Counted from the stretch's first letter, positions 1 to 64,000 are shown. The stretch is 64,000 nt of DNA from Synechococcus sp. WH 8101 (GCF_004209775.1 NZ_CP035914.1:1550001-1614000), one strand, 5' to 3'. The notes: generated by a model from the letters alone, not told the origin. Numbers and translations: made by a program.

Positions 1-1489
1 TGTCGCGAAATTCAGGATTCGGAGACTCTTCTCCAATCATCGCCTTGAGCTTGGCGGGCTTACCGCGCACCACCGGGATCAACTTCGCCAGTCGGTCGGC
101 ATCGCCATAGGGGATATCCAGCACCCGCGCCACATCCTTCAACACCGCCTTGGAGGTCATGCGGTTGAAGGTGATGATCTGCGCCACCTTGTCGTCGCCG
201 TAGCGGCGGGTGACGTAGTCGATCACTTCACCACGGCGCTCAATGCAGAAATCGGTGTCGATATCCGGCATCGATTTACGCTCCGGGTTGAGGAAACGTT
301 CGAACAGCAAGCCATTGCTCACCGGATCGATATTGGTGATGCCAAGGGCGTAGGCCACGAGAGAGCCTGCCGCAGATCCACGGCCCGGTCCCACCGGAAT
401 GCCCTGGTCGCGGGCAAAGCGGATGTAGTCCCACACCACCAGGAAGTAGGTGGGGAAGCCCATCTGCTCCATGATTCCCAGCTCATAGGTGAGCCGTTCG
501 CCGTAGGTGGGGGCGATCACCGCATCGGCATCGAGCTCCAGGCGCTCGCGCAGGCCACGCTCCGACACCTCCCGCAAATAACTCACCGGGGTGTGCCCCT
601 CCGGGATTGGGAACCTCGGCATCTGGTACCGGCCGAGAATGTCGTAATCCTCGACCTTGTCGGCCACCAACGCCGTGGTGGTGATCGCCTCCTGCACCAC
701 CTCCGGCGCGAGATGGTCAGCGAAGAGACGCCCCATCTCCTCTTCGCTGCGGATGTATTCCGTGCCGGTGTAGCGCAGGCGTTTCTCGTCGCTGATCAGC
801 TTGCCGGTGAGCACGCACAACAGGGCGTCGTGGGCCTCCACGTCGTGGCGCGTGAGGTAGTGGGCATCGTTGGTGGCGATCAGACCGATGCCCAGCTCCT
901 TGGCGATGCGCACGATCTCCACATTGACGATGCGGTCTTCGGGAGAACCGTGATCCTGAATCTCAAGGTAGAAATCATCACCGAACACCTCCTGATACCA
1001 ACGGGCCACATCCCTGGCCACATCCGGACGACCACGCAAAATCGCCTGAGGAATCTCGCCGCCGAGACAGGCCGTGGCGATGATCAGACCTTCGCTGTAT
1101 TGCTTGAGCAGGTGCTTATCAATGCAGGCCCGCGAGAAAATGCCTTTGCCGCGCATGCCGCGCAGATGACTGAGGCTGGTGAGCTTCACCAGATTGCGGT
1201 AGCCGGTGACATTCTTAGCCAGCACCACCAGGTGATAGCGCCGTTCTTTCTTCTGCTGGGGATCCTCGATCGAGCCGTTGATCACATACATCTCATTGCC
1301 GATGATCGGCTTGATGCCTGCGGCTTTGCAGAGTTTGAGCAGCTCGATCGCCCCATACATCACGCCGTGATCGGTGAGGGCCAGCGCCGGCATGCCCAGC
1401 TCCTTGCAGCGCTCCACCATCTGGGGCAACTGGGAGGCGCCATCGAGCAGGCTGTAGTCGCTGTGGTTGTGTAGGGGAACGAATGCCAT
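1..1489 (-). CDS. dnaE: DNA polymerase III subunit alpha (N-terminal part, cut by window edge)
   Basis: Catalytic subunit of the replicative DNA polymerase. About 496 residues are visible from an ATG at 1489; the C-terminal remainder lies outside the window. The N-terminal PHP domain begins with HNHSDYS (residues 7-13) and contains [14 protein letters not shown] lies near residue 370, and the polymerase active-site motif PDIDTDF near residue 408 carries the metal-binding aspartates. The gene is last in a minus-strand run after gatA, with an 88-base gap. Identification is secure; only the end is missing. Confidence 0.97.
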
Positions 1490-1577
1490 AACCCCAGCCT
1501 AGGGGGCGGCGCAAGATAGGGGGTCAGGGGCTGAGGTCAGACACCAGATCTGGCGCCTTGACCGCCCCGGGGCTGGG

Positions 1578-3041
1578 TCAGCCCGGGATCAGGGCCCCCT
1601 CAGGACGATGCTGCATCACGGCCGCCGCCTGTTCGTATTGGTGGGCTACCTGCAGCAAACGGGGCTCCTCAAGCACATTGCCAATCAACTGAACACCGAT
1701 CGGTAGTCCGGCTTCATCAAAGCCACAGGGAACGCTGATCGCCGGCAGGCCGGCGAGGTTGGCCGGGATGGTGAGCAGATCGGCCAGATACATCGCCAGA
1801 GGGTCATCGGCATGGGCACCGCGACGGAACGATGTGGTGGGAGCCGTGGGCGTCAGCAGCACATCCACTTGTCGGTAGGCCGCATCGAAGTCCTGACGGA
1901 TCAGGGTGCGCACCTGCTGCGCTTTTTTGTAGTAGGCATCCACATAACCGGCCGAGAGGGCGTAGGTGCCGATCAGGATGCGGCGCTGCACCTCGGCCCC
2001 GAATCCTTCAGCGCGACTGCGGGCCGTCATGCCGGCCAGGCTGTCGGCGTCCTCGGCCCGATAGCCATATTTGACGCCGTCGTAGCGGGCGAGATTGGCG
2101 GACGCTTCCGAGGGGGCAATCACGTAATAAGTGGCAATGCCATCGTTGAAGCGAGGGCAGCTCACATCCACCAATTCGGCGCCGAGAGCCTGAAGCTGCT
2201 CCGCCGCGGCCATCACCGAAGCTTTCACTTCCGGATCCAGACCTTCCTGATCGAAGCATTCACGCACCAGGCCCACCCGCAGGCCATCGATCGGATCAGC
2301 CAGCGTGGCGCTGTAGTCGGGCACCGCTGCCCGCAGGCAGGTCGAATCGCGCGGGTCCGGGCCGGCCATCACCTGGAGCAGGGCGGCGGCATCGGCCACC
2401 GTTGTGGTGAACGGACCGACCTGATCAAGGGAGCTGGCAAACGCCACCAGCCCGTAGCGGCTGATTCGGCCATAGGTCGGTTTCAGACCCACCACACCAC
2501 AGAAGGAGGCGGGCTGACGAATCGAGCCGCCGGTGTCTGAACCGAGAGCAGCCATGCATTCACCCGAGGCCAGCGCCGCCGCACTGCCCCCGGAGCTACC
2601 GCCGGGCACATGCTCGAGATTCCAGGGATTGCCCGTGGGACCAAAGGCGGAGGTCTCGGTGGATCCACCCATGGCGAATTCATCGAGATTGGTTTTACCG
2701 AGAAGCACGGCACCTGAGCGCCAGAGACGCTCGGTGACGGTGGATTCATAGGGCGGCACAAAGTGCTCCAACATCCGGCTGGCGCAGGTGGTGCGCACAC
2801 CCCGGGTACAGAGGTTGTCTTTGATGGCCAAGGGCACGCCGGCCAGCGGCGGCAGAGTCTCACCTGCCTGACGTGCCGCGTCGATCCGATCCGCATCGGC
2901 ACGAGCCCTCTCGGCCGTCACATCGAGAAAGGCGTGGAGGCTGGGATCCACCGCAGCTATCCGGGCCAAATGATGATCGGTGAGCTCCCGGGCGGACACC
3001 TCACCAGATTCAAGTTGCTGACGCCACTCGGCGATCGCCAT
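1578..3041 (-). CDS. gatA: Glutamyl/aspartyl-tRNA amidotransferase subunit A
   Basis: Amidase subunit of GatCAB, which converts mischarged Glu-tRNA(Gln) (and Asp-tRNA(Asn)) to the correct amide form and so replaces a direct glutaminyl-tRNA synthetase route. The 487-residue product is full length. The amidase signature is clear: Lys74 in AIKDNL, Ser149 in GGSSGGS and Ser173 in GSDTGGS form the Lys-cisSer-Ser triad, with the expected 24-residue spacing between the serines. It starts with ATG, between the DUF1816 gene upstream and dnaE downstream on the same strand. GatB and GatC are not in the window. Confidence 0.97.
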
Positions 3042-3071
3042 CGGCAGGGCTGTGATGCAGTTGCGACGCTA

Positions 3072-3320
3072 TCAGCCGTTGTCGACCGCAATGGTGAAGG
3101 GTTCACCGCGACGGCAGCGCAGCAGGCTGTGATCGATGGACTGAGGCGATTCGGAGGAGACATCCTCCAAGAACGCCGGCAGTTCCCGCTCCAGGCTGGT
3201 GCGGGTCACAAACGGACCGAACCAGTAGGTGACATCGGGGCCATGGGTCTGAATTCTTGCCCACCAGGCCATGCCGAGGCCGTTGGCAAGGGTGCGCAGC
3301 GGCCGAATCAGGGGGCCCAT
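3072..3320 (-). CDS. DUF1816 family protein
   Basis: Small 82-residue protein. Its core (AWWARIQTHGPDVTYWFGPF, then LPAFLEDVSSE and a C-terminal HSLLRCRRGEPFT) matches my memory of the cyanobacterial DUF1816 family, whose function is unknown. No signal peptide or membrane segment is visible. It ends 30 bases before gatA and follows the rlmB-like gene after an 88-base gap, so it probably sits in the same transcript. ATG start at 3320. Confidence 0.8.
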   Translation of the reverse strand: MGPLIRPLRTLANGLGMAWWARIQTHGPDVTYWFGPFVTRTSLERELPAFLEDVSSESPQSIDHSLLRCRRGEPFTIAVDNG

Positions 3321-3408
3321 GGAGCGGGTGGCATGTCTTCGTCATTTTGGCCCGATTCCGCGGCGATGGGACCCGCCGATCCGAGGAAAACAGCGGATCG
3401 GATCCGAA

Positions 3409-4857
3409 TCAGAGCTCGATGCTGCCGTCAAACACAGCTGGCGAAGGGGCCGAAGCGTTGTCTTGCTCCGTCCGATTCAGATCGAGGTGCACCACGTCTG
3501 CCGATAAACCCTCTGCCGGTGAAGACTCGGGCGCTGGCGCCTCGGGGTTGGGCGCCTCGGGGTTGGGCGCCTGGGCGGCGTTGCTGAAGCGGGGGCGCCG
3601 GATCGCAGGGGAGGGGGCCTGACCGCGCAGATCCTTCATCCAGCCGCGGCGGGCAACCTCGTAGAGGCACAGTGCCGTGGCCACCGAGGCATTGAGACTC
3701 GGGGTGATCCCGCGCAAAGGAATGCGGATCAGTTGATCGCAGTGACGACGAGTCAACAGCGAGAGGCCATCACCCTCCGAACCGGTGACCACCACCAGGG
3801 GCCCCTCCAGATCAGCCTCGGCCAGGGTCAGATCCCCCTCTTCAGCCAGACCGACCACCCGATACCCCGCATCCTTCAGGCTTTCGAGGGAACGATTCAG
3901 ATTCACCACCCGGGCAACGGGAAGGTGTTCCAGCGCCCCAGCCGCCACCTTCGCCACCGATCCAGTCAGACCGGCACTGCGTCGCTGGGGCAACACCACA
4001 CCGTGGGCGCCGAGAGCCTCGGCAGATCGAACAATCGCACCCAGGTTGTGGGGATCGGTGAGGCCATCAAGAGCCAGAAGAAGGGGGGGTTCCCCCAGGG
4101 AGGCACAACCTTCGATCAGGGTCGGGAGATCGAGGGTTTCCGCAGCGGCGGTCTGCAGGGCGATGCCCTGATGCACCGCACCGCCGGTGATCTGGCCCAG
4201 CCGGGCCCAGGTGACCTCTTCCACCAGCACTCCAGAGGCCTTCGCCTCCCGCAGCAGGCCCATGAATCGAGGCGCACTGCGCATGTCGGAGGTGCACCAG
4301 ATGCGATGAATCGGCCGTCCCGCCTCCAGCGCGGCCTGGGTGGCGTGTCGACCCCAGAGCAGATCATCGGCCGGCGGCTCGGCCGCATGGCTGCTGGCTT
4401 CAGGCGCAAGCGCAGGCGCAGCGGCGCGCTCCGGTGGGGTCCAACCGGCACGCTGGGGTCCGCGGCGGTAGTCGGGGCGGGAGCGTTCTGGGCGAGAAGA
4501 CATCGGCTTGCGCTGATCCCGATCAAAGCGACCTGTTCGATCAGAACGGCCCTCTTGATTCCAACGCGGCTCCCGCGGGGAGTGCTCCTCTCGGTTGAAG
4601 CGATCGGGGCGGTCACGCTCCGGGCGACCCCGATCGAATCGATCGCGACTGGGGCGCTCCCGAAACGAGCGTTCGCGATCCGGGCGCTCCCGATCCGGGC
4701 GACCTCGGTCGGCACGGTCGCGGCGATAGCGGTCCTCGCGGCGGCCATCGCTGGGCGGTCGGTCATCGCCCTGGCCAGCCCCATCGCGACGGCTGCGGTA
4801 AGGACGACTGGAGCGACCCGCTCCTCCTGGCGAACGGCGATCAGAACGGAAGCTCAT
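3409..4857 (-). CDS. rlmB: TrmH/RlmB-family 23S rRNA 2'-O-ribose methyltransferase with long charged extensions
   Basis: SPOUT methyltransferase, probably methylating a guanosine ribose in 23S rRNA. The catalytic part starts near residue 165 (LLWGRHATQAALEAG) with a substrate-binding domain, followed by the knot motifs NLGAIVRSAEALG, VVTGSEGDGLS and IPLRGITPSLNASVA. Residues 1-165 are an Arg/Asp/Glu-rich low-complexity extension (RERPDRERSFRERP-type repeats), absent from the E. coli enzyme. A C-terminal tail of about 65 residues contains an NPEAPNPEAPAPE repeat. It starts 12 bases after mrnC, in one operon. The family is secure; the exact target nucleotide is inferred. Confidence 0.9.
   Translation of the reverse strand: MSFRSDRRSPGGAGRSSRPYRSRRDGAGQGDDRPPSDGRREDRYRRDRADRGRPDRERPDRERSFRERPSRDRFDRGRPERDRPDRFNREEHSPREPRWNQEGRSDRTGRFDRDQRKPMSSRPERSRPDYRRGPQRAGWTPPERAAAPALAPEASSHAAEPPADDLLWGRHATQAALEAGRPIHRIWCTSDMRSAPRFMGLLREAKASGVLVEEVTWARLGQITGGAVHQGIALQTAAAETLDLPTLIEGCASLGEPPLLLALDGLTDPHNLGAIVRSAEALGAHGVVLPQRRSAGLTGSVAKVAAGALEHLPVARVVNLNRSLESLKDAGYRVVGLAEEGDLTLAEADLEGPLVVVTGSEGDGLSLLTRRHCDQLIRIPLRGITPSLNASVATALCLYEVARRGWMKDLRGQAPSPAIRRPRFSNAAQAPNPEAPNPEAPAPESSPAEGLSADVVHLDLNRTEQDNASAPSPAVFDGSIEL
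3536..3572. repeat. 15-bp tandem repeat inside rlmB-like gene
   Basis: Two full copies and a partial third copy of GGCGCCTCGGGGTTG lie head to tail within the C-terminal tail of the methyltransferase. The unit is a multiple of three, so copy changes keep the frame; it encodes the NPEAP repeat on the minus strand. Confidence 0.85.
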
Positions 4858-4869
4858 GGGCAGAACGGT

Positions 4870-5280
4870 CTATGGCAGGGCGGTGTCGGTCTCCTCGAGT
4901 CGATCCAAAAGCTCGGCAAGCCGCGCCGGATTCTGCAAAAAGAGCCAGCCCACCATTGTCTCAAATCCCGTGGCCCGGCCATAAATCGACGCCTCACCGC
5001 GCCGGGGCCCACGACCGGCGCGATTCCGCCCCCGGCGCACCCAATCCCTCTCCTGGTCGGTGAGCAGGGGATCAAGCCGCTCGAGCAGATCGGCCTGGGC
5101 TGCTGCTTTCACCTCCGCCACCACCGCCCGATGCAGGTCATCGGAGCGTCCCGGACGCCGGCAGTGGCGCAAGCGCTGATGCAGTTCCCACACCGCATCA
5201 CCCAGCCAGGCCAGCTGAAGTGGCCCAAGACCATCGGCGATGCCGACCTGGGTCGCCTGGGCACGGATCCAGTCGCTCAA
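4870..5280 (-). CDS. mrnC: Mini-ribonuclease III
   Basis: Short RNase III-like enzyme without a double-stranded RNA-binding domain, expected to act on 23S rRNA precursor. The 136 residues contain LAWLGDAVWELHQR (residues 23-36), matching the acidic RNase III signature of the Mini-III family, and YGRATGFETMVGWLFL near the C-terminus with the second acidic site. It starts with TTG one base after the STAS gene stop codon, and the rlmB-like gene follows 12 bases downstream. Pairing with a 23S rRNA methyltransferase fits a ribosome-maturation role. Confidence 0.88.
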   Translation of the reverse strand: MSDWIRAQATQVGIADGLGPLQLAWLGDAVWELHQRLRHCRRPGRSDDLHRAVVAEVKAAAQADLLERLDPLLTDQERDWVRRGRNRAGRGPRRGEASIYGRATGFETMVGWLFLQNPARLAELLDRLEETDTALP

Positions 5281-5281
5281 A

Positions 5282-5629
5282 TCAAGCCGCCAGCTGATTC
5301 ATGGCGCTCTCCAGATCGGGAACCAGATGGAGAAACTCCTCCAGACGCACCAGTTTCACCGTCTGAATCACCCGGGCATTGCCAACCACCAGGAAGCTGC
5401 GCTTCCCGTCGTTGCACTGCTTGGCGAGCTGCACCATCGCCCCCAGACCGGAGGAATCGATGAAATCGATCTTGCTCAGATCCACAACGACAGCAGACTT
5501 GTTGGTCTGCAGCACGTCGCCCACATAGGCCAGGAACTGCTTCTCGGAATAGGCGTCCAGCTGGCCGGTGAAATGGAAGACCAGGCAACGGTCCCGTTGC
5601 TCGAAACCGCCGCGCAGAGAAACGGTCAA
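5282..5629 (-). CDS. STAS-domain protein (anti-sigma-factor antagonist type)
   Basis: Single STAS domain of 115 residues, the fold of SpoIIAA-type antagonists that release a partner from an anti-sigma or switch kinase. The motif KIDFIDSSGLGAMVQLAK carries the usual phosphorylatable serine at residue 59 or 60. A TTG codon at 5629 is used as start; the frame stays open a little upstream, so a slightly longer N-terminus is possible. No cognate anti-sigma kinase is adjacent. It lies between carA and mrnC on the same strand. Confidence 0.85.
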   Translation of the reverse strand: MTVSLRGGFEQRDRCLVFHFTGQLDAYSEKQFLAYVGDVLQTNKSAVVVDLSKIDFIDSSGLGAMVQLAKQCNDGKRSFLVVGNARVIQTVKLVRLEEFLHLVPDLESAMNQLAA

Positions 5630-5712
5630 TCGCTGCAGTTCAGTGATGGAACCAGACCCCCTCGAAAGTGTTGTGCCGAAGTGTAGGGATCCTCACCGCA
5701 GAACACCACGAT

Positions 5713-6867
5713 TCAGCGCCGTTCCGCCATCAACGCCACAAATCGAGCGAAGTGATGGTCGGCATCGTGGGGACCTGGACTGGCTTCCGGGTGGTACTGC
5801 ACCCCGAAAACCGGTTGATGACGATGGGCCATGGCCGCCACGGTGCGGTCGTTCAGGTTGAAGTGGGTGATGGCGATCGCCTCAGGATCGAGCGATGCAC
5901 CATCGAGAGCAAAGCCATGGTTCTGGCTGGTGATTTCCACCTGTCCGGTGGTGCCGCACGGATGGTTCAGACCACGATGGCCGTAAGTGAGCTTGAAGGT
6001 GGAGCCCCCCAGGGCGAGGCCGAGAATCTGATGGCCGAGGCAGATCCCGAACAAAGGCAGGTTCTTCTCAGCCAGCAGGTCGCGGGCCAGGCCGATGCCG
6101 TTGGTCACAGCGGCGGGATCACCAGGGCCGTTGGAGAGGAACACCCCTTCGGGCTGTTGGGCTAGCACCGTGGCTAGATCGACATCGGCAGGCATCACGG
6201 TCACATCGCAGCCATGGCCCACCAACCGATCGAGAATCGCCCGCTTGATGCCGAAATCGATCGCCACAACGCGATACCGCTGGGAGGGCGAGGGCTGCAA
6301 CCGCTGATCAAAGGCGGCCGAACAGGCGCTTGTCCAGGTGTAGGGATGCTCGGTGGAAACCTGATCGGCCAGGTTCAACCCCTGCATCGACGGAGCGGAG
6401 CGCACGGTGTCGAGCAAAGCCTGGGGCGACTGCCCATCACTGCTGATGACGCCATTCATGGCACCGGTCTCGCGCAGATGACGCACCAGGGCCCGTGTGT
6501 CGATGCCATGGATGCCCACCACACCATGGGCGTCGAGCCAGTCGGGCAGCGTCTGATGGCAGCGCCAGTTGCTGGGACGGGGTGCCAGCTGCCGAGCGAT
6601 CAGTCCTCGGGCGTGGGGCCTCTCCGCCTCCTGATCGTCTGGATTGACGCCGGTGTTGCCCAGTTCGGGATAGGTGAATGTGACCAGCTGGCCGGCATAA
6701 CTGGGGTCGGTCAGCACCTCCTGGTACCCGGTCATGCCGGTGTTGAACACCACTTCGCCCACCACCGACCCCCGGGCACCGCAGGCCAGCCCTTCAAACA
6801 CGGTGCCATCGGCCAGAACGAGTCGCGCCGTCGCTCTGGCCTGAGCGCCTGAATCAGCAACAGTCAT
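5713..6867 (-). CDS. carA: Carbamoyl-phosphate synthase small subunit
   Basis: Glutaminase subunit that supplies ammonia to CarB for carbamoyl phosphate, feeding arginine and pyrimidine synthesis. The 384-residue product starts at MTVADSG; the frame is open 65 codons further upstream but that part overlaps trpD and is not family-like. The N-terminal CarA domain is followed by a class I glutamine amidotransferase domain with Cys276 in FGICLGHQ and His359/Glu361 in GVQYHPEAS. Start 34 bases after trpD; carB is not in the window. Confidence 0.97.
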
Positions 6868-6901
6868 CGGCAGCGCGCTCCCTTCGGCGACAGTCGTGAA
6901 C

Positions 6902-7948
6902 TCATTCTTCCTCGGCGGGGTCCAGCGCCTGGCGCAGCTGCTCCAGACGCTTCCAGGCTCGCCCCTCCGCCAGGGCGGTGATGGCGCGATCGACACCGGA
7001 TCGCAGATCCATCTCCACGCCAGCCACCCAGAGCACCAGCGCCGTGTTGAACGCCACCACATCCCGCTGCGCTTCGCTGCCCCGCCCCTGCAACAGCTCG
7101 CGCAGGATCGCCTGATTCAGCTCCAGATCTCCGCCCTTGAGGGCCGACAACGGCGCCTCCCGCAGGCCGAAATCTCCGGGCGCCAGGGTTTCGGCGCGGA
7201 TCCGGCCCTCCTCCACGATGCGCACGGCATTGGGGCCGGCCAGGGAGGCTTCATCTAAACCGCCGGCGCCATGCACCACCACAGCGCGCCGTTGCCCGAG
7301 CTGCTGCAGGGCCTCCGCCATCGGATCAAGCAGATCCGCGCGGGCCACACCGAGCACCTGACCATCGGGCAGAAGGGGATTGACCAGCGGACCGAGCAGG
7401 TTGAACACGGTGCGCACGCCAAGGCTGCGCCGCAACGGCGCCAGATTGACCAGGGCCGGATGCCAGGCCGGAGCAAAGAGAAAGGTGACGCCCACGGCGG
7501 GCAGCGCCTCCACCACCTGGCGGGCGTCAGCCTGCAAGTGCAACCCCAGGCCTTCCAGAACATCGGCCGAGCCCACCCGACCACTGGCGCTGCGATTGCC
7601 GTGTTTGGCCACCACCGCGCCGCAGGCCACTGCGGTGAAAGCCACCGCAGTGGAGATATTGAAGGTGTCGGCGCCATCACCACCGGTGCCGCAGGTATCG
7701 ACCAGCAGGCCCTCGGGGCGGGCGCAGGGCAGGGGACAAGCCCGGCGCAGCACCTCGGCCATGGCCGCCAGCTCTCCCCCCTGCGCCCCCCGCGCTCGCA
7801 GGGCCGCCAGGAAGGCTCCGGTCTGAACCGGGGTGAGCTCCTCCGCCAGCCAGGCCTCCATCAGCGCCGCGGCATCCGAGGGCAGAAGCTGCTCACCCTC
7901 GAGCAGGCGATCGAGCAAACGGGGCCAGGGGGCGGAGGCAGTGGCCAT
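6902..7948 (-). CDS. trpD: Anthranilate phosphoribosyltransferase
   Basis: Transfers phosphoribose from PRPP to anthranilate in tryptophan synthesis. The 348-residue product has GTGGDG (residues 87-92) and [15 protein letters not shown] (115-129), the PRPP and anthranilate binding motifs. I chose the ATG at 7948 because the upstream in-frame extension runs through a terminator-like hairpin and is not family sequence. It is first in the run trpD-carA-STAS-mrnC. The hairpin just before its start suggests regulated read-through. Other trp genes are not nearby. Confidence 0.96.
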
Positions 7949-7958
7949 GGGCAGACAG

Positions 7959-7987
7959 AAAAAAACCCGGGTGCGAAGCACGCCGGG
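7959..7987 (-). terminator. Terminator-like hairpin in the trpD leader
   Basis: On the minus strand, CCCGG-C-GTGC pairs with GCAC-CCGGG around a TTC loop (one bulged C), followed at once by seven T residues. The T run ends 10 bases before the trpD ATG. The only gene upstream is divergent, so this hairpin cannot end another minus-strand gene and may be an attenuator. Confidence 0.75.
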
Positions 7988-8126
7988 CCGGGTGATGGGG
8001 ACTGTTCCAATATCCCTCAAAAAGCATCATCTGGCCAGAACGCCCCACTCGTTTCCGGCGGCCCCCGACGCAAACTCCGGGTCAAGCCCAACAGCTTCCT
8101 AAGTTGAAGCCTGCACCGCCGACTGC

Positions 8127-9878
8127 ATGGCAGCCTTTCGCATTGACCTGATCGGCCGATATCTGAGGCCCCATCGCCGCACCGTCCTGTTCGGCGCTGT
8201 GGCCCTGGTGATCGTCAATGTGCTGAGCGTCACGATTCCCCTCGAAGTGCGGCGGATCATCGACGAGCTCCAAGGCGGCTTCGCGGTGAGCGATGTGCTG
8301 CGTCAGGCGGGCTGGATCGTGCTCCTGGCGAGCACCATGGCCGTGGTGCGGCTGATCTCGCGGCAGCTCGTCTTCGGCGTGGGCCGCCAGGTGGAGGTGG
8401 ACCTGCGCCAGAAACTGTTTGAACGGATGCTCGAGCAGGAACCGGGCTGGGTGCAACAGACAGGCAGCGGCGAAGTGATCAGCCGGGCCACCAGCGATGT
8501 GGAGAACGTGCGACGCCTGCTTGGTTTCGCCGTGCTCAGCCTCACCAACACCGCCCTGGCCTATGCCTTCACCCTGCCGGCGATGCTGGCGATCGATCCA
8601 GGGCTGACCGTCGCGGCGATCGCCCTTTATCCGGTGATGCTCGGAGCCGTGCGTCTGTTCGGGGGGCGGATGATGCGCCAGCAGCGGCGCCAGCAGGAGG
8701 AACTGGCCGGCCTCAGCGATCTGATCCAGGAAGACCTCTCCGGCATCGCCGCCATCAAGATCTACGGACAGGAGCCTCAGGAACAGGCCGCCTTCGGGGA
8801 ACGGAACCTGCGCTACAGGGATTCCGCCATCCACCTGGCGCGCACCCGCAGCACCCTGTTCCCCCTGCTCGAGGGCATCTCCTCGATTTCACTGCTGCTG
8901 CTGCTTGCCCTGGGCAGCGGCCAGCTGGAGCGGGGCAGTCTCACGATCGGCGGCCTGGTGGCCCTCATTCTTTATGTGGAGCGGCTGGTGTTCCCCACCG
9001 CCCTGCTGGGCTTCACCCTCAACACCTTCCAGACCGGTCAGGTGAGTCTGGAGCGGGTGGAGGAACTGCTGAAACGGGAGCCTCAGATCAGCGATCCGAT
9101 CACACCCCAGCAACCAACAACGCCAGCGCGGGGACGGATCGAAGCCAGAAACCTCCACATCCGCTACGACGGCAGCAACCGCGACACACTCAACGGCCTC
9201 TCGTTTGTGGTGGAGCCCGGCGAGCTGGTGGCGGTGGTGGGCCCCGTGGGCTGCGGTAAAACCACCCTGGCTCGGGCCCTCGGCCGCATGGTGACTGTGC
9301 CGGAGGGGGAGCTGTTCATCGACGGTTGCGACGTGACCCAGCTGCGCCTCACAGACCTTCGTAGCCTCATCGCCCTGGTGCCCCAGGAGGGGTATCTGTT
9401 CACGAGCACCCTGGCGGACAACCTGCGCTACGGCGAACCATCCGCCCCCCTGGAAGCGGTGGAGGCGGCGGCAGCGGAAGCGCGCCTGCTGGATGACGTG
9501 CGCGGCTTTCCGGATGGCTTCGACACCCTGGTGGGTGAACGGGGGATCACCCTGAGCGGCGGCCAGCGGCAGCGCACCGCCCTGGGGCGGGCCCTGATCA
9601 TGTCGTCTCCGGTGCTTGTGCTCGACGATGCCCTGGCCAGTGTTGACAACAACACGGCGGCGGCAATCCTGGCGTCGGTGCGCGCCCAGCGGCAGCGCAC
9701 GATTCTGATGATCAGCCATCAACTCTCCGCCGCTGCAGCCTGCGATCGGATCCTGGTGATCGAAGACGGTCAGCTGGTGCAGCAAGGTCATCACAGCGTG
9801 TTGGTGGAGGAGGACGGCGCCTATCGACGCCTCTGGGAGCGGGAACAGGCTGCGGAACGTCTCGAAGCGGTGGCCTGA
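8127..9878 (+). CDS. ABC exporter half-transporter (permease fused to ATPase)
   Basis: Membrane exporter of the MdlA/MsbA type, 583 residues. An N-terminal six-helix transmembrane domain (about residues 1-310) is followed by an ATPase domain with Walker A GPVGCGKTT (near 372), signature LSGGQRQR (near 475), Walker B VLVLDDALASVD (near 497) and the H-loop SHQ. The residue after the Walker B aspartate is Asp rather than the usual catalytic Glu, a change known in one half of asymmetric heterodimeric exporters. No partner half is adjacent. Divergent from trpD. Substrate unknown. Confidence 0.9.
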   Translation: MAAFRIDLIGRYLRPHRRTVLFGAVALVIVNVLSVTIPLEVRRIIDELQGGFAVSDVLRQAGWIVLLASTMAVVRLISRQLVFGVGRQVEVDLRQKLFERMLEQEPGWVQQTGSGEVISRATSDVENVRRLLGFAVLSLTNTALAYAFTLPAMLAIDPGLTVAAIALYPVMLGAVRLFGGRMMRQQRRQQEELAGLSDLIQEDLSGIAAIKIYGQEPQEQAAFGERNLRYRDSAIHLARTRSTLFPLLEGISSISLLLLLALGSGQLERGSLTIGGLVALILYVERLVFPTALLGFTLNTFQTGQVSLERVEELLKREPQISDPITPQQPTTPARGRIEARNLHIRYDGSNRDTLNGLSFVVEPGELVAVVGPVGCGKTTLARALGRMVTVPEGELFIDGCDVTQLRLTDLRSLIALVPQEGYLFTSTLADNLRYGEPSAPLEAVEAAAAEARLLDDVRGFPDGFDTLVGERGITLSGGQRQRTALGRALIMSSPVLVLDDALASVDNNTAAAILASVRAQRQRTILMISHQLSAAAACDRILVIEDGQLVQQGHHSVLVEEDGAYRRLWEREQAAERLEAVA

Positions 9879-9924
9879 CGGCCCGGGCGCGGCTTAGCTG
9901 GAGAAGACCCATGGCCTGCCGCCC

Positions 9925-10176
9925 ATGACGCCCGGCACCCCGTTCGCGGTGCGCTGCACCCTCACCTTCGGCGACATCTATCTCCAGATCCTGGCCTGGA
10001 TGGCGGTGATCTTCGTGAGCCTGGCCGCCGGCCTCGGCTTGATGGGAGCCAGCCGGCCCATCTTCGCCCTGGTGGGCGTGGGCCTGATCCTGGTGCTCAG
10101 CCTGCCGTTTCTGCTCTTCGCCTTTGTCACCACCCTGCTGAACCACATTCAGCTGGAGCCGGTGCAGGGTTCCTAG
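9925..10176 (+). CDS. Small two-helix membrane protein, unknown
   Basis: 83 residues with two clear hydrophobic segments (about residues 20-44 and 47-70) and short polar ends. I do not recognise the family. It lies 46 bases after the ABC exporter and 25 bases before msrA on the same strand, so co-transcription is likely. ATG start at 9925. Confidence 0.7.
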   Translation: MTPGTPFAVRCTLTFGDIYLQILAWMAVIFVSLAAGLGLMGASRPIFALVGVGLILVLSLPFLLFAFVTTLLNHIQLEPVQGS

Positions 10177-10201
10177 GGTCGAGCGATCTGCCCTCCCCTC
10201 C

Positions 10202-10918
10202 ATGCTTCCTTCCTGGTTGACCGGACAGCCGGCGGCGGCCGATGCCGGCGCCGCTGATCGCCATGCGGTGTTGAAGACACCGCTGCATGCGGCCTTGATG
10301 GACGACCAGGAAGAAGCCCTGTTCGGTTGCGGTTGCTTCTGGGGCGCAGAAAAGGGGTTCTGGCGCCTCCCGGGCGTGGTGACCACCACGGTGGGGTACG
10401 CCGGCGGCAACAGTCCATCGCCCAGCTATCAACAGGTGTGCAGCGGTCGCACCGGCCACGCCGAGATCGTGCGCGTGGTGTGGAGCACGCCAGCGATCGA
10501 TTTCAGCGATCTGCTCAAGCTCTTCTGGGAATGCCACGACCCAACCCAGGGGGATCGCCAGGGGAACGACCGCGGCAGCCAATACCGCTCGGCAATTTTC
10601 ACCACCACAGCGCACCAGCTGGAGCTGGCCCAGGCCAGCAAGGAGGCCTATCAGCAGGCCCTGAGCGAGCAGGGGCTGGGCCACATCACCACCGACATCC
10701 GCCCAGATCAGACCTACTACCCCGCGGAGACGTATCACCAGCAATACCTGGCCAAACCGGGCAGCCGCCCCTACTGCTCGGCCATGCCCACCGGCGTGCC
10801 TCTCAAAGACTTCCCGGGTGCGGCCTACAAACTGCCCGCCCGGGTGTGGAGCCACTACGACTGGTCGATCGACCACTGTGTGCTGCGGGGTGAGAACGCT
10901 CCGATCCAGCTGGCCTGA
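10202..10918 (+). CDS. msrA: Peptide methionine-S-sulfoxide reductase MsrA
   Basis: Repairs oxidised methionine in proteins, reducing the S-epimer of the sulfoxide. The 238-residue product carries the family signature GCGCFWGAEKGF (residues 42-53) with catalytic Cys45, then TVGYAGG and the conserved HDPTQGDRQGNDRGSQYRS block. The first 38 residues are an extension before the domain, without an evident signal peptide. The stop codon overlaps the next small gene's start by one base (TGATG). Confidence 0.95.
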   Translation: MLPSWLTGQPAAADAGAADRHAVLKTPLHAALMDDQEEALFGCGCFWGAEKGFWRLPGVVTTTVGYAGGNSPSPSYQQVCSGRTGHAEIVRVVWSTPAIDFSDLLKLFWECHDPTQGDRQGNDRGSQYRSAIFTTTAHQLELAQASKEAYQQALSEQGLGHITTDIRPDQTYYPAETYHQQYLAKPGSRPYCSAMPTGVPLKDFPGAAYKLPARVWSHYDWSIDHCVLRGENAPIQLA

Positions 10919-11082
10919 TGAAATCCCCCTGGCCCGATTGGATGGTGTTGCTCACCCTCGCCCTCACCCTGGCGCTGGTGTTCGGCCTGGTGTTCAGCCA
11001 GCGGCCTTCCGGCACCAAGGAGCCGCCGCTGCTGTGGCGCACGCCAGCAGGCCAGGAGAGCTCCGGTTCCCTGCAGATCTGA
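10918..11082 (+). CDS. Single-span small membrane protein, unknown
   Basis: 54 residues starting at the ATG that overlaps the msrA stop codon (TGATG). After MKSPWPDW there is one hydrophobic helix (about residues 9-27) and a polar tail ending SSGSLQI. I do not recognise it. The overlap suggests translation coupled to msrA; family comparison would be needed to confirm it is expressed. Confidence 0.55.
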   Translation: MKSPWPDWMVLLTLALTLALVFGLVFSQRPSGTKEPPLLWRTPAGQESSGSLQI

Positions 11083-11149
11083 CCACCAACGGGAACGGGG
11101 CGGGAACTTTGCTGGCAAGGTACGCCTTGGCCATGCAGGATCGCCGATC

Positions 11150-11509
11150 GTGACCTCCCCTCCCGATCCTCATCAGCGACGCCAACTCCACCCGCTGCCG
11201 AAGGGGCTGGTGGAGCTCTACGGCTTGATCGCCGTGCTCGTGGTGCTGATCCCGGAATGGCTCGCCGATGGAACGATCAGCCTGGGCAACGGCCGCAGCG
11301 GCTCCAGCCTGCCGCTGAAGTCCCGCGCCTGGCGCACCCTGCCGGAGCTTCAACTCGCCTCGATGTCGCTGGCTGAGCTGCGTCAGCTGGCGCGCCAGCT
11401 GCGCCTGTGGGGCTATAGCAGCGACAACCGCACCGGGCTCACCGCACGGCTGCTGAAGCGCATCCAACGCCGGACTCAAAGCGGAAGCCGAGGGGGGAAT
11501 GCCTTGTGA
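11150..11509 (+). CDS. Membrane-anchored protein with SAP-like motif, unknown
   Basis: 119 residues. A hydrophobic segment (about residues 22-36, LYGLIAVLVVLIPEWL) is followed by a C-terminal helix-extended-loop-helix stretch (MSLAELRQLARQLRLWGYSS, then a basic helix) that looks like a SAP-type nucleic-acid-binding motif. It starts with GTG at 11150; the nearby ATG at 11132 runs straight into a stop in another frame. The tRNA-Pro gene follows 14 bases after the stop. Function unknown; the SAP resemblance is an inference. Confidence 0.65.
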   Translation: MTSPPDPHQRRQLHPLPKGLVELYGLIAVLVVLIPEWLADGTISLGNGRSGSSLPLKSRAWRTLPELQLASMSLAELRQLARQLRLWGYSSDNRTGLTARLLKRIQRRTQSGSRGGNAL

Positions 11510-11520
11510 TAACTTGCATC

Positions 11521-11597
<77 letters not shown>

Positions 11598-11621
11598 TTT
11601 CTTTCCATCGTCACCCCAGCT

Positions 11622-11650
11622 AAAAGCCCCTCCATGGAGGGGCTTTTTTT
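11622..11650. terminator. Bidirectional terminator between tRNA-Pro and ptrA-like gene
   Basis: Perfect palindrome GCCCCTCCATGGAGGGGC flanked by four A on the left and seven T on the right, so it can stop transcription from both sides: the plus-strand tRNA and the minus-strand regulator that ends at 11663. Confidence 0.92.
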
Positions 11651-11662
11651 ATTGCTGGAGGG

Positions 11663-12298
11663 TCAACGCCGGGGCAGATGGCTGATCACCAGATGACGCT
11701 GATCATCGATCTTCAACCAGCCTTCATCCCGCAACAAACCGATCACCCGAGTCACGGTCACCCGGGTGGTGCTGAGGGCACTGGCCATCTCCTGATGGGT
11801 GAGGCGCAGATTGAGGCGCAGACCGTCCTCACACACCTGGCCGTAATCCTGAGCGAGCAATTCAAGAAACCCGCGCACCCGCTCCTCAACCCGACGTAAC
11901 CCCAGCAGCGACAACAGGTATTCAGCCTGGCGGTAGCGCACGGCAATCGCCTCCAACATCGCCGTGGCCAGCGCGGGTGACTGCTCCACCTCAGCCATCG
12001 TTAAACAGAGCAGATCGCAGTCGGTGAGCGTGACGGCTTCATAGGCCTCCACCGTGCTCAGGGGCTCACCAAAGGGCTCATTGGGGCCAGCGAGACCCAG
12101 CAGCAGCTCATCGCCATGCACCGACACAGCGCCGAGCTTCACCATGCCGCGCACCACCAACCAAAGGTTGTTTTTCAGGAGGGGCACCACGCTGCCGGCC
12201 GAGAGATGCACCAGATTGCGTTTCTGATAATTCGCCTCGAGCAGATCTCGGAAGCCGTCTCGACGGCGAGCACTGTCGCGGGAGGGAACGGCAACCAT
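11663..12298 (-). CDS. ptrA: CRP/FNR-family transcription regulator, PtrA-like
   Basis: 211-residue DNA-binding regulator: an N-terminal cyclic-nucleotide-binding-like beta barrel (about residues 25-125), then a C-terminal winged helix with recognition segment THQEMASALSTTRVTVTRVI. The HTH resembles NtcA, but the rest does not. In marine Synechococcus a regulator of this type, PtrA, is adjacent to pstS and controls part of the phosphate-stress response; here it lies directly downstream of pstS on the same strand, separated by a terminator. The symbol rests on this synteny and family resemblance. Confidence 0.78.
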   Translation of the reverse strand: MVAVPSRDSARRRDGFRDLLEANYQKRNLVHLSAGSVVPLLKNNLWLVVRGMVKLGAVSVHGDELLLGLAGPNEPFGEPLSTVEAYEAVTLTDCDLLCLTMAEVEQSPALATAMLEAIAVRYRQAEYLLSLLGLRRVEERVRGFLELLAQDYGQVCEDGLRLNLRLTHQEMASALSTTRVTVTRVIGLLRDEGWLKIDDQRHLVISHLPRR

Positions 12299-12408
12299 GG
12301 CAGGTGTCTGTCAGTACGTTCTAACTGTATGGAGCACAACATGCCCTGCAGGCAAAGAGCAGGAAGTGAGGCTATTAAGAGTGGCCTAAGTGGCTGCTAA
12401 CAACCAAG

Positions 12409-12432
12409 AAAAAAGGGGTCCTAGCGGACCCC
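12409..12432 (-). terminator. Intrinsic terminator of pstS
   Basis: On the minus strand GGGGTCC pairs with GGACCCC around a four-base loop, followed by six T residues. It lies 51 bases after the pstS stop codon and before the ptrA-like gene, so the two are probably not simply one transcript. Confidence 0.9.
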
Positions 12433-12483
12433 TCCTCAACAAATCTCGCGTCACCACAGCGGTGATGCGATAGAGAGCGGCGA

Positions 12484-13464
12484 TCAGTTGCCGATCTTGT
12501 TCACAGCAGCGCGGGCCTTGCTGAGGATTCCGCCCTTGAGGGGAACGAAGCCCATGTCATCGGCCTGACTCTGAGCCTTATCGCTCAGCATGAAGTTGAA
12601 GGTCTTCTTGATCGCGTTGGTGTTTTTGCCGTTGCCGGTCTTATAGGCCAGCACCCAGGTGAGGGTGGCGATGGGATAGGCACCCTTGGCGGTGGGGTTG
12701 GGGTTGGAGCCGGCCAGGTTGGCATCGAGCTTGATGCCGTTCAGAGCCTTGGCACCGGAGGAGAAGCTGGGCTTCACGTACTCACCAGACTTGTTCTGGA
12801 GAGCAGCGGCCTTGACGTTGCCCTTGATGTAGGACTGGTTCACATAGCCGATGGCGCCCACTTTGCTCTGGATGACGCCGGCCACACCGGAGTTGCCCTT
12901 GGCACCCACAGCGTTCTTACCGGGCCACTTCACGGACTTACCGGCGCCGAGGGTCCACTCAGGAGAGAAGGCAGCCAGAGAAGCGGTGAACGCCTTGGTG
13001 GTGCCGGAACCATCAGAACGGTGCACCCAGGTGATCGGGCCAGCGGCGCAGCCGACCTGCTTCCAGTCGGTGATTTTGCCCATGGCGACCTGAACGGCCT
13101 GCTTCTGGGTGAGCTTCAGGTTGCAGCCGGGCTTGTTGTAACCGAAGGCAATCGTGCCACCCACCATGGGGATCTGCACCACACCGCGCTTCACCTTGGC
13201 CATGTCGGCGGCCTTCATCGGGTCATCAGAGGCACCGAAGTTGACGGTCTGGTCAATGAAAGCCTTGCGGCCGGAGCCGGAGCCCACGGCCTGATAGTTC
13301 ACCTGGGGGCCACCGGATTTGGCCAGTTCAGCGAACCAACGCTGATAAATCTTGGCGGGGAAGGAAGCTCCGGCACCGTTGAGACGATCGGCAGCGGAAG
13401 CGGAAACACCGGCTCCAAGAGCGAGCACGGAGGAGAACAGAAGAGCCTTCTTGGCGAAGCTCAT
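12484..13464 (-). CDS. pstS: Phosphate ABC transporter substrate-binding protein
   Basis: Periplasmic phosphate-binding protein of the high-affinity Pst system, 326 residues. The N-terminus MSFAKKALLFSSVLALGAGV followed by SASA is a signal peptide, with likely cleavage before ADRLNGAG. Family motifs include GAGASFPAKIYQRW, AVGSGSGRKAF and VHRSDGSGTTKAF, which contribute phosphate ligands. I chose ATG 13464, since the in-frame start 13 codons upstream would disrupt the signal peptide. A possible Pho box lies upstream. The permease and ATPase genes are not here. Confidence 0.96.
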   Translation of the reverse strand: MSFAKKALLFSSVLALGAGVSASAADRLNGAGASFPAKIYQRWFAELAKSGGPQVNYQAVGSGSGRKAFIDQTVNFGASDDPMKAADMAKVKRGVVQIPMVGGTIAFGYNKPGCNLKLTQKQAVQVAMGKITDWKQVGCAAGPITWVHRSDGSGTTKAFTASLAAFSPEWTLGAGKSVKWPGKNAVGAKGNSGVAGVIQSKVGAIGYVNQSYIKGNVKAAALQNKSGEYVKPSFSSGAKALNGIKLDANLAGSNPNPTAKGAYPIATLTWVLAYKTGNGKNTNAIKKTFNFMLSDKAQSQADDMGFVPLKGGILSKARAAVNKIGN

Positions 13465-13518
13465 GGGAAGCCATAGGGAAATCGGCGTCCTATGAGTAGC
13501 CAAATGAAAGCGAATTGG

Positions 13519-13537
13519 TCGTTAGGGGAAGGTTAAG
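13519..13537 (-). promoter_or_regulatory. Candidate Pho box upstream of pstS
   Basis: On the minus strand CTTAACCT is followed after three bases by CCTAACGA, i.e. two octamers with 11-base periodicity resembling the cyanobacterial PhoB site (pyrimidine-TTAA-pyrimidine-pyrimidine repeats). It lies 55-73 bases before the pstS start. The second octamer is imperfect. Confidence 0.5.
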
Positions 13538-13581
13538 GAGCGATCCGATTAGCGGCCTGCGAAGCGGCAGTTGCGCCTTTT

Positions 13582-13905
13582 TTATTCACGCTTCCCCCAT
13601 GGATCTGTTTGCTGCGATACCAAAGCGCGATCCTGCAACCGCGTCGCCACGGCATAACGCTGCAACCAGCGATTGACCCGCGGTCGTTGTGCCGGAGGCA
13701 CCTCCTCCAACAGCTGCGACAGCTCCAGGGCACCGAGGCGCTTCAGTTCACGCACATCCACATGCCAGAGCGCTTCCGCCTCCCGGATCAGCCGGGCCCA
13801 GGTGCGCACCTGCTGCCAATGACGCAGGCGACTGCAGGGTGAAGGTGGGACTTGAACAACCATGCCTTCAGGCTGCTCGAGGCACAGCGATCCAGCGCAA
13901 ACCAT
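13582..13905 (-). CDS. Conserved-looking hypothetical protein
   Basis: 107 residues if started at ATG 13905, or 93 from the ATG at 13863. The sequence is rich in Arg, Leu and Trp (LRHWQQVRTWARLIREAEAL, then LSQLLEEVPPAQRPRVNRWL), predicted helical and soluble. I do not recognise a domain. It lies 46 bases downstream of the exonuclease gene on the same strand. The frame is open upstream into the exonuclease gene, so the start is uncertain. Confidence 0.55.
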   Translation of the reverse strand: MVCAGSLCLEQPEGMVVQVPPSPCSRLRHWQQVRTWARLIREAEALWHVDVRELKRLGALELSQLLEEVPPAQRPRVNRWLQRYAVATRLQDRALVSQQTDPWGKRE

Positions 13906-13951
13906 CGGTGTCCTTTCGGACTGCTGAAGCAAATCCTGTCGCGCACCCGCT

Positions 13952-14803
13952 TCAGGAGGCCAGGGGCTCGGAGGTCTCCAGTGCCACCACCGGGAAATCC
14001 AGCGCCTGGGCTTCCCGAGCACTGAGGCGGCGGGTCCAGGCCCCGGCCACCGGATCGTTCCAGCGGAATCCCGCCTCCCGGGCCAGATGGCGCTGCTCAA
14101 ACGACACCTGGGCGCGCATCAGCAGCCTCGGTTCCAGCCCGAGCCGAATCAGGGTCTCCAGATCATCGCGGCGTTTGAACACCTCCGCGATGTACACGCA
14201 GTCGGCGAGGGCGCGGTGTACGGCCCAGACTGGAATGCCGTGGGCCAGAGCGAGATCGCGCACCGAAGGCCGGGGGCGCAGCTGCAGCTCGGCGGGCCAG
14301 CGAATGTCGTCCATGGTGCAGAGCCAGGCGGCCCGGGCCGCGGGCAGATGGCCCCGACCGAACCACTGGCGATCAAAGGCTGCGTGATGGGCCACGAGCA
14401 GATCCGCCGTATCCATCAGGGCCTGGAGATAGCGCAGCCCATCGCGCCAGGGCTGGGGACAGCGGGTGGCGCTGGCGGCGATGTGATTAATCGCCTGGGC
14501 GGGATTGTGGTCAACCGGCAGCAGAAACGACTGCTGCACCAACACCTCCCGCTCCGGCACATCAAACAAAATGGCTCCCACCTCCAGGCATTGATCCTGC
14601 TCGGGGTCGAGACCGCTGGTCTCCGTGTCGAGGATCAAGAGGGTGCGCGGATCAGCCGTGCAGGGACCATCGTCGGAAGCTGCTGGCTCTGGCTCCGCAG
14701 CAGGGATCGGCTCCACAGGCATCGCTTCAGAGAAGCCCGAGAGCAGATTCAATTGCGATGCGCCAGCCCCGCTCTCCATCCCTTCAGCCTCGACTCCCCC
14801 CAT
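13952..14803 (-). CDS. DEDDh 3'-5' exonuclease (DNA polymerase III epsilon-like)
   Basis: 283 residues. After a 50-residue acidic, low-complexity N-terminus comes an RNase T/DnaQ-type exonuclease domain: motif I LDTETSGLD (Asp59, Glu61), motif II AHHAAFD (Asp146) and motif III HRALADC (His198, Asp203), i.e. all DEDDh metal ligands and the general-base histidine. The C-terminal 70 residues are an extra tail ending FPVVALETSEPLAS. It could be the proofreading subunit or a stand-alone repair or RNA nuclease. Divergent from prxQ by 55 bases. Confidence 0.87.
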   Translation of the reverse strand: MGGVEAEGMESGAGASQLNLLSGFSEAMPVEPIPAAEPEPAASDDGPCTADPRTLLILDTETSGLDPEQDQCLEVGAILFDVPEREVLVQQSFLLPVDHNPAQAINHIAASATRCPQPWRDGLRYLQALMDTADLLVAHHAAFDRQWFGRGHLPAARAAWLCTMDDIRWPAELQLRPRPSVRDLALAHGIPVWAVHRALADCVYIAEVFKRRDDLETLIRLGLEPRLLMRAQVSFEQRHLAREAGFRWNDPVAGAWTRRLSAREAQALDFPVVALETSEPLAS

Positions 14804-14858
14804 TCTCCAATCGCTCGCCAGCGCCCCCTAGGGTGCGAGGCCGATCCGTGCATCCCCC

Positions 14859-15320
14859 ATGGCCCTTGGCGTCGGCGATTCAGCCCCAACCATCCAACTG
14901 GAGGATCAGAACGGTGTACTGCGGGACAGCAGTGCCCTCAAGGGCTGTTGTCTGGTGCTGTTTTTCTATCCCAAGGACGAAACACCGGGATGCACCGCCG
15001 AGGCCTGCGGGTTCCGGGACAACTACAGCGAGCTTCAGGCCCAGGGCGCGGAGGTCTGGGGGGTGAGCGGGGATGACATCGTCAGTCATCGGCGGTTCGC
15101 CGAGCGGCATCAGCTGCCCTTTCCCTTGTTGAGCGATCGCGACCAGAGCCTGCGCCGCGCCTTCGGCGTACCCAAAACCCTGGGCCTGCTGCCATCGCGG
15201 GTCACCTACGTGATCGATGGATCCGGCACGATTCGGCATGTGTTCAACAACCTGCTCGATGGCCCCGCCCATGTGAAAGAGGCGCTAAGAATCCTTCAGG
15301 GCCTTCAGGGCAAGGCATGA
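14859..15320 (+). CDS. prxQ: Peroxiredoxin, PrxQ/BCP type
   Basis: Thiol peroxidase that reduces hydrogen and alkyl peroxides with thioredoxin. 153 residues, usual family length. The peroxidatic Cys45 and resolving Cys50 lie in ETPGCTAEACGF, the close spacing typical of the PrxQ subgroup. No signal peptide is visible, so it is presumably cytosolic or thylakoid-peripheral. Its stop codon overlaps the next gene's ATG (ATGA), indicating coupled translation. Confidence 0.94.
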   Translation: MALGVGDSAPTIQLEDQNGVLRDSSALKGCCLVLFFYPKDETPGCTAEACGFRDNYSELQAQGAEVWGVSGDDIVSHRRFAERHQLPFPLLSDRDQSLRRAFGVPKTLGLLPSRVTYVIDGSGTIRHVFNNLLDGPAHVKEALRILQGLQGKA

Positions 15321-16042
15321 GCCGCTGGCGACGATCTGGGGAATGCTGGTGTCTCTGGCCCGCCCAACCCCGCGCTCTGATCGACTTCATCGGTGGCAGC
15401 TACCTAGCGGCGACGCCCCAGATCAGTTATCGGCGCTTGCTGGAAGGGCTGGCGCAGCAGGGATGGGCGATTCACGCCTGGAGCTACGTGCCGGCCTTCG
15501 ACCACCAGCTGCAGGCCAGACAGGCCTGGGATGCCTTCCGGAGCTGCCGCAACAACCTGATCCAGCGGATGGGTGATCTACCCCAATCGCTCCGGGTCGG
15601 CCACAGCCTCGGCTGCAAACTGCATCTGCTGGCTCCGGATGGCGGTCGCAACAGCAGCGGTCTTGCCGCCCTCAGCTTCAACAACTTCGCGGCCGATCGC
15701 TCGATCCCCCTGCTCGGCAACCTGGCACCGAGCCTGGGGGTGAGCACGGAGTTCAGCCCGAGCCCGGAGGAAACCCTGCGCCTGATCGCACGCCACTACC
15801 TGCCAGCCCGCAACCTGGTGGTGCGCTTCGGCAACGACAGCCTCGATCAAAGCGCGGCGCTGCTCGCCTGCCTCCAGAGCCGTCCCGGCGACCAGAGCAC
15901 CTGGCTGCAGATGGAGGGGGATCACTTGACGCCCGCCAGTGCCGGGCTGCGTCAGGGCCTGCTGGGCGACTGGGCCGATGATCCCAAACGCAGTCGCAGG
16001 CTGCGGCAACTGACTGAAGCCCTGGTGGCCTGGGCGCGCTGA
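15317..16042 (+). CDS. DUF1350 family protein (alpha/beta-hydrolase-like)
   Basis: 241 residues matching the cyanobacterial/plant DUF1350 pattern: LIDFIGGSYLAATPQISYRR near the N-terminus and GHSLGC at residues 95-100, a nucleophile-elbow-like motif with Ser97. Late in the protein, EGDHLTPA could supply the histidine. The enzymatic activity is unknown in this family. It is translationally coupled to prxQ through an ATGA overlap and converges on acs. Confidence 0.82.
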   Translation: MSRWRRSGECWCLWPAQPRALIDFIGGSYLAATPQISYRRLLEGLAQQGWAIHAWSYVPAFDHQLQARQAWDAFRSCRNNLIQRMGDLPQSLRVGHSLGCKLHLLAPDGGRNSSGLAALSFNNFAADRSIPLLGNLAPSLGVSTEFSPSPEETLRLIARHYLPARNLVVRFGNDSLDQSAALLACLQSRPGDQSTWLQMEGDHLTPASAGLRQGLLGDWADDPKRSRRLRQLTEALVAWAR

Positions 16043-16071
16043 AGCCCCCAGGCGAGCTGACTCGCAGGTGA

Positions 16072-18048
16072 TCAGGCCCGCAGGCGATCCAGCACGGAGC
16101 GATCCTCCAGGGTGCTGGTGTCGCCGCTCACCTCCTGACCGGCCGCAAGCGAGCGGAGGATGCGACGCATGATTTTGCCGCTGCGGGTCTTGGGCAGGGC
16201 ATCGCTGCAGCGGATCTCATCGGGCTTAGCGATCGGACCGATCTCCTGGCCCACATGGGCACGCAACTCAGCCACCAACGCTTCGCTGGGGTCGCGATCG
16301 GCCTCCAAAGTGACGAAGGCGACGATGCCCTCCCCCTTGAGCGGATCGGGACGCCCGACCACCGCCGCTTCAGCAACGGCAGGGTGGCTGACGAGCGCTG
16401 ACTCGATCTCCATGGTGCCGAGACGGTGGCCGGAGACATTGATCACGTCATCGACCCGTCCCATCACCCAGAAATAACCATCGGCATCGCGGCGGGCGCC
16501 ATCACCGGCGAAGTAGATGCAGGAGCCATCGGCGGGGCGGATGTGCTCCCAGTAGCTCTCCCGGAAGCGCTGGGGGTTGCCGTGCACGGTGCGCATCATC
16601 CCGGGCCAGGGGCGACGCACCACCAGGTAGCCGCCTTCATCAGCTCCGACACTGCGGCCCTCAGCATCCACCACATCGGCAGCAATCCCTGGCAATGGCA
16701 GGGTGGCGGAGCCGGGCTTGGTGGGGGTGGCGCCTGGCAACGGGCTGATCATCACGCCACCGGTTTCGGTCTGCCACCAGGTGTCCACGATCGGGCAGCG
16801 GTTGCCACCGATCACCTCGCGATACCACATCCAGGCCTCGGGGTTGATCGGCTCACCGACCGTGCCGAGCAGGCGCAGGCTGCTCATGTCGTATTGATCG
16901 GGCACGGCGCGACCGCTCTTCATGAAGGCGCGGATCGCCGTGGGGGCCGTGTAGAAGATCGTGACGCCGTGCTTCTGGATCAGCTCCCAGAAGGCACCGG
17001 GTTTGCTGGGGCGCGGAGCCCCCTCATACATGACGGTGGTGGCCCCGTTGGAGAGGGGGCCATAAACGATGTAGCTGTGGCCGGTAATCCAGCCCACATC
17101 GGCGGTGCACCAGTAGATGTCGTCGTCCTTGATGTCGAAGATCCACTGGAAGGTGAGATGGGCCCAGAGGTTGTAACCGGCGGTGGTGTGCACCACCCCC
17201 TTGGGTTTGCCGGTGGAACCGGAGGTGTAGAGCACGAACAAACGATCTTCGCTGGCCATCGGCTCCGCCGGGCACTCGGGGCTCTGGCCCTCCACCAGCT
17301 CGTGCCACCAGTGATCGCGACCCTCCACCATCACCACCGGTTGCTCGGTGCGCCGCACCACCAGAACTGACGACACGCTGGGGCAGGCGCCGTCTTCAAG
17401 GGCCGCATCGACGGCAGGCTTGAGCGAGACGGGCTTGTCTTTGCGGAAACCGCCATCAGCGGTGATCACCGCCTTCGCCTCCCCATCAATGAGGCGATCG
17501 CGCAGGGCCTCGGCAGAGAAACCGCCGAACACTACCGAGTGGGGGGCACCGATGCGGGCGCAGGCCAGCATGGCGATCGCCGCCTCCGGCACCATCGGCA
17601 TGTAGAGCGCCACCAGATCCCCCTTGCCGATACCCATGGCCTTCAGGGCATTGGCGGCCTTGCACACCTCGGCATGGAGCTCCCGGTAGCTGAACCGACG
17701 CACATCGCCCGGTTCGCCCTCCCAGATCAGGGCCGTTTTCTCCGCTGTGGGCCCCGCAAGATGGCGATCCAGGCAGTTGTAGGAGAGGTTGGTGGTGCCG
17801 CCTTCGAACCAACGAGCGAAGGGAGGATCCCGCCAATCGAGCACGGTGTGAAAGGGCTCGAACCAATGCAGTTCCCGCCGGGCTGCCTCACCCCAGAAGC
17901 GATCGGGATCCGCCGACGCCGCCTCGGCCATGGCGCGATACGCCTCCAGGCTGCCGATCCGGGCCCCAGCCGCCAGCGCTGCCGGGGGCTCGAACACCCG
18001 CTGCTCATGCAGCACCGACTCGATCGTGGTGGAGGGATCGGAAGCCAT
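16072..18048 (-). CDS. acs: Acetyl-CoA synthetase (AMP-forming)
   Basis: Activates acetate to acetyl-CoA through acetyl-AMP. 658 residues, the standard length. The AMP-binding motif [16 protein letters not shown], the [20 protein letters not shown] segment and the C-terminal TRSGKIMRR (lysine subject to inhibitory acetylation in this family) are all present. I used ATG 18048 rather than the TTG one codon upstream. It is a single gene, divergent from the HAD gene by about 80 bases and convergent with DUF1350. Confidence 0.97.
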
Positions 18049-18127
18049 CAACAGAGATCAACGGAGCATTGGCCGCATTCAAGCCAGTCGGAGCCACCTG
18101 ACAGGGCGGGGTGACACGCTTGTTCAA

Positions 18128-18838
18128 ATGCATCCGATCCCGCGGACCATGCCCGCCCCAGCCGCCTGCCTGTTTGATCTGGACGGCCTGCTGCTCGACA
18201 CAGAGCCCTTGCATGGCCAGGCCTGGACCAGGGCGGCGGCCCATTTCGGCGGCCAGCTCAGCCCAAGCCAACGGCTTCAGCTGCGGGGACGGCGTCGCCA
18301 GGACTGCGCCGCCCAGGTGGCCACCTGGCTCCTGGCCGCAAACGCCATCCCGGTGAGCAGCGATGACCTGCTCGCGGTGCAGCAACCGATCTCCCGGCAG
18401 TTGCTCGCGGCTGCGCCAGCGATGCCTGGGGCACAAGCATTGGTGCGCTGCTGCGCCGAGCTGTCGATTCCGATGGCGCTGGTCACCAGCAGTGCCAAGG
18501 AAGCGGTGCAACGCAAAAGTGCGTCCCATCCCTGGCTGAAGCAGATTCAGACACGGGTACTGGGGGATGACCCGGAGCTGGCGCAGGGAAAGCCTGCCGC
18601 TGACCCCTTCCGGCTGGCCGCAGCCCGACTCGGCGTTGATCCGGCGGCCTGCTGGGCCCTGGAAGACTCCCTCGCCGGTGCAACGGCAGCCCTAGCGGCG
18701 GGGTGCCGCGTGTGGATTCTCGAGAGCGACGCCGAAGGGGATGGCATCGCCCTCGACCAGTTGCCCGAGGGGACTTGGACCCTGATTCAGCGGCTGGACC
18801 AAGTGCAAGGGGAACTGCGACTGCTCGCGGGGGCCTGA
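18128..18838 (+). CDS. HAD-superfamily hydrolase (phosphatase/phosphoglucomutase-like, subfamily IA)
   Basis: 236 residues. Motif I FDLDGLLLDTEPLH supplies the nucleophile Asp17 and acid/base Asp19; motif II ALVTSSAK, a lysine near GKPAADPF, and motif IV ALEDSLAGA complete the set. The cap sits after motif I, as in beta-phosphoglucomutase and related sugar-phosphate phosphatases. Substrate unknown. A second in-frame ATG at 18149 is an equally plausible start. Convergent with sds. Confidence 0.85.
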   Translation: MHPIPRTMPAPAACLFDLDGLLLDTEPLHGQAWTRAAAHFGGQLSPSQRLQLRGRRRQDCAAQVATWLLAANAIPVSSDDLLAVQQPISRQLLAAAPAMPGAQALVRCCAELSIPMALVTSSAKEAVQRKSASHPWLKQIQTRVLGDDPELAQGKPAADPFRLAAARLGVDPAACWALEDSLAGATAALAAGCRVWILESDAEGDGIALDQLPEGTWTLIQRLDQVQGELRLLAGA

Positions 18839-18856
18839 GGCAAGGCCACCAACCAA

Positions 18857-19828
18857 TCAGTAGAGACGGCCGAGCACGAAGTCGGGCAGATCGAGCAGAG
18901 CACGCCGACTGGGCGACTCGGGCAACCAGACCAGGGCTTCCCGCGCTTCGCGGGCGAAGGTTTCAGCCAGCTCCCGGGTGCGCGGAATGGCGCGGGAGGC
19001 GCGCACGAGCTCCAGAGCCTGATCAAGATCTCCGTCACCACTGAATTCCCGCTCGATCAGACCGGCCAGGGTGGGCTGCTCTTCCAGGGCATACAAAGCG
19101 GGAGCGGTGAGATAGCCACTGGCCAAGTCGCTGGCGGCGGGTTTGCCGAGCTGCTGATCGCTGCCGGTGAAATCAAGGATGTCATCCACCACCTGGAAGG
19201 CGAGGCCGAGCTGACGACCGTAGTGATAAAGAGCCTGCAGGTGATCCGGGCTCTCACCACTCAAAACACCAGCAGCCTTGGCGCTGTTGGCAATGAGTGA
19301 TGCCGTTTTGCAGTAGCTCTTTTCGAGATAGGTCGCGAAGGTTTGGCCGGTGTCGTAACGGAACAGGCCCTGCTTCACCTCCCCATCCGCCAGATCCATG
19401 ATCACCCGGCTGAGCAGTTTCACCACCTCGAGGTCATCCAGGTTGGCGAGGTGCCAGCTGGCCTGGGCGAAGAGGAAATCCCCAGCCAACACCGCCACTC
19501 GATGGTTGAAACGGCTGTGGACCGTGGCCACACCCCGGCGGGTGGCCGCCTCATCCACCACGTCGTCGTGCACTAACGAGGCGGTGTGAATCATCTCCGT
19601 GATCTCCGCCAGCCGACGATGGCGCGCCGTCAGGTCGCCGCTGGGGGAAAGGGCACGGGAAATCAGCAGGACGATGCCCGGACGCAACCGCTTGCCACCG
19701 GCACTGAAGAGATGTTCAGCCGCTGCCTGCAGGATCGGATGACCGGCACCGATCAGACTGCGCAGATCGCTCAGGAGCGCTTCGAGATCCTGCTCAACCG
19801 GCTGCAGCAACTCTGTAACGGTGCTCAT
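18857..19828 (-). CDS. sds: Long-chain all-trans polyprenyl diphosphate synthase (solanesyl type)
   Basis: Makes the prenyl tail of plastoquinone. 323 residues with GKRLRP (45-50), first aspartate-rich motif DDVVD (88-92) and second DDILD (216-220). The fifth residue before the first motif is Ala83, a small residue that leaves the product tunnel open, consistent with a C40-C45 product. Last gene of the run comB-nitrilase-amidase-murI-sds, 54 bases after murI. Confidence 0.94.
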   Translation of the reverse strand: MSTVTELLQPVEQDLEALLSDLRSLIGAGHPILQAAAEHLFSAGGKRLRPGIVLLISRALSPSGDLTARHRRLAEITEMIHTASLVHDDVVDEAATRRGVATVHSRFNHRVAVLAGDFLFAQASWHLANLDDLEVVKLLSRVIMDLADGEVKQGLFRYDTGQTFATYLEKSYCKTASLIANSAKAAGVLSGESPDHLQALYHYGRQLGLAFQVVDDILDFTGSDQQLGKPAASDLASGYLTAPALYALEEQPTLAGLIEREFSGDGDLDQALELVRASRAIPRTRELAETFAREAREALVWLPESPSRRALLDLPDFVLGRLY

Positions 19829-19882
19829 GACTCCCCTCGGCGCTGCGATCCTAGGGGCAGCGAGCCGATGAACGCTGAAGGC

Positions 19883-20671
19883 TCAGCGCAGCTCCACCAG
19901 CTCCACGAGCGGCCGCTCCCCCAGCCAGGGAGTGGCCCGACAGGCAAAGCCTTCGGGATCGGCGGTGACACACAGGCGGGTTGAGCTGAGGGAAAGGGGT
20001 TGGTCCGGTCGGCCCTCCTGGGGTGTGCCGAGCAGGGCATCGAGCTGGCGCGCCACCCCTTCCGCCGGATCGATCAGCCGCACATCGGGTGGGAGCAGGC
20101 TCTGCAGCAACGGTTGCAGCAAGGGGTAGTGGGTGCAGCCCAGGATCACCGATTGCACCGACGCCTCCAGCAGGGGAGTGAGATACAGCTGGGCGATCTG
20201 ACGCAGGGCCGGGCTGCTGAGATCACCGGCTTCGATCCGGGGCACGAACTCCGGGCAGGCCTGCTGCACCACCAGCGAACCGGGATGGAGCGCCTCGATG
20301 CTTTCCCGATAGGCACCGGAGGCCACCGTGGCCGGCGTGGCCAGCACCCCGACGCGGGACTCCCGCACCAGGGCCGCCGCCGCACCGATCAGGCCCACCA
20401 CCGGCACCCCCGCCTGGCCCTCCGCCACATCTCGGGCAAGGGCATTGGTGGTGTTGCAGGCCATCACCACGGTGGACACCTGCTGGGAACGCAGCCAGGC
20501 CACCACCTCCGCGGCGATCGAGCGGATCTCGGAGGGCGAGCGACTGCCGTAGGGCACCCGGGCGGTGTCGCCGAGATACACGCAGGGCACCGGTCCGTGG
20601 CGATGCAACACGCTGCGCAGCACGGTGAGGCCACCGACGCCGCTGTCGAACAATCCAAGACAAACGCTCAC
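19883..20671 (-). CDS. murI: Glutamate racemase
   Basis: Supplies D-glutamate for peptidoglycan. 262 residues with the two catalytic cysteines in MACNTTNA (Cys72) and GCTHYPLL (Cys179), and the N-terminal LFDSGVGGLTVLR signature. It begins with GTG, overlapping the amidase stop codon (GTGA), so both wall genes are likely co-translated. Confidence 0.96.
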   Translation of the reverse strand: MSVCLGLFDSGVGGLTVLRSVLHRHGPVPCVYLGDTARVPYGSRSPSEIRSIAAEVVAWLRSQQVSTVVMACNTTNALARDVAEGQAGVPVVGLIGAAAALVRESRVGVLATPATVASGAYRESIEALHPGSLVVQQACPEFVPRIEAGDLSSPALRQIAQLYLTPLLEASVQSVILGCTHYPLLQPLLQSLLPPDVRLIDPAEGVARQLDALLGTPQEGRPDQPLSLSSTRLCVTADPEGFACRATPWLGERPLVELVELR

Positions 20672-21759
20672 CGCACCCCCTGGAGGTACTCGAGGATGCC
20701 GGCAGCGATGGCGAGCGCCAGGCGACGGCGATGACCCGCATTCGCCAGCCGGGGCGCATCGATCTCCCCGGTGACAAAACCGGTTTCCACCAGCGCCGAG
20801 GGCATGGTGGTGCGGCGGATCACAAAGAAGCGACCGCGACGCACGCCACGATCGGGACTGCCCGGCGAGACATTGAGCACCTGCTGCTGAATGCGCGAGG
20901 CCAGGCGAGCCGAGCGGGGGTCGGAGAAATAGAAGGTCTCGATCCCGTTCACCTCCGGGCGCGACATGCTGATCGCATTGGCGTGAATGCTCACGAAGGC
21001 GGTGGCACCGATGCGGTTGGCGATCGCCACACGGGGCGGCAAGTCAACATCCACATCCGCCGTGCGCGTCATCGTGACTTGCACCCCCTTGGCCTCCAGC
21101 AGCTGGGCCACCTGCAGGGAAATATCGAGCACCACATCGGTTTCGCGCAGCCCGCCGATTCCCACCGCTCCGGGATCCGGGCCACCATGGCCGGGATCGA
21201 TCACAACCCGATACCGACCCCGCGGCACATCGGGCAGGCCGGAGGCATTGATCGGCGTGCGCGTGGGGGTGATGCGCACCCCAGGCGACCAGCCCCCGGA
21301 GCGGGCGGTGAGGTCGCCCTCTCCCATCGCCCGCAGTCCCCGCGTCGGCAGATCGGGGAAGACCAGTTTCCAGCGGTCGGCGGCCGTGCCCACCAGCTTC
21401 AGGCGGCCGGGATCAAGATCAACGCCAGGCTGGAACTCGAGCACAAGCCGGGTGGTGCCCGGGGTGGGCTTGCCGAGTCGCACCTCCCGCAAGGCCCCAC
21501 TGCCAGCCAGGCTGCGCGCCCGACTCAGCTCGCCGGGAAAATCAATCCACACCCGCGGGCCCTGCCGACGATCACCGGCTTCAAAAAAAGCTTCCAGGCG
21601 GGCACCGGTGGCGGTGCGCAGTTCGAGCACACCCTCGCGATTGAACGACCAGGCAGCCAGGGCGCTGGCCGCTCGCGCCGGCAGGGCCAGCAGCAAAGCG
21701 GACAGCTGCACAAGCGCCAGGCTCGCCAGCGCCAAGGGACGGGGACGGACCGGGCGCAT
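20668..21759 (-). CDS. N-acetylmuramoyl-L-alanine amidase with AMIN domain
   Basis: Periplasmic zinc amidase that cleaves the stem peptide from murein, needed for cell separation. 363 residues: an N-terminal hydrophobic export segment, an AMIN targeting domain (about 40-150), and an Amidase_3 domain with zinc ligands in IDPGHGGPDPGAVG, the Glu in LRETDV, SIHANA and the late Glu in ALVETGF. ATG at 21759 is preferred because the next in-frame ATG upstream would overlap the nitrilase gene. Four bases separate it from that gene. Confidence 0.93.
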   Translation of the reverse strand: MRPVRPRPLALASLALVQLSALLLALPARAASALAAWSFNREGVLELRTATGARLEAFFEAGDRRQGPRVWIDFPGELSRARSLAGSGALREVRLGKPTPGTTRLVLEFQPGVDLDPGRLKLVGTAADRWKLVFPDLPTRGLRAMGEGDLTARSGGWSPGVRITPTRTPINASGLPDVPRGRYRVVIDPGHGGPDPGAVGIGGLRETDVVLDISLQVAQLLEAKGVQVTMTRTADVDVDLPPRVAIANRIGATAFVSIHANAISMSRPEVNGIETFYFSDPRSARLASRIQQQVLNVSPGSPDRGVRRGRFFVIRRTTMPSALVETGFVTGEIDAPRLANAGHRRRLALAIAAGILEYLQGVR

Positions 21760-21763
21760 GGGC

Positions 21764-22585
21764 TCAGAACAGCGCAGGCCGGCGATGTTCAAGGCTGGGC
21801 ATCTGGCCGCGGATCCGCTTCAGATGGTCGGGATCGATGGGGGCGATGGCAGCACCGGGCGCAACGCCGGCATCGGCGAGCACCGTGCCCCAGGGGTCGA
21901 TCACCATGGCGTGACCATGGGTCTGACGCCGGCCGTAGTGCAGCCCCGTCTGGGCCGGAGCCAACACGTAGGCCGTGTTCTCGATCGCCCGGGCCTGCAG
22001 CAGCACCTGCCAGTGATCCTTCCCGGTGAAGGCAGTGAAGGCGGCTGGGATCATCAACACCTCGGCTCCATCACCGACGAGATGGCGGTAGAGCTCAGGG
22101 AAGCGCAGGTCGTAGCAAATGGACACCCCCACTCGGCAGAGACCGGGGATGGTGACGACCGGCGGATGGTTGTGCCCCGGACTGAAGCTGGCGGATTCCC
22201 GGTACGTACTGCCGTCTGGCAGGTCCACATCGAAGAGGTGGATCTTGTCGTAGCGCGCCAGCAGCTGGCCATCACGGCCCACCAGCTGGGCCCGTTGATA
22301 GGTGTGCTGTCCGTCGCCGACCGGCACAGGAAAACCGCCACCGAGGATGGCCAGCTGGTAGCGGCAGGCCATGGTGACCAGGAAGCGCTCGCACTGCTCC
22401 GAGAGGGCGGAGGCCAGTTCGAGGCGGCGCGCATCGTCGCCCATGAAGGCGAAATTCTCCGGCAGGCCCACCAGCTCGGCACCGCGTCGGGCCGCCAGTT
22501 CGATCTGTTCTTCCGCCGCCGCGAAGTTGGCCTCTGGATCAGAGCCGCTCGTGAGTTGCACAGCCGCCGCCAGGAAGTCGCTCAC
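21764..22585 (-). CDS. Carbon-nitrogen hydrolase (nitrilase superfamily, Nit1-like)
   Basis: Amidase of the nitrilase superfamily; the closest known role is hydrolysis of deaminated glutathione. 273 residues with the full triad: Glu43 in LPENFAF, Lys114 in YDKIHLFDVDLP and Cys157 in SICYDLRFPE. The start is GTG 22585 (MSDFLAAAVQL); the frame is open upstream, but that part is not family-like and reaches into comB. Metabolite-repair function is inferred from the subfamily. Confidence 0.88.
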   Translation of the reverse strand: MSDFLAAAVQLTSGSDPEANFAAAEEQIELAARRGAELVGLPENFAFMGDDARRLELASALSEQCERFLVTMACRYQLAILGGGFPVPVGDGQHTYQRAQLVGRDGQLLARYDKIHLFDVDLPDGSTYRESASFSPGHNHPPVVTIPGLCRVGVSICYDLRFPELYRHLVGDGAEVLMIPAAFTAFTGKDHWQVLLQARAIENTAYVLAPAQTGLHYGRRQTHGHAMVIDPWGTVLADAGVAPGAAIAPIDPDHLKRIRGQMPSLEHRRPALF

Positions 22586-22679
22586 GGAAGGTCGAGAAAG
22601 GCTCTGATCGTAAGGGGATCCCCCTGGGCGGCAATCTGAAGACCGCGCGGATGACACCGAAGCCGATGACACCGGAGAA

Positions 22680-23420
22680 TCAGTTGGTGAACGGCACGGC
22701 CCGGAGCACGCCCGGCTCCACCTGGGTCGGCACCACACGCAGCTGATCTAAACCAGCGCAACAGCGGAAATCGGCGTCGTGATTGCCGAGCCCGATCAGA
22801 CGTTGACCATGGCTGGCGGTGCGCAGACAGGCTTCAGGGTCGGCCTGCCAGCGCTGCCAGAGCGCCAAAGCCGCCTCCAATTCATCGTTGGCAACCTGGG
22901 CCCCCTGGGCGATCAACAGCGAGGCGAGGGCGCCGGCGGCGAAGGAATCCTCCAAGGAGTAGGCCCCTTCCCAGCCACTACCGACGATCAACAGCCGCTC
23001 CAACGGCTCTTGCAACAACCGCTCCGCCACTGCCTGGCGATTGGGTAGGGCCGCGGTGAACACCCGCGAAACATCACGCACCCGCTGCAGCGAGCGGGTG
23101 CCATTGGTGGTGCTCATGAACAAGCGTTTGCCCTGCACCAACTCCGGCACCACGGCCACCGGTGAATTGCCCAGATCAAAGCCCTCGATCTTCTGGCCAC
23201 CCCGTTCGCCCACCAACAGTCGGGATCCTTCCGGCCAGGCCGCCGCCGCGGCCCGCAAGGCATCGAGATCACTGAAGGTCTGCACCGCCTCCGCCCCGTT
23301 GTGGAGCGCCCAGGCGATCGTGGTGGTGGCCCGCAGCACATCGATCACGACCGCAGCATCGGGAGAGGCTGCCTCCGGCACGTCGTTGGCAACGTGGAAA
23401 TAGGCGATCTGCAGGGCCAC
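22680..23420 (-). CDS. comB: 2-phosphosulfolactate phosphatase family protein (ComB)
   Basis: 246 residues with the ComB pattern [23 protein letters not shown] and [18 protein letters not shown]. In methanogens ComB makes sulfolactate for coenzyme M; cyanobacteria lack that pathway, so the substrate here is uncertain. It is first in the run toward sds and is divergent from ubiD by 58 bases. Confidence 0.88.
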
Positions 23421-23478
23421 GGCGATCCGGCGGGTGCGTCACAGTACCGGGATCGCCCGATCCGCCACCGTCTGCTCC

Positions 23479-25059
23479 ATGGCCCTGTTTCGCTCCGGAC
23501 CGGCGACCCGAGACCTGAGGGGCTTCCTGCAGCTCCTGGAGGAGCGGGGCCAGTTGCGTCGGATTACGGCGGCGGTGGACCCCGATCTGGAACTGGCTGC
23601 GATCGCCGATCGGGTGCTGGCCGCCGGTGGCCCGGCACTGCTGTTTGAGAACGTGATCGGCTCCTCGATGCCCGTGGCCGTGAATCTGCTCGGCACCGTG
23701 GAGCGGGTGGTGTGGAGCATGGGGCTGGAGCGGGCTGAGCAGCTGGAGGAACTCGGCTCCCGCCTGGCCCTGCTCCAGCAGCCCAAACCACCGAAAGGCT
23801 TGAAGGAGACCAAGGCCTTTGCTCGGGTGTTCTGGGATCTGGTGAAGGCGGTGCCCGACCGCGACCTCACCCCCCCCTGCCGCCAGCGGATGGTGATGGG
23901 CGATGAGGTCAATCTCGACGCCCTGCCGCTGATCCGTCCCTGGCCGGGGGATGCCGGCGGTGTGATCACCCTCGGCCTGGTGATCACGAAGGATCCGGAA
24001 ACCGGTGTGCCGAATGTGGGGGTGTATCGCCTGCAGAAGCAATCGATCAACACGATGACCGTGCATTGGTTGAGCGTGCGCGGTGGCGCCCGCCACCTGC
24101 GCAAGGCGGCGGCTCTGGGCCAGAAGCTCGAGGTGGCTGTGGCAATCGGGGTGCACCCGCTGCTGGTAATGGCCGCCGCCACGCCGATCCCGGTGCAACT
24201 GAGCGAATGGTTGTTCGCCGGGCTATACGCCGGTGAAGGAGTGCGGCTGGCCCCGTGCAAAACCCTCGATCTGAAGGTGCCGAGCCACAGCGAAATCGTG
24301 CTGGAAGGCACGATCACCCCCGGAGAAGTCAGCCCTGACGGCCCCTTCGGTGATCACATGGGCTTTTACGGCGGCATCGAGGATTCGCCGCTGGTGCGCT
24401 TCCACTGCATCACGCAACGGCGCGACCCGATCCTGCTCACCACCTTCAGCGGCAGACCGCCCAAGGAGGAAGCGATGCTGGCGATCGCCCTCAATCGCAT
24501 CTACACGCCGATCCTGCGCCAGCAGATACCGGAGATCAAAGATTTCTTCCTACCGATGGAAGCCCTCAGCTACAAGCTGGCGGTGATCTCCATCGACAAG
24601 GCCTACCCGGGCCAGGCGAAACGCGCGGCGATGGCCTTCTGGAGCGCCCTGCCCCAGTTCACCTACACCAAATTCGTGGTGGTGGTGGATCAGCACATCA
24701 ACGTGCGCGATCCGCGCCAGGTGATCTGGGCGATCGCCGCCCAGGTGGATCCCCAGCGGGATCTGTTCGTGCTCGAGAACACCCCCTTCGACAGCCTCGA
24801 TTTCGCCAGCGAACAGCTCGGCCTCGGTGGTCGGATGGCGATCGATGCCACCACCAAAATCGGCCCGGAGAAGAACCACGACTGGGGCGAACCGCTGAGC
24901 CGGCCGGTGGAGCTGGAGCAGCGGGTGAGCGCACGAATGGAAGAACTCGGCCTGGCGGACATCGACAGCCATGAGCCCGACCCAGCCCTGTTCGGCTATG
25001 TGCTCGACCGGCTGCTGCAGAACCGCCCCATAGGATCGGCTCCATCTCAAGGGGGGTGA
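23479..25059 (+). CDS. ubiD: UbiD family decarboxylase
   Basis: Prenylated-FMN-dependent decarboxylase; in cyanobacteria the likely role is decarboxylation of the 4-hydroxybenzoate-derived plastoquinone intermediate. 526 residues from ATG 23479 (MALFRSG). Characteristic blocks are PNVGVYRLQ, EFxx-equivalent HYPL-like GVHPLLVMAAATPIP, GEVSPDGPFGDHMGFYGG, and the C-terminal GPEKNHDWGEPL. A UbiX partner is not visible here. Six bases separate it from aroA. Confidence 0.93.
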   Translation: MALFRSGPATRDLRGFLQLLEERGQLRRITAAVDPDLELAAIADRVLAAGGPALLFENVIGSSMPVAVNLLGTVERVVWSMGLERAEQLEELGSRLALLQQPKPPKGLKETKAFARVFWDLVKAVPDRDLTPPCRQRMVMGDEVNLDALPLIRPWPGDAGGVITLGLVITKDPETGVPNVGVYRLQKQSINTMTVHWLSVRGGARHLRKAAALGQKLEVAVAIGVHPLLVMAAATPIPVQLSEWLFAGLYAGEGVRLAPCKTLDLKVPSHSEIVLEGTITPGEVSPDGPFGDHMGFYGGIEDSPLVRFHCITQRRDPILLTTFSGRPPKEEAMLAIALNRIYTPILRQQIPEIKDFFLPMEALSYKLAVISIDKAYPGQAKRAAMAFWSALPQFTYTKFVVVVDQHINVRDPRQVIWAIAAQVDPQRDLFVLENTPFDSLDFASEQLGLGGRMAIDATTKIGPEKNHDWGEPLSRPVELEQRVSARMEELGLADIDSHEPDPALFGYVLDRLLQNRPIGSAPSQGG

Positions 25060-25065
25060 CCCACC

Positions 25066-26385
25066 GTGTCCGGAACGACTGGCTCTCCCCGTGACCTGAA
25101 GGCGGGCGGACGACTGGGCGGACGGGTCCGGGTACCGGGCGATAAATCCATTTCCCACCGAGCTCTGCTCTTCGGTGCGATCGCCGAAGGCACCACCACC
25201 ATCGAAGGCTTGCTGCCGGCCGAGGACCCGATCAGCACCGCCGCCTGCCTGCGGGCGATGGGGGCGGTGATCAGCCCGATCGAGGCCGGAGCGGTGATCG
25301 AAGTGCAGGGTGTGGGGCTTGATGGCCTGCAGGAACCATCCGAAGTGCTCGACTGCGGCAATTCCGGCACCACCATGCGCTTGATGCTCGGTTTGCTGGC
25401 CGGTCGCGAGGGCAGGCACTTCGTGCTCAGCGGCGATGCCTCCCTGCGCCGGCGACCGATGCAACGGGTCGGGCAGCCGCTGGCCCTGATGGGAGCGGAG
25501 GTGCGCGGACGCAATGGCGGCAACTTCGCCCCCCTCGCGGTGCAGGGCCAACCGCTCCATGGCGCCGTGGTGGGCACGCCGGTGGCCAGCGCCCAGGTGA
25601 AATCCGCGCTTCTCCTCGCTGCCCTCACCGCCAAAGGGGCGAGCACGGTGATCGAACCGGCCCATTCTCGTGACCACAGCGAACGGATGCTGCGCGCCTT
25701 CGGTGCTGACCTTGAGGTGGGTGGCGAGATGGGACGCCACATCACCGTGCGGCCTGGTGCCAACCTGCGCGGTCAGCACGTGGTGGTGCCCGGAGACATC
25801 AGCTCGGCGGCCTTCTGGCTGGTGGCCGGCGCTCTGGTGCCGGGCGCGGATCTGACGATCGAAAACGTGGGGCTCAATCCCACCCGCACCGGGGTGTTGG
25901 AGGTGCTGGAGCAGATGCAGGCGCGGATCGAGGTGCTGAACCAGCGGGATGTGGCCGGCGAGCCTGTCGGCGACCTGCGCGTGCGTCAGGGCCCGCTCCA
26001 ACCCTTCAACTTCGGCGAGGAGATCATGCCCCGCCTGGTGGATGAGGTGCCGATCCTGGCCGTGGCGGCCTGCTTCTGCGATGGCGTCAGCCGCATCAGC
26101 GGCGCCTCCGAGCTGCGGGTGAAGGAAACCGACCGGCTGGCGGTGATGGCGCGCCAACTCAAGGCGATGGGAGCCTCGATCGAGGAACACGACGATGGCC
26201 TCACCATCCATGGCGGCCAGCCCCTGCGCGGAGCCGCCCTCGACAGCGAAACCGACCATCGGGTGGCGATGAGCCTGGCGGTGGCGGCGATGCTGGCGGA
26301 GGGAGACTCCACGCTGGCCCGCAGCGAAGCAGCCGCCGTGAGCTATCCCGGTTTCTGGAGCGATCTTGAGCGACTGCGCTGCTGA
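25066..26385 (+). CDS. aroA: 3-phosphoshikimate 1-carboxyvinyltransferase (EPSP synthase)
   Basis: Sixth step of the shikimate pathway: joins PEP and shikimate-3-phosphate. 439 residues starting at GTG. Motifs are [13 protein letters not shown] (phosphate and PEP contacts), [13 protein letters not shown] and [11 protein letters not shown]. The pattern around [18 protein letters not shown] and RPMQRV is closer to the class II enzymes than to E. coli AroA. It overlaps the downstream methyltransferase gene by 20 bases. Confidence 0.96.
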
Positions 26386-27334
26386 GGGGTCCGGAGCCGA
26401 ACCCGGAAGCCATCCGCTCGGTCCGCTGACTCCCCTGGACACGGCGGACGGCAGCCTCAGCCTGCACAGCGGCCATTTCCAGGAGGCCTTCCACAGTTCT
26501 GCAGGAGCGCTGGCGGAAGCCCGGGCCAAGTTCGCCCAGCCGGCTGAACTGCAGCGCTTTGGCGCCGGTTCCACCCTGCGGGTGCTCGATGTGTGCGTGG
26601 GGCTCGGCTACAACAGCGCCGCACTGATGACAGAGCTGGACCAGCCCCAACTCGCCTGGTGGGGGCTGGAGCTGGATCGCCGTCCTCTCGAGCTGGCGCT
26701 GGCGCACCCATCCTTCCGCCGGCTCTGGCCTGAGCCGGTGCTGCGGCGGCTTGAGGCGCTGCAGCACCAGGGCGCCTGGCAGGACAGCGGTAGTAGGGGC
26801 ACGCTCCTGTGGGGGGACGCGCGCCTGACCCTGACGCAGCTGCCGGCGCACAGACGCTTTGACCTGATCCTCCACGATGCCTTCTCCCCCAGCCGCTGCC
26901 CCGAGCTCTGGAGCGAGGAGTTCCTCAGCGCTCTGGCACAGCGCCTGGCCCCCGGCGGTCGCCTGCTCACCTACTCACGGGCGGCGGCGGTGCGAGCCAG
27001 CCTGCGCCGGGCCGGGCTGACGTTGCGTTCACTGCTGCCGGCACCGGGCCAACGCCAGGAATGGAGCTCGGGGACGCTGGCCCAGCGACCGAACCCGGTG
27101 GAGCCCTTACCGGAGCACGGGCCGGGCTGGCAACCGCTGAGCGCCATGGAAGAGGAGCACCTGCACACCCGCGCCGCCATCCCCTACCGGGATCCCCACC
27201 AACAGGACGCGGCCACGGCGATCCGCCAACGTCGAGGTGAGGAACAGGAGCGCTGCGCCCTGGAGAGCACCAGCGCCTGGCAACGCCGTTGGATCGGCAC
27301 CAGCATGGGCAAGAGCAGCGGAATCTCCCGGTAG
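26366..27334 (+). CDS. MnmC-like SAM-dependent methyltransferase (tRNA wobble-uridine type)
   Basis: 322 residues with the Methyltransf_30 layout of the MnmC methyltransferase half (MnmD): [20 protein letters not shown], the SAM-binding [15 protein letters not shown], and [20 protein letters not shown]. MnmC-type enzymes finish mnm5s2U at the tRNA wobble position. The oxidase half is absent. The start is TTG 26366 within the end of aroA; this fits the family N-terminus. The C-terminal 80 residues are low complexity. glmU follows after 25 bases. Confidence 0.82.
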
Positions 27335-27359
27335 ATTCCGGCCGACTCGCCTGCCGCGC

Positions 27360-28718
27360 ATGCTCGCCGTTGCCGTTCTGGCCGCCGGAAAAGGCACCCG
27401 GATGAAAAGCGCCCTGCCCAAGGTGCTCCAGCCCCTGGCCGGCGCCACCCTGGTGGAGCGGGTGCTGGCCAGTGCCCGCCGCCTGCAGCCGGAGCGACGG
27501 TTGCTGATCGTGGGCCACCAGGCGGAGCGGGTGGAGCAACAACTGAGCCATGTGGAAGGGCTCGACTTCGTGCTGCAGCAGCCCCAGAACGGCACCGGCC
27601 ACGCCGTGCAACAACTGCTGGAACCGCTCAGCGACTTTGACGGCGAACTGCTGGTGCTCAACGGTGATGTGCCCCTGCTGCGGGAGGAGACCGTGGAACA
27701 GCTGGTGGCGACCCACCGCAGCAGTGGTGCCGACGTGACCCTGCTCACGGCCCGGCTTGCTGACCCGACCGGCTATGGCCGGGTGTTCGCCGATGCCGAA
27801 GGCCAGGTGAGCGGCATCATCGAGCATCGCGACTGCAGCGAAGAGCAACGACGCAACACGCTCACCAATGCGGGGATCTACTGCTTCAACTGGCGACAGC
27901 TGGCGCGGGTGTTGCCGCAACTCAGCACCGACAACGACCAGGGAGAGCTCTATCTCACCGACACCGTGGCGATGCTGGCCAAAGCCATGCATGTGGAGGT
28001 GGCCGATCCCGATGAGGTGAACGGCATCAACAACCGGCAACAGCTGGCCCAGTGCGAAGGGCTGCTGCAGGAGCGCCTGCGACAGCACTGGATGGCGGAA
28101 GGCGTCACCTTCATCGATCCCGCCAGCTGCACCCTGAGTGAGGAGTGCCACTTCGGCAGAGACGTGGTGATCGAACCGCAGACCCATCTGCGTGGACGCT
28201 GCCGGATCGGCGACAACTGTCGACTCGGACCCGGAAGCATGCTGGAGGATGCAGTCCTGGGTTGCGATGTGACCGTGCTGCAGTCGGTGGTGCGCGGAGC
28301 CACCGCGGGCGATGGGGTGGCGATCGGCCCCTTTGCCCACCTCAGGCCGGCCGCGGAGATCGGCGATCAGTGCCGGATCGGCAACTTTGTGGAGGTGAAA
28401 AAGAGTGTGCTCGGCAGCGGCAGCAAGGTGAATCACCTCAGTTACATCGGCGATGCCGAACTGGGCCGGGATGTGAATGTGGGGGCGGGCACCATCACCG
28501 CCAATTACGACGGCGTCAACAAACACCGCACCGTGATCGGCGATGGCAGCAAAACCGGTGCCAATTCCGTGATCGTGGCCCCGGTGACCATCGGCCAAGC
28601 GGTGACGATCGGTGCCGGTTCCACCATCACCAAGGATGTGCCCGATGGCGCCCTGGCCCTGGGCCGCGCCAAACAACTGATCAAGGAACACTGGCAGGGC
28701 CCCAAGCCCGAAGCTTGA
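27360..28718 (+). CDS. glmU: Bifunctional N-acetylglucosamine-1-phosphate uridyltransferase / glucosamine-1-phosphate acetyltransferase
   Basis: Makes UDP-GlcNAc for murein and lipopolysaccharide. 452 residues: the N-terminal pyrophosphorylase domain with [17 protein letters not shown] (7-23) and the C-terminal left-handed beta-helix acetyltransferase of hexapeptide repeats ([29 protein letters not shown]). ATG at 27360. Its stop codon abuts the murF stop codon on the other strand with no gap. Confidence 0.97.
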
Positions 28719-30101
28719 TCAGGCCAGGGCCCGGCCGAGCTCCGGCAGCAGGCGCTCCAGGGCCACCCCGCGACTGGCTTTGAGCAGGAGCGTGTCGCCG
28801 GACTGAAGCCAGGCCGCCAGCACCGGCACGGCCTGCTCGGGGGTGTCAACCCGCTGAAGGCGGGGGAGGGCGGCAGCGGCCTCGGCCATGGCGTCGGCTT
28901 CTGCTCCCGCCATCACCAGCACCAGACCATCAATCCCGCAGGCCACCGCCCGTTCCGCCACCTGCCGGTGCAGCGCCACGCTCTGGTCTCCCAGCTCAAG
29001 CATGGTGCCCAGCACCGCAAAGCGCCGCCCAGCCTGTTGCGCCAACAACTCCAGGGCGGCGAGCACCGCCTCCGGTGAGGCGTTGTAGGTCTCATCGAGC
29101 ACCTGGATGCCGGCCAGCTCCATGCGGCGATTGCGCCCGCCGGGAACGGCAACCTGCAGATCCTGAAGCTGCGCCAACGGCACGCCGAGCTCCTCCGCCA
29201 CCGTGAGCGCCAGCAACAGATTGCGGGCGTTATGGCGCCCCTCGAGCGGCAGACGGATCGCGAAGCCATCGAGCCGCAGCACCCCGGCGCAGGCATCGAC
29301 GACACCGAGGCGATCCACCGGAGCTTCGGGCCGCACAGACCCGAGAGCATCCCCCTCCAACGCCACACGCCGTACCCGACCGCGCCAGCACTGCGCCAGG
29401 GCCGCCTCCAGCAGGGGATCACCGGCAGGAATCACCACCAGACCATCGGCCGCCAACGACGCGGTGATCTCACATTTGGCGGCAGCGATCGCTTCCCGAC
29501 TGCCGAGACGACCGATGTGAGCCGTGCCGATGTTGGTGATTACCGCGATCTGCGGTTCGGCGCATCGGGAGAGACGGGCGATCTCACCGGGGCCGCGCAT
29601 CCCCATCTCGATCACGGCAGCGCCGTGCTCCGGACCCACACCGAGCACGGTGAGCGGCACTCCGACGTCGTTGTTGTTGTTGCCGATGCTCGCCTGCACG
29701 ACACCAAGGGGCGCCAAAGCAGCGCGGATCAGCTCCCGCGTGGTGGTTTTGCCGGCGGACCCGGTCACCGCCACCACGGGGCACGGGAGCTGGCGGCGAT
29801 GGGCGCGGGCCAGCATCTGGTAAGCCTCCAGGGTGTCGTTGACGCGCCAGTGGAGCAACCCAGATGGCATGGGGTCGCTCCAAGCGGTCGCCACCACGGC
29901 GGCCTGGGCCGAGCGAGCGGCGGCTTCTGGCAGGAAGCGATGGCCATCAAAGCGCTCGCCCACCAGGGGCACGAAAAAGGCCCCGGCCACGAGCTGGCGG
30001 CTATCGGTGCAGACCGGGCCCAGGGGCTGATCCAGCAGCTCTGGGTGCTGCAATCCCACGGGTTCGCCCCAGATCTCGATCAGCTGCCTCAGTGTCAGCA
30101 C
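28719..30101 (-). CDS. murF: UDP-N-acetylmuramoyl-tripeptide--D-alanyl-D-alanine ligase
   Basis: Adds D-Ala-D-Ala to the UDP-MurNAc tripeptide. 460 residues: N-terminal substrate domain (CTDSRQLVAGAFFVPL), ATP-binding VTGSAGKTTTRE (112-123), EMGMRGPGEIARL and the C-terminal DETYNASPEA. It starts with GTG, two bases after the stop of the upstream hypothetical gene, suggesting coupled translation. Confidence 0.96.
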   Translation of the reverse strand: MLTLRQLIEIWGEPVGLQHPELLDQPLGPVCTDSRQLVAGAFFVPLVGERFDGHRFLPEAAARSAQAAVVATAWSDPMPSGLLHWRVNDTLEAYQMLARAHRRQLPCPVVAVTGSAGKTTTRELIRAALAPLGVVQASIGNNNNDVGVPLTVLGVGPEHGAAVIEMGMRGPGEIARLSRCAEPQIAVITNIGTAHIGRLGSREAIAAAKCEITASLAADGLVVIPAGDPLLEAALAQCWRGRVRRVALEGDALGSVRPEAPVDRLGVVDACAGVLRLDGFAIRLPLEGRHNARNLLLALTVAEELGVPLAQLQDLQVAVPGGRNRRMELAGIQVLDETYNASPEAVLAALELLAQQAGRRFAVLGTMLELGDQSVALHRQVAERAVACGIDGLVLVMAGAEADAMAEAAAALPRLQRVDTPEQAVPVLAAWLQSGDTLLLKASRGVALERLLPELGRALA

Positions 30102-30103
30102 GG

Positions 30104-30844
30104 TCAGCGGTCTTCGACGTTGAACAGGATCATGCCGTTGCCAACCCGGGCTGTCCTGGCCAGGAGGCGCTGATCGGACGATTCGATCGTGAGGGCGCTG
30201 AAGCCCTCGGCCTCAAGTCGCTCCCACCAGCTCTCGGCCAGCGCCTGGCGACGGGCTTGGGGCCAATCCAGCCAGTCGTCCGACACGAGCAGGCGCACGC
30301 TGTTGCGGCTCAGTTGGGGTTCGGCGGCAAGAATCAGCCCATCGGAATCGTCAGCGGCGAGGAACTGCAACAGAGGGTCGAGGCGCGGCAACGCAGCTTC
30401 CGGCTCAGGAGCTGGTTCAGGGGCTGGTTCCGGTGCTGAATCTGGGGCTGGCTCTGGAACTGGTGCTTGGACAGGCTCCGTGGCCGGCTGTCCCGGCAGA
30501 AGCCGGGCTTCAGGCAGGGGCGTGGTGGTGAGCTGCTCCACCTGGGGAGGTGGGGTTGGCTCGGGGTGCAGCCGCTGCCATTGCATCACTCCTGCAGCGA
30601 GCAACAAGGCAGGCAGCACAAGCACCAGGGGCCAGAAGAGCGGCGCCAGATCCCGGGGCCAGAACCCCGGCGTGGAGAGATCACCCTCGCGGTTACGACG
30701 CCATAGCTCCTGCAGACGCAGGCGCAGATCGGCAGCCACAGCGCGGAGATCCTGGGCTAACGACGACCAGGGGTTGGCATAGGGCGCCGGAAGCGAACCG
30801 CTCTCCTCGACGCCTGGATCGGAACGATCGGATCGATCCGCCAT
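30104..30844 (-). CDS. Membrane-anchored protein with proline-rich linker, unknown
   Basis: 246 residues: a cytoplasmic N-terminus with a helical segment (SLAQDLRAVAADLRLRLQEL), one transmembrane helix (about 68-88), a Pro/Glu/Ala linker of PEPAPEPAPEP type (about 118-150), and a C-terminal domain of about 95 residues with no family I recognise. The layout (anchor, periplasm-spanning linker, folded tail) resembles envelope proteins, but function is unknown. It lies between glgA and murF with gaps of 6 and 2 bases. Confidence 0.7.
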   Translation of the reverse strand: MADRSDRSDPGVEESGSLPAPYANPWSSLAQDLRAVAADLRLRLQELWRRNREGDLSTPGFWPRDLAPLFWPLVLVLPALLLAAGVMQWQRLHPEPTPPPQVEQLTTTPLPEARLLPGQPATEPVQAPVPEPAPDSAPEPAPEPAPEPEAALPRLDPLLQFLAADDSDGLILAAEPQLSRNSVRLLVSDDWLDWPQARRQALAESWWERLEAEGFSALTIESSDQRLLARTARVGNGMILFNVEDR

Positions 30845-30850
30845 TCAGGG

Positions 30851-32428
30851 TCAGGAGCGGGAGCGGCCGAGCAGGCGAGCCAGAGGATTGCGCCGTTGCA
30901 CCGGAGCAGCCACAGCGCCTGTCGCCGAAGGGCTGGGCTCGACAGCCGCCTGATGTTCCTCTGCGGACGGACGTGCTGACGGGTCCATCCGGCTGGGATC
31001 GGCGTCCTGGCCCTGGGAGAACCGTTCCACGGCCGCCGCATCCGGACTCGGCTCCTTGAGACCACAGACATCGCGGTACATCTGGTCATAGGCGAGGGCG
31101 GAGCGATCCCAGCTGTAGTCCTGACCCATGCCGCGAAGCTGCAGCTCCCGCCAGCTCTCCTGATGGCGGTAGGCCTCCCAGGCCCGCACCAGGGCGGTGT
31201 AGAAGTCGACCGGTTCAAAGCGATCGAAACAGAAGCCCGTGCCGCTGTGGTGGGCTGGATCGTGGGGCGGCACCGTGTCGACCAGGCCACCCACCTTGCG
31301 CACCACCGGCACGCAGCCGTAGCGCATCGCCATCAGCTGACTGATGCCACAGGGCTCGAAGCGGCTCGGCATCAGGAAGGCGTCACTGCCGGCGTAGATC
31401 AACCGCGACAGGGCATCGTCGTAGGTGAGGAACACGGCGACCCGGCCGGGATGGCGCGAGGCCAACTGCCAGAGCCCGGATTCCAGCCCCCGATCTCCAG
31501 TGCCGAGCACCACGATCTGGGTGTCGGTGTAAGCGAGCAGCCGGTCGGCCACCTGCAGCAACAGATCCACCCCCTTCTGATCCACCAGCCGACTCACCAT
31601 GCCAAGCAGGAAGGTGTCGGGATTGAGCGTCAGCCCCATCCGCTCCTGCAGCACCCGCTTGTTCTCGGCCCGACCGGAGAGGTCGTCGGCACTGAAGTTG
31701 GCCGGCAGGGTGCGGTCGGTGGCTGGATCCCAGGCCTCCAGATCGAGGCCATTGAGAATGCCGCGCAGCTTGCCCGAGATGTAATTGAGCAGTCCCTCCA
31801 GCTTTTCGCCGTATTCGGCCGTGCGGATCTCACTGGCATAGGTGGGCGACACGGCGTTGACCCGATCGGCGTAGAGCAGCGCCGCCGCCATGGTGTGATC
31901 ACCCTGCATGTACCAGGGGCACCAGGTCATCCGATCGAGCTTCCAACGCCAGGGGCCCTGGTATTTGAGGTTGTGGATCGTGAAGACCGTGCTGATCTCC
32001 GGGTCTTGATGCATCCACACCGGAATCATGCCCGTATGCCAGTCATGGCAATGCATCACCTGGGGCTTCCACACATTCCAGGCGAACTCCGCCGCCGCGC
32101 TAGCGAAGAAGGTGAAGCGCCAGTCTTCGTCTTCACCGCCGTAGATCCGTTCCGGATCAAACACCGGATGGCCCACCAGATAGATGGTCATGCCGTTGCT
32201 GGGATGGCGTGTTTCGAACACGGCGAACTCGGTGCCCATGGTCTGGGCCCGCCAGATCGGCTCGTCGGGGATCTGCAGACGACTCCAGAGCTTGCCGTAG
32301 CCCGGCATGATCAGACGCACGTCGTGGCCGAGCTTGGCCAGGGCCGGCGGCAGGGACCCCACCACATCACCCATGCCACCCACCTTGACCATCGGGGCGC
32401 ACTCGGCAGCAGCGAACAGGATGCGCAT
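30851..32428 (-). CDS. glgA: Glycogen synthase (ADP-glucose type)
   Basis: GT5 glucosyltransferase that extends glycogen from ADP-glucose. 525 residues with the nucleotide-binding [21 protein letters not shown] (begins at Lys15), the central DWHTGMIP, and [15 protein letters not shown] in the C-terminal Rossmann domain. The last 45 residues (rich in Ala, Pro, Ser, ending [12 protein letters not shown]) extend past the catalytic domain and look disordered. ATG at 32428. Confidence 0.96.
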
Positions 32429-32481
32429 GGACGGGGAGGCCCCAGGAAGGCGCCGCGACTTTAAGGGGAACCGGGGCCGGT

Positions 32482-33183
32482 TCAGGGAATCACCGTGACC
32501 GGGGTGCCCAGTCGCACTAGGTCGAACACCTCCTGCACGTTTTCCTCATAGAGACGCACGCAGCCATGGGACACGGCCCGGCCGACGGTCCAGCGATAAG
32601 GGGTGCCATGGAAACCGGCGACGGTGCAGCCATCGATATCGAGGTATTGCTCGCCATCCCAGCCATTGCGGCCCTTGCAATCGCGATAGAAGCCGATCCA
32701 GCGGGATCCGAGGGGATTGCGCTCCCCCTGGCCGATCCGTTCACCGGTCACAGGGTGCACCCAGATCGGCTCCAACACCTTTTCGAGCACCCGATGGCGG
32801 CCAGCCGGCGTCTCCCAACCCACCGTGCCCACCGCTGCCGGGAAGCGATGGGTAAGTTGGCCATCCTTCAGCACCATCAGCTGGCGATGGGTGCGGTCGA
32901 GCACCAACTGCACACCCACCGTCTGGAACAGATCGGGAGGAATCCGCGCAAGCGACTCCTGCTCCGAGATCGGCTGGGCCAGCGGCGGAATCGGATCGGC
33001 AGCTCGATCTGCGGGCGCGGTTGAAGGCGGCGATTCGGCACCGCCGATTTCGCCCTCCACCCTGGCCGGTTGGGGAACCATGGCCTGGCTAGGGGAGGCC
33101 AGCAAGAGGCCCAGCGCCATCGCAAGCGACAGGAGGCGTGCGCTGCGGAAACGCGACAGAGAAGCAGCCAACAAAACAGTCAA
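32482..33183 (-). CDS. L,D-transpeptidase (YkuD domain)
   Basis: Exported cross-linking or protein-anchoring transpeptidase. 233 residues: a signal-anchor (about 14-33, ending ASPSQA), a short disordered region, and a YkuD domain (about 90-233) with the active-site block GFHGTPYRW and [12 protein letters not shown], where Cys is the nucleophile. The start is taken as TTG 33183; no ATG precedes the signal sequence. It is divergent from no gene and lies between menB upstream and glgA downstream on the same strand. Confidence 0.9.
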
Positions 33184-33212
33184 CAGCGATGGCGAGGCCG
33201 CACCATCTTTAG

Positions 33213-34088
33213 CTATGGCAACCAGGGGGATGACGAGAAATCAGGACGGCGCTTCTCCAGGAAGGCATTGCGACCCTCCTGGCCCTCGGCGGTTCGATAA
33301 AAGAGATGGGTGGCCTGACCGGCCAGCTCCTGGATCCCGGCCATGCCGTCGGTTTCGGCATTGAAGGCAGCCTTGAGGCAGCGGATGGCTGTGGGGCTGT
33401 GCTGCAACACCTCCCGGGCCCAGCGGACCCCCTCAGCCTCTAGCTGCTCGAGAGGCACCACTTGGTTCACCAGCCCCATCGCCAGGGCGTCCTCAGCGCC
33501 GTATTGACGGCAGAGAAACCAGATCTCCCGGGCCTTGCGTTGCCCCACCAGCCGGGCCAGATAACCGGCACCGAAGCCACCATCGAAGCTGCCCACCTTC
33601 GGGCCCGTCTGCCCGAACACGGCGTTCTCCGCCGCCAGGCTGAGATCACAGAGCAGATGCAACACCTGGCCGCCGCCAATGGCATAGCCCGCCACCAGGG
33701 CGATCACCACCTTGGGCAGGCTGCGGATGATGCGCTGCAAGTCGAGCACATTGAGGCGGGGCAGGCCGTCGTCATCGAGGTAACCGCCATCGCCACGCAC
33801 GCTCTGATCACCTCCGGCGCAGAAGGAGAACCCCCCATCGGCAGCGGGCCCGACGCCGGTGAAGAGCACCACACCGATGTCGCTGGCTTCGCGGATGCGA
33901 CTGAAGGCATCGCAGAGCTCCACCACCGTGCGCGGCCGGAAGGCGTTGCGTTTCTGGGGCCGATTGATCGCCACACGGGCGATCCCCTCGCTGCAGCGAT
34001 CGAGCAGGATGTCGCTGTAGTCGCCCCAGGGCTGCCAGGGCACCACAGGCGCACCGGGCAACACGGCGCGGGCGGAACGATCGGTCAT
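33213..34088 (-). CDS. menB: 1,4-dihydroxy-2-naphthoyl-CoA synthase
   Basis: Crotonase-family enzyme that closes the naphthoquinone ring of phylloquinone, the photosystem I electron carrier. 291 residues with [34 protein letters not shown] and [12 protein letters not shown], the oxyanion-hole and substrate motifs of MenB. ATG 34088 overlaps the menD stop codon (ATGA), so menD and menB are translationally coupled. Confidence 0.97.
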
Positions 34089-35872
34089 GGCAGGCACCCC
34101 GTGACGCAGTCATTGTGGTCACCCGCTTGCACAGCGCGGCGCAGGGCCAAGCGCAGGGCCGCATCGCGCCCGCGATCGGTGCGCACCCGCAGCAAGGCCG
34201 GACGGCCCTGGGCCCAGCCCCAGTCGAGGGCCTCAGCCAGATCCTCCAGGCAGGCCACCGCACGACCAGGCACCCCATGAGCTGCGGCCAGGGCGAGATG
34301 GTCTGCGGCCTGGGGCATGGCGAAGAGCTGGTCAAACTGATCCGCTGCAGCCACCGGCACCGGCAGTTGCGCAAAGATGCCACCGCCACCGTTATCGATC
34401 AGCAGCACCAGCAGAGGCGGGCCCTGCGCCGAGGCGAGCAGCCAACCGTTGCTGTCGTGCAGCAGGGCGAGATCGCCCGTCAGCAGCAGGGTGGGTCCAT
34501 GGGTGCGGGCAAAGCCGAGCGCCAACGACAAGGTGCCATCGATCCCGGAGGCCCCCCGGAAACTGATGCAGCGATGCCGACCACGCTCCGCCAGGGCGAA
34601 CGCCTGCCAATCCCGCACCGGACTGCTGGCCGCGAGCATCACGGCGCAGTCGGCGGGCAACAAGGGCGGCAAGGCGCACATCAGGGCCGGTTCGCTGACG
34701 GCCCCGCGAGCAGGAAGCTGCGCTTCTAACCAGGTCCGCAGCGCCTGATCCTGCTGCTGCCAGAGCTGGCGCAGCGCCTGGGAGGGGGCCTCCGCACCAT
34801 CAGCGGCAGGAAGTTCCGACGCCAGGGCCTGCCACCACGAAGCCAGACCTCCAGACCACTGGCTGGCCAGCCGCAACGGATCGAGACCGCGCCGCTCCCC
34901 CTCGCTGATCACCACCTGGGGGCCGGCCAGCGACTGCAGCCAGCGCTCCAAGCGGCGACTGGCCGGCATCGGGCCGAGGCGCAACACCTGCAGGTCCCGC
35001 GGCTCCAGCCCATCGGGCAGGGGCAGGGCATCGGGAAGCAAGAGATCCCAGGCGTGGATCTGTCCCGGCAGATCGGCGGGAATGGCGGCGAGAGGATCCA
35101 CCAGCAGCGGCCAACCGCTGCGCTGCTGCCAGGCGCTCAGGGCCTGCCGATAGGCCCCGTGCTGATGCGGCTGACCCCGCCACGGCCCGGCGATCACCAC
35201 ACCGGGACGATCGGGATCGAGGCGGCAGCGGGCGTCGAAGACCGGTGCCGCGGACGGGCGCTCCGACGTTCTCGTAGGCGAGGCATCCGCCCAGGACCGC
35301 CAGACCTGGTCCTGCTCCTGCGCCGAAGGATGGAGCGGCTCTTCAAAGGGCAGGTTGAGGTGCACCGGACCAGGCCAGCGGTGGGCCTCCCCCCAGGCCT
35401 GAACCGCCAGCACCTGCAGCGCTTTGGGCTCCATCCGATCGATCCCGGCGGAATCGCCGTGACCCATCCAGCGGCAGACGCTGCGCAGAAACGTCTCCTG
35501 ATTCACCGTCTGATTGGCACCGCAGTGCTTGAGCCGCTCGGGTCGATCAGCACTGATCAAGAGCAAGGGCAAACAGGACCGATCCGCCTCCACCGCCGCC
35601 GGCAGCAGATTGGCCACCGCCGTGCCGGAGGTGGTGATCACAGCCACGGCCCGACCACTCCCAGCGGCGATGCCCAGGGCATGGAAGGCCGCGGAGCGCT
35701 CATCGATGGCGGTGATCAAGGTCAGGCGACCACGTCGGGCCAGCCCACCGGCGGCATGGGCCAGCGGACCACTGCGACTACCCGGGCAGAGCACCAGATG
35801 GCGGAGGCCCTGGACGCAGAACCCCTCCAGCAGGGTCAGTGCGGCCTGCAGATTGGCGATCGATCGCGTCAA
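34085..35872 (-). CDS. menD: 2-succinyl-5-enolpyruvyl-6-hydroxy-3-cyclohexene-1-carboxylate synthase
   Basis: Thiamine-diphosphate enzyme of phylloquinone synthesis. 595 residues: N-terminal [14 protein letters not shown] and [13 protein letters not shown] (with the cofactor-activating Glu), central domain, and the C-terminal ThDP-magnesium motif [15 protein letters not shown]. Start codon TTG at 35872. It is divergent from lepB by 54 bases and coupled to menB. Confidence 0.96.
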
Positions 35873-35926
35873 GCGAGGATGGCGGTGCTGATGGGATCCT
35901 CGGTGACCAGGGATCGGACAGGACAG

Positions 35927-36541
35927 ATGACAGCGGACTCCAGGCCTCAGAAGGACGGACCGGCCTGGCGGAACCTGCTGGTGTGGGTGCTAGTGGCGCT
36001 GCTGTTGCGCTGGTTGGTGCTCGAGCCACGCTGGATTCCCTCCGGCTCGATGCTGCCCACCCTGCAACTGCAGGACCGGATTCTGGTGGAGAAGCTGAGG
36101 CCCAGATGGACGGAGCTGCGCCACCAATCCCTGCCCCTGGGCAGCGTGGTGGTGTTCGCGGCGCCGCCCCGGCTGGTGGAGGCGGGTTACGACCCGAACG
36201 CGGCCTTGATCAAACGGGTGGTGGGACGGCCCGGGGACGCCCTGGAAGTGCGCGACGGGGTGTTGCTCCGCAACGGACAGGTGGTGAGCGAGCCCTGGCT
36301 GGACACACCGATCGACTATTCCCTCCCACCGGTGACGGTGCCGGAGAATCAGCTCTGGGTGCTGGGAGACAACCGCAACGCCAGCCTGGATTCCCATCTC
36401 TGGGGTTCGCTGCCGCAGGATCGGGTGATCGGCACAGCCGTATGGCGCTACTGGCCGCTGACCCGGTTCGGTCCGATTCGGTTCCCCCACCCGGATGCGG
36501 AGCTTGCGCATCAGACAGCTGCGGTAGGGTCAACGTCGTGA
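35927..36541 (+). CDS. lepB: Signal peptidase I
   Basis: Membrane serine protease that removes signal peptides. 204 residues from ATG 35927: one N-terminal transmembrane helix (about 17-33), then box B PSGSMLPTL with nucleophile Ser41, KRVVGRPGD with general base Lys96, and LGDNRNASLDSH. An in-frame ATG at 35879 would add 16 residues and cannot be excluded. DUF760 follows after 15 bases. Confidence 0.96.
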   Translation: MTADSRPQKDGPAWRNLLVWVLVALLLRWLVLEPRWIPSGSMLPTLQLQDRILVEKLRPRWTELRHQSLPLGSVVVFAAPPRLVEAGYDPNAALIKRVVGRPGDALEVRDGVLLRNGQVVSEPWLDTPIDYSLPPVTVPENQLWVLGDNRNASLDSHLWGSLPQDRVIGTAVWRYWPLTRFGPIRFPHPDAELAHQTAAVGSTS

Positions 36542-36556
36542 CGGAGAGCACACGGG

Positions 36557-36910
36557 ATGTTCAACCCGGAGTTCCTGACCACCGATAGCCAGGACGGACA
36601 ACCCGTCAACGGTCTGATTCAGTACCTGCAGGATCAGTCGCCCGATGTGCTGCAACGGGTCGCCAAATCGGCCAGCGGCGACATCCAGGACATCATTCGC
36701 CACAACGTGCAGGGGCTGCTGGGCATGCTCCCTGGCGAACATTTCGATGTGAAGGTGACGGCGAGCCGCGACAATCTCGCCAATCTGTTGGCCTCAGCCA
36801 TGATGACGGGGTACTTCCTCCGTCAGATGGAACAGCGCAAGGAGCTGGAGGAAGCGCTCTTCGCCGACGATCAGATGGCGGTGAATCCCGACGACGATCT
36901 GCGTCTCTGA
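36557..36910 (+). CDS. DUF760 family protein
   Basis: 117 residues matching the cyanobacterial and plastid DUF760 family: LIQYLQDQSPDVLQRVAKSA and a later LASAMMTGYFLRQMEQRKEL. Predicted helical and soluble; function unknown, though plant members have been linked to protein stability. It follows lepB closely on the same strand and ends one base before the convergent DUF4336 stop. Confidence 0.85.
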   Translation: MFNPEFLTTDSQDGQPVNGLIQYLQDQSPDVLQRVAKSASGDIQDIIRHNVQGLLGMLPGEHFDVKVTASRDNLANLLASAMMTGYFLRQMEQRKELEEALFADDQMAVNPDDDLRL

Positions 36911-38113
36911 TCACGTGGTTTCGGGATCGGAGGGCACCAGCTTGAGATCCAGGAGCCGTTGATCGAGCGCCCCGAGGAAACTCCAGTTGCCCTCACTCGG
37001 TGCCCAGGCGCGAGCGTTCAGTTCCGCCCGCAACTGCTGCACCCGCTCCGGCGTGAAGGGCAAGGGCGCGCTGTAGTGGGCGGGCACCAGCCAGCGCAGA
37101 TCGGGCAGGGCTTCGAGTTGTTCCAGCCAGGCCAGCAGGGTGCGACGGGCGCGGGGGAGCACCAACCGCTCCAGCACCGGCGCCACCTGCAGTTTGGGGG
37201 TGGTCTCCCCCATCAAGCGTTCGGCATCGGCCTGCCAACCGGGCTGCCAGGCAAAGGGATAGAGCCCGAAATGGGCCCGGGCATTGCGCAGGCCGGGGCG
37301 GAAGGCACGGCGCACCAGCTCGGCCAGGCCGGGAATCTCCAGAGGTTGCGGGCGTAAATAGGACGCGAACAGCACCAATCTGGCCCAGCCACGACGCCTG
37401 GCCTCCGGCGTGTCGGTGAGGGGCGCATCGCCACGATCGCGGGCATGGAAGAGCAACGGGGTGGGATCGCGATCGAAGATCGCGGGCGGGGTGGCCGAAA
37501 TCCCCACCAGGGCGTCGGTGATCAACAGACTCCCCGAGGGACGATGCAGGCAACTGATCTCCTGAAACCGACCCACACCGAGATCGAGGGGGCCCAGCGA
37601 GAACCAGTGGCAGACCTCAGGGTGAGGCACACCGTCTTCAAGCAGCAGGCGCCTTCGGCTGCGGGGAATGCCGAGCCAGCTGAGGGGCAGCGGCAGCGGG
37701 AAACTCCACTGGCCGGGGCAGAGCCAGAGCTGGGCGTCGGGAAAAGCCCGAGCCAAGGGAGCGAGTGGCAGCTTGTGCTCCAGACCGGAGGCGGTGGGCA
37801 ACACGATCGTGCACACGGGCCCATGTTCGGCTTCCAGAGCCCGGAGGGCTGTGCGCAATTCGGCCGTGGGGGGCAGCGGATTCACCAGCATCAAGCCCCC
37901 CGGCACCTTCACCACCGTGAGCCGGATCGGCACCGCCACGTAATACACGCCCTGGAGCTGCACGAAGCTCCACACCTGGCCGGGGATCAGCTCCTCCATG
38001 CAGGTGGCCCGGCGGCCGTAGGGATACAGAGGCAGCAAGGGCCACCAAGGCCAGCGTTGATCGCGCCTCGACACCTCAGAAATCAGCGTTGATGGGTGAG
38101 GAGACTCGCTCAT
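36911..38113 (-). CDS. DUF4336 domain-containing protein
   Basis: 400 residues from ATG 38113 (six residues longer from 38131). WPWWPLLPLYPYGRR, LIPGQVWSFVQLQGVYYVAV and ALVGIS fit the DUF4336 family of cyanobacteria and plants, distantly related to metallo-beta-lactamase-fold proteins. Function unknown. It marks the end of the core region; the DNA upstream of it becomes AT-richer. Confidence 0.8.
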   Translation of the reverse strand: MSESPHPSTLISEVSRRDQRWPWWPLLPLYPYGRRATCMEELIPGQVWSFVQLQGVYYVAVPIRLTVVKVPGGLMLVNPLPPTAELRTALRALEAEHGPVCTIVLPTASGLEHKLPLAPLARAFPDAQLWLCPGQWSFPLPLPLSWLGIPRSRRRLLLEDGVPHPEVCHWFSLGPLDLGVGRFQEISCLHRPSGSLLITDALVGISATPPAIFDRDPTPLLFHARDRGDAPLTDTPEARRRGWARLVLFASYLRPQPLEIPGLAELVRRAFRPGLRNARAHFGLYPFAWQPGWQADAERLMGETTPKLQVAPVLERLVLPRARRTLLAWLEQLEALPDLRWLVPAHYSAPLPFTPERVQQLRAELNARAWAPSEGNWSFLGALDQRLLDLKLVPSDPETT

Positions 38114-38510
38114 GCGCTCAGCATCTGACAATGGGGAGCGGGCCTATCCCCCGAACCCCTGGCGACAACAACGAGCAGACTACGCGCCCCGGAAGGATCA
38201 CTTGAGCGCGCATGAAGATGCCAAGCCAAGGTCAATTGGGGTTAAAACTCAACTAGACCATCGGCTTAACATCAATGAAGCAAGAGAATCCATCACAATA
38301 TTGCTTAATAGCAATATCTCACAACCGCAAACATCGCCGCAAACCAGAGGCACGTGTGCCAAATGCGAATCAATTCACAAGACTTACTCGCAAGGCAAGC
38401 AACAGAAACGACGCAGGCTGACGCACATCAGTCACTGAAACACTTTGGTGCAACAGCGCAAAGCGCAAGCCGAGAGGTAGCACCGTAGAGTGAAAGTTTG
38501 ACAAAAAGCA
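38114..38510. other. AT-richer intergenic region without a convincing gene
   Basis: About 400 bases with visibly lower GC than the neighbours. One 108-codon frame spans it but has no family-like sequence and no ribosome binding site, so I do not call it. It holds an inverted repeat at 38298-38317 and a shorter one, GGCACGTGTGCC, at 38349-38360. It separates the core genes from the accessory region and probably contains the promoter of the small regulator at 38511. Confidence 0.6.
38298..38317. repeat. Inverted repeat ATATTGCT-TAAT-AGCAATAT
   Basis: Perfect 8-base arms around a 4-base loop, about 200 bases upstream of the ribbon-helix-helix gene at 38511. No T-run follows on either strand, so it looks like an operator rather than a terminator. 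Confidence 0.7.
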
Positions 38511-38705
38511 ATGGCGCGCATCACCATTGCGCTAAGTGATCGCAACCATTTGGCGCTGAAGCTTTTATCACTACAAAAGGGCAAGCGGGTAATCAAGATT
38601 ATCCAAGAAGCAATTGAGCACCACCTAAAAAATGAAGGTGCCTACGATTTGGAAATCCAATCAAAAACTGATGACGAGAAAAGCCCAAAAGCGAACACCC
38701 TATGA
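38511..38705 (+). CDS. Small ribbon-helix-helix (CopG/Arc-type) protein
   Basis: 64 residues. MARITIALSDRNHLALKLLS followed by a basic turn (QKGKRVIKII) and helix QEAIEHHLKN has the strand-helix-helix pattern of dimeric RHH DNA-binding proteins. The C-terminal 20 residues are polar. The codons are AT-richer than those of the core genes, so it may be acquired. No toxin partner is adjacent, so it need not be an antitoxin. The DNA targets may be the inverted repeats on either side. Confidence 0.65.
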   Translation: MARITIALSDRNHLALKLLSLQKGKRVIKIIQEAIEHHLKNEGAYDLEIQSKTDDEKSPKANTL

Positions 38706-38780
38706 ACGCTTCTTAAGCGAAGCACAAAGCCTCAACATGCAATAGAGCTTGAAGTCCCAACAAAGTCCGGAAAAGTTAAA

Positions 38781-38823
38781 TATAGTCAAGGACAAGATTT
38801 CGACTGCTGCATGTACGCAGCAG
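38781..38823 (+). promoter_or_regulatory. Candidate -10 box and leader hairpin before the secreted-protein pair
   Basis: TATAGT at 38781-38786 resembles a -10 element. Downstream, CTGCTGC (38804-38810) can pair with GCAGCAG (38817-38823) around a six-base loop. Both lie in the 189-base gap between the RHH gene and the gene starting at 38895. No good -35 element was found. Confidence 0.35.
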
Positions 38824-38894
38824 CACTGCATAGACGCAGAATCGTTAGCGCCAGATCTCTAGGTTCCGCCTGACCATTGCCGCAGGTTGGCCGC

Positions 38895-39629
38895 ATGACA
38901 CGACCACAGATCAGCGCCCTGACACTGGCGCTCGCCCTGGGTCTCACTTCACCCTTAAGCGCCGAAGCCGGCGGATTCCGAACCGGCACTTACCAAACGA
39001 ACGACAGCTCAAGCAGCCATCGCAACATCACCTCCGGCATGGAGGAGATCCGCAGCGAACGCACTTACACCAACACCATCAACGGCAGCAGCCGGGTTGA
39101 CCACATTGGGCTGACCATGCAGGCGGATGGATTCGCGTTCAGCCGCCAGATCAACCAGGTGGATGCCAGCCTTGGCGCTCATGGTCTCAGTCGTGATCTC
39201 AGCGCAGCCGGCATGAGCCAATCGGATCTCCTGCAATGGAGTGCCACTACCAGTGCCTCGAGCGGCAACAGCGCCGACCATGACCTGAACCTGCAGATGC
39301 CCGGAATCGGCCTGGAGAGCTTGTTGATGGAGCAGGCCTCTCAAAGCCTCGGTACCGACGTCAGCAGCAGTCAATCGTTCTCCGGCGGAGCGATCAACCT
39401 GCAGGCCAACGATTCCGCCGCCAGTTCCGTTCTGGAACGCCTCCAGACGGGAGAGCAGATCGGCATGAACGGCAGCCTCGATCTGCGCATCGAACGTGGA
39501 GGCCAGAACGCTGTGTATGCCATGCAGGACTCCGGTTCCCAACGCCTCCATTCCATCGAGCGCTTCACCGGCAGCAGTGTTTATCAGTCGGAGCGAAGTG
39601 GACGTGGTGACCTGTTCGCCTTCGATTGA
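38895..39629 (+). CDS. Secreted protein of unknown function
   Basis: 244 residues with a clear signal peptide (MTRPQISALTLALALGLTSP, cleavage probably after AEA). The mature part is Ser/Asn/Gln/Gly-rich and lacks cysteine (for example SDLLQWSATTSASSGNSADH and SQSFSGGAINLQANDSA), with alternating polar patterns that suggest beta structure. I recognise no domain. The TTG 18 bases upstream is an unlikely start. The stop codon overlaps the next gene's ATG by one base (TGATG), so the two secreted proteins are probably made together. Confidence 0.72.
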   Translation: MTRPQISALTLALALGLTSPLSAEAGGFRTGTYQTNDSSSSHRNITSGMEEIRSERTYTNTINGSSRVDHIGLTMQADGFAFSRQINQVDASLGAHGLSRDLSAAGMSQSDLLQWSATTSASSGNSADHDLNLQMPGIGLESLLMEQASQSLGTDVSSSQSFSGGAINLQANDSAASSVLERLQTGEQIGMNGSLDLRIERGGQNAVYAMQDSGSQRLHSIERFTGSSVYQSERSGRGDLFAFD

Positions 39630-40285
39630 TGCGGCCCCTTTGTCCTGAGCGTGCAGCACACCGCAACGCCACCATCCTCACCGGGTGCCTGCTGGGCGGC
39701 TTGCTGGCCATTGCGCCAGTGGGCCTGGCCCAACAGGCATCCATGAGTGCCGATCAAAACACTAACAATCAGGCCATCGCTACGCCGAACAACAACCAGA
39801 CCAATCAATCGAGCAGTTTCAGCACAGGCGGCGATCTGATCCAGCAAAACATCAATCCCGCCATCGGCAAGCTTGGCGTCATGACCGTTGGCAAGGGGGG
39901 CGTCAGTTGCGAATCGGCCAGTGTGTATTTACAGCTCGGTGTTTACCCCTACGATAATCAATATTATGCTGTTTTTGATGACAATGTGCGTGACAAAGAC
40001 TGGATGCCGCAGGGGGCCTTTGGCGTCTCCATTCCCTTCGGCCCCCAGGTGTCTAGCTGCATTGACGCGATGCGGCATCAGACCCGCCAGGTGACCGTGG
40101 CCACCGAGGCGGGGATTCTGCGCCACTGCCTGTCTCTTAGATCGGCAGTGCAGCAGCTTGGCGAGGAGAGGCAACGGCTGGCCGATGCCTTTCCAACCCT
40201 TGCCAAGGACTGTCGGGAGATCTGGACAACCGCAGCTGATCCGCTGCCATGGAGGGATTCAACATCGGCTCCAGTTGGTCCTTGA
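39629..40285 (+). CDS. Secreted cysteine-containing protein of unknown function
   Basis: 218 residues. A signal peptide (hydrophobic core ILTGCLLGGLLAIAPVGL, cleavage near LAQQ) is followed by an Asn/Gln-rich linker (about 38-70, TNNQAIATPNNNQTNQSSS) and a domain with four cysteines (CESAS, SSCIDAM, RHCLSL, KDCREI). The last helical stretch (LRSAVQQLGEERQRLADAF) could be coiled coil. It is coupled to the preceding gene. Its last 149 bases overlap the 3' end of the convergent sigma-factor gene. No family recognised. Confidence 0.7.
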   Translation: MRPLCPERAAHRNATILTGCLLGGLLAIAPVGLAQQASMSADQNTNNQAIATPNNNQTNQSSSFSTGGDLIQQNINPAIGKLGVMTVGKGGVSCESASVYLQLGVYPYDNQYYAVFDDNVRDKDWMPQGAFGVSIPFGPQVSSCIDAMRHQTRQVTVATEAGILRHCLSLRSAVQQLGEERQRLADAFPTLAKDCREIWTTAADPLPWRDSTSAPVGP

Positions 40286-41093
40286 GTTTGCGCAGGGCTT
40301 GTTGTTCTAGGCGATGGGCCTGGTATCGGCTCAACCCCATCGCATCGGCGGCATGACTGAGGCTCACGGGCTCAGTCGAGCCAAACCGGAGACCCAGAAT
40401 CCTTTGTTCGCGCTGATTCAATCCCTGAATCACTTGATGGAGCCAGAGATAATCATCCTCGGGCTCCTGCAAGCGGCCATCACAAACGGTCTCCATCAGA
40501 GAACCACCTGACTCACTCGGATCCCAACGTTGATCCAATGACGACACACGGGCGCGTTGCAGAGCATGCAGGGCGAAGCGCAGGCGCTCAGGTTTTTCGT
40601 TGAGGTCCACGGCGATCGCATCCAACGAAACGCCTCGATCGGCATCCGAGCGAGCGAGCATCGCACTCACCTTGAAGGCGAGTTGTAACACATTCGAAGG
40701 AATATGAATGGCGCTGTGTTGCTCATGTAAAAAGCGATTGAGTGATTCCTTCACCCACCAGAACGCATAGGTGGAGAAGCGATAGCCGCGGGAAGGGTCA
40801 AAGCGTTGCGCAGCACGAATCAGGCCAAGATTTCCCGCCTGAATCGCATCCATCGGATCCACACCCAACTGCTCCAGGCGTGCGTGGGATCGTTTCACCA
40901 CCGCGACCACCAAGCGGAGATTGGCGGTTACCACCCGAGACAGGGCCCGCTGGCCACTACGGACACGACGGGCATCCGGTGCAGCATCTCCCCGCCAGCG
41001 CTGAATCAGAGTGCCGAGATGGATTTCTTCTGCCGTGGTGAGCAACGGTGAGCCAGCGATCTGACGCAGGTAATCCGTGAAGGCATCAGCCAT
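40137..41093 (-). CDS. Sigma-70 family RNA polymerase sigma factor (group 2-like, divergent)
   Basis: 318 residues with region 1.2 (DAFTDYLRQIAGSPLLT), region 2 (NLRLVVAVVKRSH, DAIQAGNLGLIRAAQRFDPS, RFSTYAFWWVKESLNRFL), region 3 and region 4 (REQRILGLRFGS, LSRYQAHRLEQQALRKLK). Regions 2.3/2.4 deviate from housekeeping SigA (which has ATWWIRQAITRAI), so promoter preference may differ. ATG 41093 fits region 1.2; the frame is open far upstream but not sigma-like. The last 40 residues are a tail overlapping the secreted-protein gene on the other strand. Confidence 0.9.
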   Translation of the reverse strand: MADAFTDYLRQIAGSPLLTTAEEIHLGTLIQRWRGDAAPDARRVRSGQRALSRVVTANLRLVVAVVKRSHARLEQLGVDPMDAIQAGNLGLIRAAQRFDPSRGYRFSTYAFWWVKESLNRFLHEQHSAIHIPSNVLQLAFKVSAMLARSDADRGVSLDAIAVDLNEKPERLRFALHALQRARVSSLDQRWDPSESGGSLMETVCDGRLQEPEDDYLWLHQVIQGLNQREQRILGLRFGSTEPVSLSHAADAMGLSRYQAHRLEQQALRKLKDQLEPMLNPSMAADQLRLSRSPDSPWQGLERHRPAVASPRQAAALPI

Positions 41094-41257
41094 AGGAGCC
41101 AGGACCTGAACGAGGACTGCAACAGGCTCTGAGCAGAACCAGGCGACGTCTATCGACTTTCGCGTCTCCGGAGCGGTGATGAAGCAGATCGCCATCAGCC
41201 AATGCCCCACCCTCCTGAAACGACAGAGGATCCAGACAGTGATCGGAACAGTTGGCC

Positions 41258-41782
41258 ATGAGCGACCACATCCTTGAGCGAAGCCTTGACAGCCGCAGCC
41301 CGGGCCACCGCATCCGCCAAGCGGGTATGGCACAGCGCGGTCGACTGGATCCCTTTGTGGACAAGGAGAAGCCCAGGGAGCACAGCCTTTGCCCCCACTG
41401 CGGCGCCACCGTGCATCAGGGGCGCTGGAGCTGGCACCAGGCTGTGGAGTCAGCACCTGAGCAGATCTGTCCAGCCTGTCGCAGGATCGCTGAACGCCTA
41501 CCGGCCGGTGAGCTGGAACTGAGCGGTCCCTTCCTGCAGGAGCACGAGGAGGAGGTGATGCATTTGCTGCTCCACAACGAACAGCGCTACCGATCTGAAC
41601 ATCCCCTCGAGCGGATGATGTGGATGGAGAGCAACGGCCTCAGCGGTGCCACCCGGATTGCCTTCAGCGGCCACCACATCACCCATGGACTGGCCAAGCG
41701 TCTGCAACGGGCCTATGGCGGTCGACTCAGTGGCGACGACGTCACCCCCGGCAGCAAGCTCCGCCTGCAATGGCACCGTTGA
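41258..41782 (+). CDS. BCAM0308 family protein (zinc-ribbon-like)
   Basis: 174 residues. Two CxxC pairs (LCPHCGATVHQGRW and ICPACRRIAERLPAGELEL) form a probable zinc ribbon, followed by a charged helical part (QEHEEEVMHLLLHNEQRYRS) and a small C-terminal domain ending TPGSKLRLQWHR. This matches my memory of the BCAM0308 family, found mostly in proteobacterial stress clusters; biochemical function unknown. It is divergent from the sigma gene and is followed by a DUF3175 gene two bases later. Confidence 0.72.
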   Translation: MSDHILERSLDSRSPGHRIRQAGMAQRGRLDPFVDKEKPREHSLCPHCGATVHQGRWSWHQAVESAPEQICPACRRIAERLPAGELELSGPFLQEHEEEVMHLLLHNEQRYRSEHPLERMMWMESNGLSGATRIAFSGHHITHGLAKRLQRAYGGRLSGDDVTPGSKLRLQWHR

Positions 41783-41784
41783 CA

Positions 41785-42126
41785 ATGACGTTGAACAAAC
41801 GATCGATCAACAGCGGGCACGACTGGGCGGCGGAAGTGAATCGTCGCCCACCGGTGCTGGATCTGGAGCCAGGCCTCTTCACCTGGGACCAGCCGGAGCA
41901 GATTGCAGCCTCTCTGTTGCAATCAGCGCGTCGAAGCCGGGCCCGCAAACGCAGCGTTTACGGCAGTGCCATGGCCATGCTGTGTTTGTACATCAACCGG
42001 GCCGGGCGCAAGCTTCCCGCCCGGCGTCGTTCGATCCTCACGCAAGCAAAGACGTGCTTGAGGGAGCTGGCTGGGGTTCACCAGAACGGTGGGGAGCCAG
42101 GATTGCCAACACATCAGCGTCGCTGA
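41785..42126 (+). CDS. DUF3175 domain-containing protein
   Basis: 113 residues with the DUF3175 pattern: LDLEPGLFTWDQPEQIAASL, RKRSVYGSAMAMLCLYINRA and KTCLRELAG. Short, basic, soluble; function unknown. It starts two bases after the BCAM0308-family stop codon, so the two are likely one transcript. Its last 89 bases overlap the convergent phosphoribosyltransferase gene. Confidence 0.75.
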   Translation: MTLNKRSINSGHDWAAEVNRRPPVLDLEPGLFTWDQPEQIAASLLQSARRSRARKRSVYGSAMAMLCLYINRAGRKLPARRRSILTQAKTCLRELAGVHQNGGEPGLPTHQRR

Positions 42127-42733
42127 GCTGATCAAACCGCTCGTACCAGAGCCCTACGGCGGTGAGGTGATCCACCAACAGCAACACTTCCAAACGGTCG
42201 ACAACATGACGCATCGTCTCCACCAGTGCGCGGTCCATCACCGGCACAGCCAGCGTCAGCATCGAGGGACGAGCCAGCCTTAGCGATTGCAAGGCCGCCA
42301 AGGTGGTCATGCCCGTGGCGACTCCATCATCGACAACGATGAGGTGATGATTGAAGAGCTCACTGACGTCGGGGTCGTCAAACTCCTGATGGCGGCGCTC
42401 CCATTCCTGTTGGGCCAGCCTCAGCCAGGCTTCCGCTTGGGGAAGCATCGACCAGGCCGGATCACCAGGTTCGTGGCGCCAGAGCACCACACCCTCACCA
42501 GCCACTGCGCCCAGGGCCAGCTCCGGGCGGGCTGGTTCCACGATCTTGCGCACCGACCAGGTGTGCAGGGGGAGTTGCAGCTTGGAGGCCATCGCTGCCG
42601 CCACCGGAACACCGCCTCGGGGCAGGGCGATCAGGCTGGTCATCCCATCGCCATCGGCACAATCCTGCAGGCGTTCGGCGAGAGCGAGGCCGGCCTGATG
42701 CCGATCGGTCCAGACCGGTGAATGGTGAAGCAT
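42038..42733 (-). CDS. Phosphoribosyltransferase-family protein
   Basis: 231 residues from ATG 42733 (a GTG at 42763 would add ten). The PRPP-binding loop LIVVDDGVATGMTTLAA and the N-terminal LIALPRGGVPVAAAMA identify a type I phosphoribosyltransferase fold. Proteins of this subgroup (SVRKIVEPARPELALGAV-like, HQLSD near the end) are common in bacterial stress clusters, and their substrate is not known. The 3' end overlaps DUF3175 by 89 bases. Confidence 0.82.
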   Translation of the reverse strand: MLHHSPVWTDRHQAGLALAERLQDCADGDGMTSLIALPRGGVPVAAAMASKLQLPLHTWSVRKIVEPARPELALGAVAGEGVVLWRHEPGDPAWSMLPQAEAWLRLAQQEWERRHQEFDDPDVSELFNHHLIVVDDGVATGMTTLAALQSLRLARPSMLTLAVPVMDRALVETMRHVVDRLEVLLLVDHLTAVGLWYERFDQLSDADVLAILAPHRSGEPQPAPSSTSLLA

Positions 42734-42813
42734 GGAGCGACAGCGCGAAGGGCTGTCTGTCACCTAGGCAGGGCGCCTGGAGCCGGGGCGGTGATGCTCA
42801 GCAATGCAGCGGA

Positions 42814-43989
42814 TCAGGTGGGTACCAGCAACCGCAACTTGCGCAATAACAGTCCCATCACCGTTCCTCGGCGGATGATCAGATCGGCGTCCACATCCAT
42901 ACCGGCACGGAGAGCACAGCGCCGCTGACCCTGCCTGAGCTGATCGGCGCTCGGTGTGATCGTCACGGCGTATTCACCATCCACAGCATCAGCAGCGATG
43001 GCCTGGATGCGCCCGTCCAGCACCCCGAAATCGGTGTAAGGGCAGGAGCTCACCCGCAGTGCCGCCGCCTGTCCTGCGCGCAGGGGCGCCACATCCCGAG
43101 CCGGAAGTTGCACCCGCACGGCCAGGGGCTGGGATGCGGGGGCCAGGGTGGCGACCACATCGCCCGGTTGGAGCACTTGGCCCGGGTAGCGAAGTTTTGT
43201 CTCCACCACCGTGCCATCCACGGGAGCAAGCAACCGCATCTGTTCCGTGGCCCTGGCGTTCTCGCGCAGGCGACCCTCGATGGCTGCCAACTGCCGCTCA
43301 AGCTCGGCCTGGGAACTGAGTGCCGTACTGAGAGACTGGCGCAATCGGGCCTGTTCGGCCTCAAGACGGGCGCGCTGCTCTCCCACACCGAGGCGTGCCT
43401 GCTCCAACCTGCTGCTAGCAACGGCGACCCCGGCCTCTTTTTCCTCCAGCAACAACTGGGGAATCGCCCCTTCCGCCGCCAGGGAGCGCAACCGCTGCAG
43501 TTCGCGATCCTGAAAGCGTGATCCGGCGAGGGCCTGGGCCACGCCACCACGTGCTGAGGCGATCTGGGTCTGGATCAGACGGGCGATCGATTGCGTTTGC
43601 GCCTGCAGATCAGTGCCTTGCCGTCTGGCCTGATGGAGCTGCTCCTGCAACTGGGTGCGCTCCCGCAGCAACTGCCGACGTTGCGACAGCAAGGGTTCCC
43701 GATCGAATTCCGCTAGCAACTGGCCCGCCTTCACCTTTTGATTGGGCGACACCAGCACGCGGCTGAGGCGACCGCCGCCCAACGACTGAACCGGCGAATT
43801 TTCTCCCTGGGGTCGCACCTGGCCACTGGCCCGTGCCAATTCATCCAAAGGCCAGACGCAGGCCATGGCGAGGAGAGCGACACCGGCGGCAGCGGTGCGC
43901 CAACCGAGCTGGTGTGCCCAGGCCCCGGGCGGCGGCAGAAACTCATCCGGGGTGGCGGGGGGGAGCGCGTGATGGTGTGGAACTGTCAT
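42814..43989 (-). CDS. HlyD-family periplasmic adaptor (membrane fusion protein)
   Basis: 391 residues: a short cytoplasmic N-terminus, one transmembrane helix (about 33-50, TAAAGVALLAMACVWPLDEL), a lipoyl/biotinyl-like half, a long coiled coil of Gln/Arg/Leu-rich heptads (about 95-265), the second half starting RLLAPVDGTVVETKLRYPGQ, and a beta-barrel C-terminus. It links an inner-membrane ABC transporter to an outer-membrane channel in type I secretion. Its ATG overlaps the stop codon of the upstream ABC gene (ATGA), so it is its partner. No TolC gene is adjacent. Confidence 0.93.
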   Translation of the reverse strand: MTVPHHHALPPATPDEFLPPPGAWAHQLGWRTAAAGVALLAMACVWPLDELARASGQVRPQGENSPVQSLGGGRLSRVLVSPNQKVKAGQLLAEFDREPLLSQRRQLLRERTQLQEQLHQARRQGTDLQAQTQSIARLIQTQIASARGGVAQALAGSRFQDRELQRLRSLAAEGAIPQLLLEEKEAGVAVASSRLEQARLGVGEQRARLEAEQARLRQSLSTALSSQAELERQLAAIEGRLRENARATEQMRLLAPVDGTVVETKLRYPGQVLQPGDVVATLAPASQPLAVRVQLPARDVAPLRAGQAAALRVSSCPYTDFGVLDGRIQAIAADAVDGEYAVTITPSADQLRQGQRRCALRAGMDVDADLIIRRGTVMGLLLRKLRLLVPT

Positions 43990-46232
43990 CAGGCCACCTT
44001 CAGGAAGGGTGCAACAGGGGCGTGCTCCTGGAGCAAGCGTGGTGTGTTTTCCGCCAACACCTGGCCCTGCTCGAGATAAATAATCCAATCGGCACGCATG
44101 ATCACCGAGGGGCGGTGACTGATCAGCACGGTGGTGTGTCCCTGACGCTGCTCGAGCAGGCGCTCCATCAGCCGGCTCTCCAGCACGGGGTCGAGTGCAG
44201 AGGTGGCCTCATCAAGAATCAACAGCGGTGGATCACTGATCAAGGCCCGCGCAATCGCCAGCCGCTGACGTTGACCGCCGGAGAGGTTGGCGCCGAACTC
44301 ACCAAGAATCGTGCGATAGCCATCCGGCAGTTGCCGGATGAAATCATCGGCGAGGGAAAGCTGACAGGCCGCAACGATCTGCTCAAAGCTCACTCCCGGA
44401 TGGGCGAAGGTGAAGTTCTCCGCGATGGAGCGATTGAAGATGACCGATTCCTGCGGCACCAGCACCACCTGGGAACGCAACACATCAAGCGACAGGTCCC
44501 GACTATTGAACGGCCCGAAGTGGATCGTGCCCTGATCAGGTGGATAGATGCCGGCCAGGATCTTGCTGAGGGTGCTTTTGCCACAGCCGGATTCCCCTAC
44601 CAGAGCCGTGGTGACACCTCCTGGAATCAGGAGGTTGAGGTCTTGAAGCAACGCGCGCCGACCAGGATGGTTGTAGGTGATCGCTTCGCAGCGGATTTCA
44701 GCATTCCTGGGGATCGTCACCGAGGCACCGGTTCCTGGACCCATCGGTTCCGGTTTGCGTTCCAACACATCACCCATCCGGCGAATCACCACATCCGCCA
44801 GCAACAATTCCTGGGTGACACCACTCAAGGATGCGAGCAAAGCCAGCACGTTGGCACCAAAGCCGTTGAACGCCAGCAACTGGCCGATCGAGAGCTCGCG
44901 GGCAATCACAAACGAACTGCCGTACCAGAGCAAGGCCACGGTGACCACGCTGCCGAGGGCTCCGGTGAGGCTGGATTCAGCCAACTTCAGCCGCAGCTCG
45001 CGCCAGGCGAGGTGTGACATCCGACCGAAATTGCTTTGATATTCCTGCCAGGCCTGGGCGAAGGCCTCACTCGTCTTCAACACACTGGCGCCACGAAAGA
45101 TCTCCACCAGGAAGCCTTGATTGTCAGCAGAGCGCACCAACAGCTCCCGCGAAGCCGCCTTCAAGGCAGGTAGAAACACCAAACTGCAGGTGATCACCAA
45201 CGTGTAACCGAGTAAGGCGGCCAGCGTCAGTGAGGCTGAATAGGTCCACATCAGAACCAGCGAAATCAGCGCAATGCAGAACTGACTGGGAAGGCCAAGC
45301 ACCACCGAGCCAATCAGGTTGTTCACATGCTCGATGTCGCCGATGCGACTCACCGCCTCGCCGCTGCGATGGGTTTCGAAATAACGCAGAGGCAAGAGGA
45401 GCAGCTGTCGGCCGTAATGCATCACCATCTGCAACTGCAGCTTCTGACCGAAGTAACCGACCAGATGGCCCTGCAACTGTCCGATCAGCGAACGGAAGGC
45501 AAAAAGCAGCATCAGGCCGAGGCAGAGGCTCACGAGCATGCGCTGATCACCGCGCACTAGCACGTCGTCGGTGAGTAGCTGCATCAACAGGGGCAAACCC
45601 AGCGACATCATGCCCACCACCAGATTGAGCAAGAGCGCCTGAACCAGAAGTTTGCGGAACGGCAGCACATAGCGCAGCAGCACTGCAAAGGCATGGCTGG
45701 GTTCTTCGGGATGCTCAGGACGGCGGGCCGGATCGGGCTCGAGCAGCAGAACGACGCCGTCATTCCAATGCTGCAGGAATCGCTCCCGACTGAGGCGGCG
45801 CAAACCGACAGCTGGATCGGCAATCAGCACCTCATCGCCGATCAGGTGATGTAACACCACCCAGTGCTGGCCATCCCAGTGACAGATCAGTGGCAGGGGA
45901 ACCTCCCTGAGCGCGTCAAGAAATCGCTCCGGCGCTCGGGCAGCCCGCGCTGCGAACCCGAGTTGCTCGGCACCGCGGCGCAGGCCGAGCAAGGTGGTGC
46001 CATGGCTGGTGGTGCCCACCGCGTCGCGAATCATCCCCTGGGGAAGCTGAATGCCATGGCTTTTGGCCACCGTGGCCAAGCAGGCGGCCCCACAATCCTC
46101 CTCATCGAACTGACGCACGCAGGGATAAGCAGGCGCAAGATGTTGTCCCAGGCGCCGCAATGGCGACAGCAAGACGGCAAGGGAAATGGGCACAGAACCA
46201 GCCTTTACGCAGAACATCGGAACAACAGCCAT
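43989..46232 (-). CDS. Peptidase-containing ABC exporter (C39 domain), double-glycine peptide processing and export
   Basis: 747 residues in three parts: a C39 cysteine protease (Cys47 in DEEDCGAACLATV, His124 in HWVVLHH, Asp139 in ADPAVG), a six-helix transmembrane domain (about 160-460), and an ATPase (GESGCGKST, LSGGQRQRLAIARAL, LLILDEATSALD). Such exporters cut leaders after Gly-Gly and export the peptide. Two Gly-Gly leader peptides lie immediately upstream. The first ATG (46232) is inside a strong hairpin; ATG 46217 is also possible. In S. elongatus a similar exporter, PteB, secretes the EbfG proteins. Confidence 0.93.
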   Translation of the reverse strand: MAVVPMFCVKAGSVPISLAVLLSPLRRLGQHLAPAYPCVRQFDEEDCGAACLATVAKSHGIQLPQGMIRDAVGTTSHGTTLLGLRRGAEQLGFAARAARAPERFLDALREVPLPLICHWDGQHWVVLHHLIGDEVLIADPAVGLRRLSRERFLQHWNDGVVLLLEPDPARRPEHPEEPSHAFAVLLRYVLPFRKLLVQALLLNLVVGMMSLGLPLLMQLLTDDVLVRGDQRMLVSLCLGLMLLFAFRSLIGQLQGHLVGYFGQKLQLQMVMHYGRQLLLLPLRYFETHRSGEAVSRIGDIEHVNNLIGSVVLGLPSQFCIALISLVLMWTYSASLTLAALLGYTLVITCSLVFLPALKAASRELLVRSADNQGFLVEIFRGASVLKTSEAFAQAWQEYQSNFGRMSHLAWRELRLKLAESSLTGALGSVVTVALLWYGSSFVIARELSIGQLLAFNGFGANVLALLASLSGVTQELLLADVVIRRMGDVLERKPEPMGPGTGASVTIPRNAEIRCEAITYNHPGRRALLQDLNLLIPGGVTTALVGESGCGKSTLSKILAGIYPPDQGTIHFGPFNSRDLSLDVLRSQVVLVPQESVIFNRSIAENFTFAHPGVSFEQIVAACQLSLADDFIRQLPDGYRTILGEFGANLSGGQRQRLAIARALISDPPLLILDEATSALDPVLESRLMERLLEQRQGHTTVLISHRPSVIMRADWIIYLEQGQVLAENTPRLLQEHAPVAPFLKVA

Positions 46233-46250
46233 GGGCCTGAGCCCATGGCT
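46229..46250 (-). promoter_or_regulatory. Perfect hairpin over the exporter start codon
   Basis: GCCATGGGC and GCCCATGGC form nine-base arms with a four-base loop. It lies in the 26-base gap between the Gly-Gly peptide gene and the exporter, and its arm contains the exporter's first ATG (46230-46232). No T-run follows, so it is more likely a processing or translation-control element than a strong terminator. Confidence 0.65.
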
Positions 46251-46258
46251 GCAAGGGA

Positions 46259-46516
46259 CTAACTACGAATGCGCAGCGACAGCATGTTGACCATCGAAGA
46301 CACATTCGATTCAGCCCGTCCGCCCAGCACTCCAACAGCCGTGGGTACGGCAAGGTTGAGCTGGTTGGTCTCCACCACAGCCACATCAGTGCTGATCATG
46401 GGAGCCACCACTGGTGCCACCTGAGGTGACACCCGGGTGACCAATCGGGGCGACACCTGGATGGAGAAGAAGCCACCTTGAAGGGCTTCACATTGAAGGT
46501 CTGAGAGAGCTTCCAT
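46259..46516 (-). CDS. Double-glycine leader peptide (secreted peptide precursor)
   Basis: 85 residues. The leader MEALSDLQCEALQGG ends in Gly-Gly with hydrophobic and acidic residues spaced as in class II bacteriocin and EbfG-type leaders; C39 proteases cleave after it, leaving a 70-residue product. The product is Val/Ser/Pro-rich (VSPQVAPVVAPMISTDVAVV) and has no cysteine. It lies 26 bases upstream of the C39 exporter. No peptide-modifying enzyme is nearby, so an unmodified peptide is likely. I recognise no mature-peptide family. Confidence 0.82.
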   Translation of the reverse strand: MEALSDLQCEALQGGFFSIQVSPRLVTRVSPQVAPVVAPMISTDVAVVETNQLNLAVPTAVGVLGGRAESNVSSMVNMLSLRIRS

Positions 46517-46527
46517 AGGAATCAAGA

Positions 46528-46549
46528 AGAAAGGCGGCCGAAGGCCGCC
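46528..46549 (-). terminator. Hairpin with weak T tail between the two Gly-Gly peptide genes
   Basis: GGCGGCC pairs with GGCCGCC around TTC, followed on the minus strand by TTTCTTCTT. It could partly terminate transcription after the upstream peptide gene, giving more of that mRNA than of the downstream exporter genes. Confidence 0.6.
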
Positions 46550-46562
46550 CGAACAACGAGTC

Positions 46563-46799
46563 TCAGGCGCGCTGAGCGATCGAAATCTCAGCCGCGTTGA
46601 ATTGGTCCCGCACACTCACAGCGCCGAGGCCCAGAGCGCCGGCGGTGTACATGCCGTTGTCCTGCACAGTGTTGGTGCGGACGGATTGACGGGCATAGGA
46701 CTTGCTGCTGTAGCTCGGGCGGGACCAGCGACCACGACGGGAATATCCACCCTGGAGGGTCTCAGCGTGGAGGTCAGAAATCAGTTCGAAAGCAGGCAT
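46563..46799 (-). CDS. Double-glycine leader peptide, basic Ser/Tyr/Arg-rich product
   Basis: 78 residues from ATG 46799. Leader MPAFELISDLHAETLQGG has the canonical EL-x-x-L-x-x-E-x-L-x-GG pattern. The predicted 60-residue product begins with a strongly basic, aromatic stretch (YSRRGRWSRPSYSSKSYARQ) and ends in a neutral part (AGALGLGAVSVRDQFNAAEI). No cysteine. It shares leader logic but not core sequence with the 46259-46516 peptide, and is first in the probable transcript peptide-peptide-exporter-adaptor. Confidence 0.82.
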   Translation of the reverse strand: MPAFELISDLHAETLQGGYSRRGRWSRPSYSSKSYARQSVRTNTVQDNGMYTAGALGLGAVSVRDQFNAAEISIAQRA

Positions 46800-47029
46800 T
46801 GGGTTGATCCAGAGAAGGAACAAAAGAGAGGCGCGCGCCCCAGACAGTCATAAGCAGGAGGCGATTCGTCATTTGGGAATTTCACACAAGTGCAGCTGAG
46901 GCGCAGCGCCATCAATCCGCCCATTGGATCAGCACGGATCGGCATCCAGAGTGCTGCAGTGAAGCTGCACCTTGATGCGAGCAACACGCATAAGATTCAG
47001 GCGTCGAGCATTCTGCTTCAACACACACC

Positions 47030-47320
47030 ATGAACAACCGCATTCGCGTGCTGCAAAGACAACCCAAGCGAATTTCAATCACCCTCAGTCACAATGTTCA
47101 TGACGCACTCCTCACACGCTCAGAAGACGAAGGACGCTCCGTATCGAATCTCTGCGCCTTTCTGCTTGAAGAGGCCCTTCGCGACCCTTTGCGCAACGGA
47201 CAAGCCAATATGGCCTATGGCCAGACCAACGCCCTGAACACTGGCCCCGGCAACGGCTTCAATCCAAGCCCCGGGATGGCAGGGAAACATCCGCCGATCA
47301 ACAAACCCCGTTACTTTTGA
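47030..47320 (+). CDS. Ribbon-helix-helix protein, GRSxSNLxAFLLE family
   Basis: 96 residues. KRISITLSHNVHDALLTRSE then DEGRSVSNLCAFLLEEAL forms an RHH DNA-binding fold; the C-terminal 40 residues are Gly/Asn/Pro-rich (NALNTGPGNGFNPSPGMAGK) and probably disordered. It is divergent from the Gly-Gly peptide genes across 230 bases and may regulate them. Two further genes in the window (51744, 57925) share the GRSxSNLAA motif. Confidence 0.75.
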   Translation: MNNRIRVLQRQPKRISITLSHNVHDALLTRSEDEGRSVSNLCAFLLEEALRDPLRNGQANMAYGQTNALNTGPGNGFNPSPGMAGKHPPINKPRYF

Positions 47321-47327
47321 AATGGCA

Positions 47328-47358
47328 AAGCCCCGGCCTGACCAACCGGGGCTTCTTT
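47328..47358. terminator. Bidirectional terminator between RHH gene and cfa-like gene
   Basis: AAGCCCCGG and CCGGGGCTT form nine-base arms around a nine-base loop, with TCTTT on the right and A residues on the left. It lies between the convergent stop codons at 47320 and 47379. Confidence 0.82.
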
Positions 47359-47378
47359 GTGTCGCCATCTGCCTTGGC

Positions 47379-48482
47379 TCAGAGGGCGGGACGCAGGAGC
47401 AACTGCCAGAGCTGGCCATGGCCAGAGCGGAAGTAACCCGCACAACCGAGAAGGTAGTAACGCCACATCCGGTAAAACTCATCGCTGAGCGTCCCTTGCA
47501 ACAGGGGCCAGTGGGCTGAGAACTTCTCCCACCAAGCCAACAGGGTGCGTTCATAGTGGAGTCCATAGTTTTCCCAGCTTTGCAGCTGAAAGACCCCCTC
47601 AACGGCTTGCGCTAACTGGGACGGGGCTGGCAGGCGACCACCCGGGAAGATGTAGCGCTCAATCCATGGATCGGTTTGGGCGGTGGTCACAAAGTGACCG
47701 ATTGTCTGCAACAGGAAGAGGCCATCCGGCAGCAAGCAATCCCGCAAGATCCGATGATACGTGCCTTGATTGACGGGACCCACATGCTCAAACATTCCCA
47801 CAGATACGATGCGATCAAAGCGCGGTTGATTCAGTTGCGGCAGGGAGCGATAATCAGCCATCAGCACCTCAATCGGCCAATGGGTGTGGTGATCACGGAT
47901 ATAGGCATACTGTCGCGCTGAAATCGTGATCCCATAGCCTTGCACCCCATAGTGCTCGCAGGCATAGGCCAACAAGCCGCCCCAGCCGCAGCCCACATCA
48001 AGGAGGCGATGGCCAGGCTGTAACTCCAGTTTGCGGCAGATCAGATCCAGCTTGCGTTCCTGGGCCTGATCCAGGGTGTCGCCGTCGTTCCAGATCGCAC
48101 AGCTGTAAATCCGCCTGGCATCGAGCATGGCCGCGTACACCCTCGGATCGATGTCGTAATGCACCCGCCCTACGCGAAAGGACCGATGCAGGGTCTGGGG
48201 ATTCAGCATCCACTCCCGTAGCCGCTGCCAGGCTTCTCGAAGACCCTGCAAAGGATTAGCCTCAAGCTGATAGCGAGCACGCAAGAGCCGTGCAATCAAC
48301 TCCGGCAGATCATCACAATCCCAATCACCACGAACATATCCCTCCCCAAGAGCCAGCCCTCCCCTCTGAAGCAGGTCAGAAAAAAGACCCCGATCATGCA
48401 CATCGAGGTCATAGGGCCTTTGGCCATCAAAGCGAACATCTGCCATCGAGGCGATGGTCTCAATGAGAGCTGGTGCGGTCAT
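47379..48482 (-). CDS. cfa: Cyclopropane-fatty-acyl-phospholipid synthase family methyltransferase
   Basis: Transfers a methylene group from SAM to unsaturated lipid chains, stiffening membranes under stress. 367 residues: N-terminal lipid-binding domain (GLALGEGYVRGDWDCDDL), HYDIDPRVYAAMLDARRIYS, SAM site HRLLDVGCGWGGLLAYACEH, and VSVGMFEHVGPVNQ. ATG 48482. It is downstream of hsp20 on the same strand after 100 bases without a terminator, so the two may be co-expressed. Other SAM-dependent lipid methyltransferases of the family are possible. Confidence 0.87.
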   Translation of the reverse strand: MTAPALIETIASMADVRFDGQRPYDLDVHDRGLFSDLLQRGGLALGEGYVRGDWDCDDLPELIARLLRARYQLEANPLQGLREAWQRLREWMLNPQTLHRSFRVGRVHYDIDPRVYAAMLDARRIYSCAIWNDGDTLDQAQERKLDLICRKLELQPGHRLLDVGCGWGGLLAYACEHYGVQGYGITISARQYAYIRDHHTHWPIEVLMADYRSLPQLNQPRFDRIVSVGMFEHVGPVNQGTYHRILRDCLLPDGLFLLQTIGHFVTTAQTDPWIERYIFPGGRLPAPSQLAQAVEGVFQLQSWENYGLHYERTLLAWWEKFSAHWPLLQGTLSDEFYRMWRYYLLGCAGYFRSGHGQLWQLLLRPAL

Positions 48483-48582
48483 GCGTGGCTGAACATTGCC
48501 TGACAAGGCAAACACGCATCACCAATCAAACCATCACCTGCATCCATTCTGCGGCAGTTGCTCAGCACGGGCACACCAGCTA

Positions 48583-49017
48583 TCAAGACACAGGAATCTT
48601 GATCGCCTTTGTTTCGACCGCGCCGCCCTTGCGGGGGATGGAAATCGTGAGCTCACCATTTTCGCAGTGGGCCTTCACTGCCTTGAGATCCGCGTCTTCA
48701 GGCAAGGTAAAACTGCGACTGAAGCTGCCATAGGAGCGCTCGACCCGGTGAAAACGAGGATTCTTCTCCTCTTTTTCCCGTTTCCGTTCACCTTGCACGG
48801 TGAGTCGGTCACCCGACACCATCACCGACACATCATCACGGCGCATGCCCGGTAGATCGGCTTTGAATTGATAGGAGCCATTGGCTTCATAGATGTCCAC
48901 ACGAGGGCCCCATTCATTCCAGGGCATCGTGGATGTGAATGGCATCGTCGGCATGGCCAGGGCTCGATCCATCATCGCTTCAAGATCATTGAGAGGCTCC
49001 CACTTGATCAAGCTCAT
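48583..49017 (-). CDS. hspA: Small heat shock protein, Hsp20/alpha-crystallin family
   Basis: ATP-independent holdase that keeps unfolding proteins soluble. 144 residues: variable N-terminus (MSLIKWEPLNDLEAMMDRAL), then the alpha-crystallin domain (about 40-138) with YQFKADLPGMRRDDVSVMVS and the conserved GSFSRSFTLPEDAD, and a short C-terminal tail KAIKIPVS carrying an I-x-I/V-type motif for oligomer assembly. The ribosome binding site is inside a hairpin (49018-49038). Confidence 0.95.
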   Translation of the reverse strand: MSLIKWEPLNDLEAMMDRALAMPTMPFTSTMPWNEWGPRVDIYEANGSYQFKADLPGMRRDDVSVMVSGDRLTVQGERKREKEEKNPRFHRVERSYGSFSRSFTLPEDADLKAVKAHCENGELTISIPRKGGAVETKAIKIPVS

Positions 49018-49038
49018 GTCATCACCTCAAAGGTGTGA
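49018..49038 (-). promoter_or_regulatory. Candidate RNA thermometer at the hsp20 ribosome binding site
   Basis: On the minus-strand mRNA, TCA+CACCT (49038-49031) pairs with AGGTG-A-TGA (49027-49019) around a TTG loop, with one bulged A. The Shine-Dalgarno GAGGTG lies in the 3' arm, five bases before the ATG, so it would be hidden at low temperature. The Synechocystis hsp17 leader is a known example of such a short hairpin. Confidence 0.55.
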
Positions 49039-49084
49039 AGAGGACACCTTCAGGATATGAATCCCCGTGAAGGCTGAGGATGAA

Positions 49085-49106
49085 GGGGCTGATCTGCATC
49101 AGCCCC
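49085..49106 (-). terminator. Hairpin after the SpoIIAA-like gene, weak terminator
   Basis: GGGGCTGAT and ATCAGCCCC form nine-base arms around a four-base loop, 12 bases after the stop codon at 49118. The following TTCATCC is a poor T tract, so termination may be partial. Confidence 0.5.
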
Positions 49107-49117
49107 ACTGCATGGAC

Positions 49118-49843
49118 TCAATCCTGGCAGATCCACTCCTGCGCCTCCAGCATGCGCCCACTGGGAAACACTTCGACCCTGGGCTCACCAAAGCCGCGAA
49201 CAAGCCTGTGCGCCAACTGCTGCCAGAGCTCACCTGTGACCACCGCAATGCGGGAAGGTTGTTGCCTGTAGGTGTGAATCAGTCGCAGGTGCTCCCGTAG
49301 CGCTGTCAATGCAAGCCAACCATCAAACTGACGCAGATCCACAAGTACACGGGGGCGCTCACCGGCGGTAAACAGCCTTGACAGGTCTGTCTCGATGCGT
49401 GCAAAGGTCTGCGAATCCAGTAAACCAAGCAGCGTGATCGTGATGACATCACCTGCCCGTTCGAGATGGATGGTGCCAAGGGATTCACTCAACCAACGAC
49501 GTGCCTCATCTTGTTGCTCCAGACGAAACATGCGCACAGGGCATGGAAGCAGCAGGGCCATCACCGTCGTGGCGTGACGGATCAGGGGCTGATCCGTCAC
49601 GACGGCGATCCGCTCGAAACCCTCCCAGTGGCGTAGTCCCAGCACCGCGTCATCGAGCGCTGCTGCCAAGCCAAAATGCTGAAAGCTTGATTCAAACACC
49701 AGCAGAGCCTTGATGCGCTCAACGTCCAGCAGCCTTGATTCGATCGTTGGCACCACACAGCGCTGTAATTCTGCATCACTGACCTGACCACGAAATGCGA
49801 AACCCACAGTGGCTGAGGGCAAGGATTCGATCACTTCAATCAT
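49118..49843 (-). CDS. Tandem SpoIIAA-like (STAS-fold) protein
   Basis: 241 residues in two similar halves of about 115 residues. Each has the SpoIIAA-like pattern of a beta strand, a hydrophobic LLVFES or VLVDLR strand, a helix, and a VVT strand (RIAVVTDQPLIRHATTVMAL and RIAVVTGELWQQLAHRLV). The second half starts near SLGTIHLERAGDVITITLLG. ATG 49843 is chosen since the upstream extension is not domain-like. Function unknown; single-domain relatives occur in stress clusters. Divergent from ybhB. Confidence 0.78.
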   Translation of the reverse strand: MIEVIESLPSATVGFAFRGQVSDAELQRCVVPTIESRLLDVERIKALLVFESSFQHFGLAAALDDAVLGLRHWEGFERIAVVTDQPLIRHATTVMALLLPCPVRMFRLEQQDEARRWLSESLGTIHLERAGDVITITLLGLLDSQTFARIETDLSRLFTAGERPRVLVDLRQFDGWLALTALREHLRLIHTYRQQPSRIAVVTGELWQQLAHRLVRGFGEPRVEVFPSGRMLEAQEWICQD

Positions 49844-50009
49844 TGGATGGGTGAGAACATCGGCAGAACCGTATCGCCTCGTTATCTCGGCCCTGAACGA
49901 TGATCCAAAGCCGCTGCATCCATGCAGCATGCCGCAGGCTGATCCACAGCAACAGTCGCGGTTCTCCTTGGTCACCCGCAAAGTTGAGGCCGAACTCTGT
50001 AGACAGCGA

Positions 50010-50510
50010 ATGGCCAGCGGTAACGGCGTGTTTCACCTCGATTCACCGGCCTTTGGCGATGGCGACCTGATCCCCTTGATTCATACCGCTGAGAGCCTCA
50101 ACCTCTCGCCGCCATTGCGTTGGGCTGGAGCACCGGCCGGCACCCGGAGCTTTGCACTGATTGTGGATGATCCCGATGCAGCGGGCGGTCACTGGGTGCA
50201 CTGGGTTCTCTTCAATCTGCCGCCTGAGCAACGCGCCCTTTCCGCAGCTCAGCCGCAATCGCTGCAGTTGGCCAATGGTGCTCGCCAGGGTTGTTGCTGG
50301 GGCATCAACCATTTTCAGCGCACCGGCTACCAGGGTCCACTGCCCCCTGAGGGTGAACTGCATCGCTATGTGTTTCAGCTGTATGCCCTCGATGAGTCGC
50401 TGCTGCTACCGGCAGGAAGCACAGCGAGTGATCTGCGGGATGCGATGCAGAGCCATGTGCTGGCTGATGCCTCCCTGATCGGACTGTATGGCCGGCATCA
50501 GGGTGAATGA
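50010..50510 (+). CDS. YbhB/YbcL family (PEBP / Raf kinase inhibitor-like) protein
   Basis: 166 residues from ATG 50010, the usual length. The PEBP ligand-binding pocket is recognisable: LSPPLRWAGAPAGTRSFALI, VDDPDAAGGHWVHWVLFNLP and GYQGPLPPEGELHRYVFQLY. No signal peptide in this version; the frame is open to an ATG at 49929, which would add 27 residues. The small-molecule ligand is unknown. The next gene starts one base after its stop. Confidence 0.9.
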   Translation: MASGNGVFHLDSPAFGDGDLIPLIHTAESLNLSPPLRWAGAPAGTRSFALIVDDPDAAGGHWVHWVLFNLPPEQRALSAAQPQSLQLANGARQGCCWGINHFQRTGYQGPLPPEGELHRYVFQLYALDESLLLPAGSTASDLRDAMQSHVLADASLIGLYGRHQGE

Positions 50511-50511
50511 G

Positions 50512-50982
50512 ATGGATCTGTTCTCTGTCGCTCTGTTTTCGGCCTTTGTCGTGCTGCCCCCCGTAGGCCAGGCGCTACGGATCGCCGCACTCTGGATTGC
50601 CTGGCTGATCGTCATGCTGTTCCACGTGGAGCTGGGGTTGATGCCCTTGTTTCATGGTCGCTCCGTGCAGATCGAAACGGATGTGCCCGTCGCCAGGCTG
50701 CCGCGTCTGTTCATGGCGATGTTGCTGTATCTGATGGTGCCGGTGTTGGCGATGCTCTTGGCCTTCCACGCCGCGGCAGATCCGCAAAGCTGGAGTGCGG
50801 CATCCAGCTGGCGGGGCGCCCAGTGGTGGTTGAGCCTGCTCTACACGCTCACCAACCTGATTCACCTCACCGCCGACATCCGCATCCCCGATGCGCGCCG
50901 TGATCAGATCGTGCTGATGAGCTTTCTGACCCTGATCGGTCTGATGCTCAATGTGGAGACCTGGCTGTGGTGGCGCGGATGA
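50512..50982 (+). CDS. Integral membrane protein, unknown
   Basis: 156 residues with four to five hydrophobic helices (LFSVALFSAFVVLPPVG, LWIAWLIVMLFHVELGLMPL, MAMLLYLMVPVLAMLLAF, and IVLMSFLTLIGLMLNVETWL). No family recognised. It is tightly packed between ybhB (one-base gap) and the ZIP transporter (ATGA overlap), so it is probably part of one operon and might act with the transporter. Confidence 0.7.
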   Translation: MDLFSVALFSAFVVLPPVGQALRIAALWIAWLIVMLFHVELGLMPLFHGRSVQIETDVPVARLPRLFMAMLLYLMVPVLAMLLAFHAAADPQSWSAASSWRGAQWWLSLLYTLTNLIHLTADIRIPDARRDQIVLMSFLTLIGLMLNVETWLWWRG

Positions 50983-51731
50983 GCGCCGATCTGACCAGCG
51001 CCATCACAATCGCCATAGGTGCCGTGCTGATGAGCCTGATCGCCATGGTGGGAGCGATCACCCTGGTGCTGCCGGCCCGTCGACTGGAAGCTCTGCTGCT
51101 GCCACTGGTGGCTCTTGCGGCGGGATCACTGCTCGGAGGTGCACTGTTCCACATGCTTCCCGAGGGATTCTCCCAACTGCTGCCCCGCCGTGGAGCGCTC
51201 TGGATCGGCGCTGGTTTCAGCACCTTCCTGGTGCTGGAGCAATCGCTGCATTGGCATCACAGCCATCGCGCGCAGACGCATCGATCAACCGTTGCCGTGA
51301 AACCGATGGCTCTGTTGATCCTGCTCGGCGATGGTCTGCACAACTTCATCGGTGGCCTGGGCATCACCGGCACTTATCTGATCAATCCGGCGGCGGGGGT
51401 CGCCGCCTGGTTTGCAGCTGTGCTGCACGAAATCCCCCAGGAGCTGGGCGATTTCGGCGTGCTGGTCCACAGCGGCTGGCCACCGACTCGCGCCCTGTTC
51501 TGGAATCTGATCTCGGCACTCACCTTCCCGCTCGGTGCCCTGCTGGCCTGGAGTTTTCGCGCCAGCCTGCCCCTGGCCCCCCTGGTGCTCTTTGCCGCCG
51601 GAAACTTTCTCTACATCGCCGCCTCGGATCTGGTTCCAGAGATCAAGGCCACACAGCGCACCCTGCCGGCCCTGGCCAATGTGGGTTGGTTTCTGCTCGG
51701 CCTGCTGATGCTGCAGCGACTGGCTATTTAA
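50979..51731 (+). CDS. ZIP-family metal transporter
   Basis: 250 residues, eight predicted helices. The metal-site motifs are GDGLHNFIGGLGI in helix 4 and HEIPQELGDFGVLVHSG in helix 5, which identify ZIP permeases for zinc, iron or related divalent cations. A short His-rich loop (HWHHSHRAQTH) lies before helix 4. The start overlaps the preceding stop codon (ATGA); a GTG 12 bases upstream is less likely. Confidence 0.9.
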   Translation: MSADLTSAITIAIGAVLMSLIAMVGAITLVLPARRLEALLLPLVALAAGSLLGGALFHMLPEGFSQLLPRRGALWIGAGFSTFLVLEQSLHWHHSHRAQTHRSTVAVKPMALLILLGDGLHNFIGGLGITGTYLINPAAGVAAWFAAVLHEIPQELGDFGVLVHSGWPPTRALFWNLISALTFPLGALLAWSFRASLPLAPLVLFAAGNFLYIAASDLVPEIKATQRTLPALANVGWFLLGLLMLQRLAI

Positions 51732-51743
51732 TCGTCACGCGCC

Positions 51744-51920
51744 TCACTTCTCGCGCGCCAGGGATTCCTCAATCAGATAGGCGGCCAGGTTGCTGATCGA
51801 CCGCCCTTCGGAACTGCTGCGCAGCACCAATCGCTCATACACTGCATGGGCAAGCGTCACCGTGAGGCGTTGTGGTGACTTGAATCGAGCCGGTTGGTTG
51901 GGGTTTCCAGATGGCGCCAT
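51744..51920 (-). CDS. Small ribbon-helix-helix protein, GRSxSNLAA family
   Basis: 58 residues from ATG 51920 with GAGG upstream. QRLTVTLAHAVYERLVLRSS followed by EGRSISNLAAYLIEESLA forms a complete RHH fold. It is a close relative of the 47030 and 57925 products. It lies between the ZIP gene and the P-type ATPase, on the opposite strand to both, so its promoter faces the ATPase gene's leader. Confidence 0.75.
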   Translation of the reverse strand: MAPSGNPNQPARFKSPQRLTVTLAHAVYERLVLRSSSEGRSISNLAAYLIEESLAREK

Positions 51921-51996
51921 ACCTCAAGAACAACGCAACGTTTCAGCGGCACAACACCCCGCGAAACGGCCTGGTGAAGTCGTGCCTTCATGACTG

Positions 51997-52035
51997 ATGC
52001 AAGCGCACCTTAGTGCTCTTGCAAATGCAAGCGCA
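51997..52035. repeat. Direct repeat of ATGCAAGCGCA upstream of the P-type ATPase
   Basis: Two exact 11-base copies at 51997-52007 and 52025-52035, 28 bases apart, in the gap between the divergent RHH gene (start 51920) and the ATPase (start 52149). They could be paired binding sites. Confidence 0.6.
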
Positions 52036-52148
52036 GCCTTCCGTTGTGGGAATGCGCTGATGTCAGGACAACGAAAATTGAAACGTTTCTGCAGCGCCCG
52101 CAGCAATCCAAACGGCATCAGCCTTGATCTGCCTTCCGGCGGACCCTC

Positions 52149-54938
52149 GTGCAGCTCGCCGCCAGTCAACCGATCTGGGCACTCCAACGCCATCAACTCT
52201 GGTCAGCCCTTCGCACCAGGCCTGAGGGACTGAGCAGCGCAGAAGCGGCAGCCCGTCTGCAGCGCTTCGGCCCTAACAGTCTCCCTCCCCTGCGGCGGCG
52301 CCCCCTGGCACTGCGCTTCACCGACCAGCTGGTGCACTTCATGGCCCTGCTGCTCTGGGTGGCGGGCGGTCTGGCCTTCCTGGCCCAGGCGCCTCAACTC
52401 GGCTGGGTGATCTGGGCTGTGGTGCTGATCAACGCCCTCTTTTCCTTCTGGCAGGAATTCAAAGCGGAACGCACGCTGGAGGCATTGGCAAGCAACCTGC
52501 CAGCCCAGGTGCAGGTGTGGCGCGATGGCCAGTTGCAACAGCGCACGGCCCTCGAGCTGGTCTGCGGCGATCGGATTGTTCTCGAGGAAGGCGACCGGAT
52601 CCCCGCCGACTGCCGGTTGTTGGTGGCCCATCAGCTGGCGGTGAATCTCTCGGTGCTCACAGGCGAATCCCTACCGGTGTGCCGAGAGGACACGATTCAG
52701 TCGGAGGCCAATCTCCCCAGCCGTGAACGCTCGAATCTGCTCCTGGCGGGATCGACGGTGGTCGCTGGCCATGGCGAAGCGCTCGTGTATGCCACCGGAG
52801 CGGAAACCGAATTGGGGCAGATGGCTCACCTCTCGGCCAGCACAAGCCGCGGCATCAGCACCCTGGAGGTGCAGATCCAGCGGATTGTCCACACGATCAC
52901 GCTGATCGCGGTGAGCACAGGCGTGCTCACCTTCCTGGTGGACCTTTTGATCGTTCGCCTCACGCCTCTCGAAAGCCTGATCTACGCGGTGGGCATCCTG
53001 GTGAGCTTTGTTCCCGAAGGGCTCCTGCCTCAGGTGACACTCACCCTGGCTCTGAATGTGCAGCGCATGGCCCGGCGCCAGGCGCTGGTGCGCAGACTCT
53101 CGGCGGTGGAGAGCCTGGGGTCGGTGGGGGTGATCTGCACCGACAAAACCGGCACCCTGACCCAGAACCGTATGGCTGTGGAGACCACCTGGTCGCCTGC
53201 GGGCTCCGATCACTGCGATCTGTTGCTCCTCTCCGCCAGCCTCTGCAGCAACGCCAGGATTCAACCCACGGAGACTGGACAGTGGCACGCCAACGGGGAT
53301 CCGACTGAAGCCGCCCTTGTCATTGCAGCAGTGCAGGCGAAATGGATCGATCTCCACGCTGCACAGGCCTTCCCACGCTACCGAGAAGTGCCATTTGACT
53401 CCCATCGCCGCAGGATGAGTGTGGTGGTGGCACCGATGACGCCGATGCCGGGGCTGCCATCACCCGCTTGCCCCGAGCGACTGGTGATCTGCAAAGGAGC
53501 GTTGGAGGAGGTGCTGCCGCGCTGCAGCCACTGGCTGAGCGCCGATGCGTTCACACCTCTTGGCCATCAGAACCGTGCGATTGCCGAGGATGCGGAACGC
53601 GCCATGGCCGCCAGGGGCATCCGCGTCATCAGCGTGGCCCTACGAACGGGGGATCAGGCACTCGACAACGCGCCACCCGAAGCTCTGGAAAACGATCTGT
53701 GCTTGATCGGGCTAGTGGGACTTTATGACCCACCCCGCCCTGAGGTGCCTGATGCCATCCGTCTCTGCAGGAACGCCGGCATCAAGGTGACGATGGTCAC
53801 GGGCGATGCGGGCCTCACGGCCCAGGCGATCGCCCGCCAGATCGGCCTGCTCGACCCTGAGCCAGGTAACGACCACTCCTCCGGTTTCGATCCTGTGCGG
53901 GTGATTGAAGGCAGCACCCTGGAGCGAATCAGCGACCTGCAACTGCGCCACCTTCTGAAGTACCGAACGCGACTGGTGTTTGCCCGCATGTCTCCGGAGC
54001 AGAAACTACGGCTCGTGCAGGCCTATCGGCAGCTGGGTGATGTGGTGGCCGTGACGGGCGATGGCGTCAATGACGCGCCGGCCCTGCGGGCTGCAGATGT
54101 GGGGGTGGCCATGGGGCGCATTGGCACCGATGTGGCACGAGAAGCTGCCGACATCGTGCTGCTCGACGACAACTTCGCCACCGTTGTGGAGGCCGTGCGC
54201 TACGGACGAGGCGTGGTCAGCAACATCCGCAAGTTCATCACCTACATCCTGGTGGCGAACATCGCGGAAGCGACACCCTTTTTTCTGATGGTGGCCTTGC
54301 GGATCCCACCGGCCCTCTCGGTGATGCAGATCCTGGCGGTGGACCTGGGCACCGATGTGCTGCCAGCCCTTGGTCTTGGCGCGGAGCGTCCGGATGCCGG
54401 GATCATGCAACAACCGCCGCGAGCACGACAGGCACCACTTTTAGATCGCGGGATGCTGATCCGGGCCTACGGATTTCTGGGGGCGCTGGAGGCGTTCTTT
54501 GCCATGGCTGCCTATCTGATGGTTTGGCAGCTGGGGGGCGTGAACCTGTGGGAGCTACGCGAACTGACACCAAGCCTGTTCAATCACACGGCGAGCGATC
54601 CAATCCAGATGCTTCAACGCAGCGCTTCCAGCGCTGCTTTCGCCACGATCGTGGCCAGCCAGGTTGGTGTGCTGATGGCGTGCCGCAGTGACTGGCGATC
54701 GGCATGGTCGATGATGCGCTCGGCCAATGCGCTGCTCTGGCTGGGGGTGGGTGGCGAGCTGGTTCTTTTGATCGCACTGGTGCTTTGGCACCCCCTCGCC
54801 GCGCTGTTTGGAATGGCACCGTTTCCGGAGCCGATCCTGCTCTGGATGACCAGCTCGGCTGTGTTGATCGTGCTGGCCGATGACTGGTTGAAACGGCAAC
54901 AGATGCAACATCGACGCAGAGATACCGTGCATCGGTAA
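52149..54938 (+). CDS. P-type cation-transporting ATPase (P2 type)
   Basis: 929 residues from GTG 52149. Domains in order: N-terminal cytoplasmic segment, helices 1-2, actuator domain with SVLTGESLPV, helices 3-4 with VSFVPEGLLPQVTLTLAL, phosphorylation site CTDKTGTLTQNRM (near 331), nucleotide domain, hinge VTGDGVNDAPALRAADVGVA (near 636) and six C-terminal helices. PEGLL in helix 4 is nearer the Na,K/H,K-type than the Ca pump (PEGLP/PEALP). The transported ion is not certain. Similar pumps occur in proteobacterial stress clusters. Confidence 0.92.
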   Translation: MQLAASQPIWALQRHQLWSALRTRPEGLSSAEAAARLQRFGPNSLPPLRRRPLALRFTDQLVHFMALLLWVAGGLAFLAQAPQLGWVIWAVVLINALFSFWQEFKAERTLEALASNLPAQVQVWRDGQLQQRTALELVCGDRIVLEEGDRIPADCRLLVAHQLAVNLSVLTGESLPVCREDTIQSEANLPSRERSNLLLAGSTVVAGHGEALVYATGAETELGQMAHLSASTSRGISTLEVQIQRIVHTITLIAVSTGVLTFLVDLLIVRLTPLESLIYAVGILVSFVPEGLLPQVTLTLALNVQRMARRQALVRRLSAVESLGSVGVICTDKTGTLTQNRMAVETTWSPAGSDHCDLLLLSASLCSNARIQPTETGQWHANGDPTEAALVIAAVQAKWIDLHAAQAFPRYREVPFDSHRRRMSVVVAPMTPMPGLPSPACPERLVICKGALEEVLPRCSHWLSADAFTPLGHQNRAIAEDAERAMAARGIRVISVALRTGDQALDNAPPEALENDLCLIGLVGLYDPPRPEVPDAIRLCRNAGIKVTMVTGDAGLTAQAIARQIGLLDPEPGNDHSSGFDPVRVIEGSTLERISDLQLRHLLKYRTRLVFARMSPEQKLRLVQAYRQLGDVVAVTGDGVNDAPALRAADVGVAMGRIGTDVAREAADIVLLDDNFATVVEAVRYGRGVVSNIRKFITYILVANIAEATPFFLMVALRIPPALSVMQILAVDLGTDVLPALGLGAERPDAGIMQQPPRARQAPLLDRGMLIRAYGFLGALEAFFAMAAYLMVWQLGGVNLWELRELTPSLFNHTASDPIQMLQRSASSAAFATIVASQVGVLMACRSDWRSAWSMMRSANALLWLGVGGELVLLIALVLWHPLAALFGMAPFPEPILLWMTSSAVLIVLADDWLKRQQMQHRRRDTVHR

Positions 54939-54995
54939 CCCACGCATCGACAAGCCGGTCCGCACTCCAATCTGCCCTCAATCGCTGTGGGCTCC

Positions 54996-56567
54996 ATGCG
55001 TGTGCTGTTGCTCTATCCCGAATTCCCAAGCACGTTCTGGAGCCTGCATGGGGCTCTGGAATTGCTGGGACGGAAGGTGCTGCTTCCGCCGCTGGGACTG
55101 ATCACCGTGGCAGCCCTACTTCCGCAGCAGTGGGAGTTCCGTCTGGTGGACACCAACATCCGTCCGGTGCGTGCAGACGATTGGGACTGGGCGGAGCTTG
55201 TGATGGCCTCCGCCATGCTCGTGCAACGTCAGCATTTGGCCCAGCTGATTCGTCGTGCCAAACAGCAGCAGCTGCCTGTGGCTGTGGGTGGCCCGTTTGC
55301 CACCTCCACGCCGGACGCTCCGGAATTGAAGGACGCTGATTATCGAATCCTGGATGAGGGGGAAATCACGATCCCGCTGTTTCTGGAGGCCCTGGCCCGG
55401 GGTGAGACGCAAGGACAATTCCGAGCAGGGGGCGAACGGCCGGATGTGCATCAGTCACCGATTCCCCGATTCGACCTACTCGATTTCAAGCACTACAGCA
55501 TGATGGCCGTCCAGTTTTCCAGAGGCTGTCCGTATCAGTGTGAATTTTGCGACATTATCGTGCTCTACGGCCGCAAGCCACGCACCAAAGAGCCCTCCCA
55601 ATTGCTCGCAGAACTCGATTGCCTTCATGCTCTCGGTTGGGGTGGAGAAATCTTTCTTGTTGATGACAATTTTATCGGCAACAAGCGCAACGTGAAGCGA
55701 CTTCTGCCCGTGCTACTGCATTGGCAACGCTTGCATCAGTGGCCCTTCAGCTTCACCACCGAAGCCTCCCTCGATCTGGCCCAGGATGAGGAGCTGATGA
55801 TCGCGATGGCGATGGCAGGGTTCAGGCGGGTGTTTCTGGGGATTGAAACTCCGGATCAAGACAGCCTCAAGCTCACGAACAAAATCCAAAACACGCGCCA
55901 TCCCCTCGATCTGGCCGTGGAGAGAATCACTGCCCATGGTTTGGAGGTGATGGCAGGATTTATTTTGGGCTTTGATGGCGAAACAACCGGAGCCGGGGAT
56001 CGGATTGTGCAGTTCATTGAACGCACCGGGATCCCCTTGGCCATGGTTGGCATTCTGGTGGCCTTGCCGAACACGGCCTTGTGGCATCGCCTGCAGAATG
56101 AGGGGCGACTACTCGAGAGCAAGGACGGCTTCGATCAGGGGGTGCAAACCCATCTGCTCAACTTTCGACCGCAGCGCCCGATGCCGGAGATCGCCGCAGA
56201 ATTTCTACAGGCCTTCGCAACGCTCTACGACCCACACGCCTATCTGGAGCGGGTGTTTCGTTACTGCTGCTGGCTTGATGCCGGACGGCGTCGGATCGGC
56301 CACGAACCGGACCAACATTGGCGATGGAATCAGAGTGCAGGCTTGCTCCGGGGAATCACGATTCTCTGTTGGCGTCAGGGGGTTCTGCGCAAGACACGCT
56401 GGCTGTTCTGGAAGCATTTATGGCAGATCGCGACTCATCATCCCCTGATCCTGGATGAATACCTCTGGCTCTTGATGCTCAATGAACATTTCATCACCTA
56501 TCAAGTCAGCATGACCAATCAGGTGCAACAGCAGCTTCAGCTCTTGACCAGCACCATGCCGTCATGA
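54996..56567 (+). CDS. B12-binding-domain radical SAM protein with DUF4070 C-terminus
   Basis: 523 residues. An N-terminal cobalamin-binding-like domain (about 1-150; VRVLLLYPEFPS-type start, LVMASAMLVQRQHL) is followed by a radical SAM domain with SRGCPYQCEFCDI (4Fe-4S cysteines near 178), FLVDDNFIGNKRNVKRLL and AGFILGFDGE, then a DUF4070 tail from about residue 400. It lacks the usual B12 DxHxxG motif, so cobalamin may not bind. Substrate unknown. ATG 54996. Confidence 0.87.
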   Translation: MRVLLLYPEFPSTFWSLHGALELLGRKVLLPPLGLITVAALLPQQWEFRLVDTNIRPVRADDWDWAELVMASAMLVQRQHLAQLIRRAKQQQLPVAVGGPFATSTPDAPELKDADYRILDEGEITIPLFLEALARGETQGQFRAGGERPDVHQSPIPRFDLLDFKHYSMMAVQFSRGCPYQCEFCDIIVLYGRKPRTKEPSQLLAELDCLHALGWGGEIFLVDDNFIGNKRNVKRLLPVLLHWQRLHQWPFSFTTEASLDLAQDEELMIAMAMAGFRRVFLGIETPDQDSLKLTNKIQNTRHPLDLAVERITAHGLEVMAGFILGFDGETTGAGDRIVQFIERTGIPLAMVGILVALPNTALWHRLQNEGRLLESKDGFDQGVQTHLLNFRPQRPMPEIAAEFLQAFATLYDPHAYLERVFRYCCWLDAGRRRIGHEPDQHWRWNQSAGLLRGITILCWRQGVLRKTRWLFWKHLWQIATHHPLILDEYLWLLMLNEHFITYQVSMTNQVQQQLQLLTSTMPS

Positions 56568-56642
56568 CGAGGCACTCCTGCGTCAGGTGACGTGATCGAA
56601 ACCAATGGCACCGATCATCACAAGAGTCTGCACCATTCACCC

Positions 56643-56816
56643 ATGTCGACGCAGCATCAAGACGACGAGCTCAAAAAACTGATCGCCTGGTTTGATGAAC
56701 GGGATCCGCAGGCGGAGGCCTGGCTGAAGGCGATGGCCGATCGTGTCTTCATTCGGGCCTCCCTGGAACAACTCTGGAAGGGAGGGGAGCCAACTCACCA
56801 CCGACCGGAGGTGTGA
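56643..56816 (+). CDS. Small acidic protein, unknown
   Basis: 57 residues: MSTQHQDDELKKLIAWFDER then DPQAEAWLKAMADRVFIRAS, a charged helical protein without membrane segment. I recognise no family. It follows the radical SAM gene by 75 bases, and its last 22 bases overlap the convergent GAF-GGDEF gene. A start at 56592 would add 17 residues. Coding status is moderately supported. Confidence 0.5.
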   Translation: MSTQHQDDELKKLIAWFDERDPQAEAWLKAMADRVFIRASLEQLWKGGEPTHHRPEV

Positions 56817-57841
56817 TTCGCCGCCTGCAGGGGGGTGGCCTCACGCAGCTCTACCAGGGCGCCATGGCCCTGCAGGCGAGCCAGATCCAACGCCTGTTCA
56901 GAGCGATGCACCAGATCATCAAAACTGCGATCCGCCGCATGGGTGAGGGCAAGGCCGATCACCGGATTCATCACATAGCCGGGAGGAGCGGACGTCAACT
57001 CCATCGCTGCCAGTTTGCTCTGCAGCTCCCGGGCCAACGTGATGCCCTGCTCCACCTCCTGGAGAGGCAGCAAGAGAGCAAAGCGGTCGGCCTGCATGTG
57101 AGCAGGAAAATCCTCGGGCCTGGCGTGCTCAGCCAACGCTCTACCCACATCATGCAGAAAGTGATCGCCTTGTTCGTGTCCGCAACTACGGTTGACGGCA
57201 CGGAAGTTGTTGCAATCCAACAAGAGCAATGCCAGCGGCTGAGCCTGTTCTGTGGCTGCCTGCCATTCCTTCCGCCCCACCCGAAGCAACTGATGCAGGG
57301 TGGGTAAGCCGGTGACCGGACAGCGATGGTGCTGTTCATGGCGTTGCAATTCCAGAACCACCAGATCAGCCAACCAACGCAACTGCTGCCGTTGGCGTTC
57401 TCTCGGATGGTGGGGATGGCGCGGATCAGCAACACAGAGGGTGCCGAGCCTCGCGCCATGGGGGCCTTTCAGCACAGCCGCAGCGTAAAAACGCAGGCCC
57501 GGTTCACCACGCACCAGGGGGTTGTCTCGAAAGCGGGGATCCCGCCGCGCATCCGGAATGACAAACAGCTCGCCCTCGGCGGCGATGGCTTGACTGCAGA
57601 AGGAGAGATCACGGGGAATCGCCTCCAGATCACACCCAACACCCACCAAGGGACGCTGGTGCTCGGCGTCCACGATCGACACCATCGCCATGGGCGCTTC
57701 CAGGCAACTGCTGGCCAACGACACCAAAAGGGAGAGGGCAGGATCGTGCTCCAGGCCGGAACGATCCAACCGCTGCACCTCTCGGAGGCGCTCCGCTTCC
57801 TGAGCACTGTGAACACCAGTGCGTGCAATCAGTTGCGTCAT
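56795..57841 (-). CDS. GAF domain protein with degenerate GGDEF domain
   Basis: 348 residues. An N-terminal GAF domain (about 20-165; MAMVSIVDAEHQRPLVGVGC, DLSFCSQAIAAEGELFVIPD, LGTLCVADPRHP) of the phytochrome-like/free-Met-(R)-sulfoxide-reductase shape is followed by a GGDEF-like domain (about 178-330; CPVTGLPTLHQLLR, LLLLDCNNFRAVN). The active-site GGDEF is replaced by QADRF, so it probably cannot make cyclic di-GMP. A role as receptor or binding protein is inferred. Confidence 0.83.
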   Translation of the reverse strand: MTQLIARTGVHSAQEAERLREVQRLDRSGLEHDPALSLLVSLASSCLEAPMAMVSIVDAEHQRPLVGVGCDLEAIPRDLSFCSQAIAAEGELFVIPDARRDPRFRDNPLVRGEPGLRFYAAAVLKGPHGARLGTLCVADPRHPHHPRERQRQQLRWLADLVVLELQRHEQHHRCPVTGLPTLHQLLRVGRKEWQAATEQAQPLALLLLDCNNFRAVNRSCGHEQGDHFLHDVGRALAEHARPEDFPAHMQADRFALLLPLQEVEQGITLARELQSKLAAMELTSAPPGYVMNPVIGLALTHAADRSFDDLVHRSEQALDLARLQGHGALVELREATPLQAANHTSGRW

Positions 57842-57877
57842 GATCGACCTCTCTCGCCCTTAACCCCAGGCTATGAA

Positions 57878-57902
57878 AGCTGTCTCAGCTCGTGAGACAG
57901 CT
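57878..57902. repeat. Inverted repeat AGCTGTCTCA-N5-TGAGACAGCT
   Basis: Perfect ten-base arms with a five-base spacer in the 83-base gap upstream of the GAF-GGDEF gene. Flanking ATGAA/TTCAT extends the symmetry. No T tract on either strand, so it looks like an operator for a dimeric regulator. Confidence 0.65.
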
Positions 57903-57924
57903 GAGAGCTTCATGACGCCGAGCT

Positions 57925-58155
57925 TCACTGAGACTTTGCTGAGGCACCAAGGCAGCCCGGGGAGAAGCAGGGGCTGGTGGGCTGCAACGAGGCCTCGAGC
58001 AGGAATGCAGCCAGATTGCTGAGCGAGCGCCCCTCATGGATGCTGCGCTGCATCAGGCCGTGGGCGATCGCAAAGGGAAGTGTGATCGTGATCCGCTGAC
58101 TGGAACGAAACCCAACGCGTACGGACGATGTTTGGGGAGACTGCGACAACACCAT
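57925..58155 (-). CDS. Ribbon-helix-helix protein, GRSxSNLAA family
   Basis: 76 residues from ATG 58155 (other in-frame ATGs at 58176 and 58191). QRITITLPFAIAHGLMQRSI then HEGRSLSNLAAFLLEASLQ is an RHH fold; the C-terminal 22 residues are Ser/Pro/Gly-rich with two cysteines. It lies upstream of the GAF-GGDEF gene on the same strand with a palindrome between them, and faces the response regulator gene across 233 bases. Confidence 0.75.
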   Translation of the reverse strand: MVLSQSPQTSSVRVGFRSSQRITITLPFAIAHGLMQRSIHEGRSLSNLAAFLLEASLQPTSPCFSPGCLGASAKSQ

Positions 58156-58294
58156 GGGAACAATCTGACAGGACATAGCCGGTTGGCCCAATGAGCTTCT
58201 AGCCAGCGCAGTGCCGCTGCCAAGATCCCACTTCAGGGCGTCCTACAAAAGGGATGGCTGCTTGATGTAGAAACTTCATAAAACCTCGTTGCTT

Positions 58295-58304
58295 CTTGAT
58301 CAAG
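58295..58304. promoter_or_regulatory. Palindrome CTTGATCAAG upstream of the GAAT repeat
   Basis: Perfect ten-base palindrome 16 bases before the tetranucleotide repeat, in the promoter region of the response regulator. It may be an operator; a ten-base palindrome can also arise by chance. Confidence 0.35.
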
Positions 58305-58320
58305 TCGTCAGAAAGAAGTA

Positions 58321-58364
58321 GAATGAATGAATGAATGAATGAATGAATGAATGAATGAATGAAT
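58321..58364. repeat. Tetranucleotide microsatellite (GAAT)11
   Basis: Eleven perfect GAAT units, 44 bases, ending directly at a TATAAT box and 24 bases before the response regulator ATG. Repeats of this length are prone to slippage and are rare in small cyanobacterial genomes. Reading any copy from ATG gives Met-Asn-Glu-stop. Confidence 0.97.
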
Positions 58365-58369
58365 ATAAT
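58364..58369 (+). promoter_or_regulatory. Perfect -10 box TATAAT for the response regulator
   Basis: TATAAT overlaps the last base of the GAAT repeat. The -35 position falls inside the repeat, so the -35 sequence is set by repeat copies and the distance to upstream sites depends on copy number. The predicted leader is short, about 13 bases. Confidence 0.6.
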
Positions 58370-58388
58370 CATCATCGCAGCTTAAGCC

Positions 58389-59036
58389 ATGAATGTGATC
58401 GTGCTGGATGATCATCGGATGGTGGCCCAGTCCATCGCTGCCCTGCTCTCTGAGCTTGGTGGACTGTCGGTGTTAGGAGTCTGCAGCGGCGTCAACGACG
58501 CCTGTGCCTTGATCAAGCGGCAGCCGCCCGACCTGCTGGTGTTGGATGTGGACCTGGGTGGTGATGATTACCGCGATGCTGTCCATCTGCTGCACCGCCT
58601 TGCACCCGAAGCCCATGTGCTCTTTGTCACCGCTCTGGGGGCCAAGTTTCAACCACCCGCTGAGCTTCGCGCCTTCACCATTGGCGTGGTCGACAAGACC
58701 CAGGCTTGGGAGCAACTGCTGAGCAGTCTGCAACTCTGGCGAGCTCAGCACGGCGCTCCGGCGATCAATCTGACGATCGATCAGCTGCAGCGCATCCAGG
58801 CGCTCGCACCAAGGGAACAGCGCTTGATGAAAGCCCTCGGCCATGGACTGCTCAACAAAGAAATTGCCCGTTCATTAAATCTAAAAGAAGCCACTGTGAA
58901 GACTTACCGAAAACATGTGGCGACCAGCCTCGGTGTCAGTGGATCCCAACTGGTGCGCCTGGCAACGCTCTATCGATGCTGGTGCCTGGATCAACAGAAC
59001 AGGGCTGGAACCAAAGGGAACATTCAGCTCCCCTGA
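58389..59036 (+). CDS. Response regulator, NarL/LuxR family
   Basis: 215 residues: a receiver domain (VIVLDDHRMVAQ acidic pair at 7-8, phosphoacceptor Asp53 in LLVLDVDLGG, and a C-terminal lysine in VVDKTQ), then a LuxR-type helix-turn-helix (about 145-205; LAPREQRLMKALGHGLLNKE and EATVKTYRKHVATSLGVSG). It binds DNA when phosphorylated. The histidine kinase on the opposite strand overlaps its 3' end by 101 bases and is the likely partner. Confidence 0.9.
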   Translation: MNVIVLDDHRMVAQSIAALLSELGGLSVLGVCSGVNDACALIKRQPPDLLVLDVDLGGDDYRDAVHLLHRLAPEAHVLFVTALGAKFQPPAELRAFTIGVVDKTQAWEQLLSSLQLWRAQHGAPAINLTIDQLQRIQALAPREQRLMKALGHGLLNKEIARSLNLKEATVKTYRKHVATSLGVSGSQLVRLATLYRCWCLDQQNRAGTKGNIQLP

Positions 59037-59871
59037 GCGCCTGCGATCGCGCCAGCGTCAATCGACCTCGATGTTGCTTCGCAATGGCATGCACCGTAAA
59101 CAGACCCAAGCCCATGCCTCCTGCTGTCGAACTGTTCATCATCAATTCGCGTATGGAGTCACTGGGTAAGCCAGGTCCGCTATCGGCCACCTGCACCAGA
59201 ATCTGTCCAGCATTCTCAGCCAGAGTCACCGCAAGATGGCGGTGCTGCGGTTCCACGTCGAGCAGCGCCTGCTGAGCATTGACCAAAAGATTGCGGATCG
59301 CGATGCTGATCTGGGCTTGGTTCAGCTCCAGAATCACAGGCTCAGCGGGCAGATCCAGATGCAACTGAATCTGGCGCAGGCTGCGTTCGGCACAACGACT
59401 GGCAACCAGCTTGTGCACCAGGGCCACCAGATCCACAGGCTCCGTCTGGCCCGGCTGACCACGCAGTAATGCTGTGATTGTGTCGATCAATTGATCGATC
59501 TGCTGCGCTGATCGCTGCAGATTCTGAACCTCTGCGAGCACAGCCTCAGGCTGTTCAACACCGCTTTCCAGGCGGCATTGCAGCAGGCGGCTCTGCAGCA
59601 GCAGATGACTGAGGGGCTGACGTAATTCATGGGCCAGAGCTGAGGCCTGAAGTCCGCGCTCCAACTTGGCTTCCAGCAAGGCTTGCTGGCGCAGCTGAAC
59701 AACCTTCAGGCGGCGATTGTGCTGCACAAGCACGACCACCAGGAGGAGCAGGGCGACAGCCGCCATTGAGACCCACATCACTGGAACAGCAAGCAGGGTC
59801 CTTTCACACTGACGCCTAGCAACCCGATGACATGTGCGGCCGTAAACAGTGCTGCACATTGGCAGCATCAT
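58936..59871 (-). CDS. Sensor histidine kinase
   Basis: 311 residues: a short N-terminus, one transmembrane helix (about 31-50, VMWVSMAAVALLLLVVVLVQ), a dimerisation region with ALAHELRQPLSHLLLQ (His81), N-box IRNLLVNAQQALL, G1 VADSGPGLPS and G2 GGMGLGLFTVHAI. There is no extracytoplasmic or PAS input domain, so sensing may occur in the membrane or through a partner. Start ambiguous among 59871, 59868 and 59859. Convergent with and overlapping the response regulator. Confidence 0.88.
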   Translation of the reverse strand: MMLPMCSTVYGRTCHRVARRQCERTLLAVPVMWVSMAAVALLLLVVVLVQHNRRLKVVQLRQQALLEAKLERGLQASALAHELRQPLSHLLLQSRLLQCRLESGVEQPEAVLAEVQNLQRSAQQIDQLIDTITALLRGQPGQTEPVDLVALVHKLVASRCAERSLRQIQLHLDLPAEPVILELNQAQISIAIRNLLVNAQQALLDVEPQHRHLAVTLAENAGQILVQVADSGPGLPSDSIRELMMNSSTAGGMGLGLFTVHAIAKQHRGRLTLARSQALRGAECSLWFQPCSVDPGTSIDRALPGAPVGIH

Positions 59872-59886
59872 CGCCGCGGATGCGCA

Positions 59887-62280
59887 TCAACCAATGGCCT
59901 GCGCCGCTTCAATCGTGGCCACCTTGAGACGCATCCGCAGCACCGCATCCGGGTTGAGGCTGATCGAATCGATGCCTTCCCGCACCAGAAATTCAGCCAA
60001 AGCCGGATGGTCACTCGGCGCCTGGCCGCAGATCCCCACCGGTTTGCCGCAGCGCTTGGCCGCTCTGATCAACAGTTGCATCATCGCCAGCACCGCTGGA
60101 TCCCGTTCGTCAAACCAGGGCGCCACGGCAGCGGAATCACGATCCAACCCCAGGGTGAGCTGGGTGAGATCGTTGGAGCCAATCGAAAAGCCATCAAACC
60201 GCTGGGCGAGCGCATCTGCGCTCAGGGCATTGGCTGGTAATTCACACATCACATACACCTGCAGACCATCACGGCCACGCACCAACCCCTGCTCGGCCAT
60301 TGCCGCCAGCACCCGATCGCCTTCCTGAGGTGTGCGGCAGAAGGGCACCATCGGAATCAGGTTGGTCAGTCCCAACGTCTCCCTTGCCTTCTGAATGGCC
60401 TGACACTCCAGGGCAAAGGCTTCCTGAAATCCCGCTGAGGTGTAGCGGAGGGCGCCACGCCAGCCAAGCATCGGATTGTCTTCCTCGGGTTCGAAGACGC
60501 GCCCGCCGAGCAGATGGGCATATTCGTTGCTTTTGAAATCGGAAAAGCGCACCAACACTGGCCGGGGGTAGAACGCTGCCGCCAACCGACCGATTCCCTC
60601 CACCAATTGGGTGCGATACCCCTCCACCGGATCGGATGTTGAGGCCTCAGCCAGCCGGGCCGCGATCAAGTGCCGTTCGTGCGGATCCACCACACGCTCG
60701 GGATGGAGCAGGGCCATCGGATGCACACCGATCTGATGCGCAATCACAAATTCCAGTCGCGCCAGGCCGACCCCATCACAAGGGATCGCCGCTAAGCGAA
60801 AGGCCTCCTCCGGGTTGGCCACATTCATCAGAATGCGGGTGCGCGTTGGAGGAAGGTCACCCAGATCCCGTTCCTCCACATGGAAAGGCACGGCACCGCG
60901 ATACACCAGCCCCTCATCTCCCTCACAGCAACTCACGGTGACCAGCTGACCGGGCTGAATGCGCAAGGTGCCATCACCGGTGCCCACGATCGCCGGTAGT
61001 CCCAACTCCCGCGCCAGGATGGCCGCATGGCAGGTGCGCCCACCGCGATCGGTGATCACAGCGGCGGCGCGCTGAAGAATTGGCTCCCAGTCAGGGTCGG
61101 TGCGGGGTGTGACCAACACTTCACCGTTCTGAAACGTGTCCATCTCCTGTTGTGTGTGCAACACACGGGCAACACCACTGCACACACCAGCCCCGATCGC
61201 ACGCCCGAGGCAGATCGGCTCGCCACCAACGTCATCGAGCACCCAACGGCGCAACACGGTGGCCGGGCGCCTGGCCTGAACCGTTTCCGGGCGCGCCTGA
61301 AGAATGAACAGTTCCCCGCTGTCGCCATCCTTGGCCCATTCGAGATCCAGGGGAGTGGGCTGGCCGCGTTGGGCGCTCAGATGCGCTTCGATCCGACAGG
61401 CCCAGCGACTGAGCTGCAGCACCTCGTCAGGCGACAGGGCAAAGCGGCGCTGCAAATCTTCCGGCACGGACTCGAGCCGGATGCAACCGCTGGCATCGAG
61501 GACACGCCGGCGGGCCTTGGTGCCGCGGCGCCAGCTGAGGATGGCGGGAAATCCCTGGGCCAGGGTGGGCTTAAAGACGAGGATCTCGTCGGGATTGACA
61601 TCCCCCTGCACCACCGTTTCGCCCAGGCCGTAAGCAGCATTGAGCAACACCACATCGGCGAAGCCCGACTCTGTGTCGAGAGTGAACATCACCCCTGAAC
61701 AGCCGCGATCGGCCCGCACCATGCGTTGCACCACGATCGCCAGGGCCACCTGCAAGGGGTCAAAGCCATGCAGCTGGCGGTAAGCGATCGCTCGATCGGT
61801 GAACAGGGATCCATAACAACGACGACAGGCTTCCAGCAGGGCCTCGTCGCCTCGCACATTGAGGATCGTGTCTTGCTGCCCAGCGAAGGAGGCCTCCGGC
61901 AGGTCTTCGGCGGTTGCACTGGAGCGCACCGCCACGGCAGGCCGGCCCATGGCCCGGTAGGCGTCGAGGATCGCCTCAACTAAGGCTGCTGGCAGCGGGG
62001 TGTGCTGAACCAAACCCCGGGCTGCAGAGCCGGCTGCATGCAGTGCCGAAAGATCCTGCACATCGAGATTCCCGAGCAGTTTCTCCAAGGGTCGCTGCAA
62101 CGCCCCCGCCTTCAGCAGCAGGCGATAGGCCTCGGCTGTGGTGGTGAAGCCTTCGGGCACGCGGATGCCTTCAGCGCTCAAGCAGCGGCGCATCTCACCG
62201 AGCGAAGCGCTTTTGCCACCCACGATCGCGATGGCATCGTGCCCGACCGCATCGAGCGGCAGCACAAGATCAGATGACAC
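59887..62280 (-). CDS. ppsA: Phosphoenolpyruvate synthase
   Basis: Converts pyruvate and ATP to PEP, AMP and phosphate, allowing gluconeogenesis. 797 residues from GTG 62280: N-terminal ATP-grasp domain (GGKSASLGEM, AVRSSATAEDLPEASFAGQQ), central phosphohistidine domain DRGGRTCHAAILARELGLPA, and C-terminal PEP-binding barrel (GLARLEFVIAHQIGVHP, GSNDLTQLTLGLDRDSA, VGICGQAPSD). Its 5' neighbour is a divergent sigma factor. PEP synthase is frequent in proteobacterial anaerobic-survival clusters. Confidence 0.96.
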   Translation of the reverse strand: MSSDLVLPLDAVGHDAIAIVGGKSASLGEMRRCLSAEGIRVPEGFTTTAEAYRLLLKAGALQRPLEKLLGNLDVQDLSALHAAGSAARGLVQHTPLPAALVEAILDAYRAMGRPAVAVRSSATAEDLPEASFAGQQDTILNVRGDEALLEACRRCYGSLFTDRAIAYRQLHGFDPLQVALAIVVQRMVRADRGCSGVMFTLDTESGFADVVLLNAAYGLGETVVQGDVNPDEILVFKPTLAQGFPAILSWRRGTKARRRVLDASGCIRLESVPEDLQRRFALSPDEVLQLSRWACRIEAHLSAQRGQPTPLDLEWAKDGDSGELFILQARPETVQARRPATVLRRWVLDDVGGEPICLGRAIGAGVCSGVARVLHTQQEMDTFQNGEVLVTPRTDPDWEPILQRAAAVITDRGGRTCHAAILARELGLPAIVGTGDGTLRIQPGQLVTVSCCEGDEGLVYRGAVPFHVEERDLGDLPPTRTRILMNVANPEEAFRLAAIPCDGVGLARLEFVIAHQIGVHPMALLHPERVVDPHERHLIAARLAEASTSDPVEGYRTQLVEGIGRLAAAFYPRPVLVRFSDFKSNEYAHLLGGRVFEPEEDNPMLGWRGALRYTSAGFQEAFALECQAIQKARETLGLTNLIPMVPFCRTPQEGDRVLAAMAEQGLVRGRDGLQVYVMCELPANALSADALAQRFDGFSIGSNDLTQLTLGLDRDSAAVAPWFDERDPAVLAMMQLLIRAAKRCGKPVGICGQAPSDHPALAEFLVREGIDSISLNPDAVLRMRLKVATIEAAQAIG

Positions 62281-62396
62281 CGCCCCTCATCCCACTCATG
62301 GAACGATGGGTTCGCCATGGCAGACCCGCGAGCTCTGCGTAGTTCTTGCAGTTGATCTGCAGCGAGAGGAGTGTGGCGCTGCGATCGGCCTAAGAC

Positions 62397-63263
62397 ATGG
62401 CCAACATTCGCCCGGCCCAACCGATGCGTGATGGAGCTGTGACCCTGATCCTCAATGGGGCTGGTCGCCAGCCGATCCCCACAAAGGCGGAGCAACTCCA
62501 CCTTGCGCGTCTGATCCGGCAGGGTCAGGCGGTGGGCGCCTCTCGATCTCAGGCTCGAGCCGGTCAACGGGCCTGCCAGCGCCTGATGAGCGGCAACGTT
62601 CGACTGGCGGTGGCGATCGCCCGCGGTTTCATGCCGCGCCTGGGGCAGGGATCGAGCCTGGAATTCGCCGACCTGATTCAAGAGGCGATCATCGGGCTGC
62701 ACACCGCGGCGCAACGCTTCGATCCGGAACGGGGGTGCAGCTTCAGCACTTATGCGGTGTGGTGGTGTCGCCAATCAGTGCATCGCCTGATCCAGGGGCA
62801 GGCCCACACGATTCGGCTTCCGGCCCATGTGCAAGACCTGGAGCGGCGCTGGAATCTGCGTCCGCCCGGCCAGAATCTGGAGCAGTTTTGTGAGCAGTGG
62901 CACACCACCCCTGAAGCGATGCAAGGGGTGCTGACCCTCGTGCATCAGGCCAGAACCCGCAGCATCGATGCCGCCGGAGGGGAGCAGGAGCGTGAGGGGA
63001 TGAGCCTGGCCGAACGGCTGAGTGTTGCCGCCAGTGATCCCCTTGATGCTCTGGACCGCAACCTGCTGCTGGATCGGCTGGCAGCGGCCCTACCGGAGGA
63101 GCTGGCCCTAGTCGAACGGCACGTGGTGAAGCAACACACCACCAAGGCGATGGCAACAGAAAGCGCCATCAGCGCCACGGCGATGGCCCGCCGACTGAAC
63201 CGGGCTCGCAGGAAGCTGCGGGACGCACTGGAGCCCAACAACAGAATCTCGAGACAACAATGA
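62397..63263 (+). CDS. Sigma-70-like factor with degenerate region 4
   Basis: 288 residues. Region 2 is clear: NVRLAVAIARGFM, LEFADLIQEAIIGLHTAAQR, RGCSFSTYAVWWCRQSVHRL. Region 1.2 is shortened and region 3 weak. Region 4, which normally reads the -35 box with an ERVRQIE-type helix, is here ATESAISATAMARRLNRARR, so -35 recognition may be altered or lost. It may use extended -10 promoters or act with a partner. Divergent from ppsA by 116 bases. Confidence 0.8.
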   Translation: MANIRPAQPMRDGAVTLILNGAGRQPIPTKAEQLHLARLIRQGQAVGASRSQARAGQRACQRLMSGNVRLAVAIARGFMPRLGQGSSLEFADLIQEAIIGLHTAAQRFDPERGCSFSTYAVWWCRQSVHRLIQGQAHTIRLPAHVQDLERRWNLRPPGQNLEQFCEQWHTTPEAMQGVLTLVHQARTRSIDAAGGEQEREGMSLAERLSVAASDPLDALDRNLLLDRLAAALPEELALVERHVVKQHTTKAMATESAISATAMARRLNRARRKLRDALEPNNRISRQQ

Positions 63264-63305
63264 CGTTGACACGAAACTGATTCGCAATAGCGGTAGAATC
63301 GCGGC

Positions 63306-63566
63306 ATGACCGAGCCCACCACCCTCATCCCCCTCAGCCAGGCGCGCGCTGGCCAGCGGGTCCGCATTCACTCCCTGCCCCAGCAGCCCGAGTGCCGCAG
63401 CCGCCTCGCCGCCATGGGAATCCAGATCAGCTCCGAGCTGGAGGTGCTCAGGCTTGGCGCCCCAGGGGGCCTTCTGCACCTCGCCAACGGCTTCCTCGAA
63501 TTCATGCTGCGCCGGGATGTGGCCCATCACATGACCGTGGAGCTGCTGGCGAACGCCTCACCATGA
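63306..63566 (+). CDS. feoA: FeoA-family protein
   Basis: 86 residues with the SH3-like FeoA pattern: LSQARAGQRVRIHSLPQQPE, RSRLAAMGIQISSELEVLRL and the C-terminal hydrophobic strand. FeoA supports the ferrous iron permease FeoB; no feoB lies next to it in the window, and the following gene is an unrelated methyltransferase. A TAGAAT box at 63294 is close to the ATG, so the leader may be very short. Confidence 0.85.
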   Translation: MTEPTTLIPLSQARAGQRVRIHSLPQQPECRSRLAAMGIQISSELEVLRLGAPGGLLHLANGFLEFMLRRDVAHHMTVELLANASP

Positions 63567-63597
63567 GTGCAAACGTCTCAACATCAATGTTTTGGTC

Positions 63598-64000
63598 ATG
63601 ACCGACATGCGCCAGCCGCAGGCATGGGATGCGCGCTATCGGCAGGGCACGGACCGCTGGGAGCTGGGCATGGCAGCGCCACCGCTGCAAGCCTTTCTCG
63701 AGCAGCACCCCCTGGCACCCAAGCCCACTGGGACAGTGCTGGTGCCCGGTTGCGGGCGCGGCCATGAAGCCGCCCTGTTGGCCCGCCTGGGCTTCGATGT
63801 GGTGGGGCTGGATTTCAGCGTTGAAGCAATCCGTGAAGCCCGGCGCCTGCAGGGCGAACACGAGCACTTGCGCTGGCTTCAGGCCGATCTGTTCGATGGC
63901 GCCGCCCTGGATAGAGCCGGTCTGGGGGCCCACAGCCTCAGCGGCGTAGTGGAGCACACCTGCTTCTGCGCCATCGATCCCAGCCAACGCGACCACTACC
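63598..64000 (+). CDS. Thiopurine S-methyltransferase-like SAM methyltransferase (5' part, cut by window edge)
   Basis: 134 codons are visible. AWDARYRQGTDRWELGMAAP, the SAM-binding VLVPGCGRGHEAALLARLGF, VVGLDFSVEAIREA and VVEHTCFCAIDPSQR match the TPMT/TehB-like family that methylates thiols, halides or metalloids. Real substrate unknown. ATG 63598, 31 bases after feoA. Confidence 0.88.
   Translation, partial: MTDMRQPQAWDARYRQGTDRWELGMAAPPLQAFLEQHPLAPKPTGTVLVPGCGRGHEAALLARLGFDVVGLDFSVEAIREARRLQGEHEHLRWLQADLFDGAALDRAGLGAHSLSGVVEHTCFCAIDPSQRDHY

What the first reader, a model, noticed from the sequence alone, without database searches (positions are those of the whole stretch)
42814..46799. 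Complete double-glycine peptide secretion cassette with two unrelated mature peptides
Two small genes (46563-46799, 46259-46516) encode leaders ending in Gly-Gly with canonical leader spacing, followed on the same strand by a C39-peptidase ABC exporter with an intact Cys-His-Asp triad and a coupled HlyD adaptor. The two mature parts differ completely (one basic Ser/Tyr/Arg-rich, one Val/Pro-rich) and neither has cysteine; no modifying enzyme is near. Known parallels are class II bacteriocins and the S. elongatus EbfG/PteB biofilm-signalling system. Which role applies here is inference.
Basis: partly seen in the sequence, partly recalled or inferred. Interest (0 to 1): 0.82.

Follow-up and report, generated by a model that had tools for sequence, protein, structure and literature searches.

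The report
PteB-type exporter with QxN-module secreted peptides
A marine cyanobacterium carries a small gene set that cuts and exports two little proteins; their relatives across picocyanobacteria share a conserved two-part Gln-x-Asn module and the same leader code as a known biofilm-matrix system, which makes an extracellular-matrix role testable.

Summary
In Synechococcus sp. WH 8101 (genome length matches exactly), two Gly-Gly-leader genes precede a C39 exporter (C47-H123-D139) and a HlyD adaptor, inside published island ISL10.

Three points change the interpretation.
(1) The exporter is the reciprocal best hit of S. elongatus PteB (51%); EbfG1, 2 and 4 were recognised there by published tryptic peptides. 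EbfG leaders share the D(-10), A(-7), E/Q(-6) code, unlike the canonical E(-8) I/L(-7) consensus.
(2) The mature peptides are not orphans. They score above all 3000 of their own shuffles against two subfamilies found beside PteB-type exporters in other picocyanobacterial genera. 34 of 48 non-redundant mature peptides carry two Q-x-N motifs (shuffled mean 1.1). No such family is in Pfam.
(3) Terminator-like hairpins separate precursor genes and exporter, suggesting substrate made in excess. A ribbon-helix-helix gene, a sigma factor and stress genes recur nearby.

Most likely: a PteB/EbfG-like system exporting unmodified small matrix or surface proteins. Secretion is well supported; the matrix role is inference (about 50%). 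EbfG homology of the mature parts was tested and not found. A class II bacteriocin is less likely: no immunity gene.

The parts
46563..46799 (-). Precursor P1: leader MPAFELISDLHAETLQGG, mature YSRRGRWSRPSYSSKS...; basic N-terminal tail, then QDN ... QFN module (type B)
46259..46516 (-). Precursor P2: leader MEALSDLQCEALQGG, mature FFSIQVSPRLVTRVSPQ...; V/P-rich with SP repeats, then QLN...AVGVLGG (type A)
43989..46232 (-). PteB-type C39 peptidase-ABC exporter, triad C47-H123-D139; true start may lie inside 46232-46130
42814..43989 (-). HlyD-type periplasmic adaptor, ATG overlapping the exporter stop (TGATG)
46532..46550 (-). Terminator-like hairpin between P1 and P2 (8 pairs, then TTCTTCTT); also at the same place in G019
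46225..46252 (-). Strong 12-pair hairpin between P2 and the exporter (-25 kcal/mol, z -4.9); same place, different sequence in G019 (z -5.9)
46815..46852 (-). Conserved block upstream of P1 (TATGACTGTsTGGGGCGCGCGCCTCTyTTTGTTCC) with palindrome GGCGCGCGCC at 46830-46839; candidate promoter/operator
   Evidence: function inferred
47030..47320 (+). Divergent ribbon-helix-helix (RHH_5) gene, candidate regulator; recurs near PteB-type exporters in other genera
38074..63263 (.). Island segment holding the cassette; absent from near relative G003, largely present in G019; within published ISL10 of WH 8101

Best explanation
The cassette is a dedicated secretion unit for two small, unmodified, cysteine-free proteins. 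The PteB-type exporter recognises a variant double-glycine leader (L/I-12, D-10, small residue at -7, E/Q-6, I/L/V-4), cuts after Gly-Gly, and with the HlyD adaptor and (inferred) a TolC-like outer-membrane protein releases 60- and 70-residue peptides. Hairpins after P1 and after P2 probably attenuate transcription so that substrate is made in excess of exporter. The mature peptides consist of a basic or Ser/Pro-rich tail plus a Q-x-N module that (inferred) stacks or assembles outside the cell as matrix or cell-surface material, as EbfG1-4 do in S. elongatus, under control of a linked ribbon-helix-helix protein and/or an island sigma factor (inferred). Shown by sequence: genes, triad, leader code, family membership, hairpins, linkage. 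Inferred: cleavage, export, assembly, biofilm role, regulation.
For: Reciprocal best hit with PteB: 831 bits, next G000 hit 293. EbfG1/2/4 tryptic peptides published in PMC4997328 are found verbatim beside that PteB, with a HlyD gene downstream. Leader code shared by 54 picocyanobacterial and 4 S. elongatus leaders, with positions -5 to -11 left free in the search. P1 and P2 beat all 3000 of their own shuffles against type B and type A models built without them. Two Q-x-N motifs in 34 of 48 peptides against a shuffled mean of 1.1, maximum 5. Hairpins with z below -2 after 38 of 70 precursor genes. EbfG1-3 form amyloid and EbfG4 lies in the matrix and on the cell surface (PMC9981879). No other precursor of these types in the WH 8101 genome. 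No immunity-type gene in the cassette.
Against: Mature P1/P2 show no detectable homology to EbfG, and the EbfG amyloid hotspot A-Phi-N-I is absent from P1 and P2. P2 keeps only the first of the two Q-x-N motifs. PteB is no closer to the picocyanobacterial exporter clade than are exporters of filamentous cyanobacteria. AlphaFold without an alignment gave poor models (pLDDT 50 and 57), so the beta module is unproven. Mature parts diverge fast between G000 and G019 (28% and 40% identity against 88% for the exporter), which would also suit a bacteriocin.
Confidence: 0.5

Rival explanations
1. A two-peptide class II (class IIb-like) bacteriocin: both unmodified peptides act together on membranes of competing picocyanobacteria.
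For: Double-glycine leaders, C39 exporter, Cys-free cationic peptides (+6, +2), rapidly diverging mature parts, a GxxxG (GVLGG) in P2, island location; such cyanobacterial clusters were first catalogued as bacteriocins (PMC3140520).
Against: No immunity gene in the cassette or between its genes. Leader code differs from the bacteriocin consensus at -7 and -8. Relatives have 1-4 peptides rather than pairs. The only tested member of the exporter family serves biofilm formation (PMC4997328).
Confidence: 0.2
2. Secreted proteins with another surface function (adhesion to particles, protection from phage or grazers, stress protection) that do not form fibres.
For: Stress-gene neighbours (HSP20, sigma factor, CMAS) recur. 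Exporters of the same family elsewhere carry folded small cargo such as beta/gamma-crystallin domains.
Against: The Q-x-N module with mostly 17-25 residue spacing resembles stacking repeats rather than a globular domain; not decisive.
Confidence: 0.2
3. Peptide pheromones for cell-cell signalling.
For: Double-glycine leaders and a C39 exporter are also used by ComC-type signals (general knowledge); regulators (RHH, sigma factor, response regulator) lie in the island.
Against: Mature parts of 60-70 residues, no receptor kinase beside the cassette, several co-encoded variants per locus, hairpins that suggest bulk production.
Confidence: 0.07

Closest known systems
EbfG1-4 / PteB of Synechococcus elongatus PCC 7942 (PMC4997328, PMC9981879)
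   Same: Reciprocal-best-hit exporter; order small GG genes, exporter, HlyD; leader code D(-10) A(-7) E/Q(-6); Cys-free 60-77 aa mature proteins; hairpins among the small genes
   Different: Mature parts not detectably homologous; two precursors rather than four; no A-Phi-N-I hotspot in P1/P2; different organism and island setting with RHH and sigma factor
Cyanobacterial 'bacteriocin' clusters with the short-type C39 transporter (groups III-V of Wang et al. 2011, PMC3140520)
   Same: Short-type C39 exporter plus HlyD with small GG precursors; architecture resembles group III
   Different: Not a NHLP or N11P precursor; no LanM or other modifying enzyme in the cassette; leader has a small residue at -7
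Curli (CsgA) curlin repeats (PMC10192328)
   Same: Conserved Gln/Asn positions recurring at about 18-22 residues in a secreted protein
   Different: No Pfam match; Q-x-N instead of Q-x-G-x-x-N; at most two units in nearly all peptides; different secretion machinery. Resemblance of spacing only
Class IIb bacteriocins
   Same: Two unmodified cationic peptides, GG leaders, C39 exporter
   Different: No immunity gene, non-canonical leader, conserved Q-x-N module

Membership tests
EbfG/PteB biofilm system | Exporter is the PteB counterpart | tested here: met
   Reciprocal best hits at 51%, 831 bits against 293 for the next; tree does not resolve a special sister relation
EbfG/PteB biofilm system | Small GG genes directly upstream of the exporter, HlyD downstream | tested here: met
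EbfG/PteB biofilm system | Leader of the EbfG type | tested here: met
EbfG/PteB biofilm system | Mature part homologous to EbfG1-4 | tested here: not met
   HMM with shuffles and hhalign find no similarity
EbfG/PteB biofilm system | Requirement for biofilm, amyloid formation, repression by a type IV pilus-dependent signal | not testable with these tools
   needs mutants and biochemistry
Class II bacteriocin | Immunity gene in the operon | tested here: not met
   Gaps of 46 bp (P1-P2) and 26 bp (P2-exporter ORF) have room for hairpins only; HlyD is followed by a phosphoribosyltransferase
Class II bacteriocin | Canonical double-glycine leader M(R/K)ELX3E(I/L)X2(I/V)XG(G/A) | tested here: not met
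   E at -6, small residue at -7 (consensus quoted in PMC3140520)
Class II bacteriocin | Antimicrobial activity | not testable with these tools
   needs an inhibition assay
NHLP / N11P (prochlorosin) RiPP | NHLP or Nif11-type leader and modifying enzyme | tested here: not met
   No Pfam or NCBIfam match for P1 or P2; no LanM in the cassette
Curlin amyloid | Curlin repeat | tested here: not met
   No Pfam match even at E up to 10, within HMMER's filters

The most novel reading that the evidence does not exclude
An undescribed family of small secreted proteins with a two-strand Q-x-N stacking module forms functional-amyloid matrix fibres in picocyanobacteria. They are exported by PteB-type transporters through a shared variant leader and carried with an RHH regulator, a sigma factor and stress genes on genomic islands, so that biofilm or aggregation ability moves between strains as a unit.
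Probability: 0.3. Interest if true: 0.78.

Novelty: new variant of a known kind. Interest (0 to 1): 0.58.

Why it matters
The 2016 EbfG paper reported no homology of the mature EbfG proteins to proteins of other cyanobacteria. Here exporter, gene order and leader code tie that system to cassettes in about 9% of sampled picocyanobacterial genomes, with a conserved peptide module that no profile library searched here holds. If the peptides are matrix proteins, this gives a genetic handle on how free-living marine Synechococcus aggregates and sinks, and a leader rule for predicting substrates of PteB-type exporters.

Tried and rejected
Direct homology of P1/P2 to EbfG mature parts: not found. Curlin match: none. 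Plasmid copies of P1: only a weak E. coli match at E 0.7, taken as chance. AlphaFold on P1 and P2 without an alignment: pLDDT 57 and 50, so no fold search was run. Relatives' sequences from whole genomes were not sent to the folding tool because its stated rule does not list them. Further substrates elsewhere in the genome: none of types A or B. The palindrome GGCGCGCGCC alone is not beyond chance in the window (expected 0.7); only its conserved place in G000 and G019 is notable. dN/dS of the mature parts: alignments gappy and synonymous sites saturated, so no claim of positive selection is made. A simple aggregation scale, recalled from memory, did not separate P1/P2 from EbfG and carries no weight. 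The promoter scan found no sigma-70-type promoter for the operon.

Full report
What is there. The window lies at G000:C1:1550001-1614000. G000 has 2,630,292 bases, exactly the length published for Synechococcus sp. WH 8101 (PMC7033273), so I take the organism to be that strain. Precursor P1 (46563-46799) has an 18-residue leader and a 60-residue mature part. P2 (46259-46516) has 15 and 70. The exporter has C39, transmembrane and ATPase domains; aligned with PCAT1 (4RY2) its triad reads C47, H123, D139. HlyD starts at an ATG that overlaps the exporter stop. A leader matrix trained only on other genera ranks the two leaders first and second among 655 window ORFs (30.3 and 28.3 bits; next 10.1), so the leaders are not chance.

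Where it sits. Compared with near relative G003, window positions of about 38,074-63,263 are missing there while the flanks lie within about 0.6 kb of each other; the more distant G019 has the cassette and most of the segment. The left edge matches the published island ISL10 (starts at 1588101). Within the genus of 31 species held, only G000 and G019 have this exporter (88% identical to each other). In the family, 35 of 400 genomes have it at 49% or more; a 36th listed match is a different, longer transporter at 31%.

Kinship with PteB. Outside the family, the best-scoring matches are two genomes of one genus. One of them encodes, verbatim, the EbfG1, EbfG2 and EbfG4 peptides seen by mass spectrometry in S. 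elongatus (PMC4997328). Its exporter, PteB, and the window's are reciprocal best hits (831 bits; next hit in G000 293). The tree puts the window in a supported clade of 20 picocyanobacterial exporters (96/100) but does not resolve PteB as its special sister; exporters of filamentous cyanobacteria are about as close. So 'PteB-type exporter' is justified, 'the same system by descent' is not proven.

Leader code. With positions -5 to -11 left free in the search pattern, 49 of 54 unique picocyanobacterial leaders and 4 of 4 S. elongatus-type leaders found have a small residue at -7; D or E stands at -10 in 50 of 54 and 4 of 4; E, D or Q at -6 in 49 of 54 and 4 of 4. The consensus quoted for double-glycine leaders has E at -8 and I or L at -7 (PMC3140520). 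Leaders beside exporters of other cyanobacteria also have a small residue at -7 (25 of 26) but mostly lack the D(-10)/E(-6) pair. This code unites the window's peptides with EbfG.

Mature peptides. Neither peptide matches Pfam or NCBIfam. Next to exporters of the picocyanobacterial clade lie one to four GG genes, falling mostly into types A, B and C. Models of types A and B built without the genus score P2 (type A, 17.3 bits) and P1 (type B, 11.8 bits) above all 3000 of their own shuffles (best shuffles 13.0 and 9.6). P1 carries T42, Q46, N48, G57, G59, Q66 and N68, which are nearly invariant in type B; P1 itself was in that alignment. Across 48 non-redundant mature peptides, 34 have two or more Q-x-N motifs (shuffles: mean 1.1, maximum 5 in 1000), 17-25 residues apart in 31 of the 35 neighbouring pairs counted, with 18 commonest. 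P2 keeps only the first motif. The peptides are related, so these counts are not independent events. EbfG mature parts match none of the types. Type C peptides of relatives contain A(F/I)NI next to Q-x-N, like the EbfG amyloid hotspot (PMC9981879), but P1 and P2 do not.

Expression design. A terminator-like hairpin lies between P1 and P2 and a stronger one between P2 and the exporter; G019 has hairpins at both places, the second with a different sequence. Hairpins with z below -2 follow 38 of 70 precursor genes, including some in S. elongatus (single-base shuffles). I infer attenuation that yields more substrate than exporter. Between G000 and G019 a block from about 50 bp upstream of P1 through its leader is well conserved and similarity ends at the Gly-Gly codons: P1 leader 94% identical in protein, mature part 28%. 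The P2 leader does not show this (53%).

Neighbours. A divergent RHH gene (47030-47320), 91% identical in G019, also has relatives near exporters in seven other loci. A sigma factor, HSP20, CMAS and a phosphoribosyltransferase recur near exporters in several genera; none of the island genes searched matched in 180 kb of other DNA from three genomes of the genus. That control is small and from one genus, so I call the linkage likely rather than measured.

How it works, and how sure. Export of two unmodified small proteins through a PteB-type exporter is well supported by sequence (about 0.9). That they serve as matrix or surface material is inference from the PteB link, the Q-x-N module, several co-encoded variants, hairpins and absence of an immunity gene (about 0.5). 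A bacteriocin (0.2) and another surface function (0.2) remain open.

Other cargo. Exporters of this family in filamentous cyanobacteria sit beside GG genes with beta/gamma-crystallin domains and Tyr-rich or other repetitive cargo, which suggests that the exporter family handles structural small proteins more generally.

Noticed in passing
window 38074-63263: About 25 kb present in WH 8101 and largely in G019 but absent from near relative G003, with lower G+C than the backbone; part of published island ISL10.
   Followed up: partly
window 47030-47320: Divergent ribbon-helix-helix gene whose close orthologue in the genus occurs only in the two cassette-bearing genomes, with relatives near PteB-type exporters in other genera.
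   Followed up: partly
window 40137-41456: Sigma-70-family factor in the island; relatives lie near the exporter in seven other loci.
   Followed up: partly
window 54987-56567: B12-binding radical SAM protein (DUF4070) in the same island, 8 kb from the cassette on the other strand; no sign that it acts on the peptides.
   Followed up: no
L066 6431-8575 and 11649-11777: A second short C39 exporter in the WH 8101 genome and, about 3 kb away, a Cys-containing precursor with leader MKTAQAELSEEELEGVAGG, of the N11P/prochlorosin kind by its leader.
   Followed up: no
L107, L109, L110, L112: Exporters of the same family in other cyanobacteria sit beside GG precursors whose mature parts match or resemble beta/gamma-crystallin domains.
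   Followed up: partly
L087 5548-6260, L092: GG precursors with Arg/Ser-repeat mature parts beside degenerate or intact PteB-type exporters; function unknown.
   Followed up: no
L123, L126, L127: GG precursors with Tyr/Arg-rich mature parts (HYYGGYCGYRRFYGYRPVYY...) beside exporters of the same family.
   Followed up: no
L052, L054, L057 (exporter): Exporter copies with in-frame stops, so the system appears to decay in some genomes.
   Followed up: no
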